64,000 nt of DNA, taken from contig NZ_CP110616.1 of NCBI RefSeq assembly GCF_026153295.1, positions 1 to 64,000 of the forward strand. Direction: 5' to 3'. Made by a program: the position numbers and the translations under genes. The notes under the pieces were generated by a model. It worked only from the letters and a program-made list of their open reading frames with translations. It had not been told where the DNA came from and did no database searches. Source of the DNA: Rhodococcus antarcticus (GTDB taxonomy: Bacteria; Actinomycetota; Actinomycetes; Mycobacteriales; Mycobacteriaceae). Shown piece after piece: positions 1 through 64,000 of the stretch. Within the stretch, counting starts at the first letter, position 1, and each line of letters begins with the position of its first letter.

Positions 1-1002
1 ATGACCACACCCCAGACGAACCAGGCGCCCGCTGTGGAGATCCCCGGGGCTCCGGTCCCCCTCTCGAGGCTGGTGCTCGGCACCATGACCTTCGGTGACA
101 CCGTGGACGCGGCGGGGTCCGCCGAGATGCTCGACGCAGCCCTCGAGGCCGGCATCAGCGGGGTGGACACCGCCAACGGTTACGCAGGAGGTGCTACCGA
201 GACGCTCCTGGGACCGCTGCTGCGCACCCGACGCGACCAGGTCGTGCTGGCCACCAAGGCCGGGATGCCGCACCCCGACGCGGGCGAGCACGCCCCGCTG
301 TCCCGGGCAGGGCTGGAGGCATCGCTGGCCGGTTCGCTCGGCCGTCTCCAGGTAGAGCGGGTGGACCTCTACTACCTGCACCAACCCGACCGCGCCACCC
401 CGGTCCGGGAGACCCTGTCGACCATCGCCGGCTTCGTGGCCGACGGACGGGTGGGAGCCCTGGGAGTCTCGAACATGGCGGCCTGGCAGATCGCCGAGCT
501 CAACGTCGCTGCCGACGAGGTGGGATGCCCACGACCGGTCGTCGCCCAACAGCTCTACAACCTGCTCGCCCGCCGGGTGGAGGAGGAATACCTGGAGTTC
601 GCCCACGTGAACGCCCTCGCCACCATGGTTTACAACCCTCTCGGCGGAGGGCTGCTCACAGGTCGGCACTCCTTCTCCGACGCCCCCACCAGCGGCCGGT
701 TCGGCAGCTCGAAGCTCGCCGCGATGTACACCCAGCGCTACTGGAACCCAGAGCTGTTCGACGCCGTCGCCCGGCTCCACACCATCGCCGACGGGGCCGG
801 GATGCCACTGGCCGAGCTCTCACTGCGTTGGCTGCTCGGCTCCCCCGACGTCGGAGCACTACTGCTCGGCGGCTCACGGACCGCCCAACTCCAGCAGAAC
901 ATCGCCGCCGCAGCCGCTGGACACCTGCCACCCGACGTCATTGCGGCCTGCGACGAGGTTGGCGCCACACTGCGCGGCCCAATGCCCGCCTACAACCGCT
1001 AA
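1..1002 (+). CDS. aldo/keto reductase family oxidoreductase
   Basis: A 333-residue protein covering the whole AKR (beta/alpha)8 barrel. It is expected to reduce aldehydes or ketones, or oxidise alcohols, with NADPH in the cytosol. The catalytic tetrad can be placed: Asp56 and Tyr61 in GVDTANGYAGG, Lys86 in LATKAG and His127 in YYLHQPD. The C-terminal GGSRTAQLQQNI stretch is the usual cofactor-phosphate loop. The ATG is the first base of the window, so its ribosome site cannot be seen and an upstream start is possible. It faces the conjugation operon convergently and does not look like part of it. Substrate unknown; family assignment is firm. Confidence 0.9.
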   Translation: MTTPQTNQAPAVEIPGAPVPLSRLVLGTMTFGDTVDAAGSAEMLDAALEAGISGVDTANGYAGGATETLLGPLLRTRRDQVVLATKAGMPHPDAGEHAPLSRAGLEASLAGSLGRLQVERVDLYYLHQPDRATPVRETLSTIAGFVADGRVGALGVSNMAAWQIAELNVAADEVGCPRPVVAQQLYNLLARRVEEEYLEFAHVNALATMVYNPLGGGLLTGRHSFSDAPTSGRFGSSKLAAMYTQRYWNPELFDAVARLHTIADGAGMPLAELSLRWLLGSPDVGALLLGGSRTAQLQQNIAAAAAGHLPPDVIAACDEVGATLRGPMPAYNR

Positions 1003-1218
1003 CTCTCGCCCTCGAGCCCCTGCTCCACCGGAGGGCAAAGCCTGACTCGCTGCGAGGTGCACTGCCAACCAATACCGCGCCCCTAATGGCTCTACAGCGG
1101 TCGTCTGGGCCACCATTCACTGTCTACGCAGGGCCCTCCATGCGACTCCTCACAGACGAGGGTGTAACCGGGTTCGAGGCGTTCAACGCACATGGTCACC
1201 GCAGCACAGAACGTCCGT
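1003..1218. other. convergent intergenic gap, no gene seen
   Basis: Lies between the convergent ends of the aldo/keto reductase and the conjugation operon. I see no convincing ORF, RNA gene or strong terminator hairpin; the overlapping reading frames here are GC-rich shadows. Confidence 0.4.
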
Positions 1219-1683
1219 TTACCCCTCCGCCCAGGTGCCGGCCGGGGCCGGCACCGTCTTCAGGGGCGTCCCGTCGCTGCGGTGTCCGGTGTGGGTGCAC
1301 TGGGCGAACGGGCCGCCGGTGCTGGTCAGGATGGTGAGGTGGTGGTCGAGGACCTGCCACCACCCGAGCATGGCCACCGCGCCCTCGGTGCGGGCGTTCT
1401 CCCACGCTTCCCAGAGGCCGTTGAGCCGGCTGATGGCTTCGGGGTGGGCCCACCAGTGCGGGCACCACCGGAAGGCGTTCTCGTTGTGCTGGCGTCGGAT
1501 GGTGGGGGCCAGCCATTCGACGACCCACACCTCCAGCCCAGGGAAGCACCGCTCCACCTCGCCGCCATCTCCCTCGTCGCGGGTCGGGGTGGTGATGGGG
1601 GCGAGGGTCGGGGCGGTGTAGCCGGTGGCCCAGTCATCCCCTCCCCCTCCCCCACTACCGAGCTGGAGGTCGTCGGTGCTCAC
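1219..1683 (-). CDS. DUF4913 family protein
   Basis: A 154-residue protein with the tryptophan-rich DUF4913 core (VVEWLAPTIRR, then WCPHWWAHPEAISRLNGLWEAWE and a GWWQVLDHHL segment). The family is common in actinobacterial conjugative elements and has no established function. I chose the GTG at 1683 because it makes a GTGA overlap with the stop of the coupling-protein gene; another GTG lies one codon earlier. It is the last gene of the conjugation operon. The first ~45 residues are low-complexity (Gly/Thr/Glu-rich), and the last residues after the conserved block are variable. Confidence 0.75.
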   Translation of the reverse strand: MSTDDLQLGSGGGGGDDWATGYTAPTLAPITTPTRDEGDGGEVERCFPGLEVWVVEWLAPTIRRQHNENAFRWCPHWWAHPEAISRLNGLWEAWENARTEGAVAMLGWWQVLDHHLTILTSTGGPFAQCTHTGHRSDGTPLKTVPAPAGTWAEG

Positions 1684-3458
1684 CACTGCAGCGCCTTCAC
1701 CGGGGCGGGCCTCGCCAGCGGGTCGACCGACGGCGGCTTAGTCGGGCCGACCAGGCGGCCGTTCACGAACGCGGGCAGCCCACCCCCGCCGGCGTAGGTG
1801 GCCGCGGAGGCGGTGATGGCCTCGGCGTGGGGGCCGTCCATCCACGGCACCGCCCGCAGCAGGGTGGGCCGGTTCCCCGCCGACAGCATCAGCGCCCGTC
1901 CTCGCGGGAGGGACTGCAGGTCGGCGACAGTGAAGATCGGCTCCAACGCTGTCGAGTAGCTCGTGGAGGACCCGGTGGCCGAGCTGCTGGTCGAGCGTCG
2001 GCGCACCTCGTGCGGGCCGATGAGGTTGGACAGGAGCTGCAGGAACCGGTCCTCGCTGTTGTTGCCGGCGTAGATCTTGACGTTGGCCGCGGTCCACAGC
2101 GACTGCATCCCCTCATCGCCCCACACGCGGACGCCTTGGGACCAGGACTGCAGCACCGTCTGGACGACGACACCCCTCGAGCCGAGGTGGGAGTACAGGT
2201 CGGGGAGCTCTCGGATGCGGCACACGTTCGCGGCCTCGTCCAGCACCATCACCAGCGGCACGCCCAGCCGGCCACCGTTGCTGACGGCGGCCCGTTCAGC
2301 GGCGGCGAAGACCTGGGCGACCAGAGCCGCCGTCAGCTGGGTCGCGGCCCCACGGCCCTCCTTGGACAGGGCGTAGAGGGTGTCGGTCGAGCGGACGAAC
2401 TCGAGGAGGTCCAGCTGGGGTGGGCTCTTGCGCAGTGCGGTCTGCGGCACCCGTTGGTAGCCGCTCTCGGCGTCGTGGCGGAGCACGAACTCGACCCGGG
2501 TGGTGGGGGTGACCCAGCGGGCGAAGACCGGCTCATCCATCACCGACATGACCAGCCGGGCGGTGGCGTAGGTGCCGGAGCGCTGGTTGCCGGCGGCGGT
2601 GGACTTCTCCCGCAACGACTCCGCCGCATCGTGAAAACCATGCCCCTCCAGGATGGTGGCGGGGGTGTCGTCGGAGGGCCGGCCGAGCCAGTGGGTGACG
2701 TGGATCAGGTCACCACCCCCGAGGGCGGCGGCGAACATGGCCAGCGCGACCAGCTCGACCCCCGTGGGGGTGAAGAACGCATCGGAGGACGCCTTGGGGT
2801 CGACGTAGGCGGCGTGGAACGTCCCCGCCAGCTCCCGGGCCGCCGACAGCGAGACCACCGGGGCAAGGAGGTCGACCCAGAACTCGGGCTCCCGCCCGGT
2901 GAGACGTTGGGGGTCGAACAACCACACCCGGCCCACCAGTTCGCGGACGCCGCGGGTGGTGTCGTGCAGATCCACCTTGTTCGACGTCGCCACCACGGCA
3001 CCGGGGGCGCCGACGATCGCGGGGACGCAGTAGGAGGTCGACTTGCCGATGCGGGGCCCGGCGACAATCAAGCCGACGGACTCCCAGTCCTGGCGCAGCA
3101 CCACCTTCCCCCGCACCGTCCGCCCCAGGGGCAGCCCCAGGTTGTCCGGGTTGCGCAGGTCGCCCCCCGGCAACAGCCGAGCCGCACTCCGCCGGGCGTC
3201 ACTGGGTTTGATGCCGGACAGCTCCCCGGGCGGGGCCAAGTACCGGGCCTTCCCGTCACCCCGGGCCCGGCCCCGCAGCATGCGCACCGCCCCCACGAGG
3301 ACCGCGGCCAGGAGCAGCAGCACGCCGGCGGCGATGAGGACCAGCAGGCCTGTGGTCAGGGTGCCGGCCTGGTGGGCGGCGTAGAGCTTGTAGCCACCGA
3401 GACCGCCACCGAGGACCACCAGGAACGCCGCGGGCACCCACGGGCTGTCGGAGTTCAC
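1680..3458 (-). CDS. VirD4/TraG-like type IV coupling protein
   Basis: A 592-residue inner-membrane ATPase that would dock the relaxase-DNA complex to the secretion channel. Two N-terminal membrane segments lie at about residues 7-26 and 36-58. The Walker A motif AGPRIGKS is at 133-140 and Walker B LVMVLDE at 402-408, followed by the typical SHLGSRGVVVQTVLQSWSQ stretch of VirD4/TraD proteins. Translation starts at a GTG that overlaps the stop of the upstream ATPase gene (GTGA). A longer open frame runs upstream but contains the neighbouring gene in another frame, so it was not used. No relaxase is visible in the window. Confidence 0.88.
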   Translation of the reverse strand: MNSDSPWVPAAFLVVLGGGLGGYKLYAAHQAGTLTTGLLVLIAAGVLLLLAAVLVGAVRMLRGRARGDGKARYLAPPGELSGIKPSDARRSAARLLPGGDLRNPDNLGLPLGRTVRGKVVLRQDWESVGLIVAGPRIGKSTSYCVPAIVGAPGAVVATSNKVDLHDTTRGVRELVGRVWLFDPQRLTGREPEFWVDLLAPVVSLSAARELAGTFHAAYVDPKASSDAFFTPTGVELVALAMFAAALGGGDLIHVTHWLGRPSDDTPATILEGHGFHDAAESLREKSTAAGNQRSGTYATARLVMSVMDEPVFARWVTPTTRVEFVLRHDAESGYQRVPQTALRKSPPQLDLLEFVRSTDTLYALSKEGRGAATQLTAALVAQVFAAAERAAVSNGGRLGVPLVMVLDEAANVCRIRELPDLYSHLGSRGVVVQTVLQSWSQGVRVWGDEGMQSLWTAANVKIYAGNNSEDRFLQLLSNLIGPHEVRRRSTSSSATGSSTSYSTALEPIFTVADLQSLPRGRALMLSAGNRPTLLRAVPWMDGPHAEAITASAATYAGGGGLPAFVNGRLVGPTKPPSVDPLARPAPVKALQW

Positions 3459-5026
3459 GCCACTCCCCCACCGGTGGTGGCCCACGCCCCGTCGGTGTTG
3501 TACAGCTCCCGCTCGGACGGGCTCAGCGACATGGCCACCGGCAGGCCCAGGCGCTCCCCGCTCTTGATGAGGTACTTCCCACGCCCGGGGTGGGCGAGCC
3601 CGCGGTGCCAGGTGGGGGGTGCGGCCCAGGAGGTGACCAGGGCCCGCTCCCCCGACGTCAACGGGGTGATCGCCGACAGGCGGTCGAGCTCGGCAGCATC
3701 CAGGCCCCCGAGGATGACGATGCCGTTGCGGGCCGCCATGCCCCTCGCCTTGGCCCGGTCCTGCTCGGTCGGCAGTGCCTCCAGGTCGGACAGGGAGTGG
3801 GTGATCTGCAGGCTCACCACCCCCCGAGCCCGGTTCAACCTCGTGACCCGGTCTGAGAGCTCCACCAGACCAGGGGCCGCCCGCAGGCGCCGCCACAGCT
3901 CGTCGGAAACCTCGACGACGTTGCGACGCCGCCCGGAGGCCAGCGAGGACTCGACCATGGTCGAGGTCCACGCCGAGGAACACATCATCGCCGCCGCCAC
4001 GACGTCGTCGGCGTCCCCGTCCAGCGCCGAGATGTCCAACGACAGGACCGCGGTGGAGGCGTCGTAGGCGATGGTGGACGGGCCGTCGAACAGCCCCCGG
4101 ATCGCCCCCTCGCAGAGCAGCTCCAGGGTGGCCCGCAGGGCGCGGGTCTCCCGGGCGTACTCGTGGTCGTCGCGGGCGGCCACGATCCGCAGGCACTCGT
4201 CAGTCCCGCGGGCCAGCACCCGGACCACGTCGGGGATGATCGGCTCGCTGCCGGCGGTCTCCGCCGTCGCCGCCGCGGTGTCCACGGCCACGGCGAGCAG
4301 CCGCTTCTCCATCGTGGACACCGGGCCCGCTTGGACGATGACGACCAGGGCTTCCAGCAGCGACAACCGCCGGGCCCGGACGGTCTCGGCCAGCTCTTGG
4401 CGGCGGGACCCGGTGGCGGCGTCGATCGCCGCCCGCAACGGCCCCGCGTCCAGGGGGTTCACGGTGTGCAGGCCCCGCCCGATCCGGTAGGCGACCCCAC
4501 CCAACGCCTCGACGAGGGGCGTGTACTCGCCCTTCACGTCGCCGGGGACGACCATGCCGAACCCGAACCCCACCAACCCGGTGCAGATCCGCTTGGAGAT
4601 GGCACTCTTGCCCACTCCGGGTTGGGCTTGGATCCACACCCCGGTGTTGGTGATGAGCCCGTCCTGCAGCCACTGGCCGGGGTCCAGCCCGATGGGCTCG
4701 GCGGTGTGCATGTCCCGCCCGATGGGCACCCCCCGAACCTGGGCACCACTGGACGCGGCGAAGGGGAACAGCCCACACACCTGGGTGGTGGTGCCCTGGT
4801 AGGAGCGGCCGGTGTCGATGTTCACCGCGGCCCCACCCCCACGCCCGCGCCACCCCCGGGCCGGTGGCCGACCCCGACCCCGGCTCGCGGCGGCGGGGTC
4901 CACCGGGCCGGGCGTTGGGGCTACGGCTGCAGCGGCTTGGGCGATGACCCGGGCGGAGATCCGCCGGGTCACGTCAGCCTCAGTGTCGTGTCCCCCGGGG
5001 GCGTGGTGTCCGTTGGTGGTGGTCAT
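3455..5026 (-). CDS. VirB4-like conjugation ATPase (ATPase half)
   Basis: A 523-residue P-loop ATPase with Walker A AQPGVGKS at 134-141, resembling the C-terminal motor domain of VirB4/TraC proteins of type IV secretion systems. The first ~65 residues are Ala/Pro/Arg-rich linker. It lacks the long N-terminal domain of classical VirB4. The preceding gene ends with a segment that resembles that domain, so VirB4 seems to be split over two genes here (inference). The ATG at 5026 forms an ATGA overlap with the preceding stop, and the next gene begins inside this stop. It should energise substrate transfer at the cytoplasmic membrane. Confidence 0.85.
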   Translation of the reverse strand: MTTTNGHHAPGGHDTEADVTRRISARVIAQAAAAVAPTPGPVDPAAASRGRGRPPARGWRGRGGGAAVNIDTGRSYQGTTTQVCGLFPFAASSGAQVRGVPIGRDMHTAEPIGLDPGQWLQDGLITNTGVWIQAQPGVGKSAISKRICTGLVGFGFGMVVPGDVKGEYTPLVEALGGVAYRIGRGLHTVNPLDAGPLRAAIDAATGSRRQELAETVRARRLSLLEALVVIVQAGPVSTMEKRLLAVAVDTAAATAETAGSEPIIPDVVRVLARGTDECLRIVAARDDHEYARETRALRATLELLCEGAIRGLFDGPSTIAYDASTAVLSLDISALDGDADDVVAAAMMCSSAWTSTMVESSLASGRRRNVVEVSDELWRRLRAAPGLVELSDRVTRLNRARGVVSLQITHSLSDLEALPTEQDRAKARGMAARNGIVILGGLDAAELDRLSAITPLTSGERALVTSWAAPPTWHRGLAHPGRGKYLIKSGERLGLPVAMSLSPSERELYNTDGAWATTGGGVA

Positions 5027-6543
5027 CAGCGGAGCTTCGCGATGACGGAGGGGTCGATGCCGACGCCGAGGGAGGCGGCGAACCCGGCGGCTTGCGCCCC
5101 GCGGCACTGCCGCAGCCGCAGCTTGGACTGCCCCGCCCGCTCCTCCACGTCGGCGATCGCGGCGGGGAGCATGGCCTTGTCGGTGACGGTGGTGGTCACC
5201 CACACCGTGAACAGCCCGAGCCCGGCACCTTGGGCTTCCTCCTGGGCGGCCTGGCGGGCCCGGTGGGCGTCGTCGCGGTCCCGCTGGGTCTCGTCCCGCT
5301 TGGTCTTCTTCGACCACTCCCGGCGTAGGGACTGGCCGCCGATCTCCCGCTCCACGAGCTTCGCGGCGTCGCCGGCGGAGAACGGCCGGTAGAGCAGGGT
5401 GACCCGGCGGGGGAACACCCCCGGGCTCATCAGCGGCACCAGCACCCTCGAGGTGACCTCCTGCCGGGGGGCCTCGTCCAGGGCCCAGGAGACGGAGAAC
5501 CCGGTGTCGTGGCGGTAGTGGTCCCAGTCGTCCTCCGCGGTGACCGGGCCCCCGTCCTCCCAGCGGAGCACGTCGGTGGCGTCCCCGGTGACCGTGGCCC
5601 CGACTGTGGTGGCCATGGTGCGGGCGGCTTCACCGCGGGCCATGGGGTCGAACGCGGTGCGCAGCCGGCGGATCAGCCACGGGGTGCTCGCCCGGCCCAG
5701 CACCGAGGTGCCGCAGGAGCCGAGCTTGCTCTCGATGCCGGGTAGCCACCGGGTGACCTCCGCGGTGGCGGCAAGCAGGTCCGGTGGGGCTGGGGAGGCC
5801 TTCTTGGGGTCGAAGGTCACCGACACCGACGTGGTGACGTCGGAGGCAGTGGTGGGGGTGGCGGCGACGAGCTCACCCAGGATCTGCCGGGCCAGGGGCG
5901 CCGAGGCCGGGTCGATGCGCCCGGCGACGTAGTCGGCGACGGTGGTGCCCCCGGTGGGGGCAGTGTCCACGGTGACCGCGACCGAGGACACCATCGGCTT
6001 GTAGCCGAGGTCAGCGAGCCAGGACCCGTAGGAGGCGACCCACCGGTCGGTGTCGCGGGCGTCGGCCAGGGAGATGCCGATCGGGGAGACCCGCAGGATC
6101 GCGGTGAGGTGGCCGGTGATGCGGTGCCACAGCAGGACCTGCTTGCCGCCGCGGCCGTCGTCGGTGGTCAACGGGACCAAGGGTGCGAGCAGGCCCGGGA
6201 GGTCGTGCTTGCGCTCGTGCCGGGTCAGGGCACCGGAGATGAACGTCGACGCCCCCGAGGAGCGGGCAAAGATTGAGCGGAGACCGCGGGTGATCCGCGC
6301 CGACACGGTCATGTTGTCGAACGGCACGACGGTGGCGGCGATGAGCACCGCTGCTACCACCAGGGCCAGGACCCCGACACCGAGGCCCAGCGGGAACATG
6401 AAGAACGCGACCAGCAGGACCCCACCCACGCGGGCGCTCTGGGCGCCGGTGAGCGTGCCCAGTCCCCACCCGCGGGGCTCGCGCCACCCCCCGTAGGTCC
6501 GAACCCGGCTCGGCACCATCTGGTTCGGCTTGGTCTCGGTCAT
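5026..6543 (-). CDS. SCO6880 family conjugation protein
   Basis: A 505-residue protein of the SCO6880 family, a standard partner in actinobacterial type IV secretion loci. Residues ~35-75 contain two closely spaced hydrophobic segments, like VirB3/PrgI. The remainder is soluble and ends with a charged, coiled-coil-prone stretch (~405-440) and a FTVWVTTTVTDKAML block that resembles the N-terminal region of VirB4. It is translationally coupled at both ends by 4-bp overlaps. I infer that it supplies the VirB3 and VirB4-N functions to the ATPase encoded next. The family name is recognised; the functional split is inferred. Confidence 0.82.
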   Translation of the reverse strand: MTETKPNQMVPSRVRTYGGWREPRGWGLGTLTGAQSARVGGVLLVAFFMFPLGLGVGVLALVVAAVLIAATVVPFDNMTVSARITRGLRSIFARSSGASTFISGALTRHERKHDLPGLLAPLVPLTTDDGRGGKQVLLWHRITGHLTAILRVSPIGISLADARDTDRWVASYGSWLADLGYKPMVSSVAVTVDTAPTGGTTVADYVAGRIDPASAPLARQILGELVAATPTTASDVTTSVSVTFDPKKASPAPPDLLAATAEVTRWLPGIESKLGSCGTSVLGRASTPWLIRRLRTAFDPMARGEAARTMATTVGATVTGDATDVLRWEDGGPVTAEDDWDHYRHDTGFSVSWALDEAPRQEVTSRVLVPLMSPGVFPRRVTLLYRPFSAGDAAKLVEREIGGQSLRREWSKKTKRDETQRDRDDAHRARQAAQEEAQGAGLGLFTVWVTTTVTDKAMLPAAIADVEERAGQSKLRLRQCRGAQAAGFAASLGVGIDPSVIAKLR

Positions 6544-7853
6544 CGCAGCTGCTCCTCGTCACCGGCAACTGCCGGCTCGGCCCCACTGGGCTGGCCGCCC
6601 TGGGGTGTGGTCATGTCGTTGACCTCGTGGGCGACGGCGCCGCCCACGGCGTGGGCGGCGGCCGAGGCCGCCATCCCCCACGGCCCACCCGCAGCACCCG
6701 CACCCGCAGCAGCTGCGCCACCGCCGGCTCCCGCGCCGACCGCGGCCAACCCGCCGCCTGCGGCTGCGCCGCTCATCGCCACGGCACCGACGTCAGCGCG
6801 ACCACCGCCCCCGGCGGGACTGATCCCCGTCGGGCCACCAGTGGGCTGCGGTGCAGCCCCGCTCGGGGCCTGCCCCCCACCCCCACCGGAGCCGGGGCCG
6901 GTGGCGGCCATGTAGTCGGCCTGCTGAACCGCCGGCGAGCCACCGGAGGAGGAACCGCCACCCCCACCGCGGTTGAGGAGCGCGCCGCCGACGCCGGCGG
7001 CCAGGGCCAGACCCGCACCACCACTGCCGGAGCCACCGAGGTCGGCCCAAGAGAAGAACTTCAGCAGCAGCGGCAGGGCGAACACGGCCATGCCCAGGAC
7101 CATGATCCCGGTCAGGGCGGTGGTGAAGTCGGTGCCGGTGCCTACCAGCTCGAACCCGAGCAGGTAGATGAACCCGACGATGGGCTTGTAGACGACCAGC
7201 GCCAGCAGCAGCGTCCCGAGACGGGGCAGCCACGTCCGGGTGGAGCGCCCGACCGACCCTGCTGCCGCGAGGGGCAGCAGCACGATCAGGATGAGGATCC
7301 CGGCTTGGCGGAACAGCCCGATGACCCACTGCACGGCGGCGATGAGCAGCAGCAGCAGGGCCACGACGAGCAGGGTGAACGGGTTGCTGATCACCGCCGC
7401 GGTCATGAGCGCGGACATCTTCGTGCCGAAGTCGGTGGCGGCGGTGTCGGTGAAGTACCCGGCCAGCGCGTCCCCGGCGGAGAGGGCCCCACCGACCAGG
7501 CCCGTGGCCAGGGCCACGGTCACGGTGTAGCGGACGAGCCCGGTCCCGGTCTCCACCAGGGCGCTGCCCGTGCGGGAGAGCACCACCCGCACCGCCTGTG
7601 CCAGCACGGACATGGTCAGGATCGCGACCACGATGGGCAGCAGGTAGCCCTGCAGCTTCTCCACCGTCGGGGTGTTCGGGTCGATCGACGGGGTGGACAC
7701 CCACCAGGTCAGGGCCTTGACCACCATCTCCCCGGCCGACTCCCCTGCCTTCTGCGCGATGGTGTCGAACGTCGACGACGCCACGCTCGACACCGCCCCC
7801 TGCACCAAACACAGGGGGTTGGCTTGGTTGATCAAGCCGCTGCAATCGGGCAT
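6540..7853 (-). CDS. TrbL/VirB6-like polytopic conjugation protein
   Basis: A 437-residue membrane protein. After a short Cys-containing N-terminus (MPDCSGLINQANPLCLVQ) there are about seven hydrophobic segments between residues ~70 and ~290, including LLVVALLLLLIAAVQWVIGLF and ILILIVLLPLAAAG. The last ~150 residues are Gly/Ala/Ser-rich and probably cytoplasmic or disordered. The layout matches TrbL/VirB6 components of the inner-membrane channel. The ATG at 7853 overlaps the upstream stop (ATGA). A longer in-frame ORF extends upstream, but that region is the neighbouring gene in another frame. Confidence 0.8.
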   Translation of the reverse strand: MPDCSGLINQANPLCLVQGAVSSVASSTFDTIAQKAGESAGEMVVKALTWWVSTPSIDPNTPTVEKLQGYLLPIVVAILTMSVLAQAVRVVLSRTGSALVETGTGLVRYTVTVALATGLVGGALSAGDALAGYFTDTAATDFGTKMSALMTAAVISNPFTLLVVALLLLLIAAVQWVIGLFRQAGILILIVLLPLAAAGSVGRSTRTWLPRLGTLLLALVVYKPIVGFIYLLGFELVGTGTDFTTALTGIMVLGMAVFALPLLLKFFSWADLGGSGSGGAGLALAAGVGGALLNRGGGGGSSSGGSPAVQQADYMAATGPGSGGGGGQAPSGAAPQPTGGPTGISPAGGGGRADVGAVAMSGAAAGGGLAAVGAGAGGGAAAAGAGAAGGPWGMAASAAAHAVGGAVAHEVNDMTTPQGGQPSGAEPAVAGDEEQLR

Positions 7854-8587
7854 CAGAGCACCTTCATGCCGGCCGGCTTGCCCGGGTACGGGATCGCCCG
7901 GGCGGCCGACCACACCGCCACCCAGTCGCCGTTGACCCAGCGCATCTCCACCGGGCTGCCCGACCAGCGCTCGGGCTGACCTGCGAGCGCCTGGTTCAGG
8001 AAGACGGTGGTGATGGTGACGCTGTTCCCGGTGCCGTCGCCGGCAACTAAATAACCCTGGAACAGGCCGATCCCGGCGGGGGCGGTGAGGTAGTCCCCGT
8101 AGGTGGCTCCGGTGGTGGCGGCGTAGGAGGCGTAGGACTGCTGGGTGTCGGTGATCGCCGAGGGGGGCACCTGGGTCCAGCGGGTGGCCCAGGCCTTCTC
8201 GTACACCGACGGGGGTGCGGTGCCGGCGACCTCGTAGATGGCGTGCTGGATGGCCATGGCGGCGCCCTGCTCGGTGTGGGCGAAGCCGGTGGCCACCCCG
8301 CCGTCGGTGGAGCGGGGTCCGTAGGTGGCGGAGTAGGGCAGCAGTGGTTGCTGCGAGGGTGACGGCCGGTAGGCCACGTCTGAGCCGGCGGGGGGCGGTG
8401 AGCTCGAGGTGGGTCCGGCCCCGGCCGTGGTCGGGGCAGCGGCACCCATCGTGGCGCCGGCGCCGCCGGTGTTGGGGCGGGTGAGGAGGTAGACCCCCCC
8501 GGCGAGCAGGGCGAGGACCACCACGGCGGCCACCGCGAGGACGGGGCCCCGACGGCGGGGGGTGGGCTCGGGCATCGTCAGGCTCAT
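7853..8587 (-). CDS. membrane-anchored conjugation-operon protein, unknown family
   Basis: A 244-residue protein with one membrane segment (VLAVAAVVVLALLAGGVYLL, residues ~15-34), a Pro/Ser/Thr/Gly-rich stalk to about residue 75, and an extracellular globular domain containing GFAHTEQGAAMAIQHAI and VEMRWVNGDWVAVW. The topology is that of a bitopic VirB8/TrbF-like or surface channel component, but I do not recognise the family. Start ATG 8587 lies 8 bp after the stop of the small membrane protein gene; a second ATG four codons on is possible. Position between the VirB2-sized and VirB6-like genes argues for a structural role. Confidence 0.7.
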   Translation of the reverse strand: MSLTMPEPTPRRRGPVLAVAAVVVLALLAGGVYLLTRPNTGGAGATMGAAAPTTAGAGPTSSSPPPAGSDVAYRPSPSQQPLLPYSATYGPRSTDGGVATGFAHTEQGAAMAIQHAIYEVAGTAPPSVYEKAWATRWTQVPPSAITDTQQSYASYAATTGATYGDYLTAPAGIGLFQGYLVAGDGTGNSVTITTVFLNQALAGQPERWSGSPVEMRWVNGDWVAVWSAARAIPYPGKPAGMKVL

Positions 8588-8595
8588 CGCGGGCC

Positions 8596-8886
8596 TCAGG
8601 CGGTGACGAAGGTGTTGACGATGGTGACCGCGGATGCCCCGAGGATGAGCCCGCCGGTGACCCACAGCATGCCGTTGAGCCCGCGGAGGGCGACCTCGTT
8701 GCGGCCCTGGCGGCCGATGACCATGAGGATGGCGCACCCGAGGACGCCGACGACGGCGGCGATCCACAGGATGGTCAGGGTGTAGCCGATGAGGTCGTTG
8801 AGGAAGGTGCCGAGCTGGCCGGGCAGCGGCTTGGGGCCCGGGTTCTGCGCCAGGTAGGTCGTCACGGTGCTCAGTGCGATGGACAT
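8596..8886 (-). CDS. small two-TM membrane protein, VirB2-sized (DUF6112-like)
   Basis: A 96-residue protein with two hydrophobic segments (residues ~33-57 and ~70-93) separated by a short basic loop containing GRQGRNE. Size, topology and position just before the channel genes match VirB2/pilin-like or DUF6112-type proteins of actinobacterial conjugation loci. No cleavable signal peptide is evident. The DUF6112 name is from memory of the family and should be confirmed. Confidence 0.72.
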   Translation of the reverse strand: MSIALSTVTTYLAQNPGPKPLPGQLGTFLNDLIGYTLTILWIAAVVGVLGCAILMVIGRQGRNEVALRGLNGMLWVTGGLILGASAVTIVNTFVTA

Positions 8887-8896
8887 GGTGTCTCCC

Positions 8897-9478
8897 CTAG
8901 TGGTGGAACGTGGTCGGTGCGGTGAACCCGCGGTGCGGGTGTGCGGGCGCAGGTGTGACGGGGTCGGGTCCCCGGGGTACCGGGCGGTGGTTTGGGTCCG
9001 GGGCCCGCAGCAGGGGGACGAGGGTGTCGAGGAGCTCGGCGAACGCCGCCCGCGCGGGCAGCGCCCATTTGGGGGGCTGGGCGGCGCGGACCGCGGCCGC
9101 CAGGTCCTGCGCGGGGGTGTCGGAGTCGCGCAGCTGGGCGACCCAGGGCAGGTAGATGACGGCGGTGGTGTGGGCCTGCACCATTCGCATCCGGGCCGCC
9201 GCGGTCTTGGGTGGCGTGCCCGGTGCGTCGGCGACGACGAGCAGGACGGGGCGGCCGGGGGCGGACTGCACCGCGGTCAGCGATGACGCGAGCGAGGTGG
9301 CGGTGGACCGGCAGACGAGGACGTCCACGCTGAGCCCCGGCCGGTACACGCCGCGGTCGGTGGACCCGAGGACGGTGGCGATGGTGGTGGTGCCGACCCC
9401 GCCGGCGACCCCGGTGAGGATCGGGGCCCGCTGCACCGGGGGCCACACCAGGGCCCCGGTGGTGCTCGTGCGGCTCAT
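8897..9478 (-). CDS. TadZ/CpaE-like degenerate P-loop protein
   Basis: A 193-residue protein with an N-terminal GVAGGVGTTTIA motif (~23-34). This resembles the deviant Walker A of MinD/ParA proteins but lacks both lysines, as in TadZ/CpaE-type localisation proteins. A VLVCRSTATS and a VLLVVADAPG strand follow at the expected places. The C-terminal 40 residues are Pro/His-rich. It overlaps the lipoprotein gene stop by ATGA, so it is co-translated with the secretion genes. By analogy it may position the apparatus at a cell pole (inference). Not a chromosome-partition ParA; that gene lies at 16173-17105. Confidence 0.65.
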   Translation of the reverse strand: MSRTSTTGALVWPPVQRAPILTGVAGGVGTTTIATVLGSTDRGVYRPGLSVDVLVCRSTATSLASSLTAVQSAPGRPVLLVVADAPGTPPKTAAARMRMVQAHTTAVIYLPWVAQLRDSDTPAQDLAAAVRAAQPPKWALPARAAFAELLDTLVPLLRAPDPNHRPVPRGPDPVTPAPAHPHRGFTAPTTFHH

Positions 9479-10098
9479 CGCTGCTCCACCTGGGCCACGG
9501 CCCACCCGCTGGTGTCCCGGCGCAGCCCCATGTAGGCGACGGTGACCACCGGGTCCAGGACCTGCCCGGTGCGGGTCGTGGGGGTTTGGGTGACCAGGTA
9601 GATGCGGGTCGCGGTGCTGGTGGTGTCGGCCGGACGGTCATCGGCCAAGGGCTCCACCGTCGCGGTGAGCCGGACGCCCTGGGCGGACCAGGTGTTCCAC
9701 CGGGCCCCCGGCGACCGCAGCGGTGGGGTGGTGATGATCGCGGCGGCGTAGTCGGCGGTGAGCAGGCTGATGGTGCGGGCCGCGGCATCGTTCGGGCCGG
9801 TGTCCGTGGCGGTGTTCGCGGTGGTGAACGCGGTCACCACCGCGGTGGCCACGGCGTCGATGCTGGACCGGTCGACCCCGGCCAGGGCGGGGTCCACGGC
9901 GGTCGGGACCGGCGGGGCGCTGCGCTCGGGCTGCACCGACCTCGACACCGTCGGCGGTGCCGCCGCCGCCGAGGACCCGGTGGTGGTGGGGGTGGTCTCG
10001 GTGCCGCCGGCGGCGGTGATCTGCGCTGAGCTGCACCCTGAGACCACAAGTACGACCGTGGTCGCAGCCGCGAGCAATGCTGCGCGGTGGATGGTCAT
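9475..10098 (-). CDS. putative conjugation lipoprotein
   Basis: A 207-residue exported lipoprotein with signal peptide and lipobox VVSGCSS (Cys ~22), then a Thr/Ala/Pro-rich linker and a mixed domain with ATAVVTAFTTANT and VVTVAYMGLRRDTSGWAVAQV. A strong AGGAGG site precedes ATG 10098; the longer upstream frame is a shadow of the hydrolase gene. Its location second in the operon suggests a cell-envelope component of the conjugation apparatus (VirB7-like by position only). Family not recognised. Confidence 0.75.
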   Translation of the reverse strand: MTIHRAALLAAATTVVLVVSGCSSAQITAAGGTETTPTTTGSSAAAAPPTVSRSVQPERSAPPVPTAVDPALAGVDRSSIDAVATAVVTAFTTANTATDTGPNDAAARTISLLTADYAAAIITTPPLRSPGARWNTWSAQGVRLTATVEPLADDRPADTTSTATRIYLVTQTPTTRTGQVLDPVVTVAYMGLRRDTSGWAVAQVEQR

Positions 10099-11147
10099 CC
10101 GAACCTCCTGGCGGTCATGTTTTCCCCGGCCCACCCGGTGAGGTTGGAGACCTTCACGACGTCGCCGGACTGGGGGGCGTTGACCATCTGGCCGCCGCCC
10201 ATGTAGATCCCGGTGTGGTGGACCCCGCCGCTGTCGGCGAAGAACAGGACGTCGCCCGCGACGATGGCGTTGGTGGCGACGGGCTGACCCATCTGGGACT
10301 GCGCGGCGGCGGAGTGCGGCAACCGCAGGCTGCCGCCGCTGGCCTGGGCGGCGGCGTAGATGACGAGCCCGGAGCAGTCGAAGCCGACCTTGGTGTAGTC
10401 GCCGAAGCTGTCGGCCACACCCCCGTCGCGGATCCCGCGGGTGGGGCCGGTGGCGTCGCCCCCGCCCCAGGCGTACACCGTCCCGAGCCACTGCATGCCT
10501 GCGGCGACCATGTTCGCGGCGAACGGTCCCCCGGCGACGATCCCCGCCCCTGCCCCGATGCCGGTGCCGACCGCGGTGTACTTCGCCTCCAACGACCGGA
10601 TGCGGGTGACGTAGGCGGGGGTCTCCCCGTTCTGCGGGATGCCCCCGGCCGCCCGGACCGCCCCACTGCCGGCGTTGTAGGAGGCCAGCACCAGGTCGAT
10701 CACGTCACCGGTGACCTGCCCGGCGGCCAGAGCGGTCGTCATCTCCGCGGCCAGGGCGCAGTCGAAGGTGCCCTGGGCGACGATCGCGTCGCCGGGGTCG
10801 AACGGGGACACCTGCCCGTTGCCGTCGGAGTCCCGGCCGTAGGAGGGCCAGGTGCCGGGCATGAACTGCGACAACCCCTGCGCCCCAGCGGGACTGACGG
10901 CCTCCGGGTTCCACCCGGACTCCGCCTCGATCTGCGCCGCCACCAGCGGGGCACTGACCTCCGGGCAGATCGACCCGGCCTGCAGCACCCACGGCTCCCA
11001 CCCGTTGGGTACCTGACCGGCCACCAGCTGGCCGTGGGCCGATGCGGCGGCCGGGGTGTCGGAGCCCGCCAGCACCGACAGGCCCAGCGGCACCGCGACC
11101 ACGACAGCGATTGCGGCCGCTACCGTTGCAAGCGTCCCCGGAGCCAC
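10095..11147 (-). CDS. lytic transglycosylase / NlpC-P60 peptidoglycan hydrolase
   Basis: A 350-residue two-domain cell-wall hydrolase, the VirB1-type enzyme that opens the wall for the channel. An N-terminal membrane/signal segment (residues 6-28) is followed by an SLT domain (~55-195; catalytic Glu76 in AESGWNP, with GLSQFMPGTW). A C40 peptidase domain (~210-350) has Cys258 in GFDCSGLV and His311 in HHTGIY. The start is GTG 11147. It is the first gene of the conjugation operon; its promoter should lie in the 264-bp gap shared with the divergent EspR-like gene. Confidence 0.9.
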   Translation of the reverse strand: MAPGTLATVAAAIAVVVAVPLGLSVLAGSDTPAAASAHGQLVAGQVPNGWEPWVLQAGSICPEVSAPLVAAQIEAESGWNPEAVSPAGAQGLSQFMPGTWPSYGRDSDGNGQVSPFDPGDAIVAQGTFDCALAAEMTTALAAGQVTGDVIDLVLASYNAGSGAVRAAGGIPQNGETPAYVTRIRSLEAKYTAVGTGIGAGAGIVAGGPFAANMVAAGMQWLGTVYAWGGGDATGPTRGIRDGGVADSFGDYTKVGFDCSGLVIYAAAQASGGSLRLPHSAAAQSQMGQPVATNAIVAGDVLFFADSGGVHHTGIYMGGGQMVNAPQSGDVVKVSNLTGWAGENMTARRFG

Positions 11148-11410
11148 TATCTATCGCCCGTCTTTGCGGCGATAGCTGCACCCCATCGATGACAGGTCCA
11201 TGTCATGGATCCCTCACTCATCGCGCTCCCCCTCTCGGAACGTCCACCCGCGAGCGAGTGACACCAGCGAATCAACTGTAGTTTGCTTAACAGTCTTGAC
11301 GCTAAACCACAGTGCTGGGTGGGGCAACCTGTCGTCTGTCTGCACTGCGCTTGGCGGGCCACCCATGTGCGATGCTCGCTGCGACAGAGACAGAGACGGG
11401 AGGCCACCTC
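11148..11410. promoter_or_regulatory. divergent promoter region between conjugation and regulatory operons
   Basis: The only gap separating the minus-strand conjugation genes from the plus-strand regulatory trio. It is AT-richer than its flanks. It holds an inverted pair, ACTGTAGTTT at 11275-11284 and AAACCACAGT at 11304-11313. On the minus strand the left half overlaps a TACAGT hexamer that fits a -10 box; on the plus strand a TTGACG hexamer lies between the halves. A third copy of the half-site lies at 13368-13377, just past the trio. I infer an operator; the binding protein is unproven, with the EspR-like product the obvious candidate. Confidence 0.5.
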
Positions 11411-11854
11411 ATGCCACGGGATGGTGTTCCTGGTCTGGCGCCCAACCTGAACCGGCTGTTCGAAACAATCCCCCGGCCTGATGGTGGCGGCCTCTACACC
11501 AACGAGTTGGCCGCAAAGGCGCTTGGTGAGCTCGGTGTTCAGGTCAGCGCTCAGCACCTCTGGCTGCTCCGCGGTGGGCAGCGTGACAACCCGTCGTTCA
11601 GGCTGCTGGACGGGATAGCAAGGCTGTTCGGGGTGCCCTTGGCGTACTTCTCAGATCCGGAGGTCGAGGCACGGGTCAGCGCGGAGTTGTCTACGCTTGC
11701 AGCGCTGCACGACTCGGGGGTGAAGGCGCTTCTGACGCGTGCGCACGGGGTCAGCCCTCAGAACATGGCGCACCTCGGTGCGATTCTCGACCAGATACGC
11801 CAGATGGAAGGGCTCGATGCTGCGCAGGACCCGGAAGGCCCGACAGGCCAGTAG
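11411..11854 (+). CDS. EspR-like XRE-family regulator
   Basis: A 147-residue DNA-binding protein. LNRLFETIPRP near the N-terminus, the helix-turn-helix with QHLWLLRGGQRDNPSF, then LFGVPLAYFSDPEVE and a C-terminal LTRAHGVSPQNM helix match mycobacterial EspR and its relatives throughout. In Mycobacterium, EspR is a nucleoid-associated regulator of secretion genes. I chose ATG 11411; the upstream in-frame extension is non-coding leader. The gene overlaps the following ImmA-like gene by 38 bp. It is divergent from the conjugation operon, suggesting control of transfer. Confidence 0.85.
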   Translation: MPRDGVPGLAPNLNRLFETIPRPDGGGLYTNELAAKALGELGVQVSAQHLWLLRGGQRDNPSFRLLDGIARLFGVPLAYFSDPEVEARVSAELSTLAALHDSGVKALLTRAHGVSPQNMAHLGAILDQIRQMEGLDAAQDPEGPTGQ

Positions 11855-12305
11855 CTACGCCCACCTCGTTCCGGTCAGCGGTGACCTCGACGAACTCGTC
11901 GACAGGGTCGCGGCCCGCCGGTCTCGGTCGATCACGCTGATGCCGACCCCGCTACCCGAGGACGCGCCCTCAGGGCTGTGGGTTGCCACGACAGCACGGG
12001 ACTACATCGTCTACCCCGATAACGCGGACGCCCAGTGGCGCTCCGGCATCGTCTGCCACGAGCTCGCCCACATGCTGCTGGAGCACGACCCGCAGCCCGG
12101 CACAGCTGACCTGGGAGCCATGGTGTCCCGTGCCGCACCGAGCATCGACCCCCAGGTAGCCGCCCGGTTCCTGCACCGCCACGGGTATGACGACGCGGCC
12201 GAGGCTGACGCCGAGTATCTCGGAACCCGTCTGGCAGCCCGGCTCGGGGCCGCGCACACAACCGGCAAACGTCACCGCGATCGGGTGTTCGACAGGATGC
12301 GATGA
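11817..12305 (+). CDS. ImmA/IrrE-like metallopeptidase-domain protein
   Basis: A 162-residue protein with a zinc-binding HELAH at 81-85 in IVCHELAHMLLEH and a later acidic helix (DDAAEADAEYLG) that could supply the third ligand. ImmA-type peptidases cleave or inactivate a partner XRE repressor, which switches on horizontal transfer in ICEBs1. Here the EspR-like protein encoded just upstream is the likely target (inference). The ATG at 11817 is chosen because it gives a compact protein and overlaps the upstream gene, implying coupling. The next gene starts in an ATGA overlap at 12302. Confidence 0.8.
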   Translation: MLRRTRKARQASSYAHLVPVSGDLDELVDRVAARRSRSITLMPTPLPEDAPSGLWVATTARDYIVYPDNADAQWRSGIVCHELAHMLLEHDPQPGTADLGAMVSRAAPSIDPQVAARFLHRHGYDDAAEADAEYLGTRLAARLGAAHTTGKRHRDRVFDRMR

Positions 12306-13357
12306 TCGTCCAGGCCGCGGCGGTGCTGCTCTGGGTCGCCGCTTCCTACCGCATGTGGGTGACTGTGCGGTCACCACACGCCCTGTGGCGCATCAGTTTT
12401 ACTGTCTCCACGGTGTCGGTGGCCGTCGCCATGACCCTGCAGCTCTCCCGGGCCCAACTCGATGCCACCATGCACATCCCGAATATTGCCGGTCTCCTGG
12501 TCCACCTCGTGTTCGCCGTGGGCCTGGCCTGGGTCCACGTCTACCTGGAGACGTTGCGCCACGAGCACCCCGACCCCGGTCGAGTCCGCCGCTATCTCGT
12601 CGTCGGGGCTGCTGTCGCAGCGATGATGATGGCGACCTGGGTGCTCAGCCCCATCCACGCCGGGGAATACGCGAGCTTGGCGGAGGCGCCGGGGCATCCC
12701 GCTCTCGTCGTCTATCACCTCGCCTTCTACGGATACATGATCATCTCCCTGGGCGACATCGCCCGGTTCTGCGCCCGCGAGGCACGACCCCACCGGCCGG
12801 CCGCGCTGACCCGCCGCCTCAGCCTCGCTCTCATCGGCGTGGCCTGCGCCGCGGCGATGCCGGTGATGGTGCTCTACGCGCTTAGCGCCGTCCTCCCGGC
12901 AGCCACGGGGCACTCCGGACAGGTGTACGGGCGTCTGGGTGACGCCTTGGTGCCATGGCCGCTTATGGTCCTGTCGCTGGGAATCCTCGCCTTGTGGACA
13001 ATGCCTTGGTTCGTCGATGTCGCTTCAGCCGAGCGCCGATGGCGCACTCTGCGGCCCTTGTGGGCACACTTGGTCGCCCGCCACCCCGAGGTACATCTGT
13101 CACTACCGTCACCGGCACGTCCCCTAGGGCGGCAGCAGCTGCGGGAGAGGCGGGTCATCATCGAGATCAACGACGCCCTGCGCCACGAGACCGTCCAAGC
13201 CCGGCCCGGATCCGGCCCGAACGCGCTAGGCGCAGCCCTCGCACGTCAAACTCCGGGTTCGACCCAAGCCCGCGATGTTCTCGACTCCACCGTCGATGAG
13301 ACCGGGGCACTCGAGCAGCTGCTTCGGCTCGCCCAGGCCTACAGTGCAGCGCGTTGA
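12302..13357 (+). CDS. MAB_1171c-like multipass membrane protein
   Basis: A 351-residue protein with about seven membrane segments between residues 1 and ~250 and a cytoplasmic tail rich in charged residues (RRWRTLRPLWAHLVARHPEVHL, then RRVIIEINDAL). This is the arrangement of the MAB_1171c family of putative transporters (DUF6545-type). In actinobacteria they often follow an XRE regulator and an ImmA-like gene, as here. It starts in a 4-bp overlap with the ImmA-like gene. A sensor or membrane-signal role is possible but unproven. Confidence 0.75.
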   Translation: MIVQAAAVLLWVAASYRMWVTVRSPHALWRISFTVSTVSVAVAMTLQLSRAQLDATMHIPNIAGLLVHLVFAVGLAWVHVYLETLRHEHPDPGRVRRYLVVGAAVAAMMMATWVLSPIHAGEYASLAEAPGHPALVVYHLAFYGYMIISLGDIARFCAREARPHRPAALTRRLSLALIGVACAAAMPVMVLYALSAVLPAATGHSGQVYGRLGDALVPWPLMVLSLGILALWTMPWFVDVASAERRWRTLRPLWAHLVARHPEVHLSLPSPARPLGRQQLRERRVIIEINDALRHETVQARPGSGPNALGAALARQTPGSTQARDVLDSTVDETGALEQLLRLAQAYSAAR

Positions 13358-13367
13358 CTCCAACTGG

Positions 13368-13377
13368 ACTGTAGTTT
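13368..13377 (+). promoter_or_regulatory. third copy of the ACTGTAGTTT half-site
   Basis: Identical over 10 bp to the left half-site at 11275-11284 in the divergent promoter region. It lies 11 bp past the stop of the membrane protein gene, so the regulatory trio is bracketed by the motif. Confidence 0.35.
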
Positions 13378-13429
13378 ATCTTCGACTACTGTGCCGTCAT
13401 CCACCGTTGAGTTGGTTTGTAAGCGGGCG

Positions 13430-14056
13430 TTAGGCCAGCGCGGGGTAGACGATGGCTGCGGCGGCAGCGCCGACGACAAGACCGACGAGGACCTGGCCCC
13501 GGGAGTGTCGGCCCGCGCGGAGGCGAGCCCACGCGATAGCCGCCAGCAACGCCGCCAGAGGGACCGCGGCCGACCAGCCGAGGACGAGCCCGATGATGAC
13601 CGTGACTCCTCCAGCGACCGCCAGGTGGAACGACGCCTTGTACCAGTGCGACACCACTGTCATGGCACCCAGCCCCGCCAGCATCGCCACCACCAGAGCG
13701 AGAACAGGTCGTGGCGCCTCAAGGCCGGCCAGTACGAGCAGTCCCACGATCACGGAGGCCAGGGCCGCGAGCAGCGGGGCGCGGCGCTGCTCTCGGACAA
13801 CCAGATGCTGGTCCAGGACTCGGCCTTGGGTGGCCATGCCGAGCAGCACTGCGTAGGGAATCACCACGCAGAACAGCACGGCAAGGCCCGTCCAGAGTGC
13901 TGCCGACCACAGTCGATCCGTCGAGTGGGCCGCAACCACCGCCAGCACAGCCACCACCATGACCGCTGGGTGCGTCACGAGGGCAACAAGATCAGCAAGT
14001 CGCGAGGGGCGCGCCGCCGTGAGTCGCACGACGTCGGGGTGCGCATCGAAGCTCAT
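13430..14056 (-). CDS. PAP2-superfamily-like membrane protein
   Basis: A 208-residue protein with about six membrane helices. The C-terminal half has the spacing of type 2 phosphatidic acid phosphatases: SHWYKASFH (Ser/His) followed by RLRAGRHSRGQVLVGLVVG, where His in RHS aligns with the catalytic His of motif 3. The usual partner Asp is replaced by Gln (HSRGQ), and motif 1 (KxxxxxxRP) is not evident, so activity is doubtful. Start ATG 14056 is chosen, with an earlier in-frame ATG possible. The gene is transcribed towards the regulatory trio and stands alone. Confidence 0.6.
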   Translation of the reverse strand: MSFDAHPDVVRLTAARPSRLADLVALVTHPAVMVVAVLAVVAAHSTDRLWSAALWTGLAVLFCVVIPYAVLLGMATQGRVLDQHLVVREQRRAPLLAALASVIVGLLVLAGLEAPRPVLALVVAMLAGLGAMTVVSHWYKASFHLAVAGGVTVIIGLVLGWSAAVPLAALLAAIAWARLRAGRHSRGQVLVGLVVGAAAAAIVYPALA

Positions 14057-14197
14057 GTCGTCGAGGGTAGGACCCGCGCCATGGCGAGCCGCGACCGTCA
14101 TGGAGGTGCCAACAGCCTGCTTGCGGCCGAGGCGGCCAGAGTCGGTTGTTTCTCGCGGTTTGGGCGTGTCTGCGGCCCTAACAGTTACGCACCCACC

Positions 14198-14407
14198 ATG
14201 GTGTGTTCCATGGCCCAGCCACATAAGGGAGACCGCGACCAGGTCGCGGCTCGACTCGCGCACCCCGTCTACGTCGCCGTGAAGTCAGCGGCCGCCCAGC
14301 GTGGCATGCCCATGAGCCAGTACGTCGCCGACGTACTGGCTACTCACGTGGGCAGGCCCGACCTCGTGCTGCAACTCGACCAGGAGGTGCTTCCTCAGAG
14401 CGCCTGA
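14198..14407 (+). CDS. small ribbon-helix-helix-like protein
   Basis: A 69-residue protein. The segment VAARLAHPVYVAVKSAAAQRGMPMSQYVADVLATHVG has the strand-helix-helix pattern of Arc/CopG-type DNA-binding proteins, common as copy-number regulators or antitoxins. A second ATG at 14210 is equally likely as the start; neither has a clear ribosome site. It sits 66 bp upstream of the candidate antisense RNA and the rep-like gene, so copy control is a reasonable guess. Confidence 0.6.
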   Translation: MVCSMAQPHKGDRDQVAARLAHPVYVAVKSAAAQRGMPMSQYVADVLATHVGRPDLVLQLDQEVLPQSA

Positions 14408-14469
14408 CCGCAGCGGCTCCGCCGCCCCGACAACTCCACAAGCACTCGGTCAGAAGGTTCTAGAACGCC

Positions 14470-14560
14470 AAAAGCCCTCCCCGGCAAGGGAGGGCCTGGC
14501 TAACGCTAGGACCAGTGAGCTACCAACTCGCTGGCTTGGTGCACTGCCCCGAAGGGACTT
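14470..14560 (-). ncRNA. candidate antisense RNA in the rep leader
   Basis: On the minus strand, directly opposite the leader of the rep-like gene, a stem-loop (14512-14534: CCAG and GAG pairing with CTC and CTGG around one C-A mismatch) has the 7-nt loop UUGGUAG. It is followed after ~20 nt by a strong hairpin and a T4 tract. The UUGG in the loop fits the YUNR U-turn motif of plasmid antisense RNAs such as CopA. No minus-strand gene needs this terminator. The 5' end is approximate; a TACCCT hexamer near 14583-14588 could be its -10. Inferred, not proven. Confidence 0.35.
14474..14495 (-). terminator. intrinsic terminator (minus strand)
   Basis: A perfect 8-bp GC stem (GCCCTCCC / GGGAGGGC) with a 6-nt loop, followed on the minus strand by TTTT (14470-14473). 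Confidence 0.65.
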
Positions 14561-14563
14561 GGC

Positions 14564-15904
14564 TTGGCTGCCTTGTCTCAGGGTACCTCTTACCCTGAAT
14601 CCGGTCCATACACCCGGTCTGGTGGTTCGCGTGTCGCGTCGCGGCACACGCGTCCACCGTCTCGGCGTGACTCCTCCTCCCCCACTGCTTCGTCGCTGCT
14701 GCGTCGGCCGTTGGCCCGCGCGAGTGTGGAGCCGATCTCGTGGTCGGCCCTGCCCTGCTGGTGGTCGGCTGAGCGCTGGCTGGCCCATGTGGTGGCGGTG
14801 TACCGCCGTGGCTACCTGCTGACCCGCCCCCAGCTGGTCACCGCAACGGGGGGTGGGGTGTCGCTGCGGGCGGTGCTGGCGGTGGCCACCGCCCACGCCC
14901 GGGCCGGTGACTACCGCACCGGGCGCTGCTCACGGCCCCTGCTCGGGGTCACCGGCGGCACCACCGGGATCACCGCCACCACCAAGCTCGGCCAGCGGAC
15001 CGTCACCCGAGCCCGGACCTGGCTGCGCCTGGTCGGCCTGGCCACCGAGGTCGCGCCCGCCCGGCACCGGAGCTTCATCGAGCGGTTGGCCTCCTGGGAG
15101 CGGGGGGACACCCGTCGAGGCTGGACCGCGGAGTACGCCCTGCACCTCTCAGCCCGCTTCCCCGACCCCGTCCCCACCCCTGTGGACAACCCTGGGCGTG
15201 TCATCGCAGGTCAGACGGTGCGTGGCACCCCACCACGTAGTGGTAGTTCTTCCCCCGAGCGCAGCGATGGGATGGTTGTTACCTCCACTACCAACGAATC
15301 AACAACACCCGCTGCGCGGGACGAGAACGGCGCTCCGCGCCGGGCCATGACACCAGGACACGCTCGGGATGATTTTGATGGGTGGGAGGGCTCCAGGACC
15401 TCTGCAACGGCCCTGATGCTCGCCTGGCGGGCCTCCGAACACTGCCCCCGGTGGGCACGGCAGTACGGGGCCCACCGCTGGTCAGGGGTCCTCAGCGCCG
15501 TCGCTGCGGCCGGGTGGACCGCCCGCGACCTCAACCAGCTGCTCACCGACCTCACCACCACCGGCCACCAGGTGCTCACCGCACCACGCCGGCCCATCTC
15601 CTACCTGTGCCACCTCCTCGGCCTCGTCGACATCAACGAACGCCCCACCGCCATCCCCGACGCCCACGCCGCCGCCGAGCTCGCCGCCCGCACCGCCCGC
15701 ACCACCGCCCAGCTTGACGCCCGCGACACCCACACCGCCGCCCGCCACACAGCGGTCACCGCCCTCACCGGCCCCGGCCGAGCCGCCGCCCTCACCGCCG
15801 CCCACACCACCGCCACCGCCGCAGCCCACCGACGATCCGAACGCGAATCCGCCGAACGGTTGGCCCTGGCCGAGCAGGTCCAACACCGCCGCAACCAACG
15901 ATGA
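14564..15904 (+). CDS. replication-initiator-like protein (winged-helix type)
   Basis: A 446-residue open frame. The first ~55 residues are Ser/Arg/Pro-rich and may be leader, and a GTG at 14726 is an alternative start where similarity to folded protein begins. Residues ~60-210 (ERWLAHVVAVYRRGYLLTRPQLV, then KLGQRTVTRARTWLRLVGL) resemble helix-turn-helix/winged-helix initiators of actinobacterial plasmids. Residues ~280-350 contain a second helical block (SGVLSAVAAAGWTARDLNQLL). The tail is Ala/Thr/His-rich. Its place between a copy-control-like region and parA supports a Rep role. I do not recognise a named family. Confidence 0.5.
   Translation: MAALSQGTSYPESGPYTRSGGSRVASRHTRPPSRRDSSSPTASSLLRRPLARASVEPISWSALPCWWSAERWLAHVVAVYRRGYLLTRPQLVTATGGGVSLRAVLAVATAHARAGDYRTGRCSRPLLGVTGGTTGITATTKLGQRTVTRARTWLRLVGLATEVAPARHRSFIERLASWERGDTRRGWTAEYALHLSARFPDPVPTPVDNPGRVIAGQTVRGTPPRSGSSSPERSDGMVVTSTTNESTTPAARDENGAPRRAMTPGHARDDFDGWEGSRTSATALMLAWRASEHCPRWARQYGAHRWSGVLSAVAAAGWTARDLNQLLTDLTTTGHQVLTAPRRPISYLCHLLGLVDINERPTAIPDAHAAAELAARTARTTAQLDARDTHTAARHTAVTALTGPGRAAALTAAHTTATAAAHRRSERESAERLALAEQVQHRRNQR
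14578..14598 (+). repeat. 8-bp inverted repeat at the rep start
   Basis: TCAGGGTA and TACCCTGA separated by CCTCT form a perfect hairpin just inside the first codons of the rep-like frame. It could sequester a start site or bind a regulator. Confidence 0.4.
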
Positions 15905-16017
15905 CCTGCTCATTTTCGGCTTGAGGGCACGGTTCGTCTCCCGGCAACGTGCGTGCAACCCCGGCGCCGACACGTACAGACAGACCCCCACTGTTAAAGC
16001 CTGGTGACGAACCAGCA

Positions 16018-16051
16018 GTACAGTGAGCAATACAACGAGAGATACAACGAG
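16018..16051 (+). repeat. 12-bp-spaced iterons upstream of parA (candidate centromere/operator)
   Basis: ATACAACGAG occurs at 16030-16039 and again at 16042-16051, and a 7/10 match lies one period earlier at 16018. Short direct repeats in phase in front of parA are the usual binding site of ribbon-helix-helix centromere proteins, and the RHH-like partner gene lies downstream. I infer a parS-like site that also autoregulates the par operon. Confidence 0.5.
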
Positions 16052-16172
16052 TGCAAGGGAAGACGAGCCGCAGCGAAGGTGCTGCAGCGGGAGGCAACAC
16101 AAGCGGTGTGCAGATATTGCGGCGAGCCTCCGCCCAACCTGGAGCAGGTTCAACGAAAATCATGAGGTGAAC

Positions 16173-17105
16173 GTGAACCGAGACGCGCTCAGCAGGGTCA
16201 TCACCATCGCCAATGGCAAGGGTGGGGTTGGAAAGACGTCGCTCGCGACCACGCTCGCCGGCATGGCCGCCGAGGCCGGGTATCGAATCTTGATCATCGA
16301 TCTCGACCCGCAGGGCAACGTTGGTGAAGATCTCGGCTATACCGGCGCTGGGCGCGGTGATGATGGCGCGGGGCTTGTGGGGTCTCTCGCTGCAGGGCTA
16401 CCCCTGGCCGTGACCGTGGAGGCCGCAAGGCCTGGTATCGACGTGATCAGCGGTGGGGAGCGTCTAGACGACCTGGCGGGGCTGCTGCTGTCCCGCCACC
16501 GCGGCGGCCACGCGGTAGCTGACGTACTTGCCGAACCGCTCAGCCGACTACTTGAGGCAAACGATTACGACCTGGTCATCATCGACAGTCCACCCGGTGA
16601 GCCCAACCTGCAGTTGCTTGCCTTGGGGGCCGCTCGCTGGCTGATCATCCCCACCCGAGGCGATGCCTCAAGCCTCAAGGGCATGGTGCGGATCGTGCAG
16701 CGCCTCGTCGAGGCCCGTCAGCACAACCCCAAACTGGAGCTGCTGGGTGTCGTCCTTTTCGGCATCGCCAGCTCGGCGACCCGCGTGAAGCGGGAAATTA
16801 GCGCCCAGATCACCGACGCTCTCGGGGGTGCCGCGCCCCTCTTCCTCAGCACCATCCGCCACTCTGTCGCGGCGACAGATGCCCGCGGCGCCGGACTGCT
16901 CATCCACGAACAAGCCTCACGCCTCGAGGGGGAGCCGTTCTGGAAGGCACTCAAGGAGGGTCGCAAACCCACATCGCCCGGAGCCGCACCTGCTCTAGCC
17001 AGCGACTATGCAAGTCTGTCGCACGAGATCTTGGTTCGCATCAGCGAACTCGAGCAGCAGCCGGCGGGCGACGAAGAGCACGCTGACGAGACGGTAAAGG
17101 CATGA
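16173..17105 (+). CDS. parA: ParA-family partition ATPase
   Basis: A 310-residue Walker-type partition ATPase. It has deviant Walker A KGGVGKTS (16-23), Walker A' ILIIDLDPQGN and Walker B LVIIDSPPGEPN. It would segregate plasmid copies over the nucleoid together with a centromere-binding partner. I chose GTG 16173 because GAGGTGA (16164-16170), a near-perfect Shine-Dalgarno sequence, ends just before it; an upstream in-frame extension looks non-coding. The next gene overlaps by ATGA. The absence of an N-terminal HTH fits the type Ib class, which pairs with RHH proteins. Confidence 0.9.
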   Translation: MNRDALSRVITIANGKGGVGKTSLATTLAGMAAEAGYRILIIDLDPQGNVGEDLGYTGAGRGDDGAGLVGSLAAGLPLAVTVEAARPGIDVISGGERLDDLAGLLLSRHRGGHAVADVLAEPLSRLLEANDYDLVIIDSPPGEPNLQLLALGAARWLIIPTRGDASSLKGMVRIVQRLVEARQHNPKLELLGVVLFGIASSATRVKREISAQITDALGGAAPLFLSTIRHSVAATDARGAGLLIHEQASRLEGEPFWKALKEGRKPTSPGAAPALASDYASLSHEILVRISELEQQPAGDEEHADETVKA

Positions 17106-17695
17106 GCTCACCTCAGCCGATGGCTACACCCAACTTGGCTGAGCTCCTGACCAAAAAATCAGCCAAACCGCCGTCCGAGCGCGGTGTTTCGTCGCCCATC
17201 GCCGTCCCGACCCTGGATGCAGCACCGCCCGCTGGGCCGGATGTCGTCGAAGGACCTACGGCTGAACAGGGTGTTGCCAAAAGTTCAGCACCCGCAGGTC
17301 CTCAGGCGTTCTCGGTGCAGGCACCGACAGCCTCGGTAGGAGAGCAGCGGGAATACCTACGCTCCATCGCGCTGTACCTACCCCGCACGCTGCACCAACA
17401 GCTCGGAGCCGCCGCTGCCGACGTGGGAGGGACGCGCACCGCGCTCATCCTTGGCGCCATCAACAGCACCCACGCGCGCCTCGGGCCGGCGCTCGCAGCC
17501 CCGGCACCAAGCGTGCACAGAGACGACCTGTTCGTCGTACCGCAGAACAAGCCAAGCTCTGAGCCGTCGGTGCAGACCACCATCCGGGTTACGGACGCCC
17601 AGTACGCGGCCATCACTGCTCTCGTCGCCGAGCACCACACGAACCGCTCGCGTCTCATTGCCACCGCACTGGAGCTCCACTTAGCCGAGACGTAG
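17102..17695 (+). CDS. ParA partner with ribbon-helix-helix-like repeats
   Basis: A 197-residue protein co-translated with parA. The first ~75 residues are Pro/Ala/Ser-rich and disordered. Two similar segments follow: LRSIALYLPRTLHQQLGAAA with a TRTALILGAIN helix, and TTIRVTDAQYAAITALVAE with NRSRLIATALELHL. Each has the strand-helix-helix pattern of RHH domains, so one chain may carry a tandem pair. I infer that it binds the iterons upstream of parA as the centromere protein. It is not a classical ParB: there is no ParB/Srx nuclease-like box. Confidence 0.65.
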   Translation: MSSPQPMATPNLAELLTKKSAKPPSERGVSSPIAVPTLDAAPPAGPDVVEGPTAEQGVAKSSAPAGPQAFSVQAPTASVGEQREYLRSIALYLPRTLHQQLGAAAADVGGTRTALILGAINSTHARLGPALAAPAPSVHRDDLFVVPQNKPSSEPSVQTTIRVTDAQYAAITALVAEHHTNRSRLIATALELHLAET

Positions 17696-17937
17696 GGCCC
17701 GCGGGCAGCTGAAACCACGTCGTCGCGACCACACGGCGCGGCTGTCATGTCGCAGGACATGGGTGACGGTTCTGCATCAGGACATCGGTGATGGTGTGGG
17801 TGGTCGTGGGGTGACACTTCCCGCTCAGGCTCGGGTGGTGGCTACCAGTGAACCCATCGATCCCCGTGTCCGTCTCGCGATCGCTCAGTGGTGTAAGGAT
17901 TCCCCTCGGGGTGCGGCGGTCCGGCATAATCGAACAG
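17696..17937. other. intergenic, possible insertion-sequence remnant
   Basis: No convincing gene. The stretch 17750-17815 contains CATGTC/GACATG in inverted orientation and a repeated GGACAT-GGTGA block, which reminds me of the 5' end of IS481/IS3-type elements; this is a weak impression. CATAAT at 17925-17930 fits a -10 box for the next gene. Confidence 0.25.
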
Positions 17938-18306
17938 GTGTTCGATCCGTTTGTATCGTGGCCGGATGACTTCGAGCGCCCGAACCGGATCCCGGTGACC
18001 CCACCGAGAGCGGTGGTGGTGGACCTGGGGGCGATGTTGCCGGCGAACACCGCCCCGACGACGGGGTTGCCGATGCGGGTGGTGCAGGCGGGGTTGCGCC
18101 TGGTCGGGGATCAGGACGGTGAGCTGCTGGGGTGGGCGCGGGTCACCGACGGCCGGTGGGTGGGCCTGGTCCGCATGGAGGTGCCGGTGGCCGCCCACCG
18201 TGGTGTCCTGCCCATGCTCCAGTGGGTCCCCGCCACCGCCATCCGACCCCGCCGACACCACCAGGAGGGCGGCCGGGGCGAGGGAGGCGGACGGGGCCGG
18301 GCCTGA
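17938..18306 (+). CDS. hypothetical protein
   Basis: A 122-residue soluble protein if read from GTG 17938; the open frame extends upstream to 17848. The core RVTDGRWVGLVRMEVP followed by QWVPATAIRP resembles small proteins found in actinobacterial mobile elements, of unknown function. GTG 17938 is preferred because a CATAAT hexamer ends 7 bp before it, which would give a leaderless message, a common actinobacterial arrangement. The tail is Gly/Arg-rich and may be non-conserved. Confidence 0.5.
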   Translation: MFDPFVSWPDDFERPNRIPVTPPRAVVVDLGAMLPANTAPTTGLPMRVVQAGLRLVGDQDGELLGWARVTDGRWVGLVRMEVPVAAHRGVLPMLQWVPATAIRPRRHHQEGGRGEGGGRGRA

Positions 18307-18559
18307 CGCGGCGACCCACCGTCCCTGCCGCCGGCTCGCAGCTTCTGCCGCGCCACCCCGGGCAGGGCAACACCGGGTTGTCACTGCGGCAGGGCACCGA
18401 TGGTGCCGGGCTCGTTCCTCGCCCCGCCCCATCGGCGCAGGAGGACGGGTGCCCCGGTCTCCTGCGTCGACCGGTGCAGCTGGAGCCGCCGCCGGGCGTT
18501 CGTTCCTCACTGACGACGTCGGTGTTGATCCCCCGGCCGCCCGGCTTCGCCCAGGATGG
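18307..18559. other. intergenic left of the IS21 element
   Basis: GC-rich sequence with open frames on both strands but none with recognisable features. It ends with GATGG (18555-18559), the left copy of the element's target duplication. Confidence 0.35.
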
Positions 18560-18750
18560 TGACAGCGGCCACGGGAAACTGCCCGGAGACGGTCAATTAG
18601 CTGCCCGGTGGCGGACATGGGAGTTGCCCGCTGGCGGTCATGAGATCTGCCCGACACGACGTCGTTCGCCTCGCCGCTTCTCGCGGTGGAGGCCCCTCCT
18701 GGGGTGCGGTTGGCGGTGCTGATGCGCCGTTCGCCCCCAGGAGGGACACC

Positions 18751-20286
18751 GTGAAGTCTGCCGAGGAGATCATGAACATGTTGGAAGCTTTCGACTTGAC
18801 CGGGTCGTTGCGTGATGCCGGGGAGCTGTCCGGGGTTTCTCACCACACCGTCGCCCGGTATGTCGCGGCTCGCGACGCAGGCGGGATCTCTGATCGCGGC
18901 GCGCCGCGCCCGCAGCTGATCGACGCTTACGTGGCCAAGGTCGAGGAGTGGGTCGAGTGGTCGGCGGGCAAGGTCCGCGCCGACGTCGCCCACGACAAGC
19001 TCGTCGCGTTGGGCTTCACCGGTTCGGAGCGCACCACCCGCCGGGCGGTCGCGGTCGTGAAGGCGAACTTCCGGGTCGGGCGGGTCCGGGTGCACCGCCC
19101 GTGGGTCACCGAGCCGGGGATGTGGATCCAGTACGACTTCGGCGACGGGCCGATGATCGACGGGGTCCGCACCACGTTGTTCGTGGCGTGGTTGGCGTGG
19201 TCGAGGTTCCGGGTGGTGCTCGCGATCAGGGACAAGACCTCACCGTCGGTGATGGCCGCCCTGGACGTGACGATGCGCCGCATCGGTGGTGCGCCGACGT
19301 ATCTGCTGACCGACAACGAGAAGACCGTGACCGTCGAGCACGTCGCCGGCATCGCGGTCCGCAACCCCGCGATGGTCGCCTTCGCCCGCCACTACGGCGT
19401 CACGTTGCACACCTGTGTCCCGGTGGACCCGGCGTCCAAGGGCGGTAGCGAGTCCTCGGTGAAGGTCGCCAAGGCGGACCTGGTCCCCACCGACACCAAC
19501 CTCCTCGGGGCCTACGAGTCGTTCGCGGACCTGGAGGACGCGTGTGAGGTGTTCTGCGCGCAGGTCAACGCCCGGGTCCACCGGGTCACGCGCCGGGCCC
19601 CGGAGGCGATGCTCGCCGAGGAACGCCTGCGTCTGCACCCGGTCCCGGCCGACCCGCACACGGTCGCGTTCGGCCTGACACGGGTCGTGCCACCCAAGAC
19701 GCCGATGGTCACCTTCGAGGCCGGGCAGTACTCCGTGCCGCACGAGTTGCTCGGGGCGACGGTCTGGGTGCGGGTGCACGGGCGCGGCGCCGACGAGCAG
19801 GTTGTCATCGTCCACGTCGGGGCCACCGGCCCGCTCGAGGTCGCCCGCCACGCCCGCGCGAGGCCGGGCAGCCCGCAGATCACCGACGCCCACTTCCCGC
19901 CCGCGCCGCCCGGCGCGCTCGGGCGGGTCCCGTTGGCCCGGACCGTGTCCGAGGCCGCGTTCTTGTCCCTCGGTGACGGCGCGAGGGTCTGGTTGGCCGA
20001 GGCCGCCGCAGCCGGCACCACGAAGATGCGCGTGAAGATGGCCCAAGCCGTTCAGCTCGCGAAGCTGTTCACCCGCGCCGACGTCGACTGGGCCCTGGGT
20101 CACGCGGCGGTCCATGCCCGCTTCGCGGAGGCCGACCTCGCCTCGATCCTGGACCACCACGCAACGATCACCGCGGCAGCCGGGCCCGTCAGCCAGGCCA
20201 GCGAGGACCGGTCCCTGACCCAGGGCACCGCGGGCTGGGCCACACTCGGCGCATCCACACCCGACGCGACGCAGGTGACCGCGTGA
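18751..20286 (+). CDS. istA: IS21-family transposase IstA
   Basis: A 511-residue DDE transposase. An N-terminal HTH (LRDAGELSGVSHHTVARYV, ~15-35) is followed by the rve-type core with the first Asp in IQYDFGDGP, the second in LLTDNEKTV and Glu in KGGSESSVK, then a beta-rich C-terminal domain. The GTG start at 18751 has a strong AGGAGGG 5 bp upstream. The stop overlaps the istB start by 4 bp, the coupling normal for the family. Confidence 0.92.
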   Translation: MKSAEEIMNMLEAFDLTGSLRDAGELSGVSHHTVARYVAARDAGGISDRGAPRPQLIDAYVAKVEEWVEWSAGKVRADVAHDKLVALGFTGSERTTRRAVAVVKANFRVGRVRVHRPWVTEPGMWIQYDFGDGPMIDGVRTTLFVAWLAWSRFRVVLAIRDKTSPSVMAALDVTMRRIGGAPTYLLTDNEKTVTVEHVAGIAVRNPAMVAFARHYGVTLHTCVPVDPASKGGSESSVKVAKADLVPTDTNLLGAYESFADLEDACEVFCAQVNARVHRVTRRAPEAMLAEERLRLHPVPADPHTVAFGLTRVVPPKTPMVTFEAGQYSVPHELLGATVWVRVHGRGADEQVVIVHVGATGPLEVARHARARPGSPQITDAHFPPAPPGALGRVPLARTVSEAAFLSLGDGARVWLAEAAAAGTTKMRVKMAQAVQLAKLFTRADVDWALGHAAVHARFAEADLASILDHHATITAAAGPVSQASEDRSLTQGTAGWATLGASTPDATQVTA

Positions 20287-21089
20287 GCGCCCCGACCCGG
20301 ACGTCCGTGCCGGTCGCCGGGGTCCCGGCCGCACCGGCGATGCCCGACGACGTCCAAGCACTCCTGCACCGCCTGCGCCTGCCGCACATCCGCGCCCACG
20401 CCCCCGAGGTGATCGCCACCGCCAAGGCGCAGCGGTGGGAACCGGTCGAGGTGCTGCGCGCCCTGCTCACCGAGGAAGCCGCCGGACGCGAACGCTCCGC
20501 GCTGGCGACCCGGCGGGCCGGCGCGGGGTTCCCCACCGGCAAGACCTTCGACGCCTGGAACCCTGGGGCGTCCTCGATCCCGGCCCCGACCCAGCACGCC
20601 CTGCGCACCCTGGAATGGGTCCACCGCCACGAGAACCTCGTGGTCTGCGGACCCTCCGGCACGGGCAAGACGTTCCTGCTCGAGGCCCTGGGCCAGCACG
20701 CCGTCGAGCAAGGACTACGCGTGGCCTGGTTCACCCTGGAAGACCTCGGCACGCTGCTGCGCCGCCACCGCGCGGACGACTCGGTGACCAAGGCCATCGC
20801 CCGGGTCCTGCGCGCCGACCTCGTCGTCGTGGATGACATCGGGCTCCTTCCGGTCTCTCAAGACGCCGCCGAGGGCCTCTACCGGCTCGTCGACGCCGCC
20901 TACGAGAAACGCTCGGTGGCGATCTCCTCCAACCTGCACCCAGCCGCGTTCGACGAGCTCATGCCCAAGACCCTGGCCACCGCGACCGTCGACCGGCTCC
21001 TGCACCACGCCCACCTCTGCCAGACCAGCGGCGAGAGCGTCCGGCAGGCCCAAGCCCTCGCCGGCCAAGGGGTGAGCCCCTTGAGCTGA
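20283..21089 (+). CDS. istB: IS21-family helper ATPase IstB
   Basis: A 268-residue AAA+ protein related to DnaC/DnaA. Walker A is GPSGTGKTF and Walker B VVVDDIG, with sensor-type SSNLHPAAFDELM downstream. IstB loads on DNA and directs IstA to the target. It starts at a GTG overlapping the istA stop. It belongs to a different subgroup from the second IstB at 25071-25832. Confidence 0.92.
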   Translation: MSAPTRTSVPVAGVPAAPAMPDDVQALLHRLRLPHIRAHAPEVIATAKAQRWEPVEVLRALLTEEAAGRERSALATRRAGAGFPTGKTFDAWNPGASSIPAPTQHALRTLEWVHRHENLVVCGPSGTGKTFLLEALGQHAVEQGLRVAWFTLEDLGTLLRRHRADDSVTKAIARVLRADLVVVDDIGLLPVSQDAAEGLYRLVDAAYEKRSVAISSNLHPAAFDELMPKTLATATVDRLLHHAHLCQTSGESVRQAQALAGQGVSPLS

Positions 21090-21210
21090 GCACCCCAGCC
21101 GGTGACGGTCAGCACTGGGCAGATCCCATGACCATCACCGGGCACTTCTCGTGACCGCCACCGGGCAGATCTCACGACCGCCTCCGGGCAGAAACCCGTG
21201 GCCCTTGACA

Positions 21211-21472
21211 GATGGCGGCCCTGCCAGGGCAAGGGCCCGAGGAACCCGGCCCATCCGAGCCGGTGATCCGAGCCTCGCGGTGCTCGGTCGCTGCGCGAGA
21301 CCACCCGCCCGGACGAGCCGGAACCCCCGCACCGCCTCACCGGGGTTCGGCCCCTGGCTGGGCCCCTGGAGCACTGCGTGCTCGGGCGGCCCGGGGGAGT
21401 GGTTGGCAGAACCCCTGCTGACACCCCGTGGTCACGACTGGTCCCGGGCCTCACGAAAGGTGGTGGCCTCCG
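21211..21472. other. intergenic right of the IS21 element
   Basis: Begins with the right GATGG duplication. No supported gene; the joined sequence left and right of the element also shows no restored ORF that I can defend. Confidence 0.35.
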
Positions 21473-21946
21473 ATGTCTGGACAGCCCAGCACGCAGATCA
21501 TCAGCACCTCCCTGGCGTTGACCGGGGAGCAGCGGGCCCGCCTGGACGCCCACGCCGCCGGCACCACCGAGGCCACCCTGACGGTGCTGTGGGGCTCGCT
21601 CATGCTCACCATCAGCGACCTGCACCAGGCGGTCCACGTGGCGAAGGCGTGGGCGCAGGCCGCCCAGCAGGCGGCCCGGCTGCCCCTGGGGGCGGTCCCG
21701 GCTCACCGGCACATTGACCACCGCCTGACCGGGACGTCGACGGTGGTGCGGCTGTGGGGGACCCCGGCGGTGGGCATCACCCACCAGCCTCACCGGGTGA
21801 CTCCCGGGCGCAGGGTCATCACCGAGCACGTGGCGATCAGCATCGGGACCATCACGTTCCAGGTCCACGACCAGACCGCGTACCGCAGTGCCCTGGGGAT
21901 CCTCACCCGCACCGCCACCCTCGCCGAGGCGGTGTTCGGACCCTGA
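21473..21946 (+). CDS. hypothetical protein
   Basis: A 157-residue soluble protein, Ala/His/Thr-rich, with LALTGEQRARLDAHAAG near the N-terminus and a regular pattern of short strands (VVRLWGTPAVGIT, VAISIGTITFQVHD). I do not recognise it. ATG 21473 follows an AAAGGTGG site at a normal distance. It precedes the IS-disrupted gene at 22161 in the same direction and may form a plasmid-backbone operon with it and the DnaB-N-like gene. Confidence 0.6.
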   Translation: MSGQPSTQIISTSLALTGEQRARLDAHAAGTTEATLTVLWGSLMLTISDLHQAVHVAKAWAQAAQQAARLPLGAVPAHRHIDHRLTGTSTVVRLWGTPAVGITHQPHRVTPGRRVITEHVAISIGTITFQVHDQTAYRSALGILTRTATLAEAVFGP

Positions 21947-22098
21947 CCCCCGGCCGGGGGGTGGTGCCTGCCGGGCCCCGGGGGCCCGGCAAGCACCCGC
22001 CCGCACCGTCCCCCCGGCCGGCTCGGGTGGGGGTGGTTGTCCACACGGTGGTGCAGCTGTCCACACGGGTCCCGGACACGGGCCCGGCTCCGCCGGCA

Positions 22099-22140
22099 GT
22101 AGTTCACGCTGCGAACACCACCCACCACACCGTGAACTAC
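22099..22140. promoter_or_regulatory. 10-bp inverted repeat upstream of an IS-disrupted gene
   Basis: GTAGTTCACG (22099-22108) and CGTGAACTAC (22131-22140) are exact inverted copies with a 22-bp gap, ending 20 bp before the GTG at 22161. The spacing suits a dimeric operator or looped hairpin; the binding protein is unknown. Confidence 0.45.
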
Positions 22141-22179
22141 GGACCTCGAGGAGCTCCCCTGTGATCATCTGGACTGCTA

Positions 22180-23178
22180 GGGCGTGTCTCCCATACGGGG
22201 GTTGAGGTGCGCGGCAGTCTGGAGCTGTGACGGATCAGCGGTCTCGGTTCGAGACCTTCAGCGACCAGGAGTGGGCCCGGGTCGAGGCGCTGCTGCCTTC
22301 GAACGCGGGCCGTAGAGGGCACCCGTTCGGCGACAACCGTCGGGTCGTGGAAGGGATCATCTACCGGTATCGGACCGGGATGGCGTGGCGTGATCTGCCC
22401 CGCGAGGTGTTCGGGCCGTGGCAGACGGTGTGGAAGCGGCACCGTCGTTACGCCGCGGACGGGACGTGGGACAGGGTGTTGGCCGAGCTCCTGGCCCAGG
22501 CCGACGCGGCAGGCAAGATCGATTGGTCGACGTCGGTGGACGCCACGATCAGCCGTGCCCATCAGCACGCCACGAACACGACCCGCCCCGATCAGGACAC
22601 AGGGGGCTCGGTCGAATTACACGAATTTGCCGGTCGGGTTCGTCGCCAGCCCGCTGGGGGGTGAGCGTGAACCTGCAGGTCACGGGGTGGGTCGCTCACG
22701 TGGGGGGCTGACCACCAAGATCCACGCCGCGGTCGACGGCCACGGTCGCCCCTTGGCGGTGGTCGTGACCGGTGGGCAACGCAACGACGGGGCGATGCTC
22801 GCCGAGGTGCTGGCTGACATCCGGGTGCCCCGCGTGGGTCCCGGACGCCCACGGACCCGCCCCGACACCGTGATCGCCGACCGGGCCTACACCAACGGTG
22901 TCAACCGCAGGATGCTCGCCGGCCGGGGGATCAGGGCGGTCATCCCGCAGAAGAGCACCGAGATCACCGCCCGCACACGCAGAGGCTCCAACGGTGGGCG
23001 ACCACCAGCCTTCGACGCCGAGACCTACAAGAACCGCAACGTCGTCGAACGCTCCTTCAGCCTCACCAAACAGTGGCGCGGCCTGGCCACCCGCTACGAC
23101 AAGCTCGCCATCACCTACCGCTCCGCAACCGTGCTCCAGGCCTGCATCCGCTGGCTCCGCCTATTAGAAGACACGCCC
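22180..23178 (+). mobile_element. IS5-family-like insertion sequence (~1.0 kb)
   Basis: Inverted ends GGGCGTGTCT (22180) and AGACACGCCC (ending 23178) are flanked by TA on each side (22178-22179 and 23179-23180), giving a 2-bp target duplication. The single transposase lies in two overlapping frames. Removing the element and one TA restores the host reading frame, which fixes the boundaries. Confidence 0.85.
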
Positions 23179-23181
23179 TAG
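22227..23181 (+). CDS. IS5-like transposase in two frames (+1 frameshift)
   Basis: Frame one (22227-22664) carries the N-terminal DUF4096-type domain (FSDQEWARVEALLP, YRTGMAWRDLP) and the first DDE Asp in SVDATISRAHQH. The second frame carries GRSRGGLTTKIHAAVDGHG, the second Asp in VIADRAYTNG and Glu in RNVVERSFSLTKQW, ending at 23181. The frames join by a +1 slip, most simply at the GGGGG run 22602-22606. This may be programmed or a disabling mutation. The stop codon TAG is built from the TA target duplication plus the next host base. Confidence 0.75.
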
Positions 23182-23460
23182 TACCGGCGATTCCGGTGCC
23201 GCCGGCACCCGCGCCTTGGCCGCGACCGAGGCCACCGAGGCGGTGCTGGCGCACTGGGGGCGTCAGCACCCGGTGACCGGGGCGGGGGAGGGGGTGCGGA
23301 TCTGTGTGGAGGCCACCGACGCCTACATCGGCCCGGCCCGCGACGACGCGGGCTGCTACGAGCTGACCGGGACCACCGTGATGATGGACATGGTCCGCGA
23401 CCACCTCGCCCAGCCCACCCCCGAGACCGACACCGGTCAGCGGTGGTGACCCCCACCCGG

Positions 23461-23505
23461 CCACCCACGCCGCGGCCACCCACGCCGCGGCCACCCACGC
23501 CGCGA
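23461..23505 (+). repeat. 15-bp tandem repeat, three copies
   Basis: CCACCCACGCCGCGG is repeated three times (last base of the third copy differs) in the gap before the DnaB-N-like gene. Two other 15-bp tandem arrays of different sequence lie at 24365 and 28351. Confidence 0.75.
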
Positions 23506-23574
23506 CCACGCACCCCGAGATCAGCCGCGAATACGACCACGGCCCCCCTGCGGGGCGGCAGGACGGAGGACCCC

Positions 23575-24156
23575 GTGAGCACCGACCCCAGCACCACCGG
23601 GGGCCCGGACGAGGGTGAGCATGCCGGGCTCGAGGTCGATGAGCGTCTTGACGCCGGCGACCTCATTGAGGACCCCCGCCTGGACTCCGAGGCCCTGTGC
23701 CTGTGTGGGGTGCTGTGGTCCACCGCGGCCGCCGCCGGCCCGGTGGTGGAGCTGCTGGCTGCGGGGGACTTCACCCGCCCCGCCCACGGTGCCCTGTTCA
23801 CCCTGATCGCCGAGCAGCTGCGCCGGGGGCGCCCGCAGGACCCGGCGTCGATCGCCGCCGTCATCACCGGCCAGGGCACCGGCGCCCACCAGGGGTCTCT
23901 GCTGACCCGGGCCCTGGCCGATGCCACCGCCGCCGGGGCCACCCCCGAGTCGGCCGGGCACCACGCGGTCAACGTCCTCAGCGCCGCCTACCGGCGTTCC
24001 TTCCACACCGCCGCCGCCGCCCTGGCCCAGGCTGCGGGGCAGCTGCCCACCGATGCCCTGTTCGACCACCTCGTGGCCATCGGGCGTACCCAGCGCACCG
24101 CCACCGAACGCCTGCAGCACGCGGCCACCGCCCTGGACTCCTCCCGCACCCCTTGA
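23575..24156 (+). CDS. DnaB N-terminal-domain-like protein
   Basis: A 193-residue protein whose residues ~35-110 (EDPRLDSEALCLCGVLWSTA, then LLAAGDFTRPAHGALFTLIAEQLRRG) match the N-terminal domain of replicative helicase DnaB. There is no RecA-like ATPase domain. Free-standing DnaB-N proteins occur on actinobacterial plasmids and may recruit host helicase or primase to the plasmid origin (inference). GTG 23575 is chosen because GGAGGA ends 4 bp before it; the longer frame upstream reads through the 15-bp repeats as low-complexity Pro/Thr/Arg. Confidence 0.7.
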   Translation: MSTDPSTTGGPDEGEHAGLEVDERLDAGDLIEDPRLDSEALCLCGVLWSTAAAAGPVVELLAAGDFTRPAHGALFTLIAEQLRRGRPQDPASIAAVITGQGTGAHQGSLLTRALADATAAGATPESAGHHAVNVLSAAYRRSFHTAAAALAQAAGQLPTDALFDHLVAIGRTQRTATERLQHAATALDSSRTP

Positions 24157-24458
24157 CAGGCCAGTCGACACCTACGGTGGTTGGTGCGCCGTCCGCGGTT
24201 CCCCCCCGATCTCGCGGGCGGCGCCCACCTCGACATGCCCATGGTTGTCGACCACCGTGTCGGGGGTGCCATGGGGGGGCGCCGTGGGGGGTGCCGGGCG
24301 GCCACGGATGTGGCGGGTGAGCGCACGGAGACCCTCGTGCGTCACGGGCCTCGTCTGAACCCCACCCCGCTTCGTCCAGCCCCGCTTCGTCCAGGTCGTG
24401 GCCTGCCGTGCTCCTGGGGGATCAGGCCCACCCTCCCGGCTCCACGGGCTCGCGGTGG
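24157..24458. other. convergent intergenic region with a 15-bp duplicated repeat
   Basis: Lies between the ends of the DnaB-N-like gene and the disrupted helicase-associated-domain gene. CCCCGCTTCGTCCAG is tandemly duplicated at 24365-24394. Nothing else supported. Confidence 0.5.
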
Positions 24459-25070
24459 TTATGCCCCCGCCGTCTTGCCGCGCCTGGTGACAGGGGGGGT
24501 GGGGGTGGGTGTCCACCACCAGCCGGGGATGGTGTCCAGTGCGGTGATCTGGTGGGGGGTGAGCCGCCCGTGGCGTCCTTGGAGGCGTTGGTTGTCGGCC
24601 CACACCACGATGGTGACGCCCTGGGTGTGGGTGCGGCGGGGGATGTTGGTGAGTCCACCGTGTGCGTGGGCGGTGGTGCGCAGCAGGGCGAGGGTGGTGT
24701 TCCAGTGCTCGGCCCTGGGGTTGAACTGCCACCCGGGTATGGCCTGCAGTGCGTGGACGCGGCCAGGGGGCAGGGCACCGGTGCGGTGCAGGGTGCGGAC
24801 CCGGCCGACCCAGGCCCCCAGGGTGAACCCGCAGGGGTGGATGTAGAACTGGGTGGGGCTCGCTGACCCTGTTTCCTGCTGGTAGGCACGCAGCAGGGCC
24901 AGCCCGTGGTGGAAGCGGGCGTCGCGCTCACCCCACACCCACCCGGGTAGGGCGTTAAGGGTGGTGAGCTGGTGGGCGGTGAGGATGCCGCGGGTGTGTC
25001 GGCGGCGTGTCAACGCCGGGTGAATCTTGACCCCCTAATGCTGTTTGAAAGTTGACCCCCTCGGGGTCGT

Positions 25071-25832
25071 TCAGCTGGTGGGGGGTCGGTGCTTGCGGGT
25101 GCGGTAGGAGTCACCGTCGAGGGCCAGGACGGTGGCGTGGTGGACGAGGCGGTCGATGGTCGCGGCGGCGACGATGTCGTCGCCGAGGGTCTGGCCCCAC
25201 TGGCTGAAGGCGAGGTTGCTGGTGACGATGACCGACCCCGTTTCGTAGCGGCTGGCGATGAGCTGGAAGAACAGTGATGCGGCGGCGGCGTCGAGGGGCA
25301 GGTAGCCGACCTCGTCGATGATGAGCAGCCGGTAGCGGTGGAGCTTGCGCAGCTCGGTGTCGAGGGTGTTGCGGTCGTGGGCGGCGGCGAGGCGGTGCAG
25401 CCAGCCGGTGGTGGAGGCGAACGCGACCGGGTAACCGGCTTCGCAGGCCTTCATGCCGATCGCGATGGCCAGGTGGGTCTTGCCGAGCCCGGGTGGGCCG
25501 AGCAGGACGACGTTCTCCCGGCGGGGGATGAAGGTTGTCGTCGCGAGGTGGGCGAGGGTGTCGCGGGTCGCGGTGGGCAGGCCGGTGAAGCTGAAGTCCT
25601 CGAGGGTCTTGGTCTGCGGGAAGTGCGCCCCAGCGACCCGCAGGCGGGTGCCGTTGACGGTGCGGGAGGCGACCTGGCGGGCTAGGACAGCAGCGAGGTA
25701 GGTCTCGTGCGACCACGTCTCGGCGCGGGCCTGGGCGGCGAGGTCGGCGAAGGTGTCGGCGATGACGGGGGTCTTCAGCTCGCGGGCGAGCAGAACGATC
25801 TCGGCGTCGACGTTGCGGGCGGCGCTGCTCAT
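25071..25832 (-). CDS. istB: IS21-family helper ATPase IstB (second element)
   Basis: A 253-residue AAA+ ATPase with Walker A GPPGLGKTH and Walker B LIIDEVGYLP, followed by QLIASRYETGSVIVTSN, the classic IstB signature. ATG 25832 overlaps the istA stop (ATGA). Confidence 0.93.
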   Translation of the reverse strand: MSSAARNVDAEIVLLARELKTPVIADTFADLAAQARAETWSHETYLAAVLARQVASRTVNGTRLRVAGAHFPQTKTLEDFSFTGLPTATRDTLAHLATTTFIPRRENVVLLGPPGLGKTHLAIAIGMKACEAGYPVAFASTTGWLHRLAAAHDRNTLDTELRKLHRYRLLIIDEVGYLPLDAAAASLFFQLIASRYETGSVIVTSNLAFSQWGQTLGDDIVAAATIDRLVHHATVLALDGDSYRTRKHRPPTS

Positions 25833-27139
25833 GGCGTGACCACCTGCAGGTGCCGCGCGGCCGCTGGCGGCGTGGGGGGTGCAGGTGGTCGGGGTGCGAG
25901 CCCGAAGGTGGTGTCGTAGTCGCTCAGCGCCCGGCGGGCCACGACCAACCCGGCCTGCCTGGCCGTGGCCGAACCTGTCCCACCTGGTGCTGCCGCGGTG
26001 CTGCTCGGGCGTTGCTGGAACGCGGTGCGCAGGCCCTTGGCGGTCACCACGTGCTCGGGGTCGGTGATGGTCAGTGCCCGCGCCCAGGACCGGGGGTGGT
26101 CCGCGACGAGGACGTCCGCGCAGCGGGCCTGGACCCGGTGCAGGTCGCAGCGCAGCTCGACCATCCTCCCGATCACCGACGGGCAGACGCTGTAGTCGTT
26201 GCCAGCCACCCGCACGTAGTAGTCACGCCCGAGGCGGACCTGCGCGCGCCAGCCCACGACCGGCGCCACCGGCGGCAGGGCCCCCATCGCGGCCCGGTCA
26301 CCGCCGAGACGCGCCGCCGGGGTGGACCCGGTGGCCCTCACCAGGCGCTCGTTGGCCCTGGGCAGCCAGTCGGCGAGCTGATCGTTGAAGTCCTCCGGCC
26401 CGGTAAAGCGCCGCCCCGGCAGGAACGAGGTCTGCAGGTAGCCGTTGGCCCGCTCGACGACCCCCTTGGTCTCCGGGTCCCGGGCCGGGGCCTGCCAGAT
26501 GCGGGTGCCCAGGGTGCCGGCGAAGGAGCGGGCAGCGACGGTGAGCCGCTGGTGCTGGCCGATGCCGGCCTCGTTGTCCCAGACGAGCATCTTCGGGACC
26601 CCACCCAGACCGCTCAGCAGCGACCACATGCCGGCGGTCAGGTCGGTGCTCGTCCGCGACGGCAGCGCCATGGCCATGATCCACCGGGAGAACCCGGCGA
26701 CCATCGTCAGCACCGGTGGGGCCAGCAGCTGCCCCGGTGCCACCGGCACCACCGCCGTGTTGGGGAACCACAGGTCGCACTGCACGACCTGACCCGCCTC
26801 GTAGGTGGTCCGGTCAGCCGGGTCGACCGGACGCACCCGCGGGCGCAGCAGCGCCACCCGCGCCCGCAGCACCGAGCTCGACCCGGTGTAGCCCAACCGC
26901 TCGGCAACCACCGTCGCGGGCATGTCCGGGAACTCCGACAGCAAGGCCACGATCCGCGGCTCCAGACCATCCATCACCGACCCCCGCGAGGGACGCTCAT
27001 ACCGAGGTGGCTCCGCCGAACCCAACGCCGAGCGCACCGTGTTCCGAGCCACCCCCAGCCGACGCGCGATGGCCTTGATCGGCATGCCCTCCGACAGGTG
27101 CAACCGACGAATCTCAGCCCAGTGCTCCACAGTGATCAC
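25829..27139 (-). CDS. istA: IS21-family transposase IstA (second element)
   Basis: A 436-residue transposase. The N-terminal HTH (EGMPIKAIARRLGVARNTVRSAL) precedes the DDE core with the first Asp in VQCDLWFPN, the second in LVWDNEAGIG and Glu in TKGVVERANGYLQ. The C-terminal beta domain has DYYVRVAGNDYSVCP. GTG start at 27139, inside the element's right end. Only weakly like the first IstA in the window. Confidence 0.93.
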   Translation of the reverse strand: MITVEHWAEIRRLHLSEGMPIKAIARRLGVARNTVRSALGSAEPPRYERPSRGSVMDGLEPRIVALLSEFPDMPATVVAERLGYTGSSSVLRARVALLRPRVRPVDPADRTTYEAGQVVQCDLWFPNTAVVPVAPGQLLAPPVLTMVAGFSRWIMAMALPSRTSTDLTAGMWSLLSGLGGVPKMLVWDNEAGIGQHQRLTVAARSFAGTLGTRIWQAPARDPETKGVVERANGYLQTSFLPGRRFTGPEDFNDQLADWLPRANERLVRATGSTPAARLGGDRAAMGALPPVAPVVGWRAQVRLGRDYYVRVAGNDYSVCPSVIGRMVELRCDLHRVQARCADVLVADHPRSWARALTITDPEHVVTAKGLRTAFQQRPSSTAAAPGGTGSATARQAGLVVARRALSDYDTTFGLAPRPPAPPTPPAAARHLQVVTP

Positions 27140-27856
27140 TCCTCAGGGTCACCGAGGGGTCAACATTCCACCGGCACCAGGGGGTCAGTCTTCACGCGGC
27201 GTCGACACGGCGGACGGTGTGCACCCAGGCTCCCAGGGGGTAGCCATGGTGGGTGGCCTGCTCCGGGACCACCGCGTCACCGTGCTCGGTGATCCACCCC
27301 TGCAGGGCGGTGAGCCCCTCGGCCCAGTGGAAGGGCTGCCGGTTCTGCCGCCACCGCCACCCCGGTAACGCCTCCAGCTCGGCTGCCCACTGCGGGCGTA
27401 GCTCCCCGCTGGCGTGGGCTTGTCGTCGTCGTTGTGCCCAGTCCCCGACCCGGAAGCCGTCGACGACGGTGTCGCGGGGTGTTTGTGCGGTGCCGTGGCG
27501 GGCCACGTAGGTGCGCAGGTGGGTCAGGCCTTCCAGGAACCGGTCGCGCTGGGTGCGCCCCCATGACCATCCGGGCAGGGCCTGGAGCACCGCGACCCGC
27601 TCCGGTGGGAGTTGCCCGGCCCGGTGGGTGTCTCGGCAGCGGGCCGCCCACCGTCCCAGGGCGAACCCGTCGACCACCAGGTGGGTCGGTGGGGTCGCCG
27701 ACCCGTGGGCGGTGACGTAGGTGTGCAGTGCAGCCACACCGCGCTCCCAGGTGGCGGCACTGGTCTCGGCCCGGCTCCGCGGCCGACCCCCGCCCCCGTC
27801 CGCCCCGTCCCCCGTGTCGCTGTTGGCGCTGTCGCCGCTGTCGCCACTGGGTGGGC

Positions 27857-28279
27857 TCATGGGCGGGATGGGTCGTCGTGGGTGGCCCCTGGGGTGGGGG
27901 GGTGGTCGAGGTTCTCCCGGTAGGCCAGAACGGTAAGGATCAGCTCGTCGGCGGTGTCCTGGGGCAGGTTGGCCGTGGCGGTGGCGACCACCAGGTCCAG
28001 GGTCTGCTCCGCGCGCACCCGGACCTGCTCGGCGACCACCTGCGCCTGCGCCGCCCGCACCGCGTGCTGTTGGGTGGTGTGCTGGGCCCGGGCCACCATG
28101 GCCTCGGTGTGGCGGGCCTCGAGGAAGAACACCAGTGCTGCTGCGCTGGCGGCGGCCGCGGTGACCTCACCGTGCACCACAGTGACGACGATCGCGACGC
28201 CCAGCAGGAGTCCGACCACGCTGTGGGCGGCGACCCGCACCCGCACACGCACCGGCCACACCGTCGACGAGTCGGGCAT
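27857..28279 (-). CDS. small membrane protein with coiled-coil tail
   Basis: A 140-residue protein with one or two membrane segments (SVVGLLLGVAIVVTVVHG and TAAAASAAALVFFLEA, ~20-53) and then a Gln/Ala/Arg-rich helical stretch (MVARAQHTTQQHAVRAAQAQ) that could form a coiled coil. Family not recognised. It overlaps the start of the HA-domain gene by 4 bp and should be its operon partner. Confidence 0.6.
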   Translation of the reverse strand: MPDSSTVWPVRVRVRVAAHSVVGLLLGVAIVVTVVHGEVTAAAASAAALVFFLEARHTEAMVARAQHTTQQHAVRAAQAQVVAEQVRVRAEQTLDLVVATATANLPQDTADELILTVLAYRENLDHPPTPGATHDDPSRP

Positions 28280-28350
28280 CCGGGGACGCTAACACCAGCG
28301 CACCCCCACCAACCCGGCCCCGAAACAGCTCACGCGAGGTCGGCTCGGGG

Positions 28351-28395
28351 GTCGTCCGTGCGGTGGTCGTCCGTGCGGTGGTCGTCCGTGCGGTG
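28351..28395 (+). repeat. 15-bp tandem repeat, three copies plus a partial one
   Basis: GTCGTCCGTGCGGTG is repeated exactly three times, with a partial fourth copy, in the 333-bp gap between divergent genes (28280-28612). Nothing else was identified in that gap apart from an AAAGGA ribosome site before 28613. Confidence 0.8.
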
Positions 28396-28612
28396 GTCGT
28401 CGGTAGAGCCGGGCCGGGGTGGGTGGCCCCCCACATGCCCGTGGTGGGGTCCTGTGTGTGGTGCCGGCCCCGGGCATCGTTACGACCTGGCCACGCATCA
28501 GGCGGACCTGCCACCACCCTCAGCGGCGTTCAGCGTGCGTACAGGTAGGCGGGGGCATGGTGAGTCCTGTCGGCCTGCAGAGCGTGGGCCGGATCGGGAA
28601 AGGACCCCCTTC

Positions 28613-28867
28613 ATGAAGCTCAACAAGCGGATCGCCGTGGCGGCCCTGGGCGTGCTGGCCGTGGGCGGCATCGGAGCGGGCGTGGCGAACGCCGCCACCA
28701 CCACGAACTCGCCGACCACGACCACCAGCGTCAACGCCCCCGCCACCCCCGGGGACACCCCCGACGCCGCCGACCACGCCGACGGCCCGGGTGACGTCCA
28801 GAACGGTGACCAGAGCGGCCCCGACGTCCCGGGTGCGGCCGAGGCCCCGGAGGCCCCGGGCGCCTGA
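28613..28867 (+). CDS. small secreted acidic protein
   Basis: An 84-residue protein with a textbook Sec signal peptide (MKLNKRIAVAALGVLAVGG, cleavage probably after VANAA) and a mature part of Thr/Pro/Asp/Gly-rich low complexity ending in AEAPEAPGA. No enzymatic feature. AAAGGA lies 8 bp before the ATG. A strong hairpin terminator follows 75 bp downstream, so it is a single-gene unit. Function unknown. Confidence 0.65.
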   Translation: MKLNKRIAVAALGVLAVGGIGAGVANAATTTNSPTTTTSVNAPATPGDTPDAADHADGPGDVQNGDQSGPDVPGAAEAPEAPGA

Positions 28868-28942
28868 GCGTCACAGCTCACCACCCGGGTGAGTCGGTGA
28901 CCTCCAGCGACGGCATCGGCACCGGGTAGGCGAGTGGTCACC

Positions 28943-28978
28943 AGAAGGGCCGGGCAGCGGATGCTGCCCGGCCCTTCT
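28943..28978. terminator. bidirectional hairpin terminator
   Basis: A perfect 16-bp stem, AGAAGGGCCGGGCAGC and its complement, with loop GGAT; no long T tract. It probably ends the small secreted-protein transcript. Confidence 0.7.
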
Positions 28979-29711
28979 GACTGTCCGGACCCCGGCGCTT
29001 GCCTGCACGTGTACCAGCCGAGCGTCGATGACACGGTGCTGGTCATCGCGAAGGCGGCAGCGTGGCGAGCGTGCCTCGGTCAAGGGTGACGAGCAGCGTG
29101 AGCGGCTGCGCGCTGTCGACGGCCTTGACCCCGACGTCGTCAAGGGGGAACGGGCCGATGTCGGCGCCGACGGGAAAAGCGTCACCCTGGTGGCGGTGGT
29201 GAGGCGCGCGGGGACTGTGGGACGGCGACCGGGCGCTGGGACGGGCCGGGTGTTCGTACCTCGGGGTGGCACCGCACTGGGGTGCTTGCCAGGACCCGGC
29301 CTCAGCCCGACGGTGAGGGCGAACCCCACCCTACGTGCCTAAACCGTTCGTATTTGGAACGTCGTGAGAGGTGTCCCCGCCGCGCTGCGCCCGAACCTCG
29401 CACCCTCGGGTGTGAACGGGACTTCCTGCTCCCAACCTCTGCTACAGCGCGGTTGACTGGCGGCTGTCGTCGAAGCCAGACGCTGCCGTGTGCAGGCCGT
29501 TGGTCAATAGCGCAGGTCGTTTCCAGCGGGTGATTTGCGCGACGCTGCTGCGGTTGCGGCGGCTGTTGTGGTTGCCTGACGCTGTCCCGCATACGGTTGT
29601 GACGGCTCCGGCCCGTACGGTGCTTGACGATGCGGGTGGCGGGCAACTTCTCGTAGTAGTTCTCGACGCGCGTTCGGGTCGCGCTCGCCTTGCCCTGGGA
29701 AGGAGACGACC
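28979..29711. other. long gap with possible decayed coding sequence
   Basis: About 730 bp without a gene I can defend. A plus-strand frame near 29075-29210 reads like coding (RLRAVDGLDPDVVKGERAD) but has no conserved feature, and the surrounding frames are broken, so it may be a relic. The region marks the border between plasmid backbone and the accessory island. A GGAAGGAGA site at its right end serves the next gene. Confidence 0.35.
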
Positions 29712-30878
29712 GTGCTGACGCCCCTCGACGATTCGCTGTCGACGCCCGGTGCCAGGCTTTCTGCGCTTTTGGCAGTTTCGGAGTTGACGGCCGCGCAGCT
29801 CTCGGTGGGCATGCTGCTAGCGGAGGCCGTGCCGGTCGAGCGAGTACTCGATGGGACGTATGAGCCGTCGGTCAGCGAGCTACTTGGTGCTGCCGACGTG
29901 CTTGAGGTGCCTGTTGCTGTACTCACTGGTGAGCTACCAGTGAGTGGCCACCTAGGGGTGAGCCTTCGTCTGGGGCGTATTCGTGGCGCGGAGGCCCTCA
30001 GCGGCCCGCTCGCCTACGCAAACCGGTTGCTCGACCACGGGGCGCTGCTCGACAGCTGGTTTGGCCCCGCTGCCGCGCCGCTGCGCGAGTCGCTGAGCCG
30101 CGTGATGCTCTCGCGCGACAAGTTCGGCAAGGCGGCTGGCATGGTCACGGCCGACCGGGTCCGCGCGGTCCTCGACCTGGGGGACGACGGGCCGATCACG
30201 GACATGGTTGCCATGGTCGAGAGCTTCGGTATCCCAGTCGCTTCCTTGCCGCTCCCGGCGGGGGTTCACGGGCTGAACGTGCGCGACCTGCGCACGGGGG
30301 GAGCACACAGGGTCATCCTGGTGTCGTCGACGGACGTCTGGGCAAAACAGCGTTACACGCTCGCGCACGAGCTTTGCCACGCGCTCTACGACGACAAGGA
30401 CCAGGTCATCGTCGACAGGGCAGAGGAGCCCGAGGCGTTGCCGGAGTGGCGGGCCGAGTCCTTTGCCCGCCACCTCTTGCTTCCGACACGTTCCGTGCGC
30501 GAGGCGGTCCGCCGAGCGCCGGCGGGGCCTCGACGCTGGCAACAGGTCACAGCGTCGCTTATGGCGCGCTTCGGTGTGTCTCGAGACGCCACGGTGATCG
30601 CGCTACAGGAGGACGGCGGCGTGCCGTCCGTGGAGCTGGACTCCGTCCGGTCCGCGCGTGTCGACGATTTGCTGGCGGCGGCGAACTTGGTGGACCAATG
30701 GCGCGAGTTTTGCGTAGCCGAGCATGCGGAGTCGGGCTCGCCGACGCTTGTCTCGCGAGCAGCGCAGGCGTACGGCAACGGGTGGGTCCGCGCGGACCTT
30801 GTCGCGGATCTGATGCGTGGTGACATCGAGACCGTGGAGCGTGAGCTTGCCGCTGCTGGCTGGCAGCCCTCGTCCTAG
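29712..30878 (+). CDS. XRE-ImmA/IrrE fusion-type regulator/peptidase
   Basis: A 388-residue protein. Residues ~10-75 form a degenerate XRE-like helical domain (LTAAQLSVGMLLAEAVPVER). Residues ~135-270 form an ImmA/IrrE metallopeptidase domain with His219-Glu220-x-x-His223 in YTLAHELCHALYDD and a later AESFARHLLLP that supplies the third zinc ligand. A helical C-terminal region follows. GTG 29712 has AAGGAGA upstream. Such proteins often regulate or neutralise a neighbouring toxin. Here the PIN-like gene is convergent, 18 bp away. Confidence 0.82.
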   Translation: MLTPLDDSLSTPGARLSALLAVSELTAAQLSVGMLLAEAVPVERVLDGTYEPSVSELLGAADVLEVPVAVLTGELPVSGHLGVSLRLGRIRGAEALSGPLAYANRLLDHGALLDSWFGPAAAPLRESLSRVMLSRDKFGKAAGMVTADRVRAVLDLGDDGPITDMVAMVESFGIPVASLPLPAGVHGLNVRDLRTGGAHRVILVSSTDVWAKQRYTLAHELCHALYDDKDQVIVDRAEEPEALPEWRAESFARHLLLPTRSVREAVRRAPAGPRRWQQVTASLMARFGVSRDATVIALQEDGGVPSVELDSVRSARVDDLLAAANLVDQWREFCVAEHAESGSPTLVSRAAQAYGNGWVRADLVADLMRGDIETVERELAAAGWQPSS

Positions 30879-30896
30879 CGGTTGTGTTGGCCTTGG

Positions 30897-31694
30897 TCAG
30901 GGGCAAAGTGCACAGGTTGAGCCACCGCTGACGCACTGGAACGGAGTCGTGTCCGTGGGGGCGCACGCCGCCGGGATCCCGGAGACGTCGTTGCCGAGGC
31001 GGAACCTCCGTAAGCACGTGTTGGGGTCGAGGGTCGGATCGGAGCATGAGAGCTCGGCAATGACGTCGGCGGCGTGCCGGCTAGACAGTCCGTGTGCGTT
31101 TGCGACGACGCTCGCGCCGACGTCGTTGGCGAGGATGACGTGTCGACCCCCTCCCGCCGCGGCTTTCGCAGCCAACACGATGATCTCGGCCTCCCCGCCG
31201 TGCTTGTGCGGGGACTGGTCTGCGCCCGGCAGAGCACGGAGCTGGGCCTGAACCTTCTCGACCTGCTTCGCGTCTTCGGTCGTTAGCTCGACGGGCGATA
31301 GAGCGTCATCGCCCAGCAGGAGCTTGGTGTAGGCCGTGCTCGCCGCGCTGGAGACCCGGAAGTCGCGGGCCGACGTTCCACTTCCGAAGGCCAACCCTCG
31401 GATCTCCCGTGTGATGCGAGGCGCGAGTCGGGTGCGCTTGCGGTAGTGGGCCCGGAACTTAGTGGGCATGTCGTAGTCGTCGTGAGAGTCGGGCGGGTTT
31501 GGGGACGCATGGATACTCAGGAGAACCCCGGTGTCGGGCCAGGCCACGTACTGCGGATCACCGCGCCGGGAGATCGTCGGATCAACGGCGTACAGGGCTG
31601 GATGCGGTGGTCCCGGCGGCCGCGCTGCAGGCGGGATTATCGCCGTTCGCTTGGGCATGAGCGCCGGAGACGGACTAGCCATCGGGTCAGGCAT
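30897..31694 (-). CDS. PIN-like nuclease-fold protein (candidate toxin/effector)
   Basis: A 265-residue protein with spaced acidic residues of a PIN-like fold: Asp54 in PDTGVLLSIHA, Glu168 in HGGEAEIIVLA and Asp191 in ILANDVGASVVANAHG. It has a Pro-rich N-terminus, and its last ~50 residues hold five cysteines (CSDP, TCLRRF, AACAP, FQCV, CALCP). PIN proteins are usually metal-dependent ribonucleases. AGGAGGA precedes ATG 31694. It lies 44 bp downstream of the PD-(D/E)XK gene in the same direction and is convergent with the XRE-ImmA gene. The fold call is by motif only. Confidence 0.55.
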   Translation of the reverse strand: MPDPMASPSPALMPKRTAIIPPAARPPGPPHPALYAVDPTISRRGDPQYVAWPDTGVLLSIHASPNPPDSHDDYDMPTKFRAHYRKRTRLAPRITREIRGLAFGSGTSARDFRVSSAASTAYTKLLLGDDALSPVELTTEDAKQVEKVQAQLRALPGADQSPHKHGGEAEIIVLAAKAAAGGGRHVILANDVGASVVANAHGLSSRHAADVIAELSCSDPTLDPNTCLRRFRLGNDVSGIPAACAPTDTTPFQCVSGGSTCALCP

Positions 31695-31738
31695 GTACTT
31701 CGGTCCTCCTGAGGATGGGCGACCTACGCAGCTGAGCG

Positions 31739-33379
31739 CTAGAACGGTGGGGGTTCATCCTCGTCGTCCCGCCAGCTGTCGGGCCTCGAGAGGGACTGGC
31801 CGCCAGAAGGGTTCTGGTGCGCGTCACGATCCGGGCACCACTTCCGGACCGGACACCAGACGCAGTGCGGGCCGGGAGCGGCTTCAAACGTCGTGTCGAC
31901 GTGCCAGTCGTCGACGGCACGACGCACGTCGGCTCGGGCGACAGCCACCTCGACTGGGTCGTCGGTGGCCCACGCCCAAACCTCAGGACCATCCGGTCCA
32001 AGGATCTCGAGCTCGACAACACCGGCCACCGCGGCGTGGAGGGCCGCAAGCCCAGCGTCAAGCAGGGCCAGCATGAACGGGACCTGCAGATACCGGCTGT
32101 AAGCGTCGTCCTTGTCCCCAGGCGGGGACTGCATGCTTTTGGTCTCACGGATCACGAGCCGGTCCCCGAGCCGATACAGCAGATCAGGCTTGGTCGCCGG
32201 GACGACCTGCGCGGAAGCATCCCAGCCATAGATCGTCTCCTCAACGGCAACAACGGCCGCGCCGCGGGTCTGGAGCGGGCACACGGCGATGTGGCCGCGC
32301 AGGTAGGGGTAGGCCGCCGCATAATCGTCAGGTGTCAGGACTCCGCCCGCCAGCCCTAGCCCGGCGCCGCCCGCGGGGTTAGGTAGGTCGGCCTCGTTGC
32401 AGGCTGTCCCGCGGTGATGTGCGGTTTCCAACCAGCGGTGCACCGCGTCCCCCCGGACTATCGCGTCGCTATCAACGGGCTCCTTCGGCAGGTGGGCCTC
32501 CGCGTCGAGGAGCCATTGCGCTGGGCACCGCGCGTACTTCTCGAGCGCGGTAGGCGATACGGAGCGCGAGACCACGCCCACGGCCGTCTGTCCGAGCATC
32601 CCGTCGACCTGAACCGGGCCCCCGCAGACACCCGTCACCTTGCAATCACCACACGACCGGCATGGGACGACGTGGTCCTGCTCCACCAGCGCCCTTGCTC
32701 GATCACGGCCTTCGGTGACGAATATTGTCGTCGCCTCGTCCGGTGTGCCGTCGAAGAGGACAGCACAGCTGGCGTCCCCGGCCCCGATTTCGACGACGCG
32801 TACCCGGCGCGCCGCAGGAAGGCTGGAGACCGTCGCGGCGACGTATGCCGCGGTCGTAGACCAAGCCACGTCCGCGGCGGTGGGGACGTCGTGGGCGGAC
32901 CCGACTCGGACGCGACGCACCTCACGCACACCGTCGACCGTCGTGTAGAGCGTCCCCCACACCGTGAGCCGTCGGGCGGGCGGCCCGACGGCAGGGTTTA
33001 GAGCCAGCACCTGCAGCGGGCCGAGGTCCGCCTCAATCGAGTCGTGTACATCGAGGACGTTCTCCACGGCGGTCTCGACGTATGGCCGGATCAGCCGAGG
33101 GACGCCTCGGGCGTCGAGCTGGCGCAGCAGCCAGGCGTGAAGGGCGGCGTAGTCATCAATACCATCAATTCGGTGCGCCTCCGCCACGAGTTCGTGCACG
33201 TCCCTCAGGACGAACGGCATGTCGTCCGAGTAGGTCTGGTGCCACGATGCCGCCTTGACCTTCGGACGCGTTTTGAACGCCATCCGTCGTCCGCATGCAC
33301 AGTCGTCGGCCATGTTAGTCGCCGAGATCTTGAGCAGGGCACGGTCGCCCACAAGGTCCAGCGGCGGATCCCATGGCAC
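31739..33379 (-). CDS. tandem PD-(D/E)XK nuclease with Fe-S-type cysteines
   Basis: A 546-residue protein. The C-terminal half is an AddB/Cas4-like nuclease: SPTALEKYARCP (Cys285), His314 in GDAVHRWLE, Asp399 in KPDLLYR, Glu412 and Lys414 in IRETKS, Gln432 in YLQVPF, and Cys506, 509 and 515 in CVWCPVRKWC. The cysteines match a 4Fe-4S cluster. The N-terminal half repeats the plan (ISATNMADDCACGRRMAF; CRSCGDCKVTGVC, Cys240-252) but without a clear catalytic ExK, so it looks like a degenerate copy. GGGAGG precedes GTG 33379. It forms an operon with the PIN-like gene. Confidence 0.75.
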   Translation of the reverse strand: MPWDPPLDLVGDRALLKISATNMADDCACGRRMAFKTRPKVKAASWHQTYSDDMPFVLRDVHELVAEAHRIDGIDDYAALHAWLLRQLDARGVPRLIRPYVETAVENVLDVHDSIEADLGPLQVLALNPAVGPPARRLTVWGTLYTTVDGVREVRRVRVGSAHDVPTAADVAWSTTAAYVAATVSSLPAARRVRVVEIGAGDASCAVLFDGTPDEATTIFVTEGRDRARALVEQDHVVPCRSCGDCKVTGVCGGPVQVDGMLGQTAVGVVSRSVSPTALEKYARCPAQWLLDAEAHLPKEPVDSDAIVRGDAVHRWLETAHHRGTACNEADLPNPAGGAGLGLAGGVLTPDDYAAAYPYLRGHIAVCPLQTRGAAVVAVEETIYGWDASAQVVPATKPDLLYRLGDRLVIRETKSMQSPPGDKDDAYSRYLQVPFMLALLDAGLAALHAAVAGVVELEILGPDGPEVWAWATDDPVEVAVARADVRRAVDDWHVDTTFEAAPGPHCVWCPVRKWCPDRDAHQNPSGGQSLSRPDSWRDDEDEPPPF

Positions 33380-33696
33380 GGCGTTGCCTCCCTTCGGCTT
33401 GATGGACCGTATACGCCGTCTCCGACAGACGCACGCGGTCCCGCGAGAGCGTTACCCGGCGTGCTGGCTGATCGCAAGAGGCCATGCTGTTGCGTTGGTT
33501 TCGCATAGCTGGGACTGGGTCGGCAGCAATCTCCATGTGCCCGGCCGGGATGTCGGAACATCACGAACGACAGCTTGAGGGTGGCGAGATGGTGGGCTGG
33601 CGGAGCCCCTCAGTGAGCACTAAGACGTGCTGAGAGGGTGTCGACGACGCATCCAAGCCCAGATGAATTCACGATCAACCGCGCGGCACCGACTTA
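33380..33696. other. intergenic between nuclease and restriction-like genes
   Basis: Contains the leader of the PD-(D/E)XK gene (GGGAGG near 33390, TATACG at about 33410 on the minus strand). No other gene or clear terminator. Base composition shifts towards AT from about 33650. Confidence 0.4.
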
Positions 33697-34863
33697 CTAG
33701 AAGTTGCCCTTCGAGCGGTTGTGTGGAATACAAAGCATCTCGCAGTTTGCCAAGTCCGTCGCGCCGCCCTTAGACCAAGCCGTTACGTGGTCAGCGTCCA
33801 TCTCGCTCCGCCTGTAAATTCGCGTCTTGTTGGTATTTCCCCCGGCCGCGCACACCGGGCAGTTCGACGCAGCCCCGGCCTCAGCGTTGACCGTTTGCTG
33901 GGCGTAGCGCGTCGCGATGGTCTTTTCGTCGAAGACCCTCACCGCAAGGAGGCGCGGGTCAGTCCCGCCCCCAAGAACGTACTCGTAGACACCTCGGCGC
34001 TTATGGACCGCAGGATCACCAAGTAGGCTGGAGACCCGAGCGTTGACCGTCGAAGCATTGTACGACTTCGAGTGAAATGTCTCGTAAAGCCGACCCCACT
34101 CCAGGCCACGCATCTCCTTGTCTGGTGTCCGAATAAACACACTCCCGATCCAATCCACGACCGACGTGAAGTAGGTCTTGAGGCCAGATATCGAGTCGTC
34201 GAGTCGGTGCTGCGCAAGATAGGCATCAACGTTGAGCTGCTGGCTGGTGGCGACCCAGGAAAGCGCCTCGGCGAGAACTTCTTGCCGTTTCGGGTCGCCT
34301 TTGATGTATGAGCCCCATTTCTGGAGGTTGGCATTGGCCGAATTGGAGAACTCTGCCTTGGCTAGTGTTACGAACGGACCGGAGTAGATTGCGTTCAGGA
34401 GTTCCTGGGGGGTGAGCGGAACGCCGGAAATATTGATGGTCTGAAACCAGTCCTTGATCTCGCGTTCTGTTCCTGAACACTCGTAGACCAACAACTCTGA
34501 GTCGACGATTCGGCCTTGGTCCTCAGGTGGCAAGGAGGAGAACGTCTGCTCCCTGCCTTCAACTTTGATCGCGAACTTGCCAGTGACAAACCGGCCGACA
34601 GACGTGATGCGCTGCTGTCCATCGAGGACTTCGAGCCCGTCAGCGGTGACGTTGAAGTAGATCAGGCCTAGCGGGTAGCCCTTCAAGAGCGAGTCGATGA
34701 CGGCGACGTCCTTCTTGCCGTCGTTATAGATGTAGTTACGCTGGTACTCCGGTTGAATCGTAAGTGCTCCGGACAGCCCGAACAGCCCCTTACCTTCCAG
34801 CTCGTTGTAGACAAACCCGTCGAGGGCCTTCGCAACCGTATAATGTTTGAGGTTGGTCTTCAC
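33697..34863 (-). CDS. DUF262-HNH nuclease (GmrSD-like), restriction partner
   Basis: A 388-residue protein. The DUF262 ParB-like NTPase/nuclease domain has [10 protein letters not shown] and the signature DGQQRITS (81-88). The C-terminus carries an HNH domain: CPVCAAGG, then [13 protein letters not shown] and [10 protein letters not shown]. This is the architecture of GmrS/GmrD and related restriction or phage-defence enzymes. GTG 34863 shares one base with the stop of the methyltransferase gene, so translation is coupled. The DNA is clearly AT-richer than the neighbours, suggesting separate acquisition. Confidence 0.8.
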
Positions 34864-36062
34864 TAGCCAGTCTTTCGCTGGATAAAGATGCGCTTGTACA
34901 TGCGTTTGACTGGGTACCCGACGTCGAAGTAAGTCCCAGCGCCGAAAGAGTCCGCCCGGATGTAGCACCCCTTCGATCCAGTATTTGATTTCGCTAGCAC
35001 ACCATCGACGAATTTTCGCTTAGCCGAGTACGTCTTCGTCGGACGAAGGTCGGATTCGTCTGTACCCAGTATCTCGAATTGATCTGGGTTGTATTTAGCC
35101 AGCCACGTGATTGGCACGCCCATGACGCCGTCAAAGTCAGATGGAATCGCGTCGCTAAAGGGCACCTCGATCGCGTCGAAGTTGTCGTATCGCTGATACT
35201 CAGTCCCGCCACCAAGTGTCCCGATCAGCTTCTTGTTGTACCTTAGATTGTCCGTCATTGTCATCAGTTGGAGTGGCTCGTGGCGGCGGCCATGCTCTAT
35301 GTTGGTGAACCACTGAACACCGGGAACCCGGACGATACCTTCGCCCCGCTGCTCAACCCACGGACTGTGGACAGAATACGGCGTGTGAAAATGAGCCATG
35401 TTGCGCGGAAATCCTTTCCCGAGCCACATCTGGTTGTCCTTGATCCGTCTGAATACCTCTCGGTAGGCAATCGCGTTTTGGTTGCCGATCATCGAGAACC
35501 TCACGCGGCCCTCAACCAGCCAGTCGACGAACTCGCGGAACAATGAAAACGGAGGGTTCGTAATGACAATGTCAGCCCCATCACGTAAGGCGGTGACCTC
35601 TGCACTGCGAAAATCGCCGTCCCCCTCCAGGTAGTCCCACTGGAGGTCGTCGATATTTACGACGCCGTCCTTATTGAGATCCTTTGGCTCAAGGACAAAT
35701 TTCTTGCCGTTGAGTCGCGTTCGTCGGCTATCAAATTTCGGGTCTTCGGTTTCGAAGAGCGTGGGCGTAAGAAGGTCCCCGGCAGGGTTACTGTCGGGCG
35801 CAAACGAAGTGGAGATGAGCCGTTTAATTCCGTAATCCATAAAGCGAAGAGCGAAGAACTTTGTAAAGTTGGACCATTCGGGATCATCACATGGGAGGAG
35901 TACGACTTTATCGCGAAAAACGTTTGGGTCGTACTCAAGATATGCGTTCATTTCTCGCTCGATATCTGCCCATTGAGTGTAAAATTCGTCGTTCTTGACG
36001 GCCTTTGCCCGACCCAATATCTCGTTGCCAGCCCCTGTGGTCACGCCCTGCCCTTTCCCCAT
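34863..36062 (-). CDS. EcoRI-family adenine-specific DNA methyltransferase
   Basis: A 399-residue protein resembling M.EcoRI throughout, including [34 protein letters not shown] and the catalytic motif NPPF (169-172) in [18 protein letters not shown].EcoRI methylates the inner adenine of GAATTC; specificity here is not known. No EcoRI-type endonuclease follows; the coupled gene encodes a DUF262-HNH protein. ATG 36062. AT-rich relative to the rest of the window. Confidence 0.85.
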
Positions 36063-36362
36063 GCTTGCGTCGCACCGACGCTCGCGGCTCCCATTATGGG
36101 CGCAAGCCGGTCGATGACCTCTGTCGGCCCGTTCGACGCGGCGCAGGGCGCGGTTGGGTCGAGGTGCTCACCGACCACCAGTACGGCTGGCTCTCCGTCG
36201 TGGGCGTTGCTGGTAGCAGTCGCATGCTGTCGGGTCCTGGCGGATACAGATGAGCCCCGCGCGAGCGAGGGCCCAGCTGGCGCCGAAACCACGCGTCGGC
36301 CACGTCGGCCACGTCGGGACCGCCGTTGCCGGGCGGTGGCAACGCTGGACCCGTGTTGCTCA
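36063..36362. other. gap upstream of the methyltransferase
   Basis: Holds the methyltransferase promoter by position. Minus-strand frames from a repeat-embedded ATG (about 36365) run ~90 codons into the methyltransferase start but have no recognisable features. CGTCGGCCA is tandemly repeated near 36292-36310. Confidence 0.3.
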
Positions 36363-36391
36363 TTCGCTCGGTTGTGAAACACCGCCCGGAC
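36363..36391 (-). repeat. cargo-gene repeat, copy 1
   Basis: TTCGCTCGGTTGTGAAACAC on the plus strand, followed by CGCCCGGAC. Near-identical copies lie at 37294 and 37894 and a degenerate one at 38311. Confidence 0.6.
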
Positions 36392-36452
36392 TTTGACGGC
36401 AGGCTCTGGCGGACCGGCCCCGGTGGGTCTGTTGGTGGTTGTTCTGTGGGGG

Positions 36453-37229
36453 TCAGCGCACGATCAGGGGTTCGACGGCGTCGACGATCTGCTGGGCGAG
36501 GTAGAGCTCGCCGTCGGTGTTGGGGTGTTCGCCGTCGTCGGAGACGAACTGGCTTTCGGGGCCTTGGAACCATCCGAGGGTGAGGGGGTCGAGGAAGTGC
36601 CCATCGACCTGTGTGGTGGCGGTGGCGAGGTCGTCGCGGATGGTGGTCAGGTCGACGCCAGGGTCGGCCGGGACCGATGGGGGCCCCACGACGAGCAGCG
36701 TGGCGGTGGGTGCGAGGTCCCGCACCTGGTGCAGGGTCTGGGCCATCGCCGGGGCGACATCGGGTTGGCCGGCGTCGTTGTCGGAGCCGAAGACGACGAC
36801 GATCTGGGCCTGGGCGAGGACGGCCCGGTTGACGAGGTCGAGGAAGACGTTGCCGTTGTCGCCGGGTGCGACGTATCCGGCGCCGTTCTCGGAGGCGTTG
36901 GTGATCTGCACGTGCTGGCCGCGTGCGGTGAACAGTGACAGTGCCTGCCGTGTCCAGGGGTCGCCGGGGGTGGCGAACCCGGTGCTCAGCGAGTCCCCGA
37001 TCACGACCAGCCGCGTCGCCGCACCCGTGGTCGGCGGGCGGGTCGCCGCACCCGTCGCAGGCGGGGGTACTGCCTCCGTGCGGCCCGCGCAGCCACCGAC
37101 GAGGACCACCGTCACGGCCGCCGCCAGTGCGGCGAGAGGTCGGGTCGCCGGGTGTCGTCGACGGGTTCCGGGCACTCCCCACGGTACGTCGGCCCCGGGG
37201 CGAGTACCGACGCGGTCGAGCAGTCGCAT
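36453..37229 (-). CDS. SGNH/GDSL-hydrolase lipoprotein
   Basis: A 258-residue exported lipoprotein: signal segment with lipobox VLVGGCAG, Thr/Pro-rich linker, then the SGNH fold with block I IGDSLSTGFATPG (nucleophile Ser), a Gly in GAGYVAPGDNG, block III FGSDNDAG (Asn) and the C-terminal DDGEHPNTDG (catalytic Asp/His pair). It should be an extracellular esterase or acyl-transferring hydrolase of unknown substrate. ATG 37229 is chosen; a TTG 27 bp upstream is in frame. Flanked by copies 1 and 2 of the cargo repeat. Confidence 0.8.
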   Translation of the reverse strand: MRLLDRVGTRPGADVPWGVPGTRRRHPATRPLAALAAAVTVVLVGGCAGRTEAVPPPATGAATRPPTTGAATRLVVIGDSLSTGFATPGDPWTRQALSLFTARGQHVQITNASENGAGYVAPGDNGNVFLDLVNRAVLAQAQIVVVFGSDNDAGQPDVAPAMAQTLHQVRDLAPTATLLVVGPPSVPADPGVDLTTIRDDLATATTQVDGHFLDPLTLGWFQGPESQFVSDDGEHPNTDGELYLAQQIVDAVEPLIVR

Positions 37230-37293
37230 AGTGGTCGTCGTCCGACCTCGGGCCAAGGTCGTTGCTCAGGGTGACCACTCCGACCGCGCGTCT

Positions 37294-37320
37294 AATTCGG
37301 TCGGTTATGAAACGCCGGCG
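37294..37320 (-). repeat. cargo-gene repeat, copy 2
   Basis: TTCGGTCGGTTATGAAACG followed by CCGGCG. It lies 65 bp upstream of the SGNH gene start. Confidence 0.6.
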
Positions 37321-37360
37321 TGGGGTCTGGGCGTTTGTTACGGCTGCGGCTACCCGAAGC

Positions 37361-37744
37361 TCAGGCGAGGTCAGTGCGGTGGTCGGCGGCGGAGCGCTCC
37401 GTTGCGCCCGCGGTGGGCTCGGTGTCCGCGGTGGGGTCGGTGGGGGAGTCGACCTGGTCGGGGTGCAGGGAGGTCAGGGCGACCTGTATGACGCCACCGG
37501 CGAGGTCGGTGAGGATCGCGTTGTCAGCGCTGACGGAGTGGACCAGCCAGGGTCGTTCTTGGCGGCCGCGCATGACGGTGCTGCCTGGGAGGGGGAGGTG
37601 GCCCTCGACCCCGGTGGTGTGGATGACGGTGAGGGCGGTGCTGTCGGCGGCCACGGCGATGAGGGTGGCGGCATCGTCGGCGTCAGCGGTGTCGGGGACG
37701 GCCAGCGTCACGAGCACGGTCACCAACCGCTCACCAGGCTTCAC
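37361..37744 (-). CDS. hypothetical protein
   Basis: A 127-residue protein with a beta-rich core (RLVTVLVTLAVPD, AATLIAVAADSTALTVI, NAILTDLAGGVIQVAL) and an acidic Thr/Asp/Pro-rich tail. Family not recognised. GTG 37744 has GGAGG 11 bp upstream. The open frame continues upstream without a better start. It lies between copies 2 and 3 of the cargo repeat in the same orientation as the SGNH gene. Confidence 0.45.
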   Translation of the reverse strand: MKPGERLVTVLVTLAVPDTADADDAATLIAVAADSTALTVIHTTGVEGHLPLPGSTVMRGRQERPWLVHSVSADNAILTDLAGGVIQVALTSLHPDQVDSPTDPTADTEPTAGATERSAADHRTDLA

Positions 37745-37893
37745 AGGTGCAGTGTCCTCCGTGTGCGGTTCACCACCACGGGGGCGAACGCGGGCCAAGC
37801 CGTCGGCTGGGCGCCGTTGCCGCCCGTTGGTGCGCATGGCCCGTGTTCCGGGCTGAACTGGAGAACTCGACAGTCGAGCGGGGTGGGTGCATA

Positions 37894-37922
37894 TTCGCTC
37901 GGTTGTGAACCACTGCGCGGAC
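37894..37922 (-). repeat. cargo-gene repeat, copy 3
   Basis: TTCGCTCGGTTGTGAACCAC followed by TGCGCGGAC; nearest relative of copy 1. It lies 150 bp upstream of the hypothetical gene at 37744. Confidence 0.6.
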
Positions 37923-37937
37923 CCCGCGCTGCGCGGA

Positions 37938-37965
37938 GGGCCCGGTTGCCGAAGCAACCGGGCCC
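37938..37965. terminator. hairpin terminator
   Basis: A perfect 12-bp stem (GGGCCCGGTTGC and its complement) with a CGAA tetraloop, followed by TTCG. Confidence 0.65.
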
Positions 37966-38310
37966 TTCGACGTAGGGGAGACGTCAGGACTGCAACCAGA
38001 TGATGTGCCTCGCAGCGATCACCTCCGTCGGGTTGGGTCTGGACTGTGTTGTGCGCACTCATGCGCTGCCCCGTGCAGCGCCTCAGGTGATCCCTCTGTG
38101 TCTGCCGATTTTTTAGCACCGGTCTCCACACGCGTCAACACCCGCGAGGCCCCGACTCCGCGGCTACTGGAGGTCAGGTATTGGGGTGGGCGTGCAGCAG
38201 CCCCCTTCGTGCGGCTTCCACCGCGGGCTCCGCGTGAGCGCAGCCAGCCAACCGAGCGACCCGTCACCCCACCCGCCCGCATGTTCATGCAGTGCGCTTC
38301 ATGAGCACGA

Positions 38311-38337
38311 ATACGAGCGGTTGTGGAACACCGAGCG
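38311..38337 (+). repeat. cargo-gene repeat, degenerate copy 4
   Basis: GAGCGGTTGTGGAACACC with flanking bases related to copies 1-3. It lies within the gene-free stretch 37966-38499 beside the transposon, in which I see no other gene. Confidence 0.4.
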
Positions 38338-38499
38338 AGCACTGCCGGCACCTTCAGGTCGCCGACCCGGTTGCCAGGTTCACTACCGCGCCGGGTGCGC
38401 CGCTCACGGCCGGTTCTGGCACACACCCCCACCCGAAACGCTGCTCTGTGACTCGGACCGCTGTCTGGCGGATATCTGGCGGCGTTATGTGGCCGTGGG

Positions 38500-39417
38500 T
38501 CAGCGGCCGATGAGGAGGGCTTCGCGGGCGGCCTCGACGACTTCGGGGGTGATGGTGTGGAGGTTGTTGATGGTGCGGATGCGCTCGACTTGGGTGAGTA
38601 GTCGGTCGACGAGTCGGAAGTTGCCGCCGGTGATGCGGGCGACGGTGGCGGTGGCGACGGTCTGGGCGAGCTGCTCGCCTTCGTCGGTGGTGGGGGTGGC
38701 CTGCCAGCGGCGGGTGAGCAGGGCGGTGAGTTCGTCGTTGGTCAGGGGGCGGTACTGGTGGGCGAAGCCGATTCGGCTGTAGAGCTGGGGGTAGCGGGCC
38801 AGGCGTTTCTCGATGCCGGGCATGCCGATGAGGATGACGCCGAGGCGGTGTCGGTCGTAGTAGTCGCGGACCTGTTCCAGGCCGGTGGTCTTGAGCCGGT
38901 CGGCTTCGTCGATGATGAGCAGCTCGGTGAGCCCGGACCCGGCGGAGTCGGTGTGGACGAAGGGGTCGACCTTGCCGTGCTGGTGGTAGTCGATGGCGTA
39001 GGAGATCTGTTGGCAGGCTCGGGGTAGTGCCTGGTCGACCTCCTTGGTGGTGGCGCTGACGGTCGGTGTCCACAGCGCGGTCCGGCTCTGTCGGACGCGT
39101 TCGGGCACCGGTCCGGGCTCGGCGCCGGTGGTGAGCTCGTGCTGCCATCGGGCCCAGTCGTCGGTGCCGGCGTAGTGCCGGGCGGACAGCGTCTTGCCGA
39201 CCCCGGGTGGTCCCCAGCACAGCCCGATGTAGCGGTGGGTGCGGACGGTGTCGGCGAACTCGGCGAACCGGCGGTGCTCGGTGGTGACCAGGAACGTCGG
39301 CGGGTTGGTCGCTGGTGTGGCGGGGCTGAGCTCGCCGAAGGTGCCGGAGAGGAATCGTCGGCCGTCGTCGTCTGTGCCGAGCATGCTGAGGTCGTTGGTG
39401 GGCTCAGTCGCTGGCAT
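38500..39417 (-). CDS. tniB: TniB-like AAA+ transposition ATPase
   Basis: A 305-residue ATPase with Walker A GPPGVGKTL, Walker B LLIIDEADRL and arginine-finger region QLYSRIGFAHQYRPL, resembling TniB/MuB target-selection ATPases. The N-terminal ~40 residues are disordered. It starts inside the end of tniA (14-bp overlap). Confidence 0.82.
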   Translation of the reverse strand: MPATEPTNDLSMLGTDDDGRRFLSGTFGELSPATPATNPPTFLVTTEHRRFAEFADTVRTHRYIGLCWGPPGVGKTLSARHYAGTDDWARWQHELTTGAEPGPVPERVRQSRTALWTPTVSATTKEVDQALPRACQQISYAIDYHQHGKVDPFVHTDSAGSGLTELLIIDEADRLKTTGLEQVRDYYDRHRLGVILIGMPGIEKRLARYPQLYSRIGFAHQYRPLTNDELTALLTRRWQATPTTDEGEQLAQTVATATVARITGGNFRLVDRLLTQVERIRTINNLHTITPEVVEAAREALLIGR

Positions 39418-40885
39418 AGGTCCTCAGCCGGTGTCGTGGGCCAGGGTCAGGCTGGTCGGGGACCTGCGGGTCAGGTGGTCCAGCGGGTGTGGCATCGGGC
39501 GATGGCGCCGGGTCCGGGACGTAGCGGTGGTCGGGGGGTAGGGAGTCGGCCAGGCTGCGGCGCTCACGCAGCTGCTGTTTGAGGGCTCGGCGCCGGCGGT
39601 TGCGCGCGTCCTGGACCTGCTCGAGGGTGACGGCTCCGGTCGCGAGCTCGGGGGCGATGGCCCGGCAGAGGTAGCCGTCGTCGTGGAAGACGCGGAGCTC
39701 GGCGGCGTCACGGGGGTCGTAGCGGATGGTGACGGTCTCACCGACGTAGGCGGCCAGGACGGGGCTGAGGTAGCGGGTGCTGTTGAAGCGGATCCCGTCG
39801 CGCTGCACGACCCGGCCTGTCGCGGCGGTGAGCAGCAGCAGGTCGAGGTCCTCGGGGTGGCCCGGGGCGCGGGGGATCCAGCCCTCGCCGAGCCAACGCC
39901 GCCCCGGTGGTTGCCCGGTCTCCGAATGCGGCCGCTGGTGGTACTCGCCGATGATGAACTGCTCGAGCGCGGCGTCGAGCTGGGCGGTGCTGAGGGTGGG
40001 TGGGGAGATCGGTTGGCCGTGGGTGCCGTGCGGGATGTGCCCCGGCAGGTGCGGGAGCAGCTCGCTGGTGATCGTGCGGTAGAAGCGTTCGATCTTGCCC
40101 CGGCCCTGCGGGACCCCGACCCGGGAGTGGATGAGCCGGATGTGGGTGTCCAGGCAGACCCGTTCGAGCCTGTTGCTGGTGAAGTCGCTGCCGTGGTCGC
40201 TGTAGAGCACGTCGGGCAGGCCCTGGACCTGCCAGGCAGGGTTGGCCTTGCCGCGGACGGCCTGGTGCAGCGCGAGAGCGGTCTGCTCGGCGGTCGGGTC
40301 GCCCAGCAGGAGTGTGTAGCCGGCGACCGCGCGGGAGTAGTCATCCAGGACCACGGTCAGCCAGGGCCGCACCGGCTGGTGTTGTCGGTCGAGGATCTGC
40401 ACGTCGAGCAGGGTGTGGTCGGCCTGCCACTGCTCGTTGGGGCGGGCGGCCGTGCGCCGCAGGACCAGCTCGAACTGGTCCCGGTAGGCGGTGTCACCGT
40501 GCAGCGCGAGCGTCCGCAGTCCCGGGTCGATGGCCGCGACGATCCCTCGCACCGTGGAGTAACTCGGCGCCGGGAGCCCCTGGTCGTGGGCGAGGTCGCT
40601 GATCCGGCGGTGCACGAACGCGGTGGTCGGCGCCGGTCGGCGTAGCGCGAGGGCCTCGATGATGTCCACCAGGTCCTTCGGCAGCTGCCGCCGGCCGCGG
40701 TCACTGCGCGTCTTGCGCTCCAGCGACGACACGCTGCCGCCGTCGCGGTAGGCAGCTGCCCACCGGCTCAGCGTGCGCACCGGCACACCCGCGTCTTCGG
40801 CCAGGCGGGTCAGGGGCACTCCGCCGTCGACGTGCTCGCGCAACAGGGTGACCTTGTCCTGCGCGCTGAGCCGCCCGGTCACCAC
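39404..40885 (-). CDS. tniA: TniA-like DDE transposase
   Basis: A 493-residue Mu/Tn552-type transposase. N-terminal HTH segments (LTRLAEDAGVPVRTLSRWAAAYRDGG) lead to the integrase core with the first Asp in QADHTLLDV, the second in LYSDHGSDFTS and Glu in GRGKIERFYRT, then the Mu-type beta barrel. The C-terminal ~60 residues are basic then Pro-rich. AGGAGGG precedes GTG 40885. Confidence 0.88.
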   Translation of the reverse strand: MVTGRLSAQDKVTLLREHVDGGVPLTRLAEDAGVPVRTLSRWAAAYRDGGSVSSLERKTRSDRGRRQLPKDLVDIIEALALRRPAPTTAFVHRRISDLAHDQGLPAPSYSTVRGIVAAIDPGLRTLALHGDTAYRDQFELVLRRTAARPNEQWQADHTLLDVQILDRQHQPVRPWLTVVLDDYSRAVAGYTLLLGDPTAEQTALALHQAVRGKANPAWQVQGLPDVLYSDHGSDFTSNRLERVCLDTHIRLIHSRVGVPQGRGKIERFYRTITSELLPHLPGHIPHGTHGQPISPPTLSTAQLDAALEQFIIGEYHQRPHSETGQPPGRRWLGEGWIPRAPGHPEDLDLLLLTAATGRVVQRDGIRFNSTRYLSPVLAAYVGETVTIRYDPRDAAELRVFHDDGYLCRAIAPELATGAVTLEQVQDARNRRRRALKQQLRERRSLADSLPPDHRYVPDPAPSPDATPAGPPDPQVPDQPDPGPRHRLRTYASD

Positions 40886-40898
40886 GCACCCTCCTGGC

Positions 40899-41567
40899 CT
40901 ACGGCGCCGTCAACGCTGGCGCCGTCAACGCTGGCGGCGACGTGGCCGGCGGGCTGGCGTCGTCGCCGGCGGGCGCGGCGACCGTGAGCTGCTCGGCCGG
41001 TCGGGGCGGCAGGTGCCGGTAGAGGCTGGTGCGGGCGATACCGCTCTTGGTGACGATCTCACCGATGGTGTGCCCGGTCTCTCGCAGGTGCGCGGCGTAG
41101 GCGAGCTTGTCCGGGTCCACGACGCTCGGCCGCCCGATCCGGCGGCCCTTCGCCGTCGCCACCGCGCGGGCGTGCGCGGCCCGCTCCACGGTGTAGGTGC
41201 GCTCCATCTGCGCGAACAACGCCAGCAGCACGACCGCGAGCTGACCCATCGGGTCGCCCGGGTTCGCCGAGTCGACCCGGATCGGGTCGGCGAGGTTGCG
41301 GACCCCGACACCACGCTCGGAGAGCTCGTGGATCAAGTTCAGGGTGTCGCGCACGGTGCGCCCGAGCCGGTCGAGGGTGTGGACCACGATCACGTCGCCG
41401 TCGCGGGCGTAGCCCAGCACCGCCTGCAGGCCGGGCCGGTTCGTCGTGGCCCCGGATTTCTTGTCGAGGTAGATCCGCTCCGGTGCGACCCCGGCCACCC
41501 GCAGCGCGTCGATCTGCCGCTCGAGGTCCTGCTTCGCCGTCGACACCCGCGCGTACCCCAGCTCCAC
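40899..41567 (-). CDS. serine resolvase/invertase of the transposon
   Basis: A 222-residue small serine recombinase: GYARVSTAKQDLERQ with nucleophile Ser, LDRLGRTVRDTL, MGQLAVVLLALFAQMER, and a C-terminal HTH (TIGEIVTKSGIARTSLYRHL). It should resolve cointegrates made by TniA/TniB at a res site, presumably in the adjacent gap. GTG 41567 sits three residues before the conserved GYARVS; the upstream open frame is non-conserved. It lies 13 bp upstream of tniA. Confidence 0.85.
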   Translation of the reverse strand: MELGYARVSTAKQDLERQIDALRVAGVAPERIYLDKKSGATTNRPGLQAVLGYARDGDVIVVHTLDRLGRTVRDTLNLIHELSERGVGVRNLADPIRVDSANPGDPMGQLAVVLLALFAQMERTYTVERAAHARAVATAKGRRIGRPSVVDPDKLAYAAHLRETGHTIGEIVTKSGIARTSLYRHLPPRPAEQLTVAAPAGDDASPPATSPPALTAPALTAP

Positions 41568-42047
41568 CCCCGCACCGTACCGGAGGTCGGATCCGTACGG
41601 CACTTCTAAGACGGACTTGTGGACCTGACTTGTGGGATGGCCGCCACCAGGAACCCAGCACCCCGGACAGCCCGGCGACGACACCGTCCCACTACCAAGG
41701 AAGTGGAACGGTCATCCTGTCGACCTCGGTGCGGTGCGTCTGGCTGACATGCTCGTTCCACGGCCATCGGCGACGCCTCGGTGACACGGAACTGTTCTGG
41801 CGACACGGACCCGCGAAGGCGCACCGCTGAACGCACTCGATGCGGTAGCTGCCACCGCTCATCGACCTGACGCCTCACCACGCGTCATGCCGACGAGCCA
41901 CATTCCTCGACCAGGGCAGCGCCAACTAACGCTGCGAGTCACAACGCTGCTCCCGACAGGGTGGGGGAGTGGTGGGTGCAGAACTGGTGCCCGAAACCTC
42001 TGTGTCGCCAGACGGCCTGACGGTGAGTTGTGGAACAGTGCGGCCTC
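41568..42047. other. gap between two divergent serine recombinase genes
   Basis: Candidate res/end region. It holds GTTCCACGG and GTGGAACGG in opposite orientations (about 41755 and 41703), TTCTGGCGACACGG at 41790 and its near inverse TGTGTCGCCAGACGG at 42001. No gene is supported. Confidence 0.4.
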
Positions 42048-42998
42048 GTGGGTGAGCTGCTGGGGTACGCGAGGGTCTCCACCCTGGAGCAGGACGCTGC
42101 GCTGCAGCACGACGCTCTCAGCGCCGCGGGGTGCTTCCGGTCGTGGACCGACACCGCTTCCGGTGCGATCACCGACCGACCAGAGCTGGCTGCGGTGATG
42201 GACGCGTTGCGTCCGGGGGACACCCTGGTGGTGTGGCGGCTGGACCGCCTGGGTCGGTCGCTGCCGCACCTCATCGAGACCGTCCGCGGTCTTGCCGACC
42301 GTGGCATCGGGTTCCGGTCGCTGCAGGAGGCCATCGACACCACCACCCCCGGGGGCCGGTTGGTGTTCCACATCTTCGGCTCACTCGCGGAGTTCGAGCG
42401 TGATCTCATCAGGGAACGCACCATGGCCGGGCTGGCCGCCGCCCGGCGGCGGGGTCGGGTCGGGGGCCGGCCCACGGTGATGACCGCGGCGAAGACGAAG
42501 CAGGCGCTGCGGATGGTCACCGCGGGGACGCCGCTGACGGAGGTCGCCGACGTCCTGGGGGTCAGCCGCACGACGTTGTACCGCCACCTCAAGACCACCC
42601 CCGCCGTCGTGACCGCACCGGTAGTGGCACCGGTCCTGCCCCCGGTGGTGTCGGTCGCGCCGGTGGTGGGGGAGCGGTCGGGGCGGTCGTGCCCCTCCTG
42701 CGGGCTCGAGCCCAGCACCCGGCAGGAGGCCGCCCAGCTGCGGGCGGACCTGGCGGTGCGGTGGCTGCACCCCGACCCCACCACCCCTGGTGCCGTCGTC
42801 GAGGCCCGGCACTGCCGGACCTGCCAGCCGCGGGGGGCGGTGGTCGACGTGGAGTGCACCCGCTGCGGCGACGGGCCCATCATCACCGGGGCCCTCGCCG
42901 AGGACAGCGCCCCGGGGTCGGTGGCCTACCCCGCACGGAGGTGGTTGGTGGCCGCCGGGTGGGTGACGGCCCCCGAGCTGGTGTGCCCCGAGCACTGA
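42048..42998 (+). CDS. serine recombinase with C-terminal zinc-ribbon extension
   Basis: A 316-residue protein. Residues 1-~185 are a standard resolvase/invertase (GYARVSTLEQDAALQ, LDRLGRSLPHLI, FGSLAEFERDLIRERT, HTH with EVADVLGVSRTTLYRHL). A Pro/Val-rich linker follows, then ~110 extra residues with cysteine pairs CPSCGLE, CRTCQP and CTRCGDG, suggesting zinc binding. GTG 42048 is preferred for proximity to the catalytic motif; GTG 42030 is in frame. It is divergent from the transposon resolvase and may belong to another element. Confidence 0.8.
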   Translation: MGELLGYARVSTLEQDAALQHDALSAAGCFRSWTDTASGAITDRPELAAVMDALRPGDTLVVWRLDRLGRSLPHLIETVRGLADRGIGFRSLQEAIDTTTPGGRLVFHIFGSLAEFERDLIRERTMAGLAAARRRGRVGGRPTVMTAAKTKQALRMVTAGTPLTEVADVLGVSRTTLYRHLKTTPAVVTAPVVAPVLPPVVSVAPVVGERSGRSCPSCGLEPSTRQEAAQLRADLAVRWLHPDPTTPGAVVEARHCRTCQPRGAVVDVECTRCGDGPIITGALAEDSAPGSVAYPARRWLVAAGWVTAPELVCPEH

Positions 42999-43012
42999 GA
43001 GCAACCCGGAAG

Positions 43013-43035
43013 GTGCGCAACAGCTTGTTGCGCAC
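43013..43035 (+). terminator. hairpin terminator after the serine recombinase
   Basis: A perfect 10-bp stem GTGCGCAACA / TGTTGCGCAC with a 3-nt loop, 15 bp past the stop codon. Confidence 0.6.
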
Positions 43036-43100
43036 ATGGCCGAGTGCAGGGCGGGGAGCGCCGCACGCAGGCCGGCGGCGAGCCGGGCGTGGCCCTGCCG

Positions 43101-43448
43101 CTACTTCGTCTGGTGGGGGTGGCTGGTGTGCACCTGCTCTAGGTGCACCGTCTGGCCCTCGATGTAGAACCAGATCCGGGCGGTTCCTCGTTCGGTGGGC
43201 TTGTGCTGCCACCGCTGGTGGGTGGCCCCACCGCGGTGGATGCTGCCCAGCTCGCCCTTGAGCCGGTAGTTGGTCGGCGTCGTGGTGTCGGGGGTGCGGG
43301 TCAGGAAGTCCCAGACGTCGGCCATCTGGTTGCCGGTGGTGGCAACAAGGTCCTGCCAGCCCCGCTGTGCACTGGTGGTGCCGAAGCGGATCTCGTACTC
43401 GAGCTTCCTGGGTGGGCGCGGTACCAGCTCACCCCGCTTGCCTGCCAC
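43101..43448 (-). CDS. RelE/HigB-like toxin candidate
   Basis: A 115-residue basic protein with LEYEIRFGTTSAQRGWQDLV near the start, then YRLKGELGSIHRGG, RWQHKPTERGTARIWFYIEGQTVHLEQVHTSHP. The order of a central Arg-rich helix region and terminal strands matches RelE-superfamily ribosome-dependent mRNases. GTG 43448 lies 2 bp after the antitoxin stop, the normal antitoxin-first arrangement. Family call is by pattern and context. Confidence 0.65.
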   Translation of the reverse strand: MAGKRGELVPRPPRKLEYEIRFGTTSAQRGWQDLVATTGNQMADVWDFLTRTPDTTTPTNYRLKGELGSIHRGGATHQRWQHKPTERGTARIWFYIEGQTVHLEQVHTSHPHQTK

Positions 43449-43450
43449 GC

Positions 43451-43906
43451 CTACGGGCGCGCCACGACGTCGCCGCCGTCGAGCCAGTCGACGTCCACGC
43501 TGCGCAGCCCGGCCGCGATGGCGACCGCTGTCTCCTGCCAGGACGTCAGCTCCGCGATCGCCAGGTGCGGCTGGTCGGTGGCGAAGGAGGCGCGCGCGGC
43601 GTCGACGAGCTCGTGGGCGCAGGTGGTTCGGTCCGCGGGTGACAACGCGAGCATCCAGGGGAAGGGCTTGGACATCCGCTCGGCCAGGGTGCCGCCGTCC
43701 TCCAGGGTCACCGTGATGAGCTGCGCGGCGAAGTTCAGCAGGCCGGCACGGGCCTCGGCCTCGCGCTGGGACATGAGCACCAGGGACTCGCCGTCTCGCC
43801 GGGTCACCGTCACGGGGTGGTCCTCGGCCTCGGCGAACACCTCGGCCGCGTGCTTGCTCAGGTCCGAGGAACGCCGCGTCGCCGCGGGCAGGTACGCCAT
43901 GGTCAT
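43451..43906 (-). CDS. Phd/YefM-like antitoxin with C-terminal extension
   Basis: A 151-residue protein. The N-terminal DLSKHAAEVFAEAEDHPVTVTRRDGESLVLMS is a Phd/YefM-type DNA-binding fold. The longer C-terminal part (~70-151) would wrap the toxin. ATG 43906 lies about 6 bp past a -10 box, so the message is probably leaderless. It precedes the RelE-like toxin gene by 2 bp and is expected to autoregulate through the operator in its promoter. Confidence 0.75.
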   Translation of the reverse strand: MTMAYLPAATRRSSDLSKHAAEVFAEAEDHPVTVTRRDGESLVLMSQREAEARAGLLNFAAQLITVTLEDGGTLAERMSKPFPWMLALSPADRTTCAHELVDAARASFATDQPHLAIAELTSWQETAVAIAAGLRSVDVDWLDGGDVVARP

Positions 43907-43912
43907 GGACCC

Positions 43913-43941
43913 ACCCTATTCCGAACGTGATCGGAAGTCCA
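43913..43941 (-). promoter_or_regulatory. antitoxin promoter with operator in the spacer
   Basis: On the minus strand TGGACT (43936-43941) and TAGGGT (43913-43918) are separated by exactly 17 bp. The spacer contains TTCCGA and TCGGAA in inverted orientation with a 6-bp gap (43919-43936). Repressor bound there would block polymerase. Transcription should start at or next to the ATG. Confidence 0.55.
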
Positions 43942-44178
43942 CGCTAGGCGCGGGGAGGGACCGCCCCACCCGAGGCGCCCGCGGCACGGCCCGCAACGGT
44001 GCGTGCCCGCTCCTTTGTGCCGCAGCACGCCCCGCTCCCGGGACGACCTCCGGACAGGGCCTACGGGACCAACCGGCAGTTGCACCCCCGTAGCGCTCCC
44101 ACGGTTCCGGTCCGGGTTGCGCTTACGGAGCGCAGTGAGGATGGGCGCGAGCGCCGATTGTGCCGAGTGCTCGTCTGG

Positions 44179-44748
44179 TCAGTCTGGTTTGCGATTCGTC
44201 GTCTGAAGGACTAACGGGAGGAAGCGATCGATCTCCTCATCGCTGAAAGTCATGTCGTCTTTCACTTGCAGCGCGGTCTGTGCTTTCTTGTAGGCGCGTG
44301 GACTCGTGTTCGGTGCTTGGGAGTAAACGATCCCCAGGTCGGCAACGAGCGTGTCCCGCCGTACCAACAGATCCTGGCCCGCGGTCTGCGTCTCCATCAT
44401 GTCAACGAGCAGCAACTGATACTGCTCGCGTATCAGCCAGAGCTGCTTCGCCGTGGCACGGTGACGTTCCTCGGAACCCCTCGGATCAAAGCTCAGCTGG
44501 AACACGACGAAGGCGACGGCGATCATTGAGATCACCGCGCCTATAACGAGGAGCACGTGCTCATCCGTCGTTAGCGCGCTGAAGATAGAGCCGGCGGTCA
44601 ACGCGGTGAGGATGATGTTGAACCACTTAATCACAGCCGTTTTGGCGCTTTCGATCTCGCGCGCCTTTTCGTGCGTTTTGTGGCTATAGACCACGCGGCC
44701 GAGACTCTCGCGTAAATTGGCGATGTTTATTTCGTCAGGGGCCGACAT
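44179..44748 (-). CDS. SLATT-type two-TM effector, CBASS-like
   Basis: A 189-residue protein with an amphipathic helical N-terminus, two membrane segments (FNIILTALTAGSIFSAL and VLLVIGAVISMIAVAFVVFQLSF, ~45-95) and a helical cytoplasmic tail. This is the plan of SLATT domains, pore-forming effectors associated with nucleotide second-messenger systems. It overlaps the CD-NTase gene by 14 bp, the normal coupling of CBASS. GC content is lower than in the plasmid backbone. Membrane damage upon activation is expected from the family, not shown here. Confidence 0.75.
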   Translation of the reverse strand: MSAPDEINIANLRESLGRVVYSHKTHEKAREIESAKTAVIKWFNIILTALTAGSIFSALTTDEHVLLVIGAVISMIAVAFVVFQLSFDPRGSEERHRATAKQLWLIREQYQLLLVDMMETQTAGQDLLVRRDTLVADLGIVYSQAPNTSPRAYKKAQTALQVKDDMTFSDEEIDRFLPLVLQTTNRKPD

Positions 44749-45613
44749 ACATCGATCCAAAGATTTTCTGCCAGTGCTCAGTCGCTAGGTACTCATAACT
44801 ACTGGCCTCGTCCTCGCACGCCTCAAGAGCGTTGGCGTACGCGCGTCGAACTTTGGCAGCCCATGCATCCCCGTACTGGCATTTTTCGTCAATGCCAGGA
44901 ATCTTACACGTTCCGTTTGTGTAGTTCAGCAACTCCTTAAAGAAGTCGCGCATCATCCAGTCGTGATATGTCGAGGACTTGGAGGCGTGTGGCCAGTCTT
45001 TGAGGAAGTTGACCGCTCTCAACTCAAGAACGATCGACTTGATCGGCACGTTGCATTCCTGCTGCCACACCTTCAGCATCTTGATTAGTTTACGGGTGTT
45101 GCCAGCGGTTCGTTTGTCCGACCGGTCGACGAACGCCGCTTCCTCGCGGTAGTTGGAGAGCTGCCAACTGCCCCCGTCGTGCGAGTCTGCTAGGAGGAAC
45201 TTCCCGGTTACCTCGAAGGCGGGGACGACTTGCACTGAGTGTCCGTTGGTGAACTTGACGTCGACGACTCGCCCGCTTCCGCTAATCGAAGTGCTCGGGT
45301 AGCGCTGTGCGATGACCGCGCGGACGTCTTGGAGCATCTGCGACTGTCCGTTGCCTGCGTACTCGTCGTAACGCTTGTACTGCAAGATCGGCATGATGAA
45401 GACCATGTCGACATCGCGGGGTGGCCGCACCCGCGTGCGCTTGGCGTGCGACCCGATCAGCAGCTTCGTCGAGCCCGTGTAGGCCACGTTCGGGTAGTAG
45501 CGCTCATTAAGTTTCGACGCCACCGACTTGACTCGATCCTGAGCCTCCTGCCGCTGAGCAGCATTTAGCGAAACATTGCCGATGAACCGATCAAATCGTG
45601 ATGATGTAGACAC
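44735..45613 (-). CDS. CD-NTase (SMODS nucleotidyltransferase), CBASS-like
   Basis: A 292-residue nucleotidyltransferase with Gly-Ser at 54-55 in LIGSHAKRTRVRPPRDVDMVF and catalytic Asp67 and Asp69. The strand that usually carries the third acidic residue before PAF reads VQVVPAF, that is Gln in place of Asp by my alignment. The C-terminal half has the OAS-like helical domain (RKLIKMLKVWQQ, LELRAVNFLKDW). It would make a cyclic oligonucleotide upon phage infection that opens the SLATT effector. GTG 45613 follows AGGAGGG at short distance; an ATG lies 42 bp upstream. No Cap2/Cap3 accessory genes. Confidence 0.8.
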   Translation of the reverse strand: MSTSSRFDRFIGNVSLNAAQRQEAQDRVKSVASKLNERYYPNVAYTGSTKLLIGSHAKRTRVRPPRDVDMVFIMPILQYKRYDEYAGNGQSQMLQDVRAVIAQRYPSTSISGSGRVVDVKFTNGHSVQVVPAFEVTGKFLLADSHDGGSWQLSNYREEAAFVDRSDKRTAGNTRKLIKMLKVWQQECNVPIKSIVLELRAVNFLKDWPHASKSSTYHDWMMRDFFKELLNYTNGTCKIPGIDEKCQYGDAWAAKVRRAYANALEACEDEASSYEYLATEHWQKIFGSMYVGP

Positions 45614-45949
45614 GTGCCCTCCTGTACCCGGAAGTTTCGCACACCCGGCTGACATCGTCCTCCCGCCAAGCCTCGTCTGATTGCGCGGGCACGCCACAAC
45701 GCTCAGGGCCCATGACCACCGGCCGTCCGGCGCCGGCAACGGCGGCATTTCGTGTCGCCGGGCCTACGGTCGTCCGGTGTCGGCACGGCCGCACCTAGCG
45801 ATCGATCCGTGCGCCCTAACCAGCCTGCCGAACGATGCATAACGGGCCCTATGGCGCGGGTGAGCGGGTCTCGCCCACCGGATGACGGTTTTTGATCGAG
45901 GCCTCGGCGGCGCCCGGTCAGGGATCGGTGAACGGATCCTCGCGGTGGG

Positions 45950-46162
45950 CTACCACCGGCCGGTGATCTGGCGACGACCGGTCGCCGAGCTCATTCCGAC
46001 CGCTGCAATGCCCAGCGTCGAAAGCAACGGACCGACGGCGAAACCACGCGATGTCACGGCGCTGAGGACGACGTACACGACGCCTGACAGCACAATGGCC
46101 GCGAAGACCGCCTGCCACTTCCGCGCGTGGATCCACCGCAGCTCGGCCGGCCGTTCTGTTAT
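45950..46162 (-). CDS. possible small two-TM protein without a normal start
   Basis: A 70-residue frame with two hydrophobic segments (WQAVFAAIVLSGVVYVVLSAV and VGPLLSTLGIAAVGMSSA). A good GGAGAGGTGA sequence ends 5 bp before an ATA codon, so the start may be a mutated ATG or a rare ATA. The gaps around it (45614-45949, 46163-46507) show nothing else I can support. Confidence 0.25.
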   Translation of the reverse strand: MTERPAELRWIHARKWQAVFAAIVLSGVVYVVLSAVTSRGFAVGPLLSTLGIAAVGMSSATGRRQITGRW

Positions 46163-46507
46163 GTCGTCACCTCTCCAACCTGAGCGCTGTCCACTTCGAA
46201 GCCCGAGGCGCGGGGCGGACCACCTGAGCGCCCTCGCCAAGCACGGTATTTGACCCGAGGAGCAGTTGGCGCTAAAGAAAGCGTTGTCGCACCACTCCCG
46301 ATCAGACCCGCCGTGCGGCCTTCCCGACGGACGACCGTTCCGACCCGGAGTCCGATCCCTGTGAGACGCCGACACGGGGGTCGAAACCACCGTGCCCCTA
46401 CCGCGGCGGCATCGAAGGGGTCGTACCCCCCAACATGACGGTCACTTGCTATGACCCGACTGCCGCTGGACGACCACCAGCAATTGCGGGTCCGACTTCG
46501 AACGTTA

Positions 46508-47377
46508 CTAAAAGCTGCTGGCGACTACCTGATGCTGCCAGTCGCCAATCGGCGCGTATGCAGTCACCTTCGGCGCCCCGGCGGCGTAGCTCACCAACGC
46601 TAGACCGTAGACGCCCTGCACCGCTCCGATCGTCGGAATGGTCGGAAGTGGAACGTTGAAAACGAGGTCCTGTAGATCTTTGACGGGCTCGATCGAACCT
46701 GCGTTCTCGTGCGCTCCCAGCTCTGCTGGTTGGTTCCATGTGTTGGCAAATCCGGTGTATTCGCCGTTGCTTGTTGGGACCTCGGTGCGCGGCCGGTTAG
46801 GCGCAACCGCCCAGGCTGTCGTTCCGTTGTAACTGATCTGGAACGGCATGTCGCCGTAATCGAGGGTTGCCCGTTGTGGCTGCCAGTTCTTAACGATGTC
46901 GCTCCCGCTCACAAGTAAGCGGAGGGCGCTAGACTTATCAGTGCTTATGTTAATCGCCGTGTCACCCTGGTTTGAGATTAGCGGGCGCAGCTTAATCTGG
47001 TACTCGCTTGAGATGCTCTCGCCGTTCGAAGCTAGAACTGGGGCATGGCACCAGAAGGTCACGCATAGGGTGACTGAAAGCGGTGTGGGAACGCTCGAGT
47101 CCGGCAGAGGGCAGTTCTGGGCCACGTTGACGGACACGGGCGGAGCAAGTGACAACGCAGGAGTGGTCGGGGCCGGGTTGATGACACAGTTGGAGTTGGC
47201 GCAAAAATTATTGTTCCCGCCCGTGGCACTCATATTGTTGGTGGTCGAGCCTTCGCCCGAGCCACCGCCAACAACAAGTGGCGTAATAATCCCGGTTCCC
47301 GCGATTACAACTGTTGCTGCCGCCGTTATCTTACCGTGCTCCTTCAGCCAAGTAGCCGCCCGGAGTAGTTGGACCAT
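46508..47377 (-). CDS. membrane-anchored extracytoplasmic protein, unknown
   Basis: A 289-residue protein with a single N-terminal membrane segment (ITAAATVVIAGTGIITPLVV, ~17-36), an Asn/Gly-rich stalk with two nearby cysteines (FCANSNCV), and a beta-rich domain with YQIKLRPLISNQGDTAINIST and LVFNVPLPTIPTIGAV. Composition is richer in Asn/Ser/Thr and its DNA AT-richer than neighbours. Not recognised. A 12-bp palindrome (47392-47403, TCCCGTACGGGA) lies just upstream, next to a CATACT -10-like box, suggesting a regulated leaderless message. Confidence 0.55.
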   Translation of the reverse strand: MVQLLRAATWLKEHGKITAAATVVIAGTGIITPLVVGGGSGEGSTTNNMSATGGNNNFCANSNCVINPAPTTPALSLAPPVSVNVAQNCPLPDSSVPTPLSVTLCVTFWCHAPVLASNGESISSEYQIKLRPLISNQGDTAINISTDKSSALRLLVSGSDIVKNWQPQRATLDYGDMPFQISYNGTTAWAVAPNRPRTEVPTSNGEYTGFANTWNQPAELGAHENAGSIEPVKDLQDLVFNVPLPTIPTIGAVQGVYGLALVSYAAGAPKVTAYAPIGDWQHQVVASSF

Positions 47378-48138
47378 AATTCAGTATGGTATCCCGTACG
47401 GGACGTTGGGGTCTAGGCTGTCCGAGTTGTCCATCCGGCTTCGGTCACCGACCTGTGGCTGCGAACGGGGTGGTCCGCCTTGCGGTGTTGGGTCGTCAGA
47501 TGTCGCCGCGCAGCTCGCTCAAGTGCGTTCGCCGCCGGGGGAGGTGAGGCTCGAGGTTGTGGACACGGTGGAGCCCGAGATCGGTCGCCGAGGCAAGTTG
47601 GCCCTCGAGCACGGGGCCATGCCCGTCGTGGTGGGACCACTGCACGAGCAGCACCACCACGGCGATCAGCATGGGGGGCTCCCCGCCGAGCGACCTGAGC
47701 ATGCCGTCGACGCGCTGCTCGTCGCTCAGGGAGTGAGTGCACCGACCCTGAACTGGCCCCTGTGTGGCGCGGCGTGGGGCCAGGCCACGCTCCCCTTCGA
47801 ACCTGCAGCAAACCCTTTTCAGGCTGACGGGAGCGTGCGAGCCGGACTTGCGAACGGTCCTGACGCCCCGTGGGTCACGGCGTGCTGCCGCGCGGGGATG
47901 GACCCGGGCGCCGGGCTGTGGCAGTGGCTGGTGCCGTCCGGGCGGTGCCATCGCGCGGGAACGGTGGGGTGGTGACGCGCTCTGTTCGTGGTCGTGGCAC
48001 GGTGACTGTGGTGCTCGACTGGTTATTAGCGGGGATGCCCTTGAGGGTGTTGTTGTAGCGCTGGTCGTGGCGGCGGGGCCTGGTACGAACTTTCTGGGAT
48101 GGGTTGCGCTGAGCGTGGTGGCGCGGACAGGAGAAGGC
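47378..48138. other. gap with no defensible gene
   Basis: Long frames exist on both strands (plus strand to 47975; minus strand 47711-47496 with MLIAVVVLLVQWSHHDGHGP) but lack start signals and recognisable motifs. It may hold the relic of a mobile gene. The right edge carries CAGGAGA, the ribosome site of the next gene. Confidence 0.3.
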
Positions 48139-49167
48139 GTGCAGCTGGGAATCATGGATCACATCGATGCCAACGGGCTGCGCCCCGGTGAGCAGTATGA
48201 GCAGCGGCTGCGGCTCACGGAGCTTTACGACGCACTGGGTTTTCGTGCGTATCACCTGGCTGAGCACCACGGCACACCGTTGGGTGTGGCCCCGTCACCG
48301 AACCTGTTCCTGGCGGCGGTGGCCCAGCGGACGGAGAACCTGCGTATCGGTACCTTCGTCAACACCCTGCCGATGTACCACCCGGTGCGGCTAGTCGAGG
48401 AGATCGCGATGTTGGACCAGCTCAGTGGCGGTCGCCTCGAAATCGGCATGGGTCGCGGGATCTCCCCCGTCGAGGTCGGCTACTACGGCATCGACCACGA
48501 CACCACCCGCGCACGTTTCAGCGAGCTGGTCGAGATCGTGCGCCGCGGCCTGAGCTGCCCGGTACTGGACTTCCATGGCGAGTTCTACGACATCAGTTCT
48601 GTGCCCATGGTTGTTGCCCCGGTGCAGAGCGCGCTGCCCCTCTGGTACGGGATCGCTGACCCGGAGAAGGCCGGGTGGGCTGCGGGACTGGGCCTGAATG
48701 TGGCCGCTCTGCTCGACGCTGCGTCGGTACGGCCCATCACCGACCGGTTCCGAGCCGAGTGGGCGAAGCTGGGGAGGCCAGCCTCGGAGCTGCCGTTGAC
48801 CGCGGTGACCCGCAACATGGTGGTCGCGCCAACCGCCGAGGAAGCCATGCACACCGCCAACCGGGCCTTCGGCCCGTGGCGGGCGAACACCGACCACACC
48901 TGGCTCAAGGCGGGGCTGCCCTCGCCCTTCGACAAGCGCACGGGCAAGGACTTCGCGGAGTGGCACGACAAGGGCGGAGCGTTCGCGGGGACCCCCGAGG
49001 ACGCGTTGACCTACCTCACCGAGCAAGCGCAGCAGGCGGGTATCACCTACGTCGCGGTCGACGTGGCCTTCGGTGACACCAGCTACGACGAATCAGCCCA
49101 AACCGTCCAGCTCCTCGCCACAGAAGTTCTCCCGGCCCTCGCCGACCTCACCCCAGCCCGCCTGTAA
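48139..49167 (+). CDS. LLM-class flavin-dependent oxidoreductase
   Basis: A 342-residue bacterial-luciferase-like TIM barrel enzyme using FMNH2/F420: GFRAYHLAEHHGTPLGVAPSP, LRIGTFVNTLPMYHPVRLVEE and the LSGGRLEIGMGRG signature. It would oxidise or monooxygenate a small organic molecule. GTG 48139 has AGGAGA 5 bp upstream; the longer upstream frame is non-conserved. Stands alone at the left edge of the catabolic region, convergent with the dehydrogenase gene. Confidence 0.88.
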   Translation: MQLGIMDHIDANGLRPGEQYEQRLRLTELYDALGFRAYHLAEHHGTPLGVAPSPNLFLAAVAQRTENLRIGTFVNTLPMYHPVRLVEEIAMLDQLSGGRLEIGMGRGISPVEVGYYGIDHDTTRARFSELVEIVRRGLSCPVLDFHGEFYDISSVPMVVAPVQSALPLWYGIADPEKAGWAAGLGLNVAALLDAASVRPITDRFRAEWAKLGRPASELPLTAVTRNMVVAPTAEEAMHTANRAFGPWRANTDHTWLKAGLPSPFDKRTGKDFAEWHDKGGAFAGTPEDALTYLTEQAQQAGITYVAVDVAFGDTSYDESAQTVQLLATEVLPALADLTPARL

Positions 49168-49239
49168 AGATGCGAACCGGGATCGCCGCCTCCCGAGGGG
49201 TGGTCGACCTTAGGGCCCGCCGACGTCCTGGGGGTGAGG

Positions 49240-50205
49240 TCAGCGGCGCAGCACCGCCCGCAGGGGAGAGGCGTCCCCGTCATGCGCAGCGAATGCGCGC
49301 TCCACGTCGTTGCGGTCGAAAATATGGCTGATGACGGCGGAAGGGGTGACCGCTCCGTTCGCGACCAGCTGAACAGCGGCTGCGTAGAACCCGGAGCCGC
49401 CGCGTAGGCCCACCACGGTGAGCTCGCGAAGCAGGATTTCTGCGGAGGACATGCCCCCCGTTGATCTGCCGAGGATGACGACCACTGCGCCTGGCGCTGC
49501 CGCACGCAGCGCTGCGGCAGTGCCGGGCGCCGCGGCGGACGTCTCCACCACGAGGTGCGCGCGTGAGTCCGATACGTCGTCGGGTGCAACTGCAGACATA
49601 CGTAGCTGCTCTGCAATTTTACGCCGTGCAGGCTGCGGCTCGACGACGGTGACCGACCATCCGACGTGGAGCAGAACGGAACCGACAAGTAGGCCCAGCG
49701 GTCCACCGCCGATAATCACGCAAGCCGCGGGCTGCGACCCTAAAGCCTGCGTCAGTGCCACGATGCGGCAACCGATCGCGACCGGCTCGAGCACCGTAGC
49801 GTCCATGTCGGAGATGTGGTTCGGCACGCGGACGACCCGGGCGGCGGGAAGTGCTACGCGCTCTGCGAGAAGACCGTCGATGGTCATACCCAGGTAACCA
49901 CCGTCTGTGCAGACGCCCACGTGACCACGACGGCACGAGGTGCACGCGCCGCAGGCGTCGACAGGATCAATCACGACGCGGCGACCGAGCAGCGAGGTGT
50001 CGCCACCGGGCCCGACCTCGATGACCTCCGCCACTCCATCGTGCGTAGGGACGATTGGGCACCGGTCGAGCCGTCCGCGCCAAGCGTGGAGGTCGGTCCC
50101 ACACAGCCCCACGGCCAGGGGAGCGACGACGACTTCGTTCGCTGCCGCCTCTGGTACCGGACGTCTCTCCCGACTAAGGGAGCGTGCCGCAGTGAGCTGG
50201 AGCAC
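49240..50205 (-). CDS. zinc-type medium-chain alcohol dehydrogenase
   Basis: A 321-residue MDR dehydrogenase. Catalytic-zinc ligand Cys is in VGLCGTDLHAW and structural-zinc-type cysteines in CGACTSCRRGHVGVC; the nucleotide-binding loop is IIGGGPLGLLVGS. The second zinc motif reads THDGVAEV where THExxG is usual (Glu replaced by Asp), a conservative change. GTG 50205 is chosen because AGGAGGTGA, a perfect Shine-Dalgarno, ends 2 bp before it; the open frame extends 105 bp further. Substrate unknown; it lies divergent from the isochorismatase-like gene. Confidence 0.85.
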   Translation of the reverse strand: MLQLTAARSLSRERRPVPEAAANEVVVAPLAVGLCGTDLHAWRGRLDRCPIVPTHDGVAEVIEVGPGGDTSLLGRRVVIDPVDACGACTSCRRGHVGVCTDGGYLGMTIDGLLAERVALPAARVVRVPNHISDMDATVLEPVAIGCRIVALTQALGSQPAACVIIGGGPLGLLVGSVLLHVGWSVTVVEPQPARRKIAEQLRMSAVAPDDVSDSRAHLVVETSAAAPGTAAALRAAAPGAVVVILGRSTGGMSSAEILLRELTVVGLRGGSGFYAAAVQLVANGAVTPSAVISHIFDRNDVERAFAAHDGDASPLRAVLRR

Positions 50206-50728
50206 TTCACCTCCTGCGCGTACGCGCTCAGCCACAACTACTGCTCTCGTGCAGGTCCGTGTGGGTATGGGCACCGTGGGGCGACGGGTGCGCAGCGCGC
50301 GCGCGGGCAATCCGCTTAACTATCCAGCGGGGTGCACCACGGATCACGCGCGGAACGTTCTTTGCCGCAGTGAGGGGTTCTGTCGACGTCGGTGCATCTA
50401 TGAGCATGACTCTCCTCGGGAAGGGATTGGACCTGTGCTGAGTCGTGTCGTGGCTCTGGTCGATAACAGCCCGCTGGCGTGGGGTCTGACAGGTCGGCCC
50501 GGGTCGACGGCGCGTCGCCAGAGGGCTGCTGGCGTGCACTCGAGGCGTTTGGGTTCCTCCGTCGCTGGAGCTAGCCGTTCACTGAGAAAAATAGTGGTAC
50601 CGCCGGTATAAAGGAAGAATTTCGGGGCAAATTCTGCTGTGAGGACTGGGCTGCGATGGGACAGTTGGTATCGTCGTGCATCTACCCGACGCGCTTCGCC
50701 GAGACCGGCGGCTTGGAGAGAATCCTCG
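50206..50728. promoter_or_regulatory. divergent control region, dehydrogenase / isochorismatase-like gene
   Basis: A 523-bp gap without a gene. The stretch 50581-50640 is unusually AT-rich. It holds TATAAA (50607-50612) as a plausible plus-strand -10 and an inverted pair GAATTT / AAATTC (50617-50622 and 50629-50634) just downstream that could be an operator. Confidence 0.4.
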
Positions 50729-51406
50729 ATGAATTACCCCCTGGGTGATGAGCTGGCGGGACCACCAGCAAGTCTTTCGTTTCGGCACGACCCGAGGACG
50801 ACCGCCCTCGTTGTCGTCGATGTGCAAAACGACTTTTGCGACCCGGCCGGTGTCTGCGCCGCTGCCGGCAACGACGTCGCCGCCGCAGTCGCTATGGTCC
50901 CTCGTCTGGAGCACCTTCTCGTGGCTGCACGAGCCGCAAAAGTGCTCGTCGTCTTCGTCCAGACCACGCACGACGACACGACGGACAGCCCGGCTTGGGT
51001 GTCTCGGCGGTCCATCACTGCCGCGGCGACGCGGGCCGCCGACTCGATCTGCCGCACTGGCTCATGGGGGGCGAAGCTTTATCGTGTGAGCCCGGAGCCG
51101 GGTGAGCCGATCGTGGTCAAGCACCGGTACTCCGCCTTCGCCGGGACCAACCTGGATGTCGTCCTGCGCAGTTCGGGTATTACGTCCTTGCTCCTTGCCG
51201 GTGTATCGACCGACGTCTGCGTGGAGTCGACCTTGCGCGATGGGTTGTTCCACGAGTACAACGTGTCGCTTGTCGAGGACTGCTGCGCCAGCTACCACGC
51301 CGGCGCCCATGCTGCGACCGTCAGCACGGTGGAACAGTACTTCGGCGAGGTGACGAGCAGCAGGCACTTAGCGAACGCTTGGGGGCCCGCGGTGCCGATC
51401 CAATGA
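50729..51406 (+). CDS. isochorismatase-family cysteine hydrolase
   Basis: A 225-residue protein with the full catalytic triad: Asp31 in VVVDVQNDF, Lys131 in IVVKHRYSAF and Cys164 in VSTDVCVEST with the usual cis-peptide region. Family members hydrolyse amides, N-carbamoyl compounds or isochorismate. Given the catabolic neighbourhood, an amidase or hydrolase acting on an aromatic or heterocyclic intermediate is likelier than siderophore synthesis (inference). ATG 50729 has GGAGAGA upstream. Confidence 0.87.
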   Translation: MNYPLGDELAGPPASLSFRHDPRTTALVVVDVQNDFCDPAGVCAAAGNDVAAAVAMVPRLEHLLVAARAAKVLVVFVQTTHDDTTDSPAWVSRRSITAAATRAADSICRTGSWGAKLYRVSPEPGEPIVVKHRYSAFAGTNLDVVLRSSGITSLLLAGVSTDVCVESTLRDGLFHEYNVSLVEDCCASYHAGAHAATVSTVEQYFGEVTSSRHLANAWGPAVPIQ

Positions 51407-51438
51407 CGTGGGCGCCGCTCAGTGCACCGGGGTCGCCG

Positions 51439-53367
51439 TTACAGGAACTCGTAGTCCGATGCGTTCGGCCGCCGGGTCATGTCCCAGTAGTCCAGGGTTG
51501 AGTGCGGCCAGTTTTGCGAGACCCGGCCTGTCGCGTTCTTGTACCAGTTGGTGACGCCGGGGGCGCCCCAGGCCATCAGCTGATTCGCCTCGTCGACCCT
51601 CTGGTTGTAGGCCTCGAAGACCGGGGCTTGGACATCCATGGCCCGGTGGCCTGTTGTGAGCAGTAGGTGCAAGCACTCTAGGACGTAGTTCATTGCCAGC
51701 TCGGAGAACATGACGATGCTGCCGTTGAGGACCAGGTTGGTGTTCGGTCCGTACAGGCAGAACAGGTTTGGGAACCCGGGCACGGTGATCCCCAGGTAGG
51801 CCCGTGCGTCACCAGCCCATGTCTCGTGCAGGTCAGCACCGCCGCGACCGGTCACCGACATGGACGCGAGGAAGTTCGACGCTGAGAAGCCCGTTCCCCA
51901 GATGATGACGTCGAGCTCGTGCTCCACTCCGTCGGTGGTCCGGATTCCGCTCTCGGTGACCTCCTCGATCCCGTCGGTCACCAACATCACGTGCTCCTTG
52001 TGGAGCGTTTGGGCCCAGACTCCGTTGTCCCGGAGCATCCGCTTTCCGTAGGGCGGGTAGGCCGGCAGGACCTTGTCCAGCAGGTCCGGCCGGTGCAGGT
52101 ACTGGTTGCGGATGTGGTCGGTGAGGACCGAGCGTAGGGAGTCATTGGCCGCAGAGACTGCGCCGGCGCCCTTCCACTCGGGGTCGACCACGGCGAAGTC
52201 CCGCATGCCCTCGACTGCGATCCAGAACTGGTAGAAGCGGAACCACCGGTGGTACTGGGGCACGTGCTGGAAGAGATATTTGAGCCCGTCGGCGATGTCG
52301 TCGTGGTAGCTGGGTGCGGGCAGGGCCCAGGGGGGTGTCCGCTGAAAGATGCGCAGTTCGGCGACCTCGTCGGCGATGCTGGGGATGACCTGGTAGGCGC
52401 TTGCGCCGGAGCCGACCACTCCCACGCGGAGACCAGCGAGGTCGACGTCGTGATCCCAGCGGGCGGTGTGGAAGGAGGGTCCGCGGAAGTGGTCTCGGCC
52501 GGGGATTGAGGGGTAGGAGGGCTGGTTCAGTTGTCCTACGGCGCTGATGACGGACTGGCAGCGTAGCTCTGACGCCTGTCCGTCGGGACCGCGTGTGGAG
52601 ACCGACCAGGAGCAGTCCGTCTCGTTGAACTTCAGTGCCGTTACCTCCACGCCGAACCGTATGTGTGGGCGGAGGTCGAAGTCGGTGGCGATGCGGTGGA
52701 AGTAGCCCCGGATGTCCGGCTGCCTTGAGTACTGCTGGGGCCAGTCGTCCTTCTGGGCGAAGGAGTAGCTGTAGGCGAAGTTGTTCGTGTCGAGTCGGCA
52801 GCCGGGGTAGTCGTTCTCGAGCCACACGCCCCCCACGTCCGCGTTGCGTTCCAGCACGGTGAAGGGGATGCCAGCCTCGTGGAGCTTGTGGGCGGCGGCG
52901 AGGCCGGACATTCCGGCACCGACCACGACGACGGACAGCTCAACGTCGGGTGCCACCGCCGGTTTCGTCCAGCGGCGCCCCTCCTGGTCGGCTGTCGTGA
53001 TCCCCAGCTCCTGCAGCGCGAGGTCTTCGTAGCCCTCGGCAAGCTCTCCCGTCACGTACTGCACGATCGCGCGCAGGGTCTCCGGTGTGGGCTCGTCGGC
53101 CACGACCGACCCGCCGTCGCGGAAGCGGCGCAGCGCGGTCAGGGCGCGTGCACGACAGAGAGCCTGCAGATCGGCGGGCATGCCCCCTTGAGGCGCGATC
53201 AGAGCGTTCTTGCCCCGCCGGGGAGGCTGGAGCTCGGGCGCGACCAGGCTCAGGTCTCCGGTGACGTAGGCCAGGGTGGCCATGAGGGGTACGAGCTCGG
53301 CGTCCTGGAGCGCGCGCTCCAGGGTGCGCTCGTCGTTGATCGGTGCCGCCGCACTGTTCATGGCCAT
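51439..53367 (-). CDS. Baeyer-Villiger flavin monooxygenase, HAPMO-like
   Basis: A 642-residue FAD/NADPH enzyme with a ~135-residue N-terminal extension, as in 4-hydroxyacetophenone monooxygenase. The FAD loop GAGMSG is at 150-155, the BVMO fingerprint FRGPSFHTARWD at 294-305 and the NADP loop GSGASA at 319-324. It inserts oxygen beside a ketone carbonyl to give an ester or lactone. GAGGAA precedes ATG 53367. It is the last gene of the minus-strand catabolic/transport unit, so a ketone is probably part of the imported substrate's pathway. Confidence 0.88.
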   Translation of the reverse strand: MAMNSAAAPINDERTLERALQDAELVPLMATLAYVTGDLSLVAPELQPPRRGKNALIAPQGGMPADLQALCRARALTALRRFRDGGSVVADEPTPETLRAIVQYVTGELAEGYEDLALQELGITTADQEGRRWTKPAVAPDVELSVVVVGAGMSGLAAAHKLHEAGIPFTVLERNADVGGVWLENDYPGCRLDTNNFAYSYSFAQKDDWPQQYSRQPDIRGYFHRIATDFDLRPHIRFGVEVTALKFNETDCSWSVSTRGPDGQASELRCQSVISAVGQLNQPSYPSIPGRDHFRGPSFHTARWDHDVDLAGLRVGVVGSGASAYQVIPSIADEVAELRIFQRTPPWALPAPSYHDDIADGLKYLFQHVPQYHRWFRFYQFWIAVEGMRDFAVVDPEWKGAGAVSAANDSLRSVLTDHIRNQYLHRPDLLDKVLPAYPPYGKRMLRDNGVWAQTLHKEHVMLVTDGIEEVTESGIRTTDGVEHELDVIIWGTGFSASNFLASMSVTGRGGADLHETWAGDARAYLGITVPGFPNLFCLYGPNTNLVLNGSIVMFSELAMNYVLECLHLLLTTGHRAMDVQAPVFEAYNQRVDEANQLMAWGAPGVTNWYKNATGRVSQNWPHSTLDYWDMTRRPNASDYEFL

Positions 53368-53494
53368 GGGTGTTTCCTCGCTGTCGTCTTCACGGGTGCA
53401 CCCCACCCAGGCCGAGAGGGCAGGGGGCGGTTCGGCGCAGAGCGTGCGGGCAGCAGCGGTCGGCGTTCACGCTGCCGGCCGTGCCGCTGGAGCC

Positions 53495-54304
53495 TCAGGC
53501 GTGGCCTGCGACCGCGGCCGGAGCCGGGGCGTGCTGTGCTGTTGACGAGGAGTTCTGGATCAGCTTGAGGACGTCGGTCCGCAGGTGCGCGAACGCCGGG
53601 AGGTCCTTGGTGTTGATCTGGTTCCGCGGACGCGCCAGGTCGATGTGAAACTCGCCGGTGACTCGCGATGGGGACGTGCTGAGGGCGAGGACCCGGTCTG
53701 CAAGGTAGACGGCCTCGTCGATGTCGTGCGTGACGAGCAGCACCGTCATGCCATAGGTGGACCAGAGGTCCAGCATGAGGTCTTCGAGCTCGCTGCGGGT
53801 CTGGGCGTCGACGGAGGCGAAGGGTTCGTCCATGAGCAGCACCTCGGGCCGATAGGCCAGCGCCCGGGCGATGGCGACGCGCTGCTGCATGCCACCGGAG
53901 AGCTGCCAGGGGTACTTCTCGGCCGCCGCGGTTAGTCGTACCGCCGCCAGCGCCTCGTCGGTGACCGCCGCCCGTTCCTTTTTGTCCATGCTGCGGTACC
54001 GGAGGGGAAGCTCCACGTTGTGTCGTACCGTCATCCAGGGCATGAGGGAACGGCTGTAGTCCTGGAAGACGAAGGCCATCTTCTCAGGGGGCCCGGTGAC
54101 CGGCTGGCCGTCGAACAGGACGGTCCCGGACGTGGGCTCGAGCAGGCCGGACAGGCAGCGCAGCAGGGTCGTCTTGCCGCATCCTGATGGGCCGACGAGG
54201 CAGGTGAAGGACCCGGCTTCGATGGTGAACGAGACGTCGCCAACTGCGGTGGTGGCCCCGGCGCCGTGCCCGTAGGACTTGGACAGGTTGTGGACTTCCA
54301 GCAT
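53495..54304 (-). CDS. NitT/TauT-type ABC transporter ATPase
   Basis: A 269-residue ATPase of the SsuB/TauB group: Walker A GPSGCGKTT (38-46), Q-loop VFQDYSRSLMPW, signature LSGGMQQRVAIARAL, Walker B VLLMDEPF and switch His in LLVTHDIDEA. It powers the importer formed with the two permeases encoded upstream. Confidence 0.93.
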   Translation of the reverse strand: MLEVHNLSKSYGHGAGATTAVGDVSFTIEAGSFTCLVGPSGCGKTTLLRCLSGLLEPTSGTVLFDGQPVTGPPEKMAFVFQDYSRSLMPWMTVRHNVELPLRYRSMDKKERAAVTDEALAAVRLTAAAEKYPWQLSGGMQQRVAIARALAYRPEVLLMDEPFASVDAQTRSELEDLMLDLWSTYGMTVLLVTHDIDEAVYLADRVLALSTSPSRVTGEFHIDLARPRNQINTKDLPAFAHLRTDVLKLIQNSSSTAQHAPAPAAVAGHA

Positions 54305-54340
54305 CGTGAGTCTCCGTAGTCGTGGGTCAAGCGTCGTGGG

Positions 54341-55111
54341 TCATGCATCGATATGGCCGCGCAGGCCGGCGTGCCACCGAAGGGCCCGTCGCTCCGCGGC
54401 CAGGAACAAGATGTTGAAGACGAACCCGAGGACGCCGATCACGACGATGCCCGACCACATCGCCGGAATCTGGAACTGGCGCTGGCTGAGCAGTACGAAG
54501 TAGCCGATACCGTCGGTGCTGGCCAGCATCTCGCTGATGACCATCAGGGCTAGTGCGATCGACAGCGAGGTACGCATGCCGGCGAAGACCTGCGGCAGGG
54601 TGGCGGGCACGATGACGCGCCGGACCCGTGCCGAGACGGGCATCTGGTAGGCCCGTGCGGTGTCGAGCAGTGTGGGATCGACCGAACGAACGCCGTCGAT
54701 CGTGTTAAGCAGAACCGGCCACACGGCACCAAAAGCGATGATGGCGATCTTCATCCCGTCGCCAATACCGAGGACGAGGATGCCGAAGGGGATGAGGACC
54801 GGCGCCGGCAGTGCCCGAAGGAACTGCACAATCGGGTCGAGAGCGTCGGCGAGCCAGCGGTTGAGCCCGATGAGCAGTCCGCCCGCAGCGCCGAGCAGGC
54901 ACGCCAATCCGTACCCGATCAGGAACCGGTACAGGCTGGGGAGCCCGTTGTTGACGAGGCCACCGGGCAGCCAGTTCACCCGCAGGGCCTTCCAGATGTC
55001 GCCGAGCGTGGCGAGGTAGAACGAGTGCGAGGACTGCGTGATGAGGAACCAGGCGAGCAGGACCGCGACCGGCCCGATCAGCTCGAGGGAGATGATCCGC
55101 AGGCGGCTCAC
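54341..55111 (-). CDS. NitT/TauT-type ABC transporter permease
   Basis: A 256-residue inner-membrane permease with about six helices and the EAA-type loop (VDPTLLDTARAYQMPVSARVRRVIVPATLP) that contacts the ATPase. GTG 55111 overlaps the stop of the other permease gene by 4 bp, so the two are coupled and probably form a heterodimer. Confidence 0.92.
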   Translation of the reverse strand: MSRLRIISLELIGPVAVLLAWFLITQSSHSFYLATLGDIWKALRVNWLPGGLVNNGLPSLYRFLIGYGLACLLGAAGGLLIGLNRWLADALDPIVQFLRALPAPVLIPFGILVLGIGDGMKIAIIAFGAVWPVLLNTIDGVRSVDPTLLDTARAYQMPVSARVRRVIVPATLPQVFAGMRTSLSIALALMVISEMLASTDGIGYFVLLSQRQFQIPAMWSGIVVIGVLGFVFNILFLAAERRALRWHAGLRGHIDA

Positions 55112-55947
55112 AGGGTGACCCCGCGGACCGAGACGTGCCACGCCAGCACGCGCTTCTCGACGAGGCGGACGAGGAGGTTGATCAGCAGCCCCAGAAGGCC
55201 GGTGACAGCGACCAGGGCGTACATCGTGGTCGTGGCGTTGACCGACTGGGCGTCCAAGATGAGGCGACCAATCCCCGGCGCACCGACGACGATCTCCGCC
55301 GTCACCGCCAGGATGAGCCCGATCGCCGCACTGATGCGCAAGCCGGTGGCGATGTAGGGCATGGCGCTGGGCAGGACCACCTTCACAAACCGTGCGTGGG
55401 CAGGCAGCCCGTAGACGCGAGCCGTGGCGAGGACCGTCGGGTCAACGTCACGAACGCCGTACATGGTCTGGAAGAGCAGCGGCCACGTGCAGGCGAAGAC
55501 CACAAGGAAGACCTTCATTTCCAGGCCGGCCCCGAAGACCAGCACGGCCAAGGGCACCAGGGCCACCGAGGGGATCGGCCGGAGGAACTCCACGACGATG
55601 CGGGAAGCATGGAAGAGGGGCTTGACCGAGCCGATCAGCAAACCAGCCGGGACGGCCACAACCACCGCGAGGAGCAGGCCCGCGGCCCAGCCCGCCATGG
55701 TCTGGCCGACCGCCACCCAGAGTGTCGCCTGCGTGAGCTCGTGCAGTAGCTGCAGGAAGGTCAAGGAGACCGGGGGGAAGTACTGCGCCGGCAGGAGCCC
55801 GCTGCGGCTCGCCGCTTCCAGGAGAATCAGAGCGGCGAGGACACCGAGCCCTCCGCGGACCGCGGCCGCCGGGAGCAGCCACGGCGTCTTCGACCCGCGG
55901 GCAAACCCCGCCCGTTGCCCTGAGGCGAGGTTGGTGATGAGAGCCAT
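55108..55947 (-). CDS. NitT/TauT-type ABC transporter permease
   Basis: A 279-residue permease, about six helices, with EAA loop VDPTVLATARVYGLPAHARFVKVVLPSAMP. ATG 55947 follows no strong ribosome site. A hairpin terminator stands between this gene and the binding-protein gene upstream. Confidence 0.9.
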   Translation of the reverse strand: MALITNLASGQRAGFARGSKTPWLLPAAAVRGGLGVLAALILLEAASRSGLLPAQYFPPVSLTFLQLLHELTQATLWVAVGQTMAGWAAGLLLAVVVAVPAGLLIGSVKPLFHASRIVVEFLRPIPSVALVPLAVLVFGAGLEMKVFLVVFACTWPLLFQTMYGVRDVDPTVLATARVYGLPAHARFVKVVLPSAMPYIATGLRISAAIGLILAVTAEIVVGAPGIGRLILDAQSVNATTTMYALVAVTGLLGLLINLLVRLVEKRVLAWHVSVRGVTL

Positions 55948-56058
55948 GTGACGCAGTGAACACCCATGACCCCTCCTACGGAACAAGCAGGGAACGCGAT
56001 TCTGTCAGGAGGAATATCAAGGGCGCCGCGCAACAAGACTTGGTGACGCACAGCGCCC

Positions 56059-56096
56059 CTGGTGCCTGTCCGTGCGGACGCACGGACAGGCACCAG
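56059..56096. terminator. strong hairpin inside the ABC transporter unit
   Basis: A perfect 18-bp inverted repeat (CTGGTGCCTGTCCGTGCG and its complement) with a 2-base centre, 36 bp past the binding-protein stop and ~110 bp before the first permease. Such hairpins often raise binding-protein mRNA over permease mRNA. Confidence 0.75.
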
Positions 56097-56131
56097 AGGG
56101 CGGTCGAGCGAACTGTGCGTTGAGCGGGCCC

Positions 56132-57118
56132 TCAGGCGCCGGGGAGCACGTTGTCCTTGATATTGGGCACTGCGGTCAGGATGCCGTACTTGACCATGCT
56201 CTCGGCGACCTGCTGCATGGATCCGAAGTCAACGTTCTGGTTCCACACCGGTAGCGAGACCCCGGCGACCTTCTCTGCCGGGACGCCCTGCAGCTTTGCT
56301 AGGGCCGCCTTGAACTCGTCAGGGTTCTTGGCGACGTAGTCGGCGGTCCGGGTGTGCGCTTTTTGGAACTTCGTCACGGCATCAGGGTTCGCGGCCGCCC
56401 ACTTGGTCGAGGTGGCGATGAGGCCGATCTGCATGCTCGGGTCGTACTCCGCGTAGGGGTACATGATGGCCCGGTTGCCCTTGGCCAGGCCGATGCTGCT
56501 GAAGGGCTCGATAATCCAGATCGCATCGACCGACTGCTTCGCCAGGGCGGCAAGCATGTCCGGGAAACCGACCTCCACGAACTTGACCTGCGAGGAGTCG
56601 ATCCCTGCCTTGTCGAGGGCGCCCCGGATGGTGATGGTCCCGATGTTGTTGAGGTTGTTGACCGCGATGGTCTTACCTGCGAGGTCGCCGGGCTTCTTGA
56701 TCGGAGAGTCGGCGGGCACCTGGACGGTGGAGAAGTCGGCCTTGGGATCTGCTGTGGCGGCGCTACCCGGTCCCACGAGGCTCAACGGGAGCCCTTGGGC
56801 GCGGGCGTTGACCCAGGTGACCACGTCGTTGCCCGTCAGGTCGGTCGCACCGGACAGGACGCTTGTAACCTGCTGGGAACCGCCAGGGATGGGGGTGACG
56901 GTGACGTTAAGGCCTTCGTCTTTGTAAAAGCCCTTGTCGACACCGAACTGCATGAACAGCTGCGGGATGCCCGGGGTCTCGCCCACGTTAATCGCCACCG
57001 TGCCGTCCGCAGCGGGCTGCGCCGCCGACCCACCACCACCGCCGCAGCCCGCGAGCAGCAGCGTGCTGACGGCGAGGACGGCGGTGGCGATCCTCCGAGT
57101 CGTGCGTATCCGGCGCAT
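56132..57118 (-). CDS. ABC transporter substrate-binding lipoprotein (NMT1/TauA-like)
   Basis: A 328-residue lipoprotein with lipobox LLLAGCGG and an SBP_bac/NMT1 fold (ETPGIPQLFMQFGVDKGFYKDEGL, GATDLTGNDVVTWVNARAQG, GDLAGKTIAVNN). Families of this type bind taurine, aromatic sulfonates, phthalate or related organic acids. ATG 57118 has AGGACA upstream. Together with the neighbouring hydroxylase and monooxygenase, an aromatic acid or ketone ligand is a reasonable inference. Confidence 0.9.
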   Translation of the reverse strand: MRRIRTTRRIATAVLAVSTLLLAGCGGGGGSAAQPAADGTVAINVGETPGIPQLFMQFGVDKGFYKDEGLNVTVTPIPGGSQQVTSVLSGATDLTGNDVVTWVNARAQGLPLSLVGPGSAATADPKADFSTVQVPADSPIKKPGDLAGKTIAVNNLNNIGTITIRGALDKAGIDSSQVKFVEVGFPDMLAALAKQSVDAIWIIEPFSSIGLAKGNRAIMYPYAEYDPSMQIGLIATSTKWAAANPDAVTKFQKAHTRTADYVAKNPDEFKAALAKLQGVPAEKVAGVSLPVWNQNVDFGSMQQVAESMVKYGILTAVPNIKDNVLPGA

Positions 57119-57270
57119 TGCTGTCCTGTCGTCGATGGTCAAGTGAGGGGGAGAGAACCACACATCGCCGCTAGTCGGAATCATTTGGCGACGTGTTCTG
57201 GCAGGTAGAACATCGTGAAACGCGGCCCCGGGCGCCGTCGGCTCGAGGACCGTCCTGAGGGTGCGCCGGC

Positions 57271-58497
57271 TCAGCGGGCGTACCCCGCGAGCGTCTCGTA
57301 GCCGCCGATGATGCGACGCATCTCCTCGTGGGAGATGACGTCGTTGATGTCGGCGAACGGCTGATCGCCCGTCCGCTCGTACACCTCGCGCAAGATGGCG
57401 TCCGGGGGGTTCGTCCGGTTGGTCGTGACGATTTGGGCAGTGACCGGCAGGCGCTCATGTTCGTACGCCGTGAGAGCTTCGGCGGTGGAGTGCGGCGGTG
57501 AGTCCAGCAGCTGTTGGGCCAGGATGCGTGCGTCCAGGATCGACTGTCCGGCCCCGTTCGAGCCGCGGGGCACCATGGGGTGTGCGGCGTCGCCCAACAC
57601 CGTGAGCCGACCGAAGCTCCAGCGGTCCAGGGGGTCTTGGTCGACCATCGGGTACTCCAGGACGACTTCGGAGGACCGCATCAGCGCCGGGACGTCGAGC
57701 CAGTCGAAGTGCCAGTCGTCGAAGGCGGCGATGAAGTCCTCGAGCCGGCCCGTGCGGTTCCAGTCTCGGCGGTGGTGCTGGGGAGTTTCAATCTCCGCTA
57801 CCCAGTTGACCAGCTGCCGACCCTGGGTATCGACGTTGTTGCGGATCGGGTAGACGACGAGTTTGCCGGTCGTCAGCCACCCCGCACGCACCATCGACGC
57901 ACCGGTGAGGAAGGGTTCGGCGACGGTGACCCCGCGCCACATGTTGACACCGGAGTACCGGGGTGCGCCCTCGTCGGGGTGCAGCATCTTCCGTATCGCG
58001 GAGTGGATGCCGTCGCAGCCGACGACGGCGCGACCTCGCTGCGGTGGCAGGGCATCGCCGTCAGGGTCGATGAAGTGCGCCACGGCGCTCTCGTCGTCCT
58101 GGGTGGCGCCGGTGCACCGCCAGCCGGTGACGACGCTGTCGGCACCGAGACGGTCGAGGACGGCGGCGAGGAGCACTCCCTGGAGGTCGCCTCGATGGAT
58201 GGAGTACTGAGGCACTTCGTAGCCAGCCGCCAGGCCTGCTGGCTGCCGATAGATCAGCTGACCGAAGCGGTTGTAGAACGCGGACTCCTCCGTGAGGACC
58301 GCGACGGAGGACAGCTCCGCTTCAAGTCCGAGGCGTGTCAAAGCCCGCGAGGCGTGGGGGAGGACGTTGATGCCGACCCCCACCGGCGCGATTTCGGCGA
58401 CCCCCTCATAGACGCGGCAGGGGATGCCGACCGCGTGCAGCTCGAGAGCCAAGGTCAGCCCACCGATGCCGGCGCCGATGATGACGACGTTGTCCAT
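57271..58497 (-). CDS. FAD-dependent aromatic-ring monooxygenase
   Basis: A 408-residue class A flavoprotein monooxygenase: GAGIGG (8-13) for FAD, a central VVGCDGIHSAIR for NADPH/FAD and the GDAAHPMVPRGSNGAGQSILDA flavin-ribityl motif. Salicylate 5-type, 3-hydroxybenzoate 6-type and related hydroxylases share this build and length. The gentisate pathway lies only two regulators away, so production of gentisate from a hydroxybenzoate is the best guess for substrate; the sequence alone cannot say which. It heads the minus-strand unit. Confidence 0.87.
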   Translation of the reverse strand: MDNVVIIGAGIGGLTLALELHAVGIPCRVYEGVAEIAPVGVGINVLPHASRALTRLGLEAELSSVAVLTEESAFYNRFGQLIYRQPAGLAAGYEVPQYSIHRGDLQGVLLAAVLDRLGADSVVTGWRCTGATQDDESAVAHFIDPDGDALPPQRGRAVVGCDGIHSAIRKMLHPDEGAPRYSGVNMWRGVTVAEPFLTGASMVRAGWLTTGKLVVYPIRNNVDTQGRQLVNWVAEIETPQHHRRDWNRTGRLEDFIAAFDDWHFDWLDVPALMRSSEVVLEYPMVDQDPLDRWSFGRLTVLGDAAHPMVPRGSNGAGQSILDARILAQQLLDSPPHSTAEALTAYEHERLPVTAQIVTTNRTNPPDAILREVYERTGDQPFADINDVISHEEMRRIIGGYETLAGYAR

Positions 58498-58625
58498 GGT
58501 TCTCCTTCGGCGGCCACGTGGGCCGTGCGGTGGTGATTGGCCGCCGAAGGCCTGCTGTACGCGCGTCGACGAGCCGTGTCGCTTCCTTGCCTGCCAAACG
58601 CTCAGGTCGAACGAGCGTAGCGTCG

Positions 58626-58665
58626 TGCGGAACGTCTCCAGGAGTCATTTCTGTTCTGCGGAACG
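58626..58665. promoter_or_regulatory. repeated TGCGGAACG motif, candidate IclR operator
   Basis: TGCGGAACG occurs at 58626-58634 and 58657-58665, 31 bp apart (three helical turns). The second copy lies within GTTC-TGCG-GAAC, an inverted repeat. It sits between the divergent hydroxylase (minus) and IclR (plus) genes, where a self- and target-regulating site is expected. Confidence 0.45.
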
Positions 58666-58788
58666 CGTGGCGTAAAGACATCAACGATGCGACGTTATCC
58701 ACGGTCCAGGACGCTGAGCCTGGCGTCGGCCGGCGAGGGAACCCCGTCCCGGCCTCTCCCACCACGCTTCTGCAGAAGAGGACGGACG

Positions 58789-59550
58789 ATGGGCGAAGGC
58801 GCTGCGGCAACTGGTATCGGCTCAGCGGCGAACGCTCTGCGGGTGTTGCTCCTGCTCAAGGACCGCCGATCCGTTCGGGTGACCGATGTGAGTGACGAGC
58901 TGGGGGTGGGAAGGTCCACCGCCCACCGGTTGCTCGCCACTCTTGTCCAGTACGACTTCGTCACCCAGGACCGAGCCACTCGGGCCTACCGGCCCGGCCG
59001 GGTCTTTTTCGAGCTGGGCCTGGCGGCCGTCGGCGACCTCGAGGTGCGCCGCAAATCTCGCCGCCACGTCGAAAGGCTGTCTGCGGCGGTTGGCGAGACT
59101 GTGCACCTGCTGGTCCTCGAGGGGCCTGGCGCGCGGTTCGTCGATGGAGTCGAGGGCGAGCACCCGGTGAGGGTGGGTCTGCGCATCGGCCAGCTGCTGC
59201 CGGCGAGTACGACGTCGGGGGGTAAGGCGCTCCTTGCCGAGCTGCCCTTCGAGGACGTGAAGGCGCTCTACCCCGACGGACTCCCACGCCTGACAGAGGA
59301 GACGATCACGCTGTTCTGCGCACTGGAATCTGAGCTGCAGGCTGTCCGGGAGCAGGGGTACGCCCTGAACAGAAGCGAGAGCACCAGAGGGCTGACGGCG
59401 GTAGCCGTGGTGATCCGGGACGCGCGTGAACGGGCGGTCGCAGCCCTCGCGGTGTCCATGCCCAGCGCGCATCTAGCAGCGGGTGACCTCCCCCTGCTCG
59501 TGGCTTCCATAGGCGAGGCAGCGGAAGCCATCGGCGCAGACCTCCGCTGA
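58789..59550 (+). CDS. IclR-family regulator 1
   Basis: A 253-residue regulator with N-terminal winged helix (RVTDVSDELGVGRSTAHRLLATL) and C-terminal ligand-binding domain (RVGLRIGQLLPASTTSGGKALLAEL; TAVAVVIRDARERAVAALAVSMP). ATG 58789 has AGAGGA upstream; the upstream frame is leader. Divergent from the hydroxylase/ABC/monooxygenase unit, so it most likely controls that unit in response to its aromatic substrate. Confidence 0.9.
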   Translation: MGEGAAATGIGSAANALRVLLLLKDRRSVRVTDVSDELGVGRSTAHRLLATLVQYDFVTQDRATRAYRPGRVFFELGLAAVGDLEVRRKSRRHVERLSAAVGETVHLLVLEGPGARFVDGVEGEHPVRVGLRIGQLLPASTTSGGKALLAELPFEDVKALYPDGLPRLTEETITLFCALESELQAVREQGYALNRSESTRGLTAVAVVIRDARERAVAALAVSMPSAHLAAGDLPLLVASIGEAAEAIGADLR

Positions 59551-59558
59551 GCGCTTCC

Positions 59559-60290
59559 TCAGGGTGCGGCGAGGTCCCTGGAGACCGCGGCGCAGGCTCC
59601 CTGCAGCACCGCCGTGTACGTGGACAAGCTTTGGCGGTCGAACCGGGCAGACGGGACGGCCAGGGAGAGGGCGCCGAGGGGGCAGCCGTCCTGCCCCAGA
59701 ACGGCCACCCCCACTGCGGTAACCCCGGCCTCGGTCTCCTGGTCGTTGACGGCGAACCCGTGCCTCCGTGCGAGAGCGAGATGCTTGCGCAGGCGTTCGA
59801 TGTCCAGCTCTACCTCGCCGTAGAGCTCGTTGAGCTCGTCGTGGGACAGGAAGGCCAGGAGTACCTTCCCGCCGGCCACGCAGTGCGCGGGCAGGACCTT
59901 TCCGGAACGGTCTCCGACCCGGAGCATGCGGTCACACTCGACCGACTCGAGGAACCGCACGTCCACGCCGACCCGGACCTGCAGGCTCACCGTCTCGTTC
60001 ACTCGGGCCACGAGGGCGTGCATGTGAGGCAGTGCGGCTTTGCGTAGTCGCATCGAGGGCGCCGCTGACGCGGGCCCCAGCACCGGGCCGGGGAAGTACC
60101 TGCGATCGTCGCCCTGGGTCGCCAGGTCGCGATACACCAACATCGCGAGCAGCCGGTGCGCAGTGGACCTCGCCACCCCGACCAGCTCTGCGGCCTCCGA
60201 GACCGACAGTGCCCCCTCCTGCTGCAGCAGCTGCGCCAGGTGCAGCGCATGGTCAACCGACGCGATGGCGTACACCGGCTTGTTCTTCAC
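59559..60290 (-). CDS. IclR-family regulator 2
   Basis: A 243-residue IclR protein: winged helix SVSEAAELVGVARSTAHRLLAMLV and effector domain with RVGDRSGKVLPAHCVAGGKVLLAFL and GVAVLGQDGCPLGALSLAVPS. GTG 60290 has AGGGAG upstream. It is divergent from the gentisate dioxygenase operon (66-bp gap) and ends 8 bp from the end of regulator 1. It probably responds to gentisate or a precursor. Confidence 0.9.
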   Translation of the reverse strand: MKNKPVYAIASVDHALHLAQLLQQEGALSVSEAAELVGVARSTAHRLLAMLVYRDLATQGDDRRYFPGPVLGPASAAPSMRLRKAALPHMHALVARVNETVSLQVRVGVDVRFLESVECDRMLRVGDRSGKVLPAHCVAGGKVLLAFLSHDELNELYGEVELDIERLRKHLALARRHGFAVNDQETEAGVTAVGVAVLGQDGCPLGALSLAVPSARFDRQSLSTYTAVLQGACAAVSRDLAAP

Positions 60291-60356
60291 GTCAGAACTC
60301 CCTAGATCGCTCAGCAGAACGACACTAGCGTCCGCGGAAGCGAAAGGAGTGCTGCC

Positions 60357-61484
60357 ATGTCCTTGGAGACACCCACGTCACCTGTCCGGCTGACCGCCGT
60401 GGACTCGCCGACGCAGCCGCCGGCGACCCCAGAGCTCGACGACCTGTACCGCGGCTTCGAGAGGGAGCTGCTCGTTCCTCTGTGGACCGAGATCGGTGAC
60501 CTCATGCCACTCAGCCCGCAGCCGAGTGCCGTCCCGCACCTCTGGCACTGGGGATCAATGCTCCCGTTGGCGGAACGGGCGGGTGACCTCGTCCCCGTGG
60601 GACGCGGAGGTGAGCGCCGGGCGATCGCCCTGGCCAATCCCGGGTTGGGCGGGCGCCCCTTCGCGACCCCGACCCTCTGGGCCGCCATCCAGTACCTGCG
60701 CCCCGACGAGGTGGCCCCGGAGCACCGCCACACGCAGAACGCCTTCCGCTTCGTCATCGAGGGTGAGGGCGTGTGGACGGTCGTCGACGGCGACCCCGTC
60801 GCGATGCGTCGCGGCGACTTCCTGCTGACCCCCGGCTGGCGGTGGCACGGCCACCACAACGTGGCCACCGAACCGATGGCCTGGCTCGACGGCCTCGACA
60901 TACCCTTCGTGCACGGCACCGACAGCGCCTTTTTCGAGTTTGGGTCCGAACAGGTCTCGACAACGGAGACACCTCGCATCTCCCGGGGGGAACGGCTGTG
61001 GGGCCACCCCGGTCTCACCCCGGTGTCACAGGCTGGGAACCGGTCCCAGCCGCACTCGCCGCTCATGGCCTACCGGTGGGAGCACACCGACGCCGCACTC
61101 CGCGAGCAGCTCGCACTCGAAACTGAGGGCGCGCCAGGGGTACTCGAGCCGGGTCACGCCGCGGTGCGTTTCAGCCACCCCGGCACAGGTGAGGACGTCA
61201 TGCCGACCCTCCGGGCTGAGTTCCACCGGTTCCGAGACGGCGCAACGAGTGCGACGAGGCGGGAGGTCGGCTCCTCGGTGTGGCAGGTCTTCGAGGGGAC
61301 GGGAACCGCGCGTGTCGGCGACCAGGAGTGGCAGCTGACGCGTGGTGACCTCTTCGTGGTTCCGTCCTGGCAGCCGCTGACGATCAGCGCGGAGTCCGGG
61401 CTCGACTTGTTCCGCTTCAGCGACACCCCCATCTTCGAACGACTGCACCAGTACCGCGTGCAGGTGGAAGGAACGCACTCGTGA
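60357..61484 (+). CDS. gentisate 1,2-dioxygenase
   Basis: A 375-residue bicupin enzyme. The first cupin has the iron ligands His123 and His125 in APEHRHTQNAFRFVIEGEG and His164 with HGHHN; the N-terminal LYRGFERELLVPLWTEIGDLMP and the second cupin (VGSSVWQVFEGTGTARVGD) match gentisate dioxygenases. It cleaves gentisate between C1 and C2 to maleylpyruvate. AAAGGAG precedes the ATG. It is the first gene of a three-gene operon with 4-bp overlaps. Confidence 0.9.
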   Translation: MSLETPTSPVRLTAVDSPTQPPATPELDDLYRGFERELLVPLWTEIGDLMPLSPQPSAVPHLWHWGSMLPLAERAGDLVPVGRGGERRAIALANPGLGGRPFATPTLWAAIQYLRPDEVAPEHRHTQNAFRFVIEGEGVWTVVDGDPVAMRRGDFLLTPGWRWHGHHNVATEPMAWLDGLDIPFVHGTDSAFFEFGSEQVSTTETPRISRGERLWGHPGLTPVSQAGNRSQPHSPLMAYRWEHTDAALREQLALETEGAPGVLEPGHAAVRFSHPGTGEDVMPTLRAEFHRFRDGATSATRREVGSSVWQVFEGTGTARVGDQEWQLTRGDLFVVPSWQPLTISAESGLDLFRFSDTPIFERLHQYRVQVEGTHS

Positions 61485-62317
61485 GGCTCGCTACTGTCCG
61501 GACTGACAAGGGCACTCGTGCCGTCCGAGTCGAGGACGAGGAGATCGTCGACTTGGGCGTGAGCGACGTGGGTGAGCTCCTGCGTGGACCGGACTGGGCT
61601 CAGGCAGCGACCGCTGACGGTCCGCGGAGCCCCGCAGCGGACGTCGAGTTCGCCTCGCTCGTCACCGCTCCCGGAAAGATCATCTGCGTGGGTCTGAACT
61701 ACCGCACGCACATCCTGGAGATGGGGCGCGATCTCCCGACGTACCCGACGTTGTTCGCCAAGTACCCCGAAGCTCTCATTGGGGCGCACGACGACATTGC
61801 CCTGCCCGCCGAGTCCCAGGCCGTCGACTGGGAGGCGGAGCTCGGCGTCGTCATCGGCCGGAGCGTGCGCCACGCGGACGAGGCATCGGCGGCGGCGGCC
61901 ATCGCCGGTTTCACCGTCGTGAACGACGTCACGATGCGCGACTGGCAGTACCGGACCACCCAGTGGTTGCAGGGCAAGACGTTCGAGGCGACGACGCCGG
62001 TGGGGCCAGTACTCGTGACCCCGGACGATCTAGAAGGCGGGGTGCGGCCCGCGCTGTCCATGAGCTGCGAGGTAGATGGCGAGAGGGTGCAGCACGCCAA
62101 CACCGACGATCTCGTCTTCGACCCCGTTGCGCTGGTTACCTACATTTCGAGCGTCCTCACGTTGAACCCGGGGGACATCATCGCCACCGGCACCCCAGGG
62201 GGAGTGGGGCACGCGCGCAAGCCCCCGCGTTACCTCAGCGATGGCGCCAGCCTCGTCACCGAGATCGCTGGCCTAGGCAGGCTCGTCAACGTCGTGCGGG
62301 CGGTTGCGGCGCGGTGA
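61481..62317 (+). CDS. fumarylacetoacetate-hydrolase-family fumarylpyruvate hydrolase
   Basis: A 278-residue FAH-fold hydrolase: GLNYRTHILEMG, metal-ligand region VDWEAELGVVIGR, VVNDVTMRDWQ and TGTPGGVGHARKPPRYLSDG. In the gentisate route it splits fumarylpyruvate into fumarate and pyruvate. GTG start overlaps the dioxygenase stop (GTGA). Confidence 0.9.
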   Translation: MRLATVRTDKGTRAVRVEDEEIVDLGVSDVGELLRGPDWAQAATADGPRSPAADVEFASLVTAPGKIICVGLNYRTHILEMGRDLPTYPTLFAKYPEALIGAHDDIALPAESQAVDWEAELGVVIGRSVRHADEASAAAAIAGFTVVNDVTMRDWQYRTTQWLQGKTFEATTPVGPVLVTPDDLEGGVRPALSMSCEVDGERVQHANTDDLVFDPVALVTYISSVLTLNPGDIIATGTPGGVGHARKPPRYLSDGASLVTEIAGLGRLVNVVRAVAAR

Positions 62318-63030
62318 CCACGCAGCACGACGTCACCCTGGGGTGGGTCGAGGACTACACGACCTTGCTCCTGCAAGCTGTTGACCGCCTGACAGACGAT
62401 GAGCTGGGTGCACGGTCGGCGCTCCCGGGCTGGTCGCGTCGCCAGTTGCTGGCTCACATCGGGTTCAACGCCGAGGCACTGCGGCGCCTCCTTCACTGGG
62501 CGGCATCGGGGGACACGACACCCATGTACGCCTCGAAGGAGCAGCGGGCGGCGGAAATCGCCGAGGGAGCAGCCTGGGAGCCGGCTCAACTCAGACAGTT
62601 CGTCCAGGAAAGCGCGGCCAGCCTGGCAACGGACGTCGCCGAGCTCGAGGAACCGCACTGGCGGAACGAGGTCGTCACCGCCCAAGGCCGGACGGTGCCT
62701 GCGAGCGAGATCATCTGGTTGAGGGCCCGCGAGGTGTGCATCCACGTCGTGGACCTTCACACCGGTCTCGTTTTCGCCGACCTGCCCCTGGACTTCTGCA
62801 GCAGGCTCGTCACCGAGATCTGTGCGCTCCGCTCCAAACGACGGGACGGACCTCAACTTCGCCTCGTCACCGCAGAAGGTCATCCCGCGGGCGCCACCGA
62901 CGGCGCCGGCACGCAGGTGACGGTGACCGGAGACGTGAACAGTCTCGCCTGCTGGCTCTCAGGGCGGGGACCCGGCTCTCTCGAGCATGGCCTTGGTCAG
63001 GACCTGCCGACAATTCCCGCCTGGATCTAG
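62314..63030 (+). CDS. mycothiol-dependent maleylpyruvate isomerase
   Basis: A 238-residue DinB-like enzyme with zinc ligands His48 (LPGWSRRQLLAHIG), Glu140 and His144 (REVCIHVVDLHTG), spaced as in the corynebacterial enzyme. It isomerises maleylpyruvate to fumarylpyruvate using mycothiol, an actinobacterial thiol. GTG 62314 overlaps the hydrolase stop. A long frame reading through from the preceding gene was ignored. Confidence 0.9.
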   Translation: MTTQHDVTLGWVEDYTTLLLQAVDRLTDDELGARSALPGWSRRQLLAHIGFNAEALRRLLHWAASGDTTPMYASKEQRAAEIAEGAAWEPAQLRQFVQESAASLATDVAELEEPHWRNEVVTAQGRTVPASEIIWLRAREVCIHVVDLHTGLVFADLPLDFCSRLVTEICALRSKRRDGPQLRLVTAEGHPAGATDGAGTQVTVTGDVNSLACWLSGRGPGSLEHGLGQDLPTIPAWI

Positions 63031-63216
63031 CGTCAGGGCCGTCGAAGAACCGGAGCGTCACGGGCCCAGGAGAGCTACGTGGTGACGGGCCACGACAAGC
63101 GTCCGACGGTGTATCGGAATCTCAGCCCTACTCATCTCGGAGAGAGGGTGGGGGCAGGTCTCAGGCGGTTCAACCTCCCCGACGGAGAGGGATCCCCCGC
63201 CGGACACCGCTCTTGT

Positions 63217-63855
63217 TCATCGGTTGAGGGCTGTTCCCAAGACGGTCGGGGCGACCGGTGGCACGTTCGGCCAGATCATGGCGGTGCGCACTGCGGTGGC
63301 GTCGAACCCCGCGGCCACGACGGCGCCCTTGGTGTCTCGGCGGATCGAGCAACCCCCGGCGGCACGTCCCCACATCGGCTCCAGCAGCTGTTGGAGCCGG
63401 CCGACCCAGTGCCCCGGCGGGGCGGCGATGTGCTCGAGCAGCAGCAGCCGACCGCCGGGAACCAGGACCCGCCGAAGCTCCGCCAGCGCTCGACGCGGTT
63501 GCGCGACCGAACAGAGCACGCAGGCGCAGAGGACCGCGTCGATGGAGCCGTCGATTAGCGGCAGGTCGTGGGCGTCCGCGGAGAGCACCGTCACCGGCAC
63601 CGGACAGGCCGCCACCCGCCCGCGGGCGAGCGCACGCATGGAAGGGTCGGGCTCGACGGCGACTACCGACGTCACCGCGGGCGGCAGATGGGTGAGGTCG
63701 TGGCCGGGCCCGAGACCCAGGATCAGCAGCCGCCCGCTCGCGTCGGCCAGGACCGATGCGCGCAGCTGGCCGTAGCCGCCACGTTCCCCGGCTGCAGCGA
63801 CGAGCCGGTAGACCTGGGCGAAGACTGGGTGGGCGTGGTCGTGCTCACGGCTCAT
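63217..63855 (-). CDS. class I SAM-dependent methyltransferase
   Basis: A 212-residue methyltransferase with the SAM-binding LLILGLGPGHDL loop, acidic VVAVEPDPSM and motif SIDAVLCACVLCSV followed by RRVLVPGGRLLLLEH, typical of the UbiE/MenG-like type 11 group. Substrate unknown. It is convergent with the gentisate operon; the 186-bp gap holds no clear terminator. Confidence 0.85.
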   Translation of the reverse strand: MSREHDHAHPVFAQVYRLVAAAGERGGYGQLRASVLADASGRLLILGLGPGHDLTHLPPAVTSVVAVEPDPSMRALARGRVAACPVPVTVLSADAHDLPLIDGSIDAVLCACVLCSVAQPRRALAELRRVLVPGGRLLLLEHIAAPPGHWVGRLQQLLEPMWGRAAGGCSIRRDTKGAVVAAGFDATAVRTAMIWPNVPPVAPTVLGTALNR

Positions 63856-64000
63856 GGACCCAGTATCGGGTCAGCTCGGCCGGCCGTGCGCGGGCGGCGG
63901 CTGGCCTGACACCCTCGACCGCGGCGCGATCGTCAGCGGCCCGGCGCGTTGTCTGGTCCCCGCGCCTCGACACGCGGCTGTTCCCGTGGTGAGTTCCCGC
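63856..64000. other. window edge, upstream of the methyltransferase
   Basis: Should contain the methyltransferase promoter. No gene can be supported in the 145 bp visible. Confidence 0.3.

What the first reader, a model, noticed from the sequence alone, without database searches (positions are those of the whole stretch)
11148..13377. EspR-like / ImmA-like / MAB_1171c-like trio as a possible switch for conjugation
The trio is divergent from the transfer operon, its genes overlap, and matching 10-bp motifs lie in inverted orientation in the shared promoter region and once more just past the trio. ICEBs1 uses a repressor-antirepressor-peptidase switch. Here a membrane protein could add a surface signal, which would be a new version of the switch.
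Basis: inference. Interest (0 to 1): 0.6.

Follow-up and report, generated by a model that had tools for sequence, protein, structure and literature searches.

The report
Membrane-sensor switch beside conjugation genes
Beside a plasmid's DNA-transfer genes sits a three-gene unit (a DNA-binding repressor of the EspR family, an ImmA-type protease and a seven-helix membrane protein) that recurs across Actinobacteria, has become linked to transfer genes several separate times, and probably lets a signal at the membrane switch neighbouring genes on.

Summary
HTH (11411-11854), protease (11817-12305) and membrane protein (12302-13357) overlap and diverge from a type IV secretion (T4SS) operon. ACTGTRGTTT occurs exactly three times in 64 kb (0.04 expected): inverted pair 11275/11304 in the shared intergenic region, one at 13368 past the trio. 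The HTH is EspR family over its full length; the protease keeps HExxH...E and a PprI/IrrE-like fold; the membrane protein (MAB_1171c family) models as a 7-helix bundle resembling GPCRs. The trio is Actinobacteria-wide (78 of 81 MAB_1171c loci carry the protease, 72 the HTH) and usually lies away from transfer genes, often before a P450, amidohydrolase or PAP2 gene, so it is not a conjugation gene by nature. But T4SS linkage is scattered over the protease tree (at least 5 changes forced), and the HTH normally faces the transfer operon. The operator recurs in near relatives, including two held-out ones; downstream copies sit before xis-int, a second wall-hydrolase operon, or (window) inside a predicted promoter. 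Best reading: EspR-like repressor, ImmA-type protease, membrane sensor; cleavage and signal are inferred. In many mycobacteria espR itself neighbours the same protease-membrane pair. New variant of the ImmR-ImmA kind.

The parts
11411..11854 (+). EspR-family HTH DNA-binding protein (probable repressor), 147 aa
   Evidence: PDB 3qf3/3r1f/4ndw EspR E about 1e-19 over residues 9-137; alignment with 19 relatives
11817..12305 (+). ImmA/IrrE-type (M78) metalloprotease, 162 aa; H81, E82, H85 and E129/E133 invariant
   Evidence: AF2 model pLDDT 87, Foldseek top hits PprI/IrrE 8slm, 8sln, 3dte, prob 0.99-1.0
12302..13357 (+). MAB_1171c-family membrane protein, about 7 transmembrane helices plus C-terminal DUF6545 region
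   Evidence: NCBIfam NF042915 above cut-off, Pfam PF20182, hydropathy, AF2 model pLDDT 92, GPCR-like 7TM matches
11275..11284 (+). operator site 1, ACTGTAGTTT (dyad AACTGTAGTT at 11274-11283)
11304..11313 (-). operator site 2, ACTGTGGTTT, inverted relative to site 1
13368..13377 (+). operator site 3, ACTGTAGTTT, 11 bp past the trio, inside the spacer of a predicted promoter
13354..13382 (+). predicted sigma-70-like promoter TTGACT-17-TATCTT overlapping site 3 (9 of 12 consensus; 0.0 expected in shuffles of this region)
   Evidence: consensus match only
11148..11410 (.). shared divergent intergenic region between trio and transfer operon
10095..11147 (-). first gene of the divergent transfer operon: SLT transglycosylase + NlpC/P60 wall hydrolase
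6540..7913 (-). SCO6881-family T4SS membrane protein
   Evidence: 4e-11, below the family cut-off
5026..6543 (-). SCO6880-family T4SS protein
   Evidence: 1.8e-141
1680..4196 (-). VirD4/TraG-like coupling protein (true start probably well inside this ORF)
   Evidence: TraG-D_C 2.4e-30
13430..14263 (-). PAP2-like membrane protein, convergent with the trio; in relatives it is the fourth gene of the trio operon
   Evidence: 40% identity to L007 3396-4013 and 41% to L071 5792-6400; the orthologous gene in L094 scores PAP2 3.5e-5

Best explanation
The trio is a repressor-protease-membrane sensor switch. The EspR-like protein binds AAC-N4-GTT dyads (consensus RCTRTRGTTW) in the shared promoter region, holding down both its own operon and the divergent T4SS operon, and binds a further copy that controls the next operon downstream. 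On a signal received by the 7-helix MAB_1171c-family protein, the ImmA/IrrE-type protease inactivates the EspR-like protein, probably by cutting it, and the flanking mobile-element operons are expressed. Shown: gene identity and order, protease motif and fold class, 7-helix model, operator conservation, repeated T4SS linkage. Inferred: that the HTH binds these sites, that it represses, that the protease cuts it, that the membrane protein senses and controls the protease.
For: Three exact motif copies at the trio's borders, 0.04 expected. The degenerate form RCTRTRGTYW matches only at trio borders in the window (3 of 3), L090 (1 of 1), L091 (2 of 2, an inverted pair), L094 (2 of 2) and L014 (1 of 1). 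Two loci not used to build it, L068 and L071, each have one match in 10 kb, both in the HTH-facing intergenic region; only 5 of 4000 permuted patterns do that. Background is 0.012 matches per kb. The downstream copy lies about 50 bp before a HTH_17 excisionase-like gene plus tyrosine integrase in L014, and before an operon with an M23 wall hydrolase in L090; in the window it lies inside a predicted promoter. The trio is a stable unit: M78 in 78 of 81 and HTH in 72 of 81 MAB_1171c loci. Catalytic residues invariant, fold like PprI/IrrE. Thirteen other T4SS loci in a 249-genome sample have the MAB_1171c gene within 20 kb, 12 of them on the strand opposite to the SCO6880 gene. Linkage is scattered over the tree: parsimony 12 changes, at least 5 forced by well-supported branches; in L071 the T4SS is another kind (TcpF-type ATPase).
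Against: Most copies of the trio lie away from transfer genes. The exact window core ACTGTAGT is only modestly enriched at trio borders family-wide (rank 17 of 1161 same-composition 8-mers), and a motif learned from 71 other trio promoters does not single out the window sites, so the operator is shared only by near relatives. EspR itself is an activator and nucleoid protein, not a simple repressor (PMC3315491). No sigma-70-like promoter was found in the shared intergenic region. The GPCR resemblance is near the range seen by chance for helical bundles. No binding, expression or cleavage data.
Confidence: 0.45

Rival explanations
1. Autonomous sensory module riding on mobile elements: the trio regulates itself and its own fourth gene (PAP2, P450, amidohydrolase, oxygenase), which makes or modifies a small molecule or lipid; its place beside T4SS operons reflects only shared life on plasmids and ICEs.
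For: Most trio loci lack T4SS; of 50 scanned downstream genes 10 are P450, 5 amidohydrolase, 5 PAP2, 3 FAD monooxygenase-like, 2 MpaB/Lcp oxygenase; M. avium, M. intracellulare and M. riyadhense plasmids carry trio-P450 units without annotated T4SS genes within 12 kb; L059 has the operator before its HTH without any T4SS seen.
Against: Linkage arose several times, with the HTH usually directly facing the transfer operon; the operators lie in the shared intergenic region, and downstream copies sit before xis-int or a second wall-hydrolase operon rather than before the fourth gene.
Confidence: 0.25
2. EspR-like architectural activator: the HTH bridges promoter and downstream sites into a loop, as EspR does, and activates or insulates the transfer operon; the protease sets its level.
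For: Full-length EspR homology including the dimerisation region; EspR forms dimers of dimers and loops between distant sites (PMC3315491); sites lie at both ends of the trio.
Against: The downstream copy usually has its own downstream operon, so looping is not needed to explain it; no activator-type promoter layout is recognisable.
Confidence: 0.15
3. Regulated exporter: MAB_1171c is a transporter, as its database name says, and HTH plus protease control its expression in response to the substrate.
For: NCBI calls the family a putative transporter; an M. abscessus MAB_1171c mutant was listed among those with altered drug susceptibility and made about 50% less biofilm (PMC8707978).
Against: The model is a single 7-helix bundle whose best matches are all 7TM receptors, not transporters; it would not explain the sites facing T4SS operons.
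Confidence: 0.1
4. Defence or addiction module (CapH-CapP-like or toxin-antitoxin): the membrane protein is a toxic effector held back by HTH and protease.
For: HTH-protease pairs regulate CBASS operons (own knowledge); weak capH match of the HTH (E 0.0025).
Against: No PADLOC hit for protease or membrane protein, no viral relatives, confidently folded 7-helix architecture.
Confidence: 0.05

Closest known systems
ICEBs1 ImmR-ImmA (RapI/PhrI) and the TnSmu1 ImmR-like/ImmA pair
   Same: HTH regulator with an adjacent ImmA-type HExxH protease, at the transfer or xis operon; in L014 an operator copy even lies before xis-int
   Different: HTH belongs to the EspR family; a 7-helix membrane protein is translationally coupled to the protease where ICEBs1 uses RapI/PhrI; the window is on a 111-kb contig, probably a plasmid; cleavage not shown
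Mycobacterial EspR (Rv3849)
   Same: full-length homology; site 1 contains TTTGCTT, 6 of 7 letters of the EspR consensus TTTGC[TC][GA]; in several mycobacteria espR lies next to a protease-MAB pair
   Different: EspR is a chromosomal nucleoid-associated regulator of ESX-1; in the mycobacteria seen the pair is convergent with espR
IrrE/PprI-DdrO of Deinococcus
   Same: metalloprotease plus HTH repressor logic; best structural match of the protease
   Different: DNA-damage response, no membrane component (own knowledge)
CapH-CapP regulators of CBASS
   Same: HTH repressor with ImmA-like peptidase at the promoter of a neighbouring operon (own knowledge)
   Different: only a weak capH match (E 0.0025); no protease hit in PADLOC; membrane protein instead of an ssDNA trigger
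BlaR1-BlaI
   Same: membrane sensor, HExxH protease and repressor relieved by proteolysis (own knowledge)
   Different: in BlaR1 sensor and protease are one protein; here they are separate genes of other families

Membership tests
MAB_1171c family (NF042915) | score above the curated cut-off | tested here: met
   104.8 bits against 100
MAB_1171c family (NF042915) | transport activity implied by the name | not testable with these tools
   no assay; the model resembles 7TM receptors
ImmA/IrrE (M78) metalloproteases | HExxH plus downstream Glu ligand | tested here: met
   H81 E82 H85 and E129/E133 invariant in 28 and 46 sequences
ImmA/IrrE (M78) metalloproteases | IrrE-like fold | tested here: met
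   top Foldseek hits 8slm, 8sln, 3dte, prob 0.99-1.0, TM 0.40-0.45, E 0.005-0.04
ImmA/IrrE (M78) metalloproteases | Pfam PF06114 gathering score | tested here: not met
   14.1 bits against 22; a divergent member at best
EspR family | homology over HTH and dimerisation region | tested here: met
   residues 9-137, E 1e-19
EspR family | binds TTTGC[TC][GA] and bridges distant sites | tested here: inconclusive
   TTTGCTT within site 1 (consensus from PMC3315491); binding not assayed
ImmR-ImmA conjugation switches | HTH and ImmA-type protease adjacent, facing the transfer operon, with operator-like sites between | tested here: met
ImmR-ImmA conjugation switches | ImmR-type HTH family | tested here: inconclusive
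   the HTH's only PDB sequence matches are EspR; no direct comparison with ImmR was made
ImmR-ImmA conjugation switches | protease inactivates the repressor | not testable with these tools
   needs in vitro cleavage
ImmR-ImmA conjugation switches | RapI/PhrI or RecA input | not tested
   no search for RRNPP proteins was made
CapH-CapP (CBASS) | CapH and CapP profiles | tested here: not met
   capH E 0.0025 for the HTH; no hit for the protease
GPCR-like 7TM receptors | 7TM receptor fold | tested here: inconclusive
   VIA-align Z 14.7 over 216 residues at 4.0 A; Foldseek E 0.17 or worse; helical bundles reach about 13-14 by chance

The most novel reading that the evidence does not exclude
A receptor-like 7-helix membrane protein controls a separate cytosolic ImmA-type protease that destroys an EspR-family repressor: an Actinobacteria-wide, previously undescribed route of transmembrane signalling to transcription by proteolysis, repeatedly co-opted to switch conjugation, of which the tuberculosis virulence regulator EspR is a descendant that lost its partners.
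Probability: 0.3. Interest if true: 0.85.

Novelty: new variant of a known kind. Interest (0 to 1): 0.62.

Why it matters
How actinobacterial conjugative T4SS operons are switched is largely unknown. If right, this names the switch, its operator and a candidate membrane receptor, all testable. It also places EspR, a much-studied regulator of ESX-1 in Mycobacterium tuberculosis, in a family whose usual partners are an ImmA-type protease and a membrane protein, and suggests asking whether EspR levels in other mycobacteria are set by proteolysis. The variable fourth gene (P450, PAP2, amidohydrolase, oxygenase) hints that the membrane protein reads a small lipophilic molecule.

Tried and rejected
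Apparent HTH-protease-membrane triple fusion in L049: rejected, the HTH part looks frameshifted. A single family-wide operator: EM on 71 trio promoters found tgTCaACtGa.GTg.A (log-likelihood 140 against 55-75 for shuffles) but it does not rank the window sites, so no claim of one universal operator. Exact core family-wide: only top 1.5% of same-composition 8-mers. DNA-level and protein-level search of plasmids with the trio region and the membrane protein: no trio relatives. Viral contigs: none; PHROGs none. Literature on MAB_1171c, DUF6545, EspR neighbours and ImmA/EspR: one M. abscessus mutant paper, nothing on the trio. A first related-loci query with 28 proteases was too divergent. Foldseek and VIA lists for the membrane protein show only GPCRs; absence of other families there is not evidence.

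Full report
WHAT IS THERE. On the + strand at 11411-13357 three genes overlap: an HTH protein (11411-11854), a small metalloprotease (ATG 11817, to 12305) and a membrane protein (12302-13357); the transfer operon starts at 11147 on the other strand. The membrane protein is above the cut-off of NCBI's MAB_1171c family. The HTH matches crystal structures of EspR at E 1e-19 over residues 9-137, so both DNA-binding and dimerisation regions are shared. The protease is a divergent M78 member, below Pfam's cut-off, but HExxH and EAE are invariant among relatives, and its AlphaFold2 model (pLDDT 87) matches PprI/IrrE best. The divergent operon holds an SLT+NlpC/P60 hydrolase, SCO6881- and SCO6880-family proteins and a VirD4-like coupling protein, that is, a T4SS. 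The window is part of a 111-kb contig, probably a plasmid; the same genome has a second SCO6880-type T4SS on a 99.6-kb contig without a trio in the 20 kb read there.

THE MOTIF. ACTGTRGTTT occurs exactly three times in 64 kb, all at the trio's borders (0.04 expected). Because the motif was chosen after looking, I repeated the test with that freedom: three such 10-mers in the non-coding parts alone arise in 5.7% of shuffles, and one as extended as this in 0.3%. Conservation is the stronger test. RCTRTRGTYW matches only at trio borders in these 20-kb loci. Two further near relatives, L068 and L071, were not used to make the pattern: each has one match in 10 kb, in the intergenic region the HTH shares with the divergent operon; 5 of 4000 permuted patterns do the same. 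With the window's own pattern at up to 2 mismatches, 5 of 400 permuted patterns do as well. The site is a dyad, AAC-N4-GTT.

THE COPY PAST THE TRIO. It recurs in L090 (17 bp after the fourth gene) and L014 (18 bp after the fourth gene). In L014 it lies about 50 bp before a HTH_17 excisionase-like gene and a tyrosine integrase; in L090 about 48 bp before a further operon with a secreted protein and an M23 wall hydrolase. In the window it lies in the spacer of a predicted promoter, TTGACT-17-TATCTT. I read it as the operator of the next operon. In the window the PAP2-like gene 13430-14263 is inverted compared with L094, L091 and L071, where it is the fourth gene of the trio operon; a single inversion of a PAP2-plus-site block would explain why site 3 now follows the trio directly (inference).

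HOW GENERAL IS THE TRIO. Of 81 MAB_1171c-family genes examined, 78 have the protease on the same strand and 72 an EspR-like HTH within 3.5 kb. Most have no T4SS. Of 50 scanned downstream genes, 10 are P450, 5 amidohydrolase, 5 PAP2, 3 FAD monooxygenase-like and 2 MpaB/Lcp oxygenase. So the trio is a general sensory-regulatory cassette. Yet in 249 genomes of the order, 13 other T4SS loci have it within 20 kb, 12 with the membrane gene on the strand opposite to SCO6880; my rough expectation from gene density is about half a case, though both kinds of gene live on mobile elements, and three of the 13 (L003-L005) are near-copies. The tree of the proteases scatters the linked ones: parsimony 12 changes, at least 5 forced by well-supported branches, 52 of 500 shuffles as low. 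In L071 the divergent operon is another kind of T4SS, with a TcpF-type ATPase, VirD4-like and CD3337/EF1877-family proteins. Repeated arrival at the same position is best explained by regulation of the transfer operon.

MEMBRANE PROTEIN. Hydropathy gives about seven transmembrane segments; the AlphaFold2 model (pLDDT 92, pTM 0.85) is a 7-helix bundle with a C-terminal helical region. The top structural matches are 7TM GPCRs (VIA-align Z 14.7 over 216 residues at 4.0 A; Foldseek E no better than 0.17). Helical bundles can reach such Z without kinship, so I take it only as receptor-like topology. It argues mildly for a sensor rather than a transporter.

ESPR. In mycobacteria L081-L084 the HTH beside the protease-membrane pair is EspR itself or nearly so: for L082 the PDB match to M. 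tuberculosis EspR is E 1.5e-67 with an almost unbroken alignment, flanked by genes that look like the Rv3848 and Rv3850 neighbours (gene naming from own knowledge). The same adjacency follows from coordinates in eight sampled genomes. In M. tuberculosis, by my knowledge of the map, espR and Rv3850 are adjacent, so the pair would be missing there. Papers found on EspR mention no such partners in the passages read.

MECHANISM. Shown: gene order, families, catalytic motif, fold class, operator conservation, repeated linkage. Inferred: the HTH binds the sites and represses both divergent promoters and the next operon; the protease inactivates it; the membrane protein gates the protease. ICEBs1 gives the precedent for HTH plus ImmA at a transfer operon (PMC6540685), TnSmu1 a second one (PMC10233336, abstract). 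The main rival is that the trio serves its own fourth gene and merely travels with T4SS.

LIMITS. Gene calls in relatives come from a simple caller of mine; HTH starts are approximate. L007 and L094 are the same locus. The operator is shared by near relatives only; a family-wide motif search gave a different, weaker consensus. No binding, cleavage, expression or transfer data exist here.

Noticed in passing
L081-L084 (for example L082 3795-5916): espR lies tail-to-tail beside an ImmA-type protease and a MAB_1171c-family membrane gene in several mycobacteria; other sampled mycobacteria have an EspR match but no MAB_1171c match.
   Followed up: partly
window 13430-14263: PAP2-like gene is inverted relative to the trio compared with Klenkia, Modestobacter and L071, where it is the fourth gene of the operon.
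   Followed up: partly
L024 7067-15540 (M. intracellulare plasmid): Two complete trio-P450 units lie in tandem.
   Followed up: no
window 29712-30878: A second, larger protein with a Peptidase_M78 domain (PF06114, 1.8e-13) on the same contig.
   Followed up: no
window 9401-9483, - strand: ARAGORN predicts a tRNA-Thr (GGT) inside the transfer operon; possibly spurious.
   Followed up: no
window 18640-21089 and 25071-27139: Two IS21-like transposase/IstB-type regions (18640-21089 with IstB; 25829-27139 a related transposase).
   Followed up: no
L003-L005: These T4SS-linked trios carry an alpha/beta hydrolase between HTH and protease, a WhiB-like gene at the start of the divergent operon (L003, L005), and (L004, L005) a perfect 10-bp inverted repeat CTTGACAGCG/CGCTGTCAAG before the HTH.
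   Followed up: partly
L050 6326-6937, L058 3472-4101: Two tandem protease-like genes per trio; the upstream copy lacks HExxH and may be a pseudo-protease.
   Followed up: no
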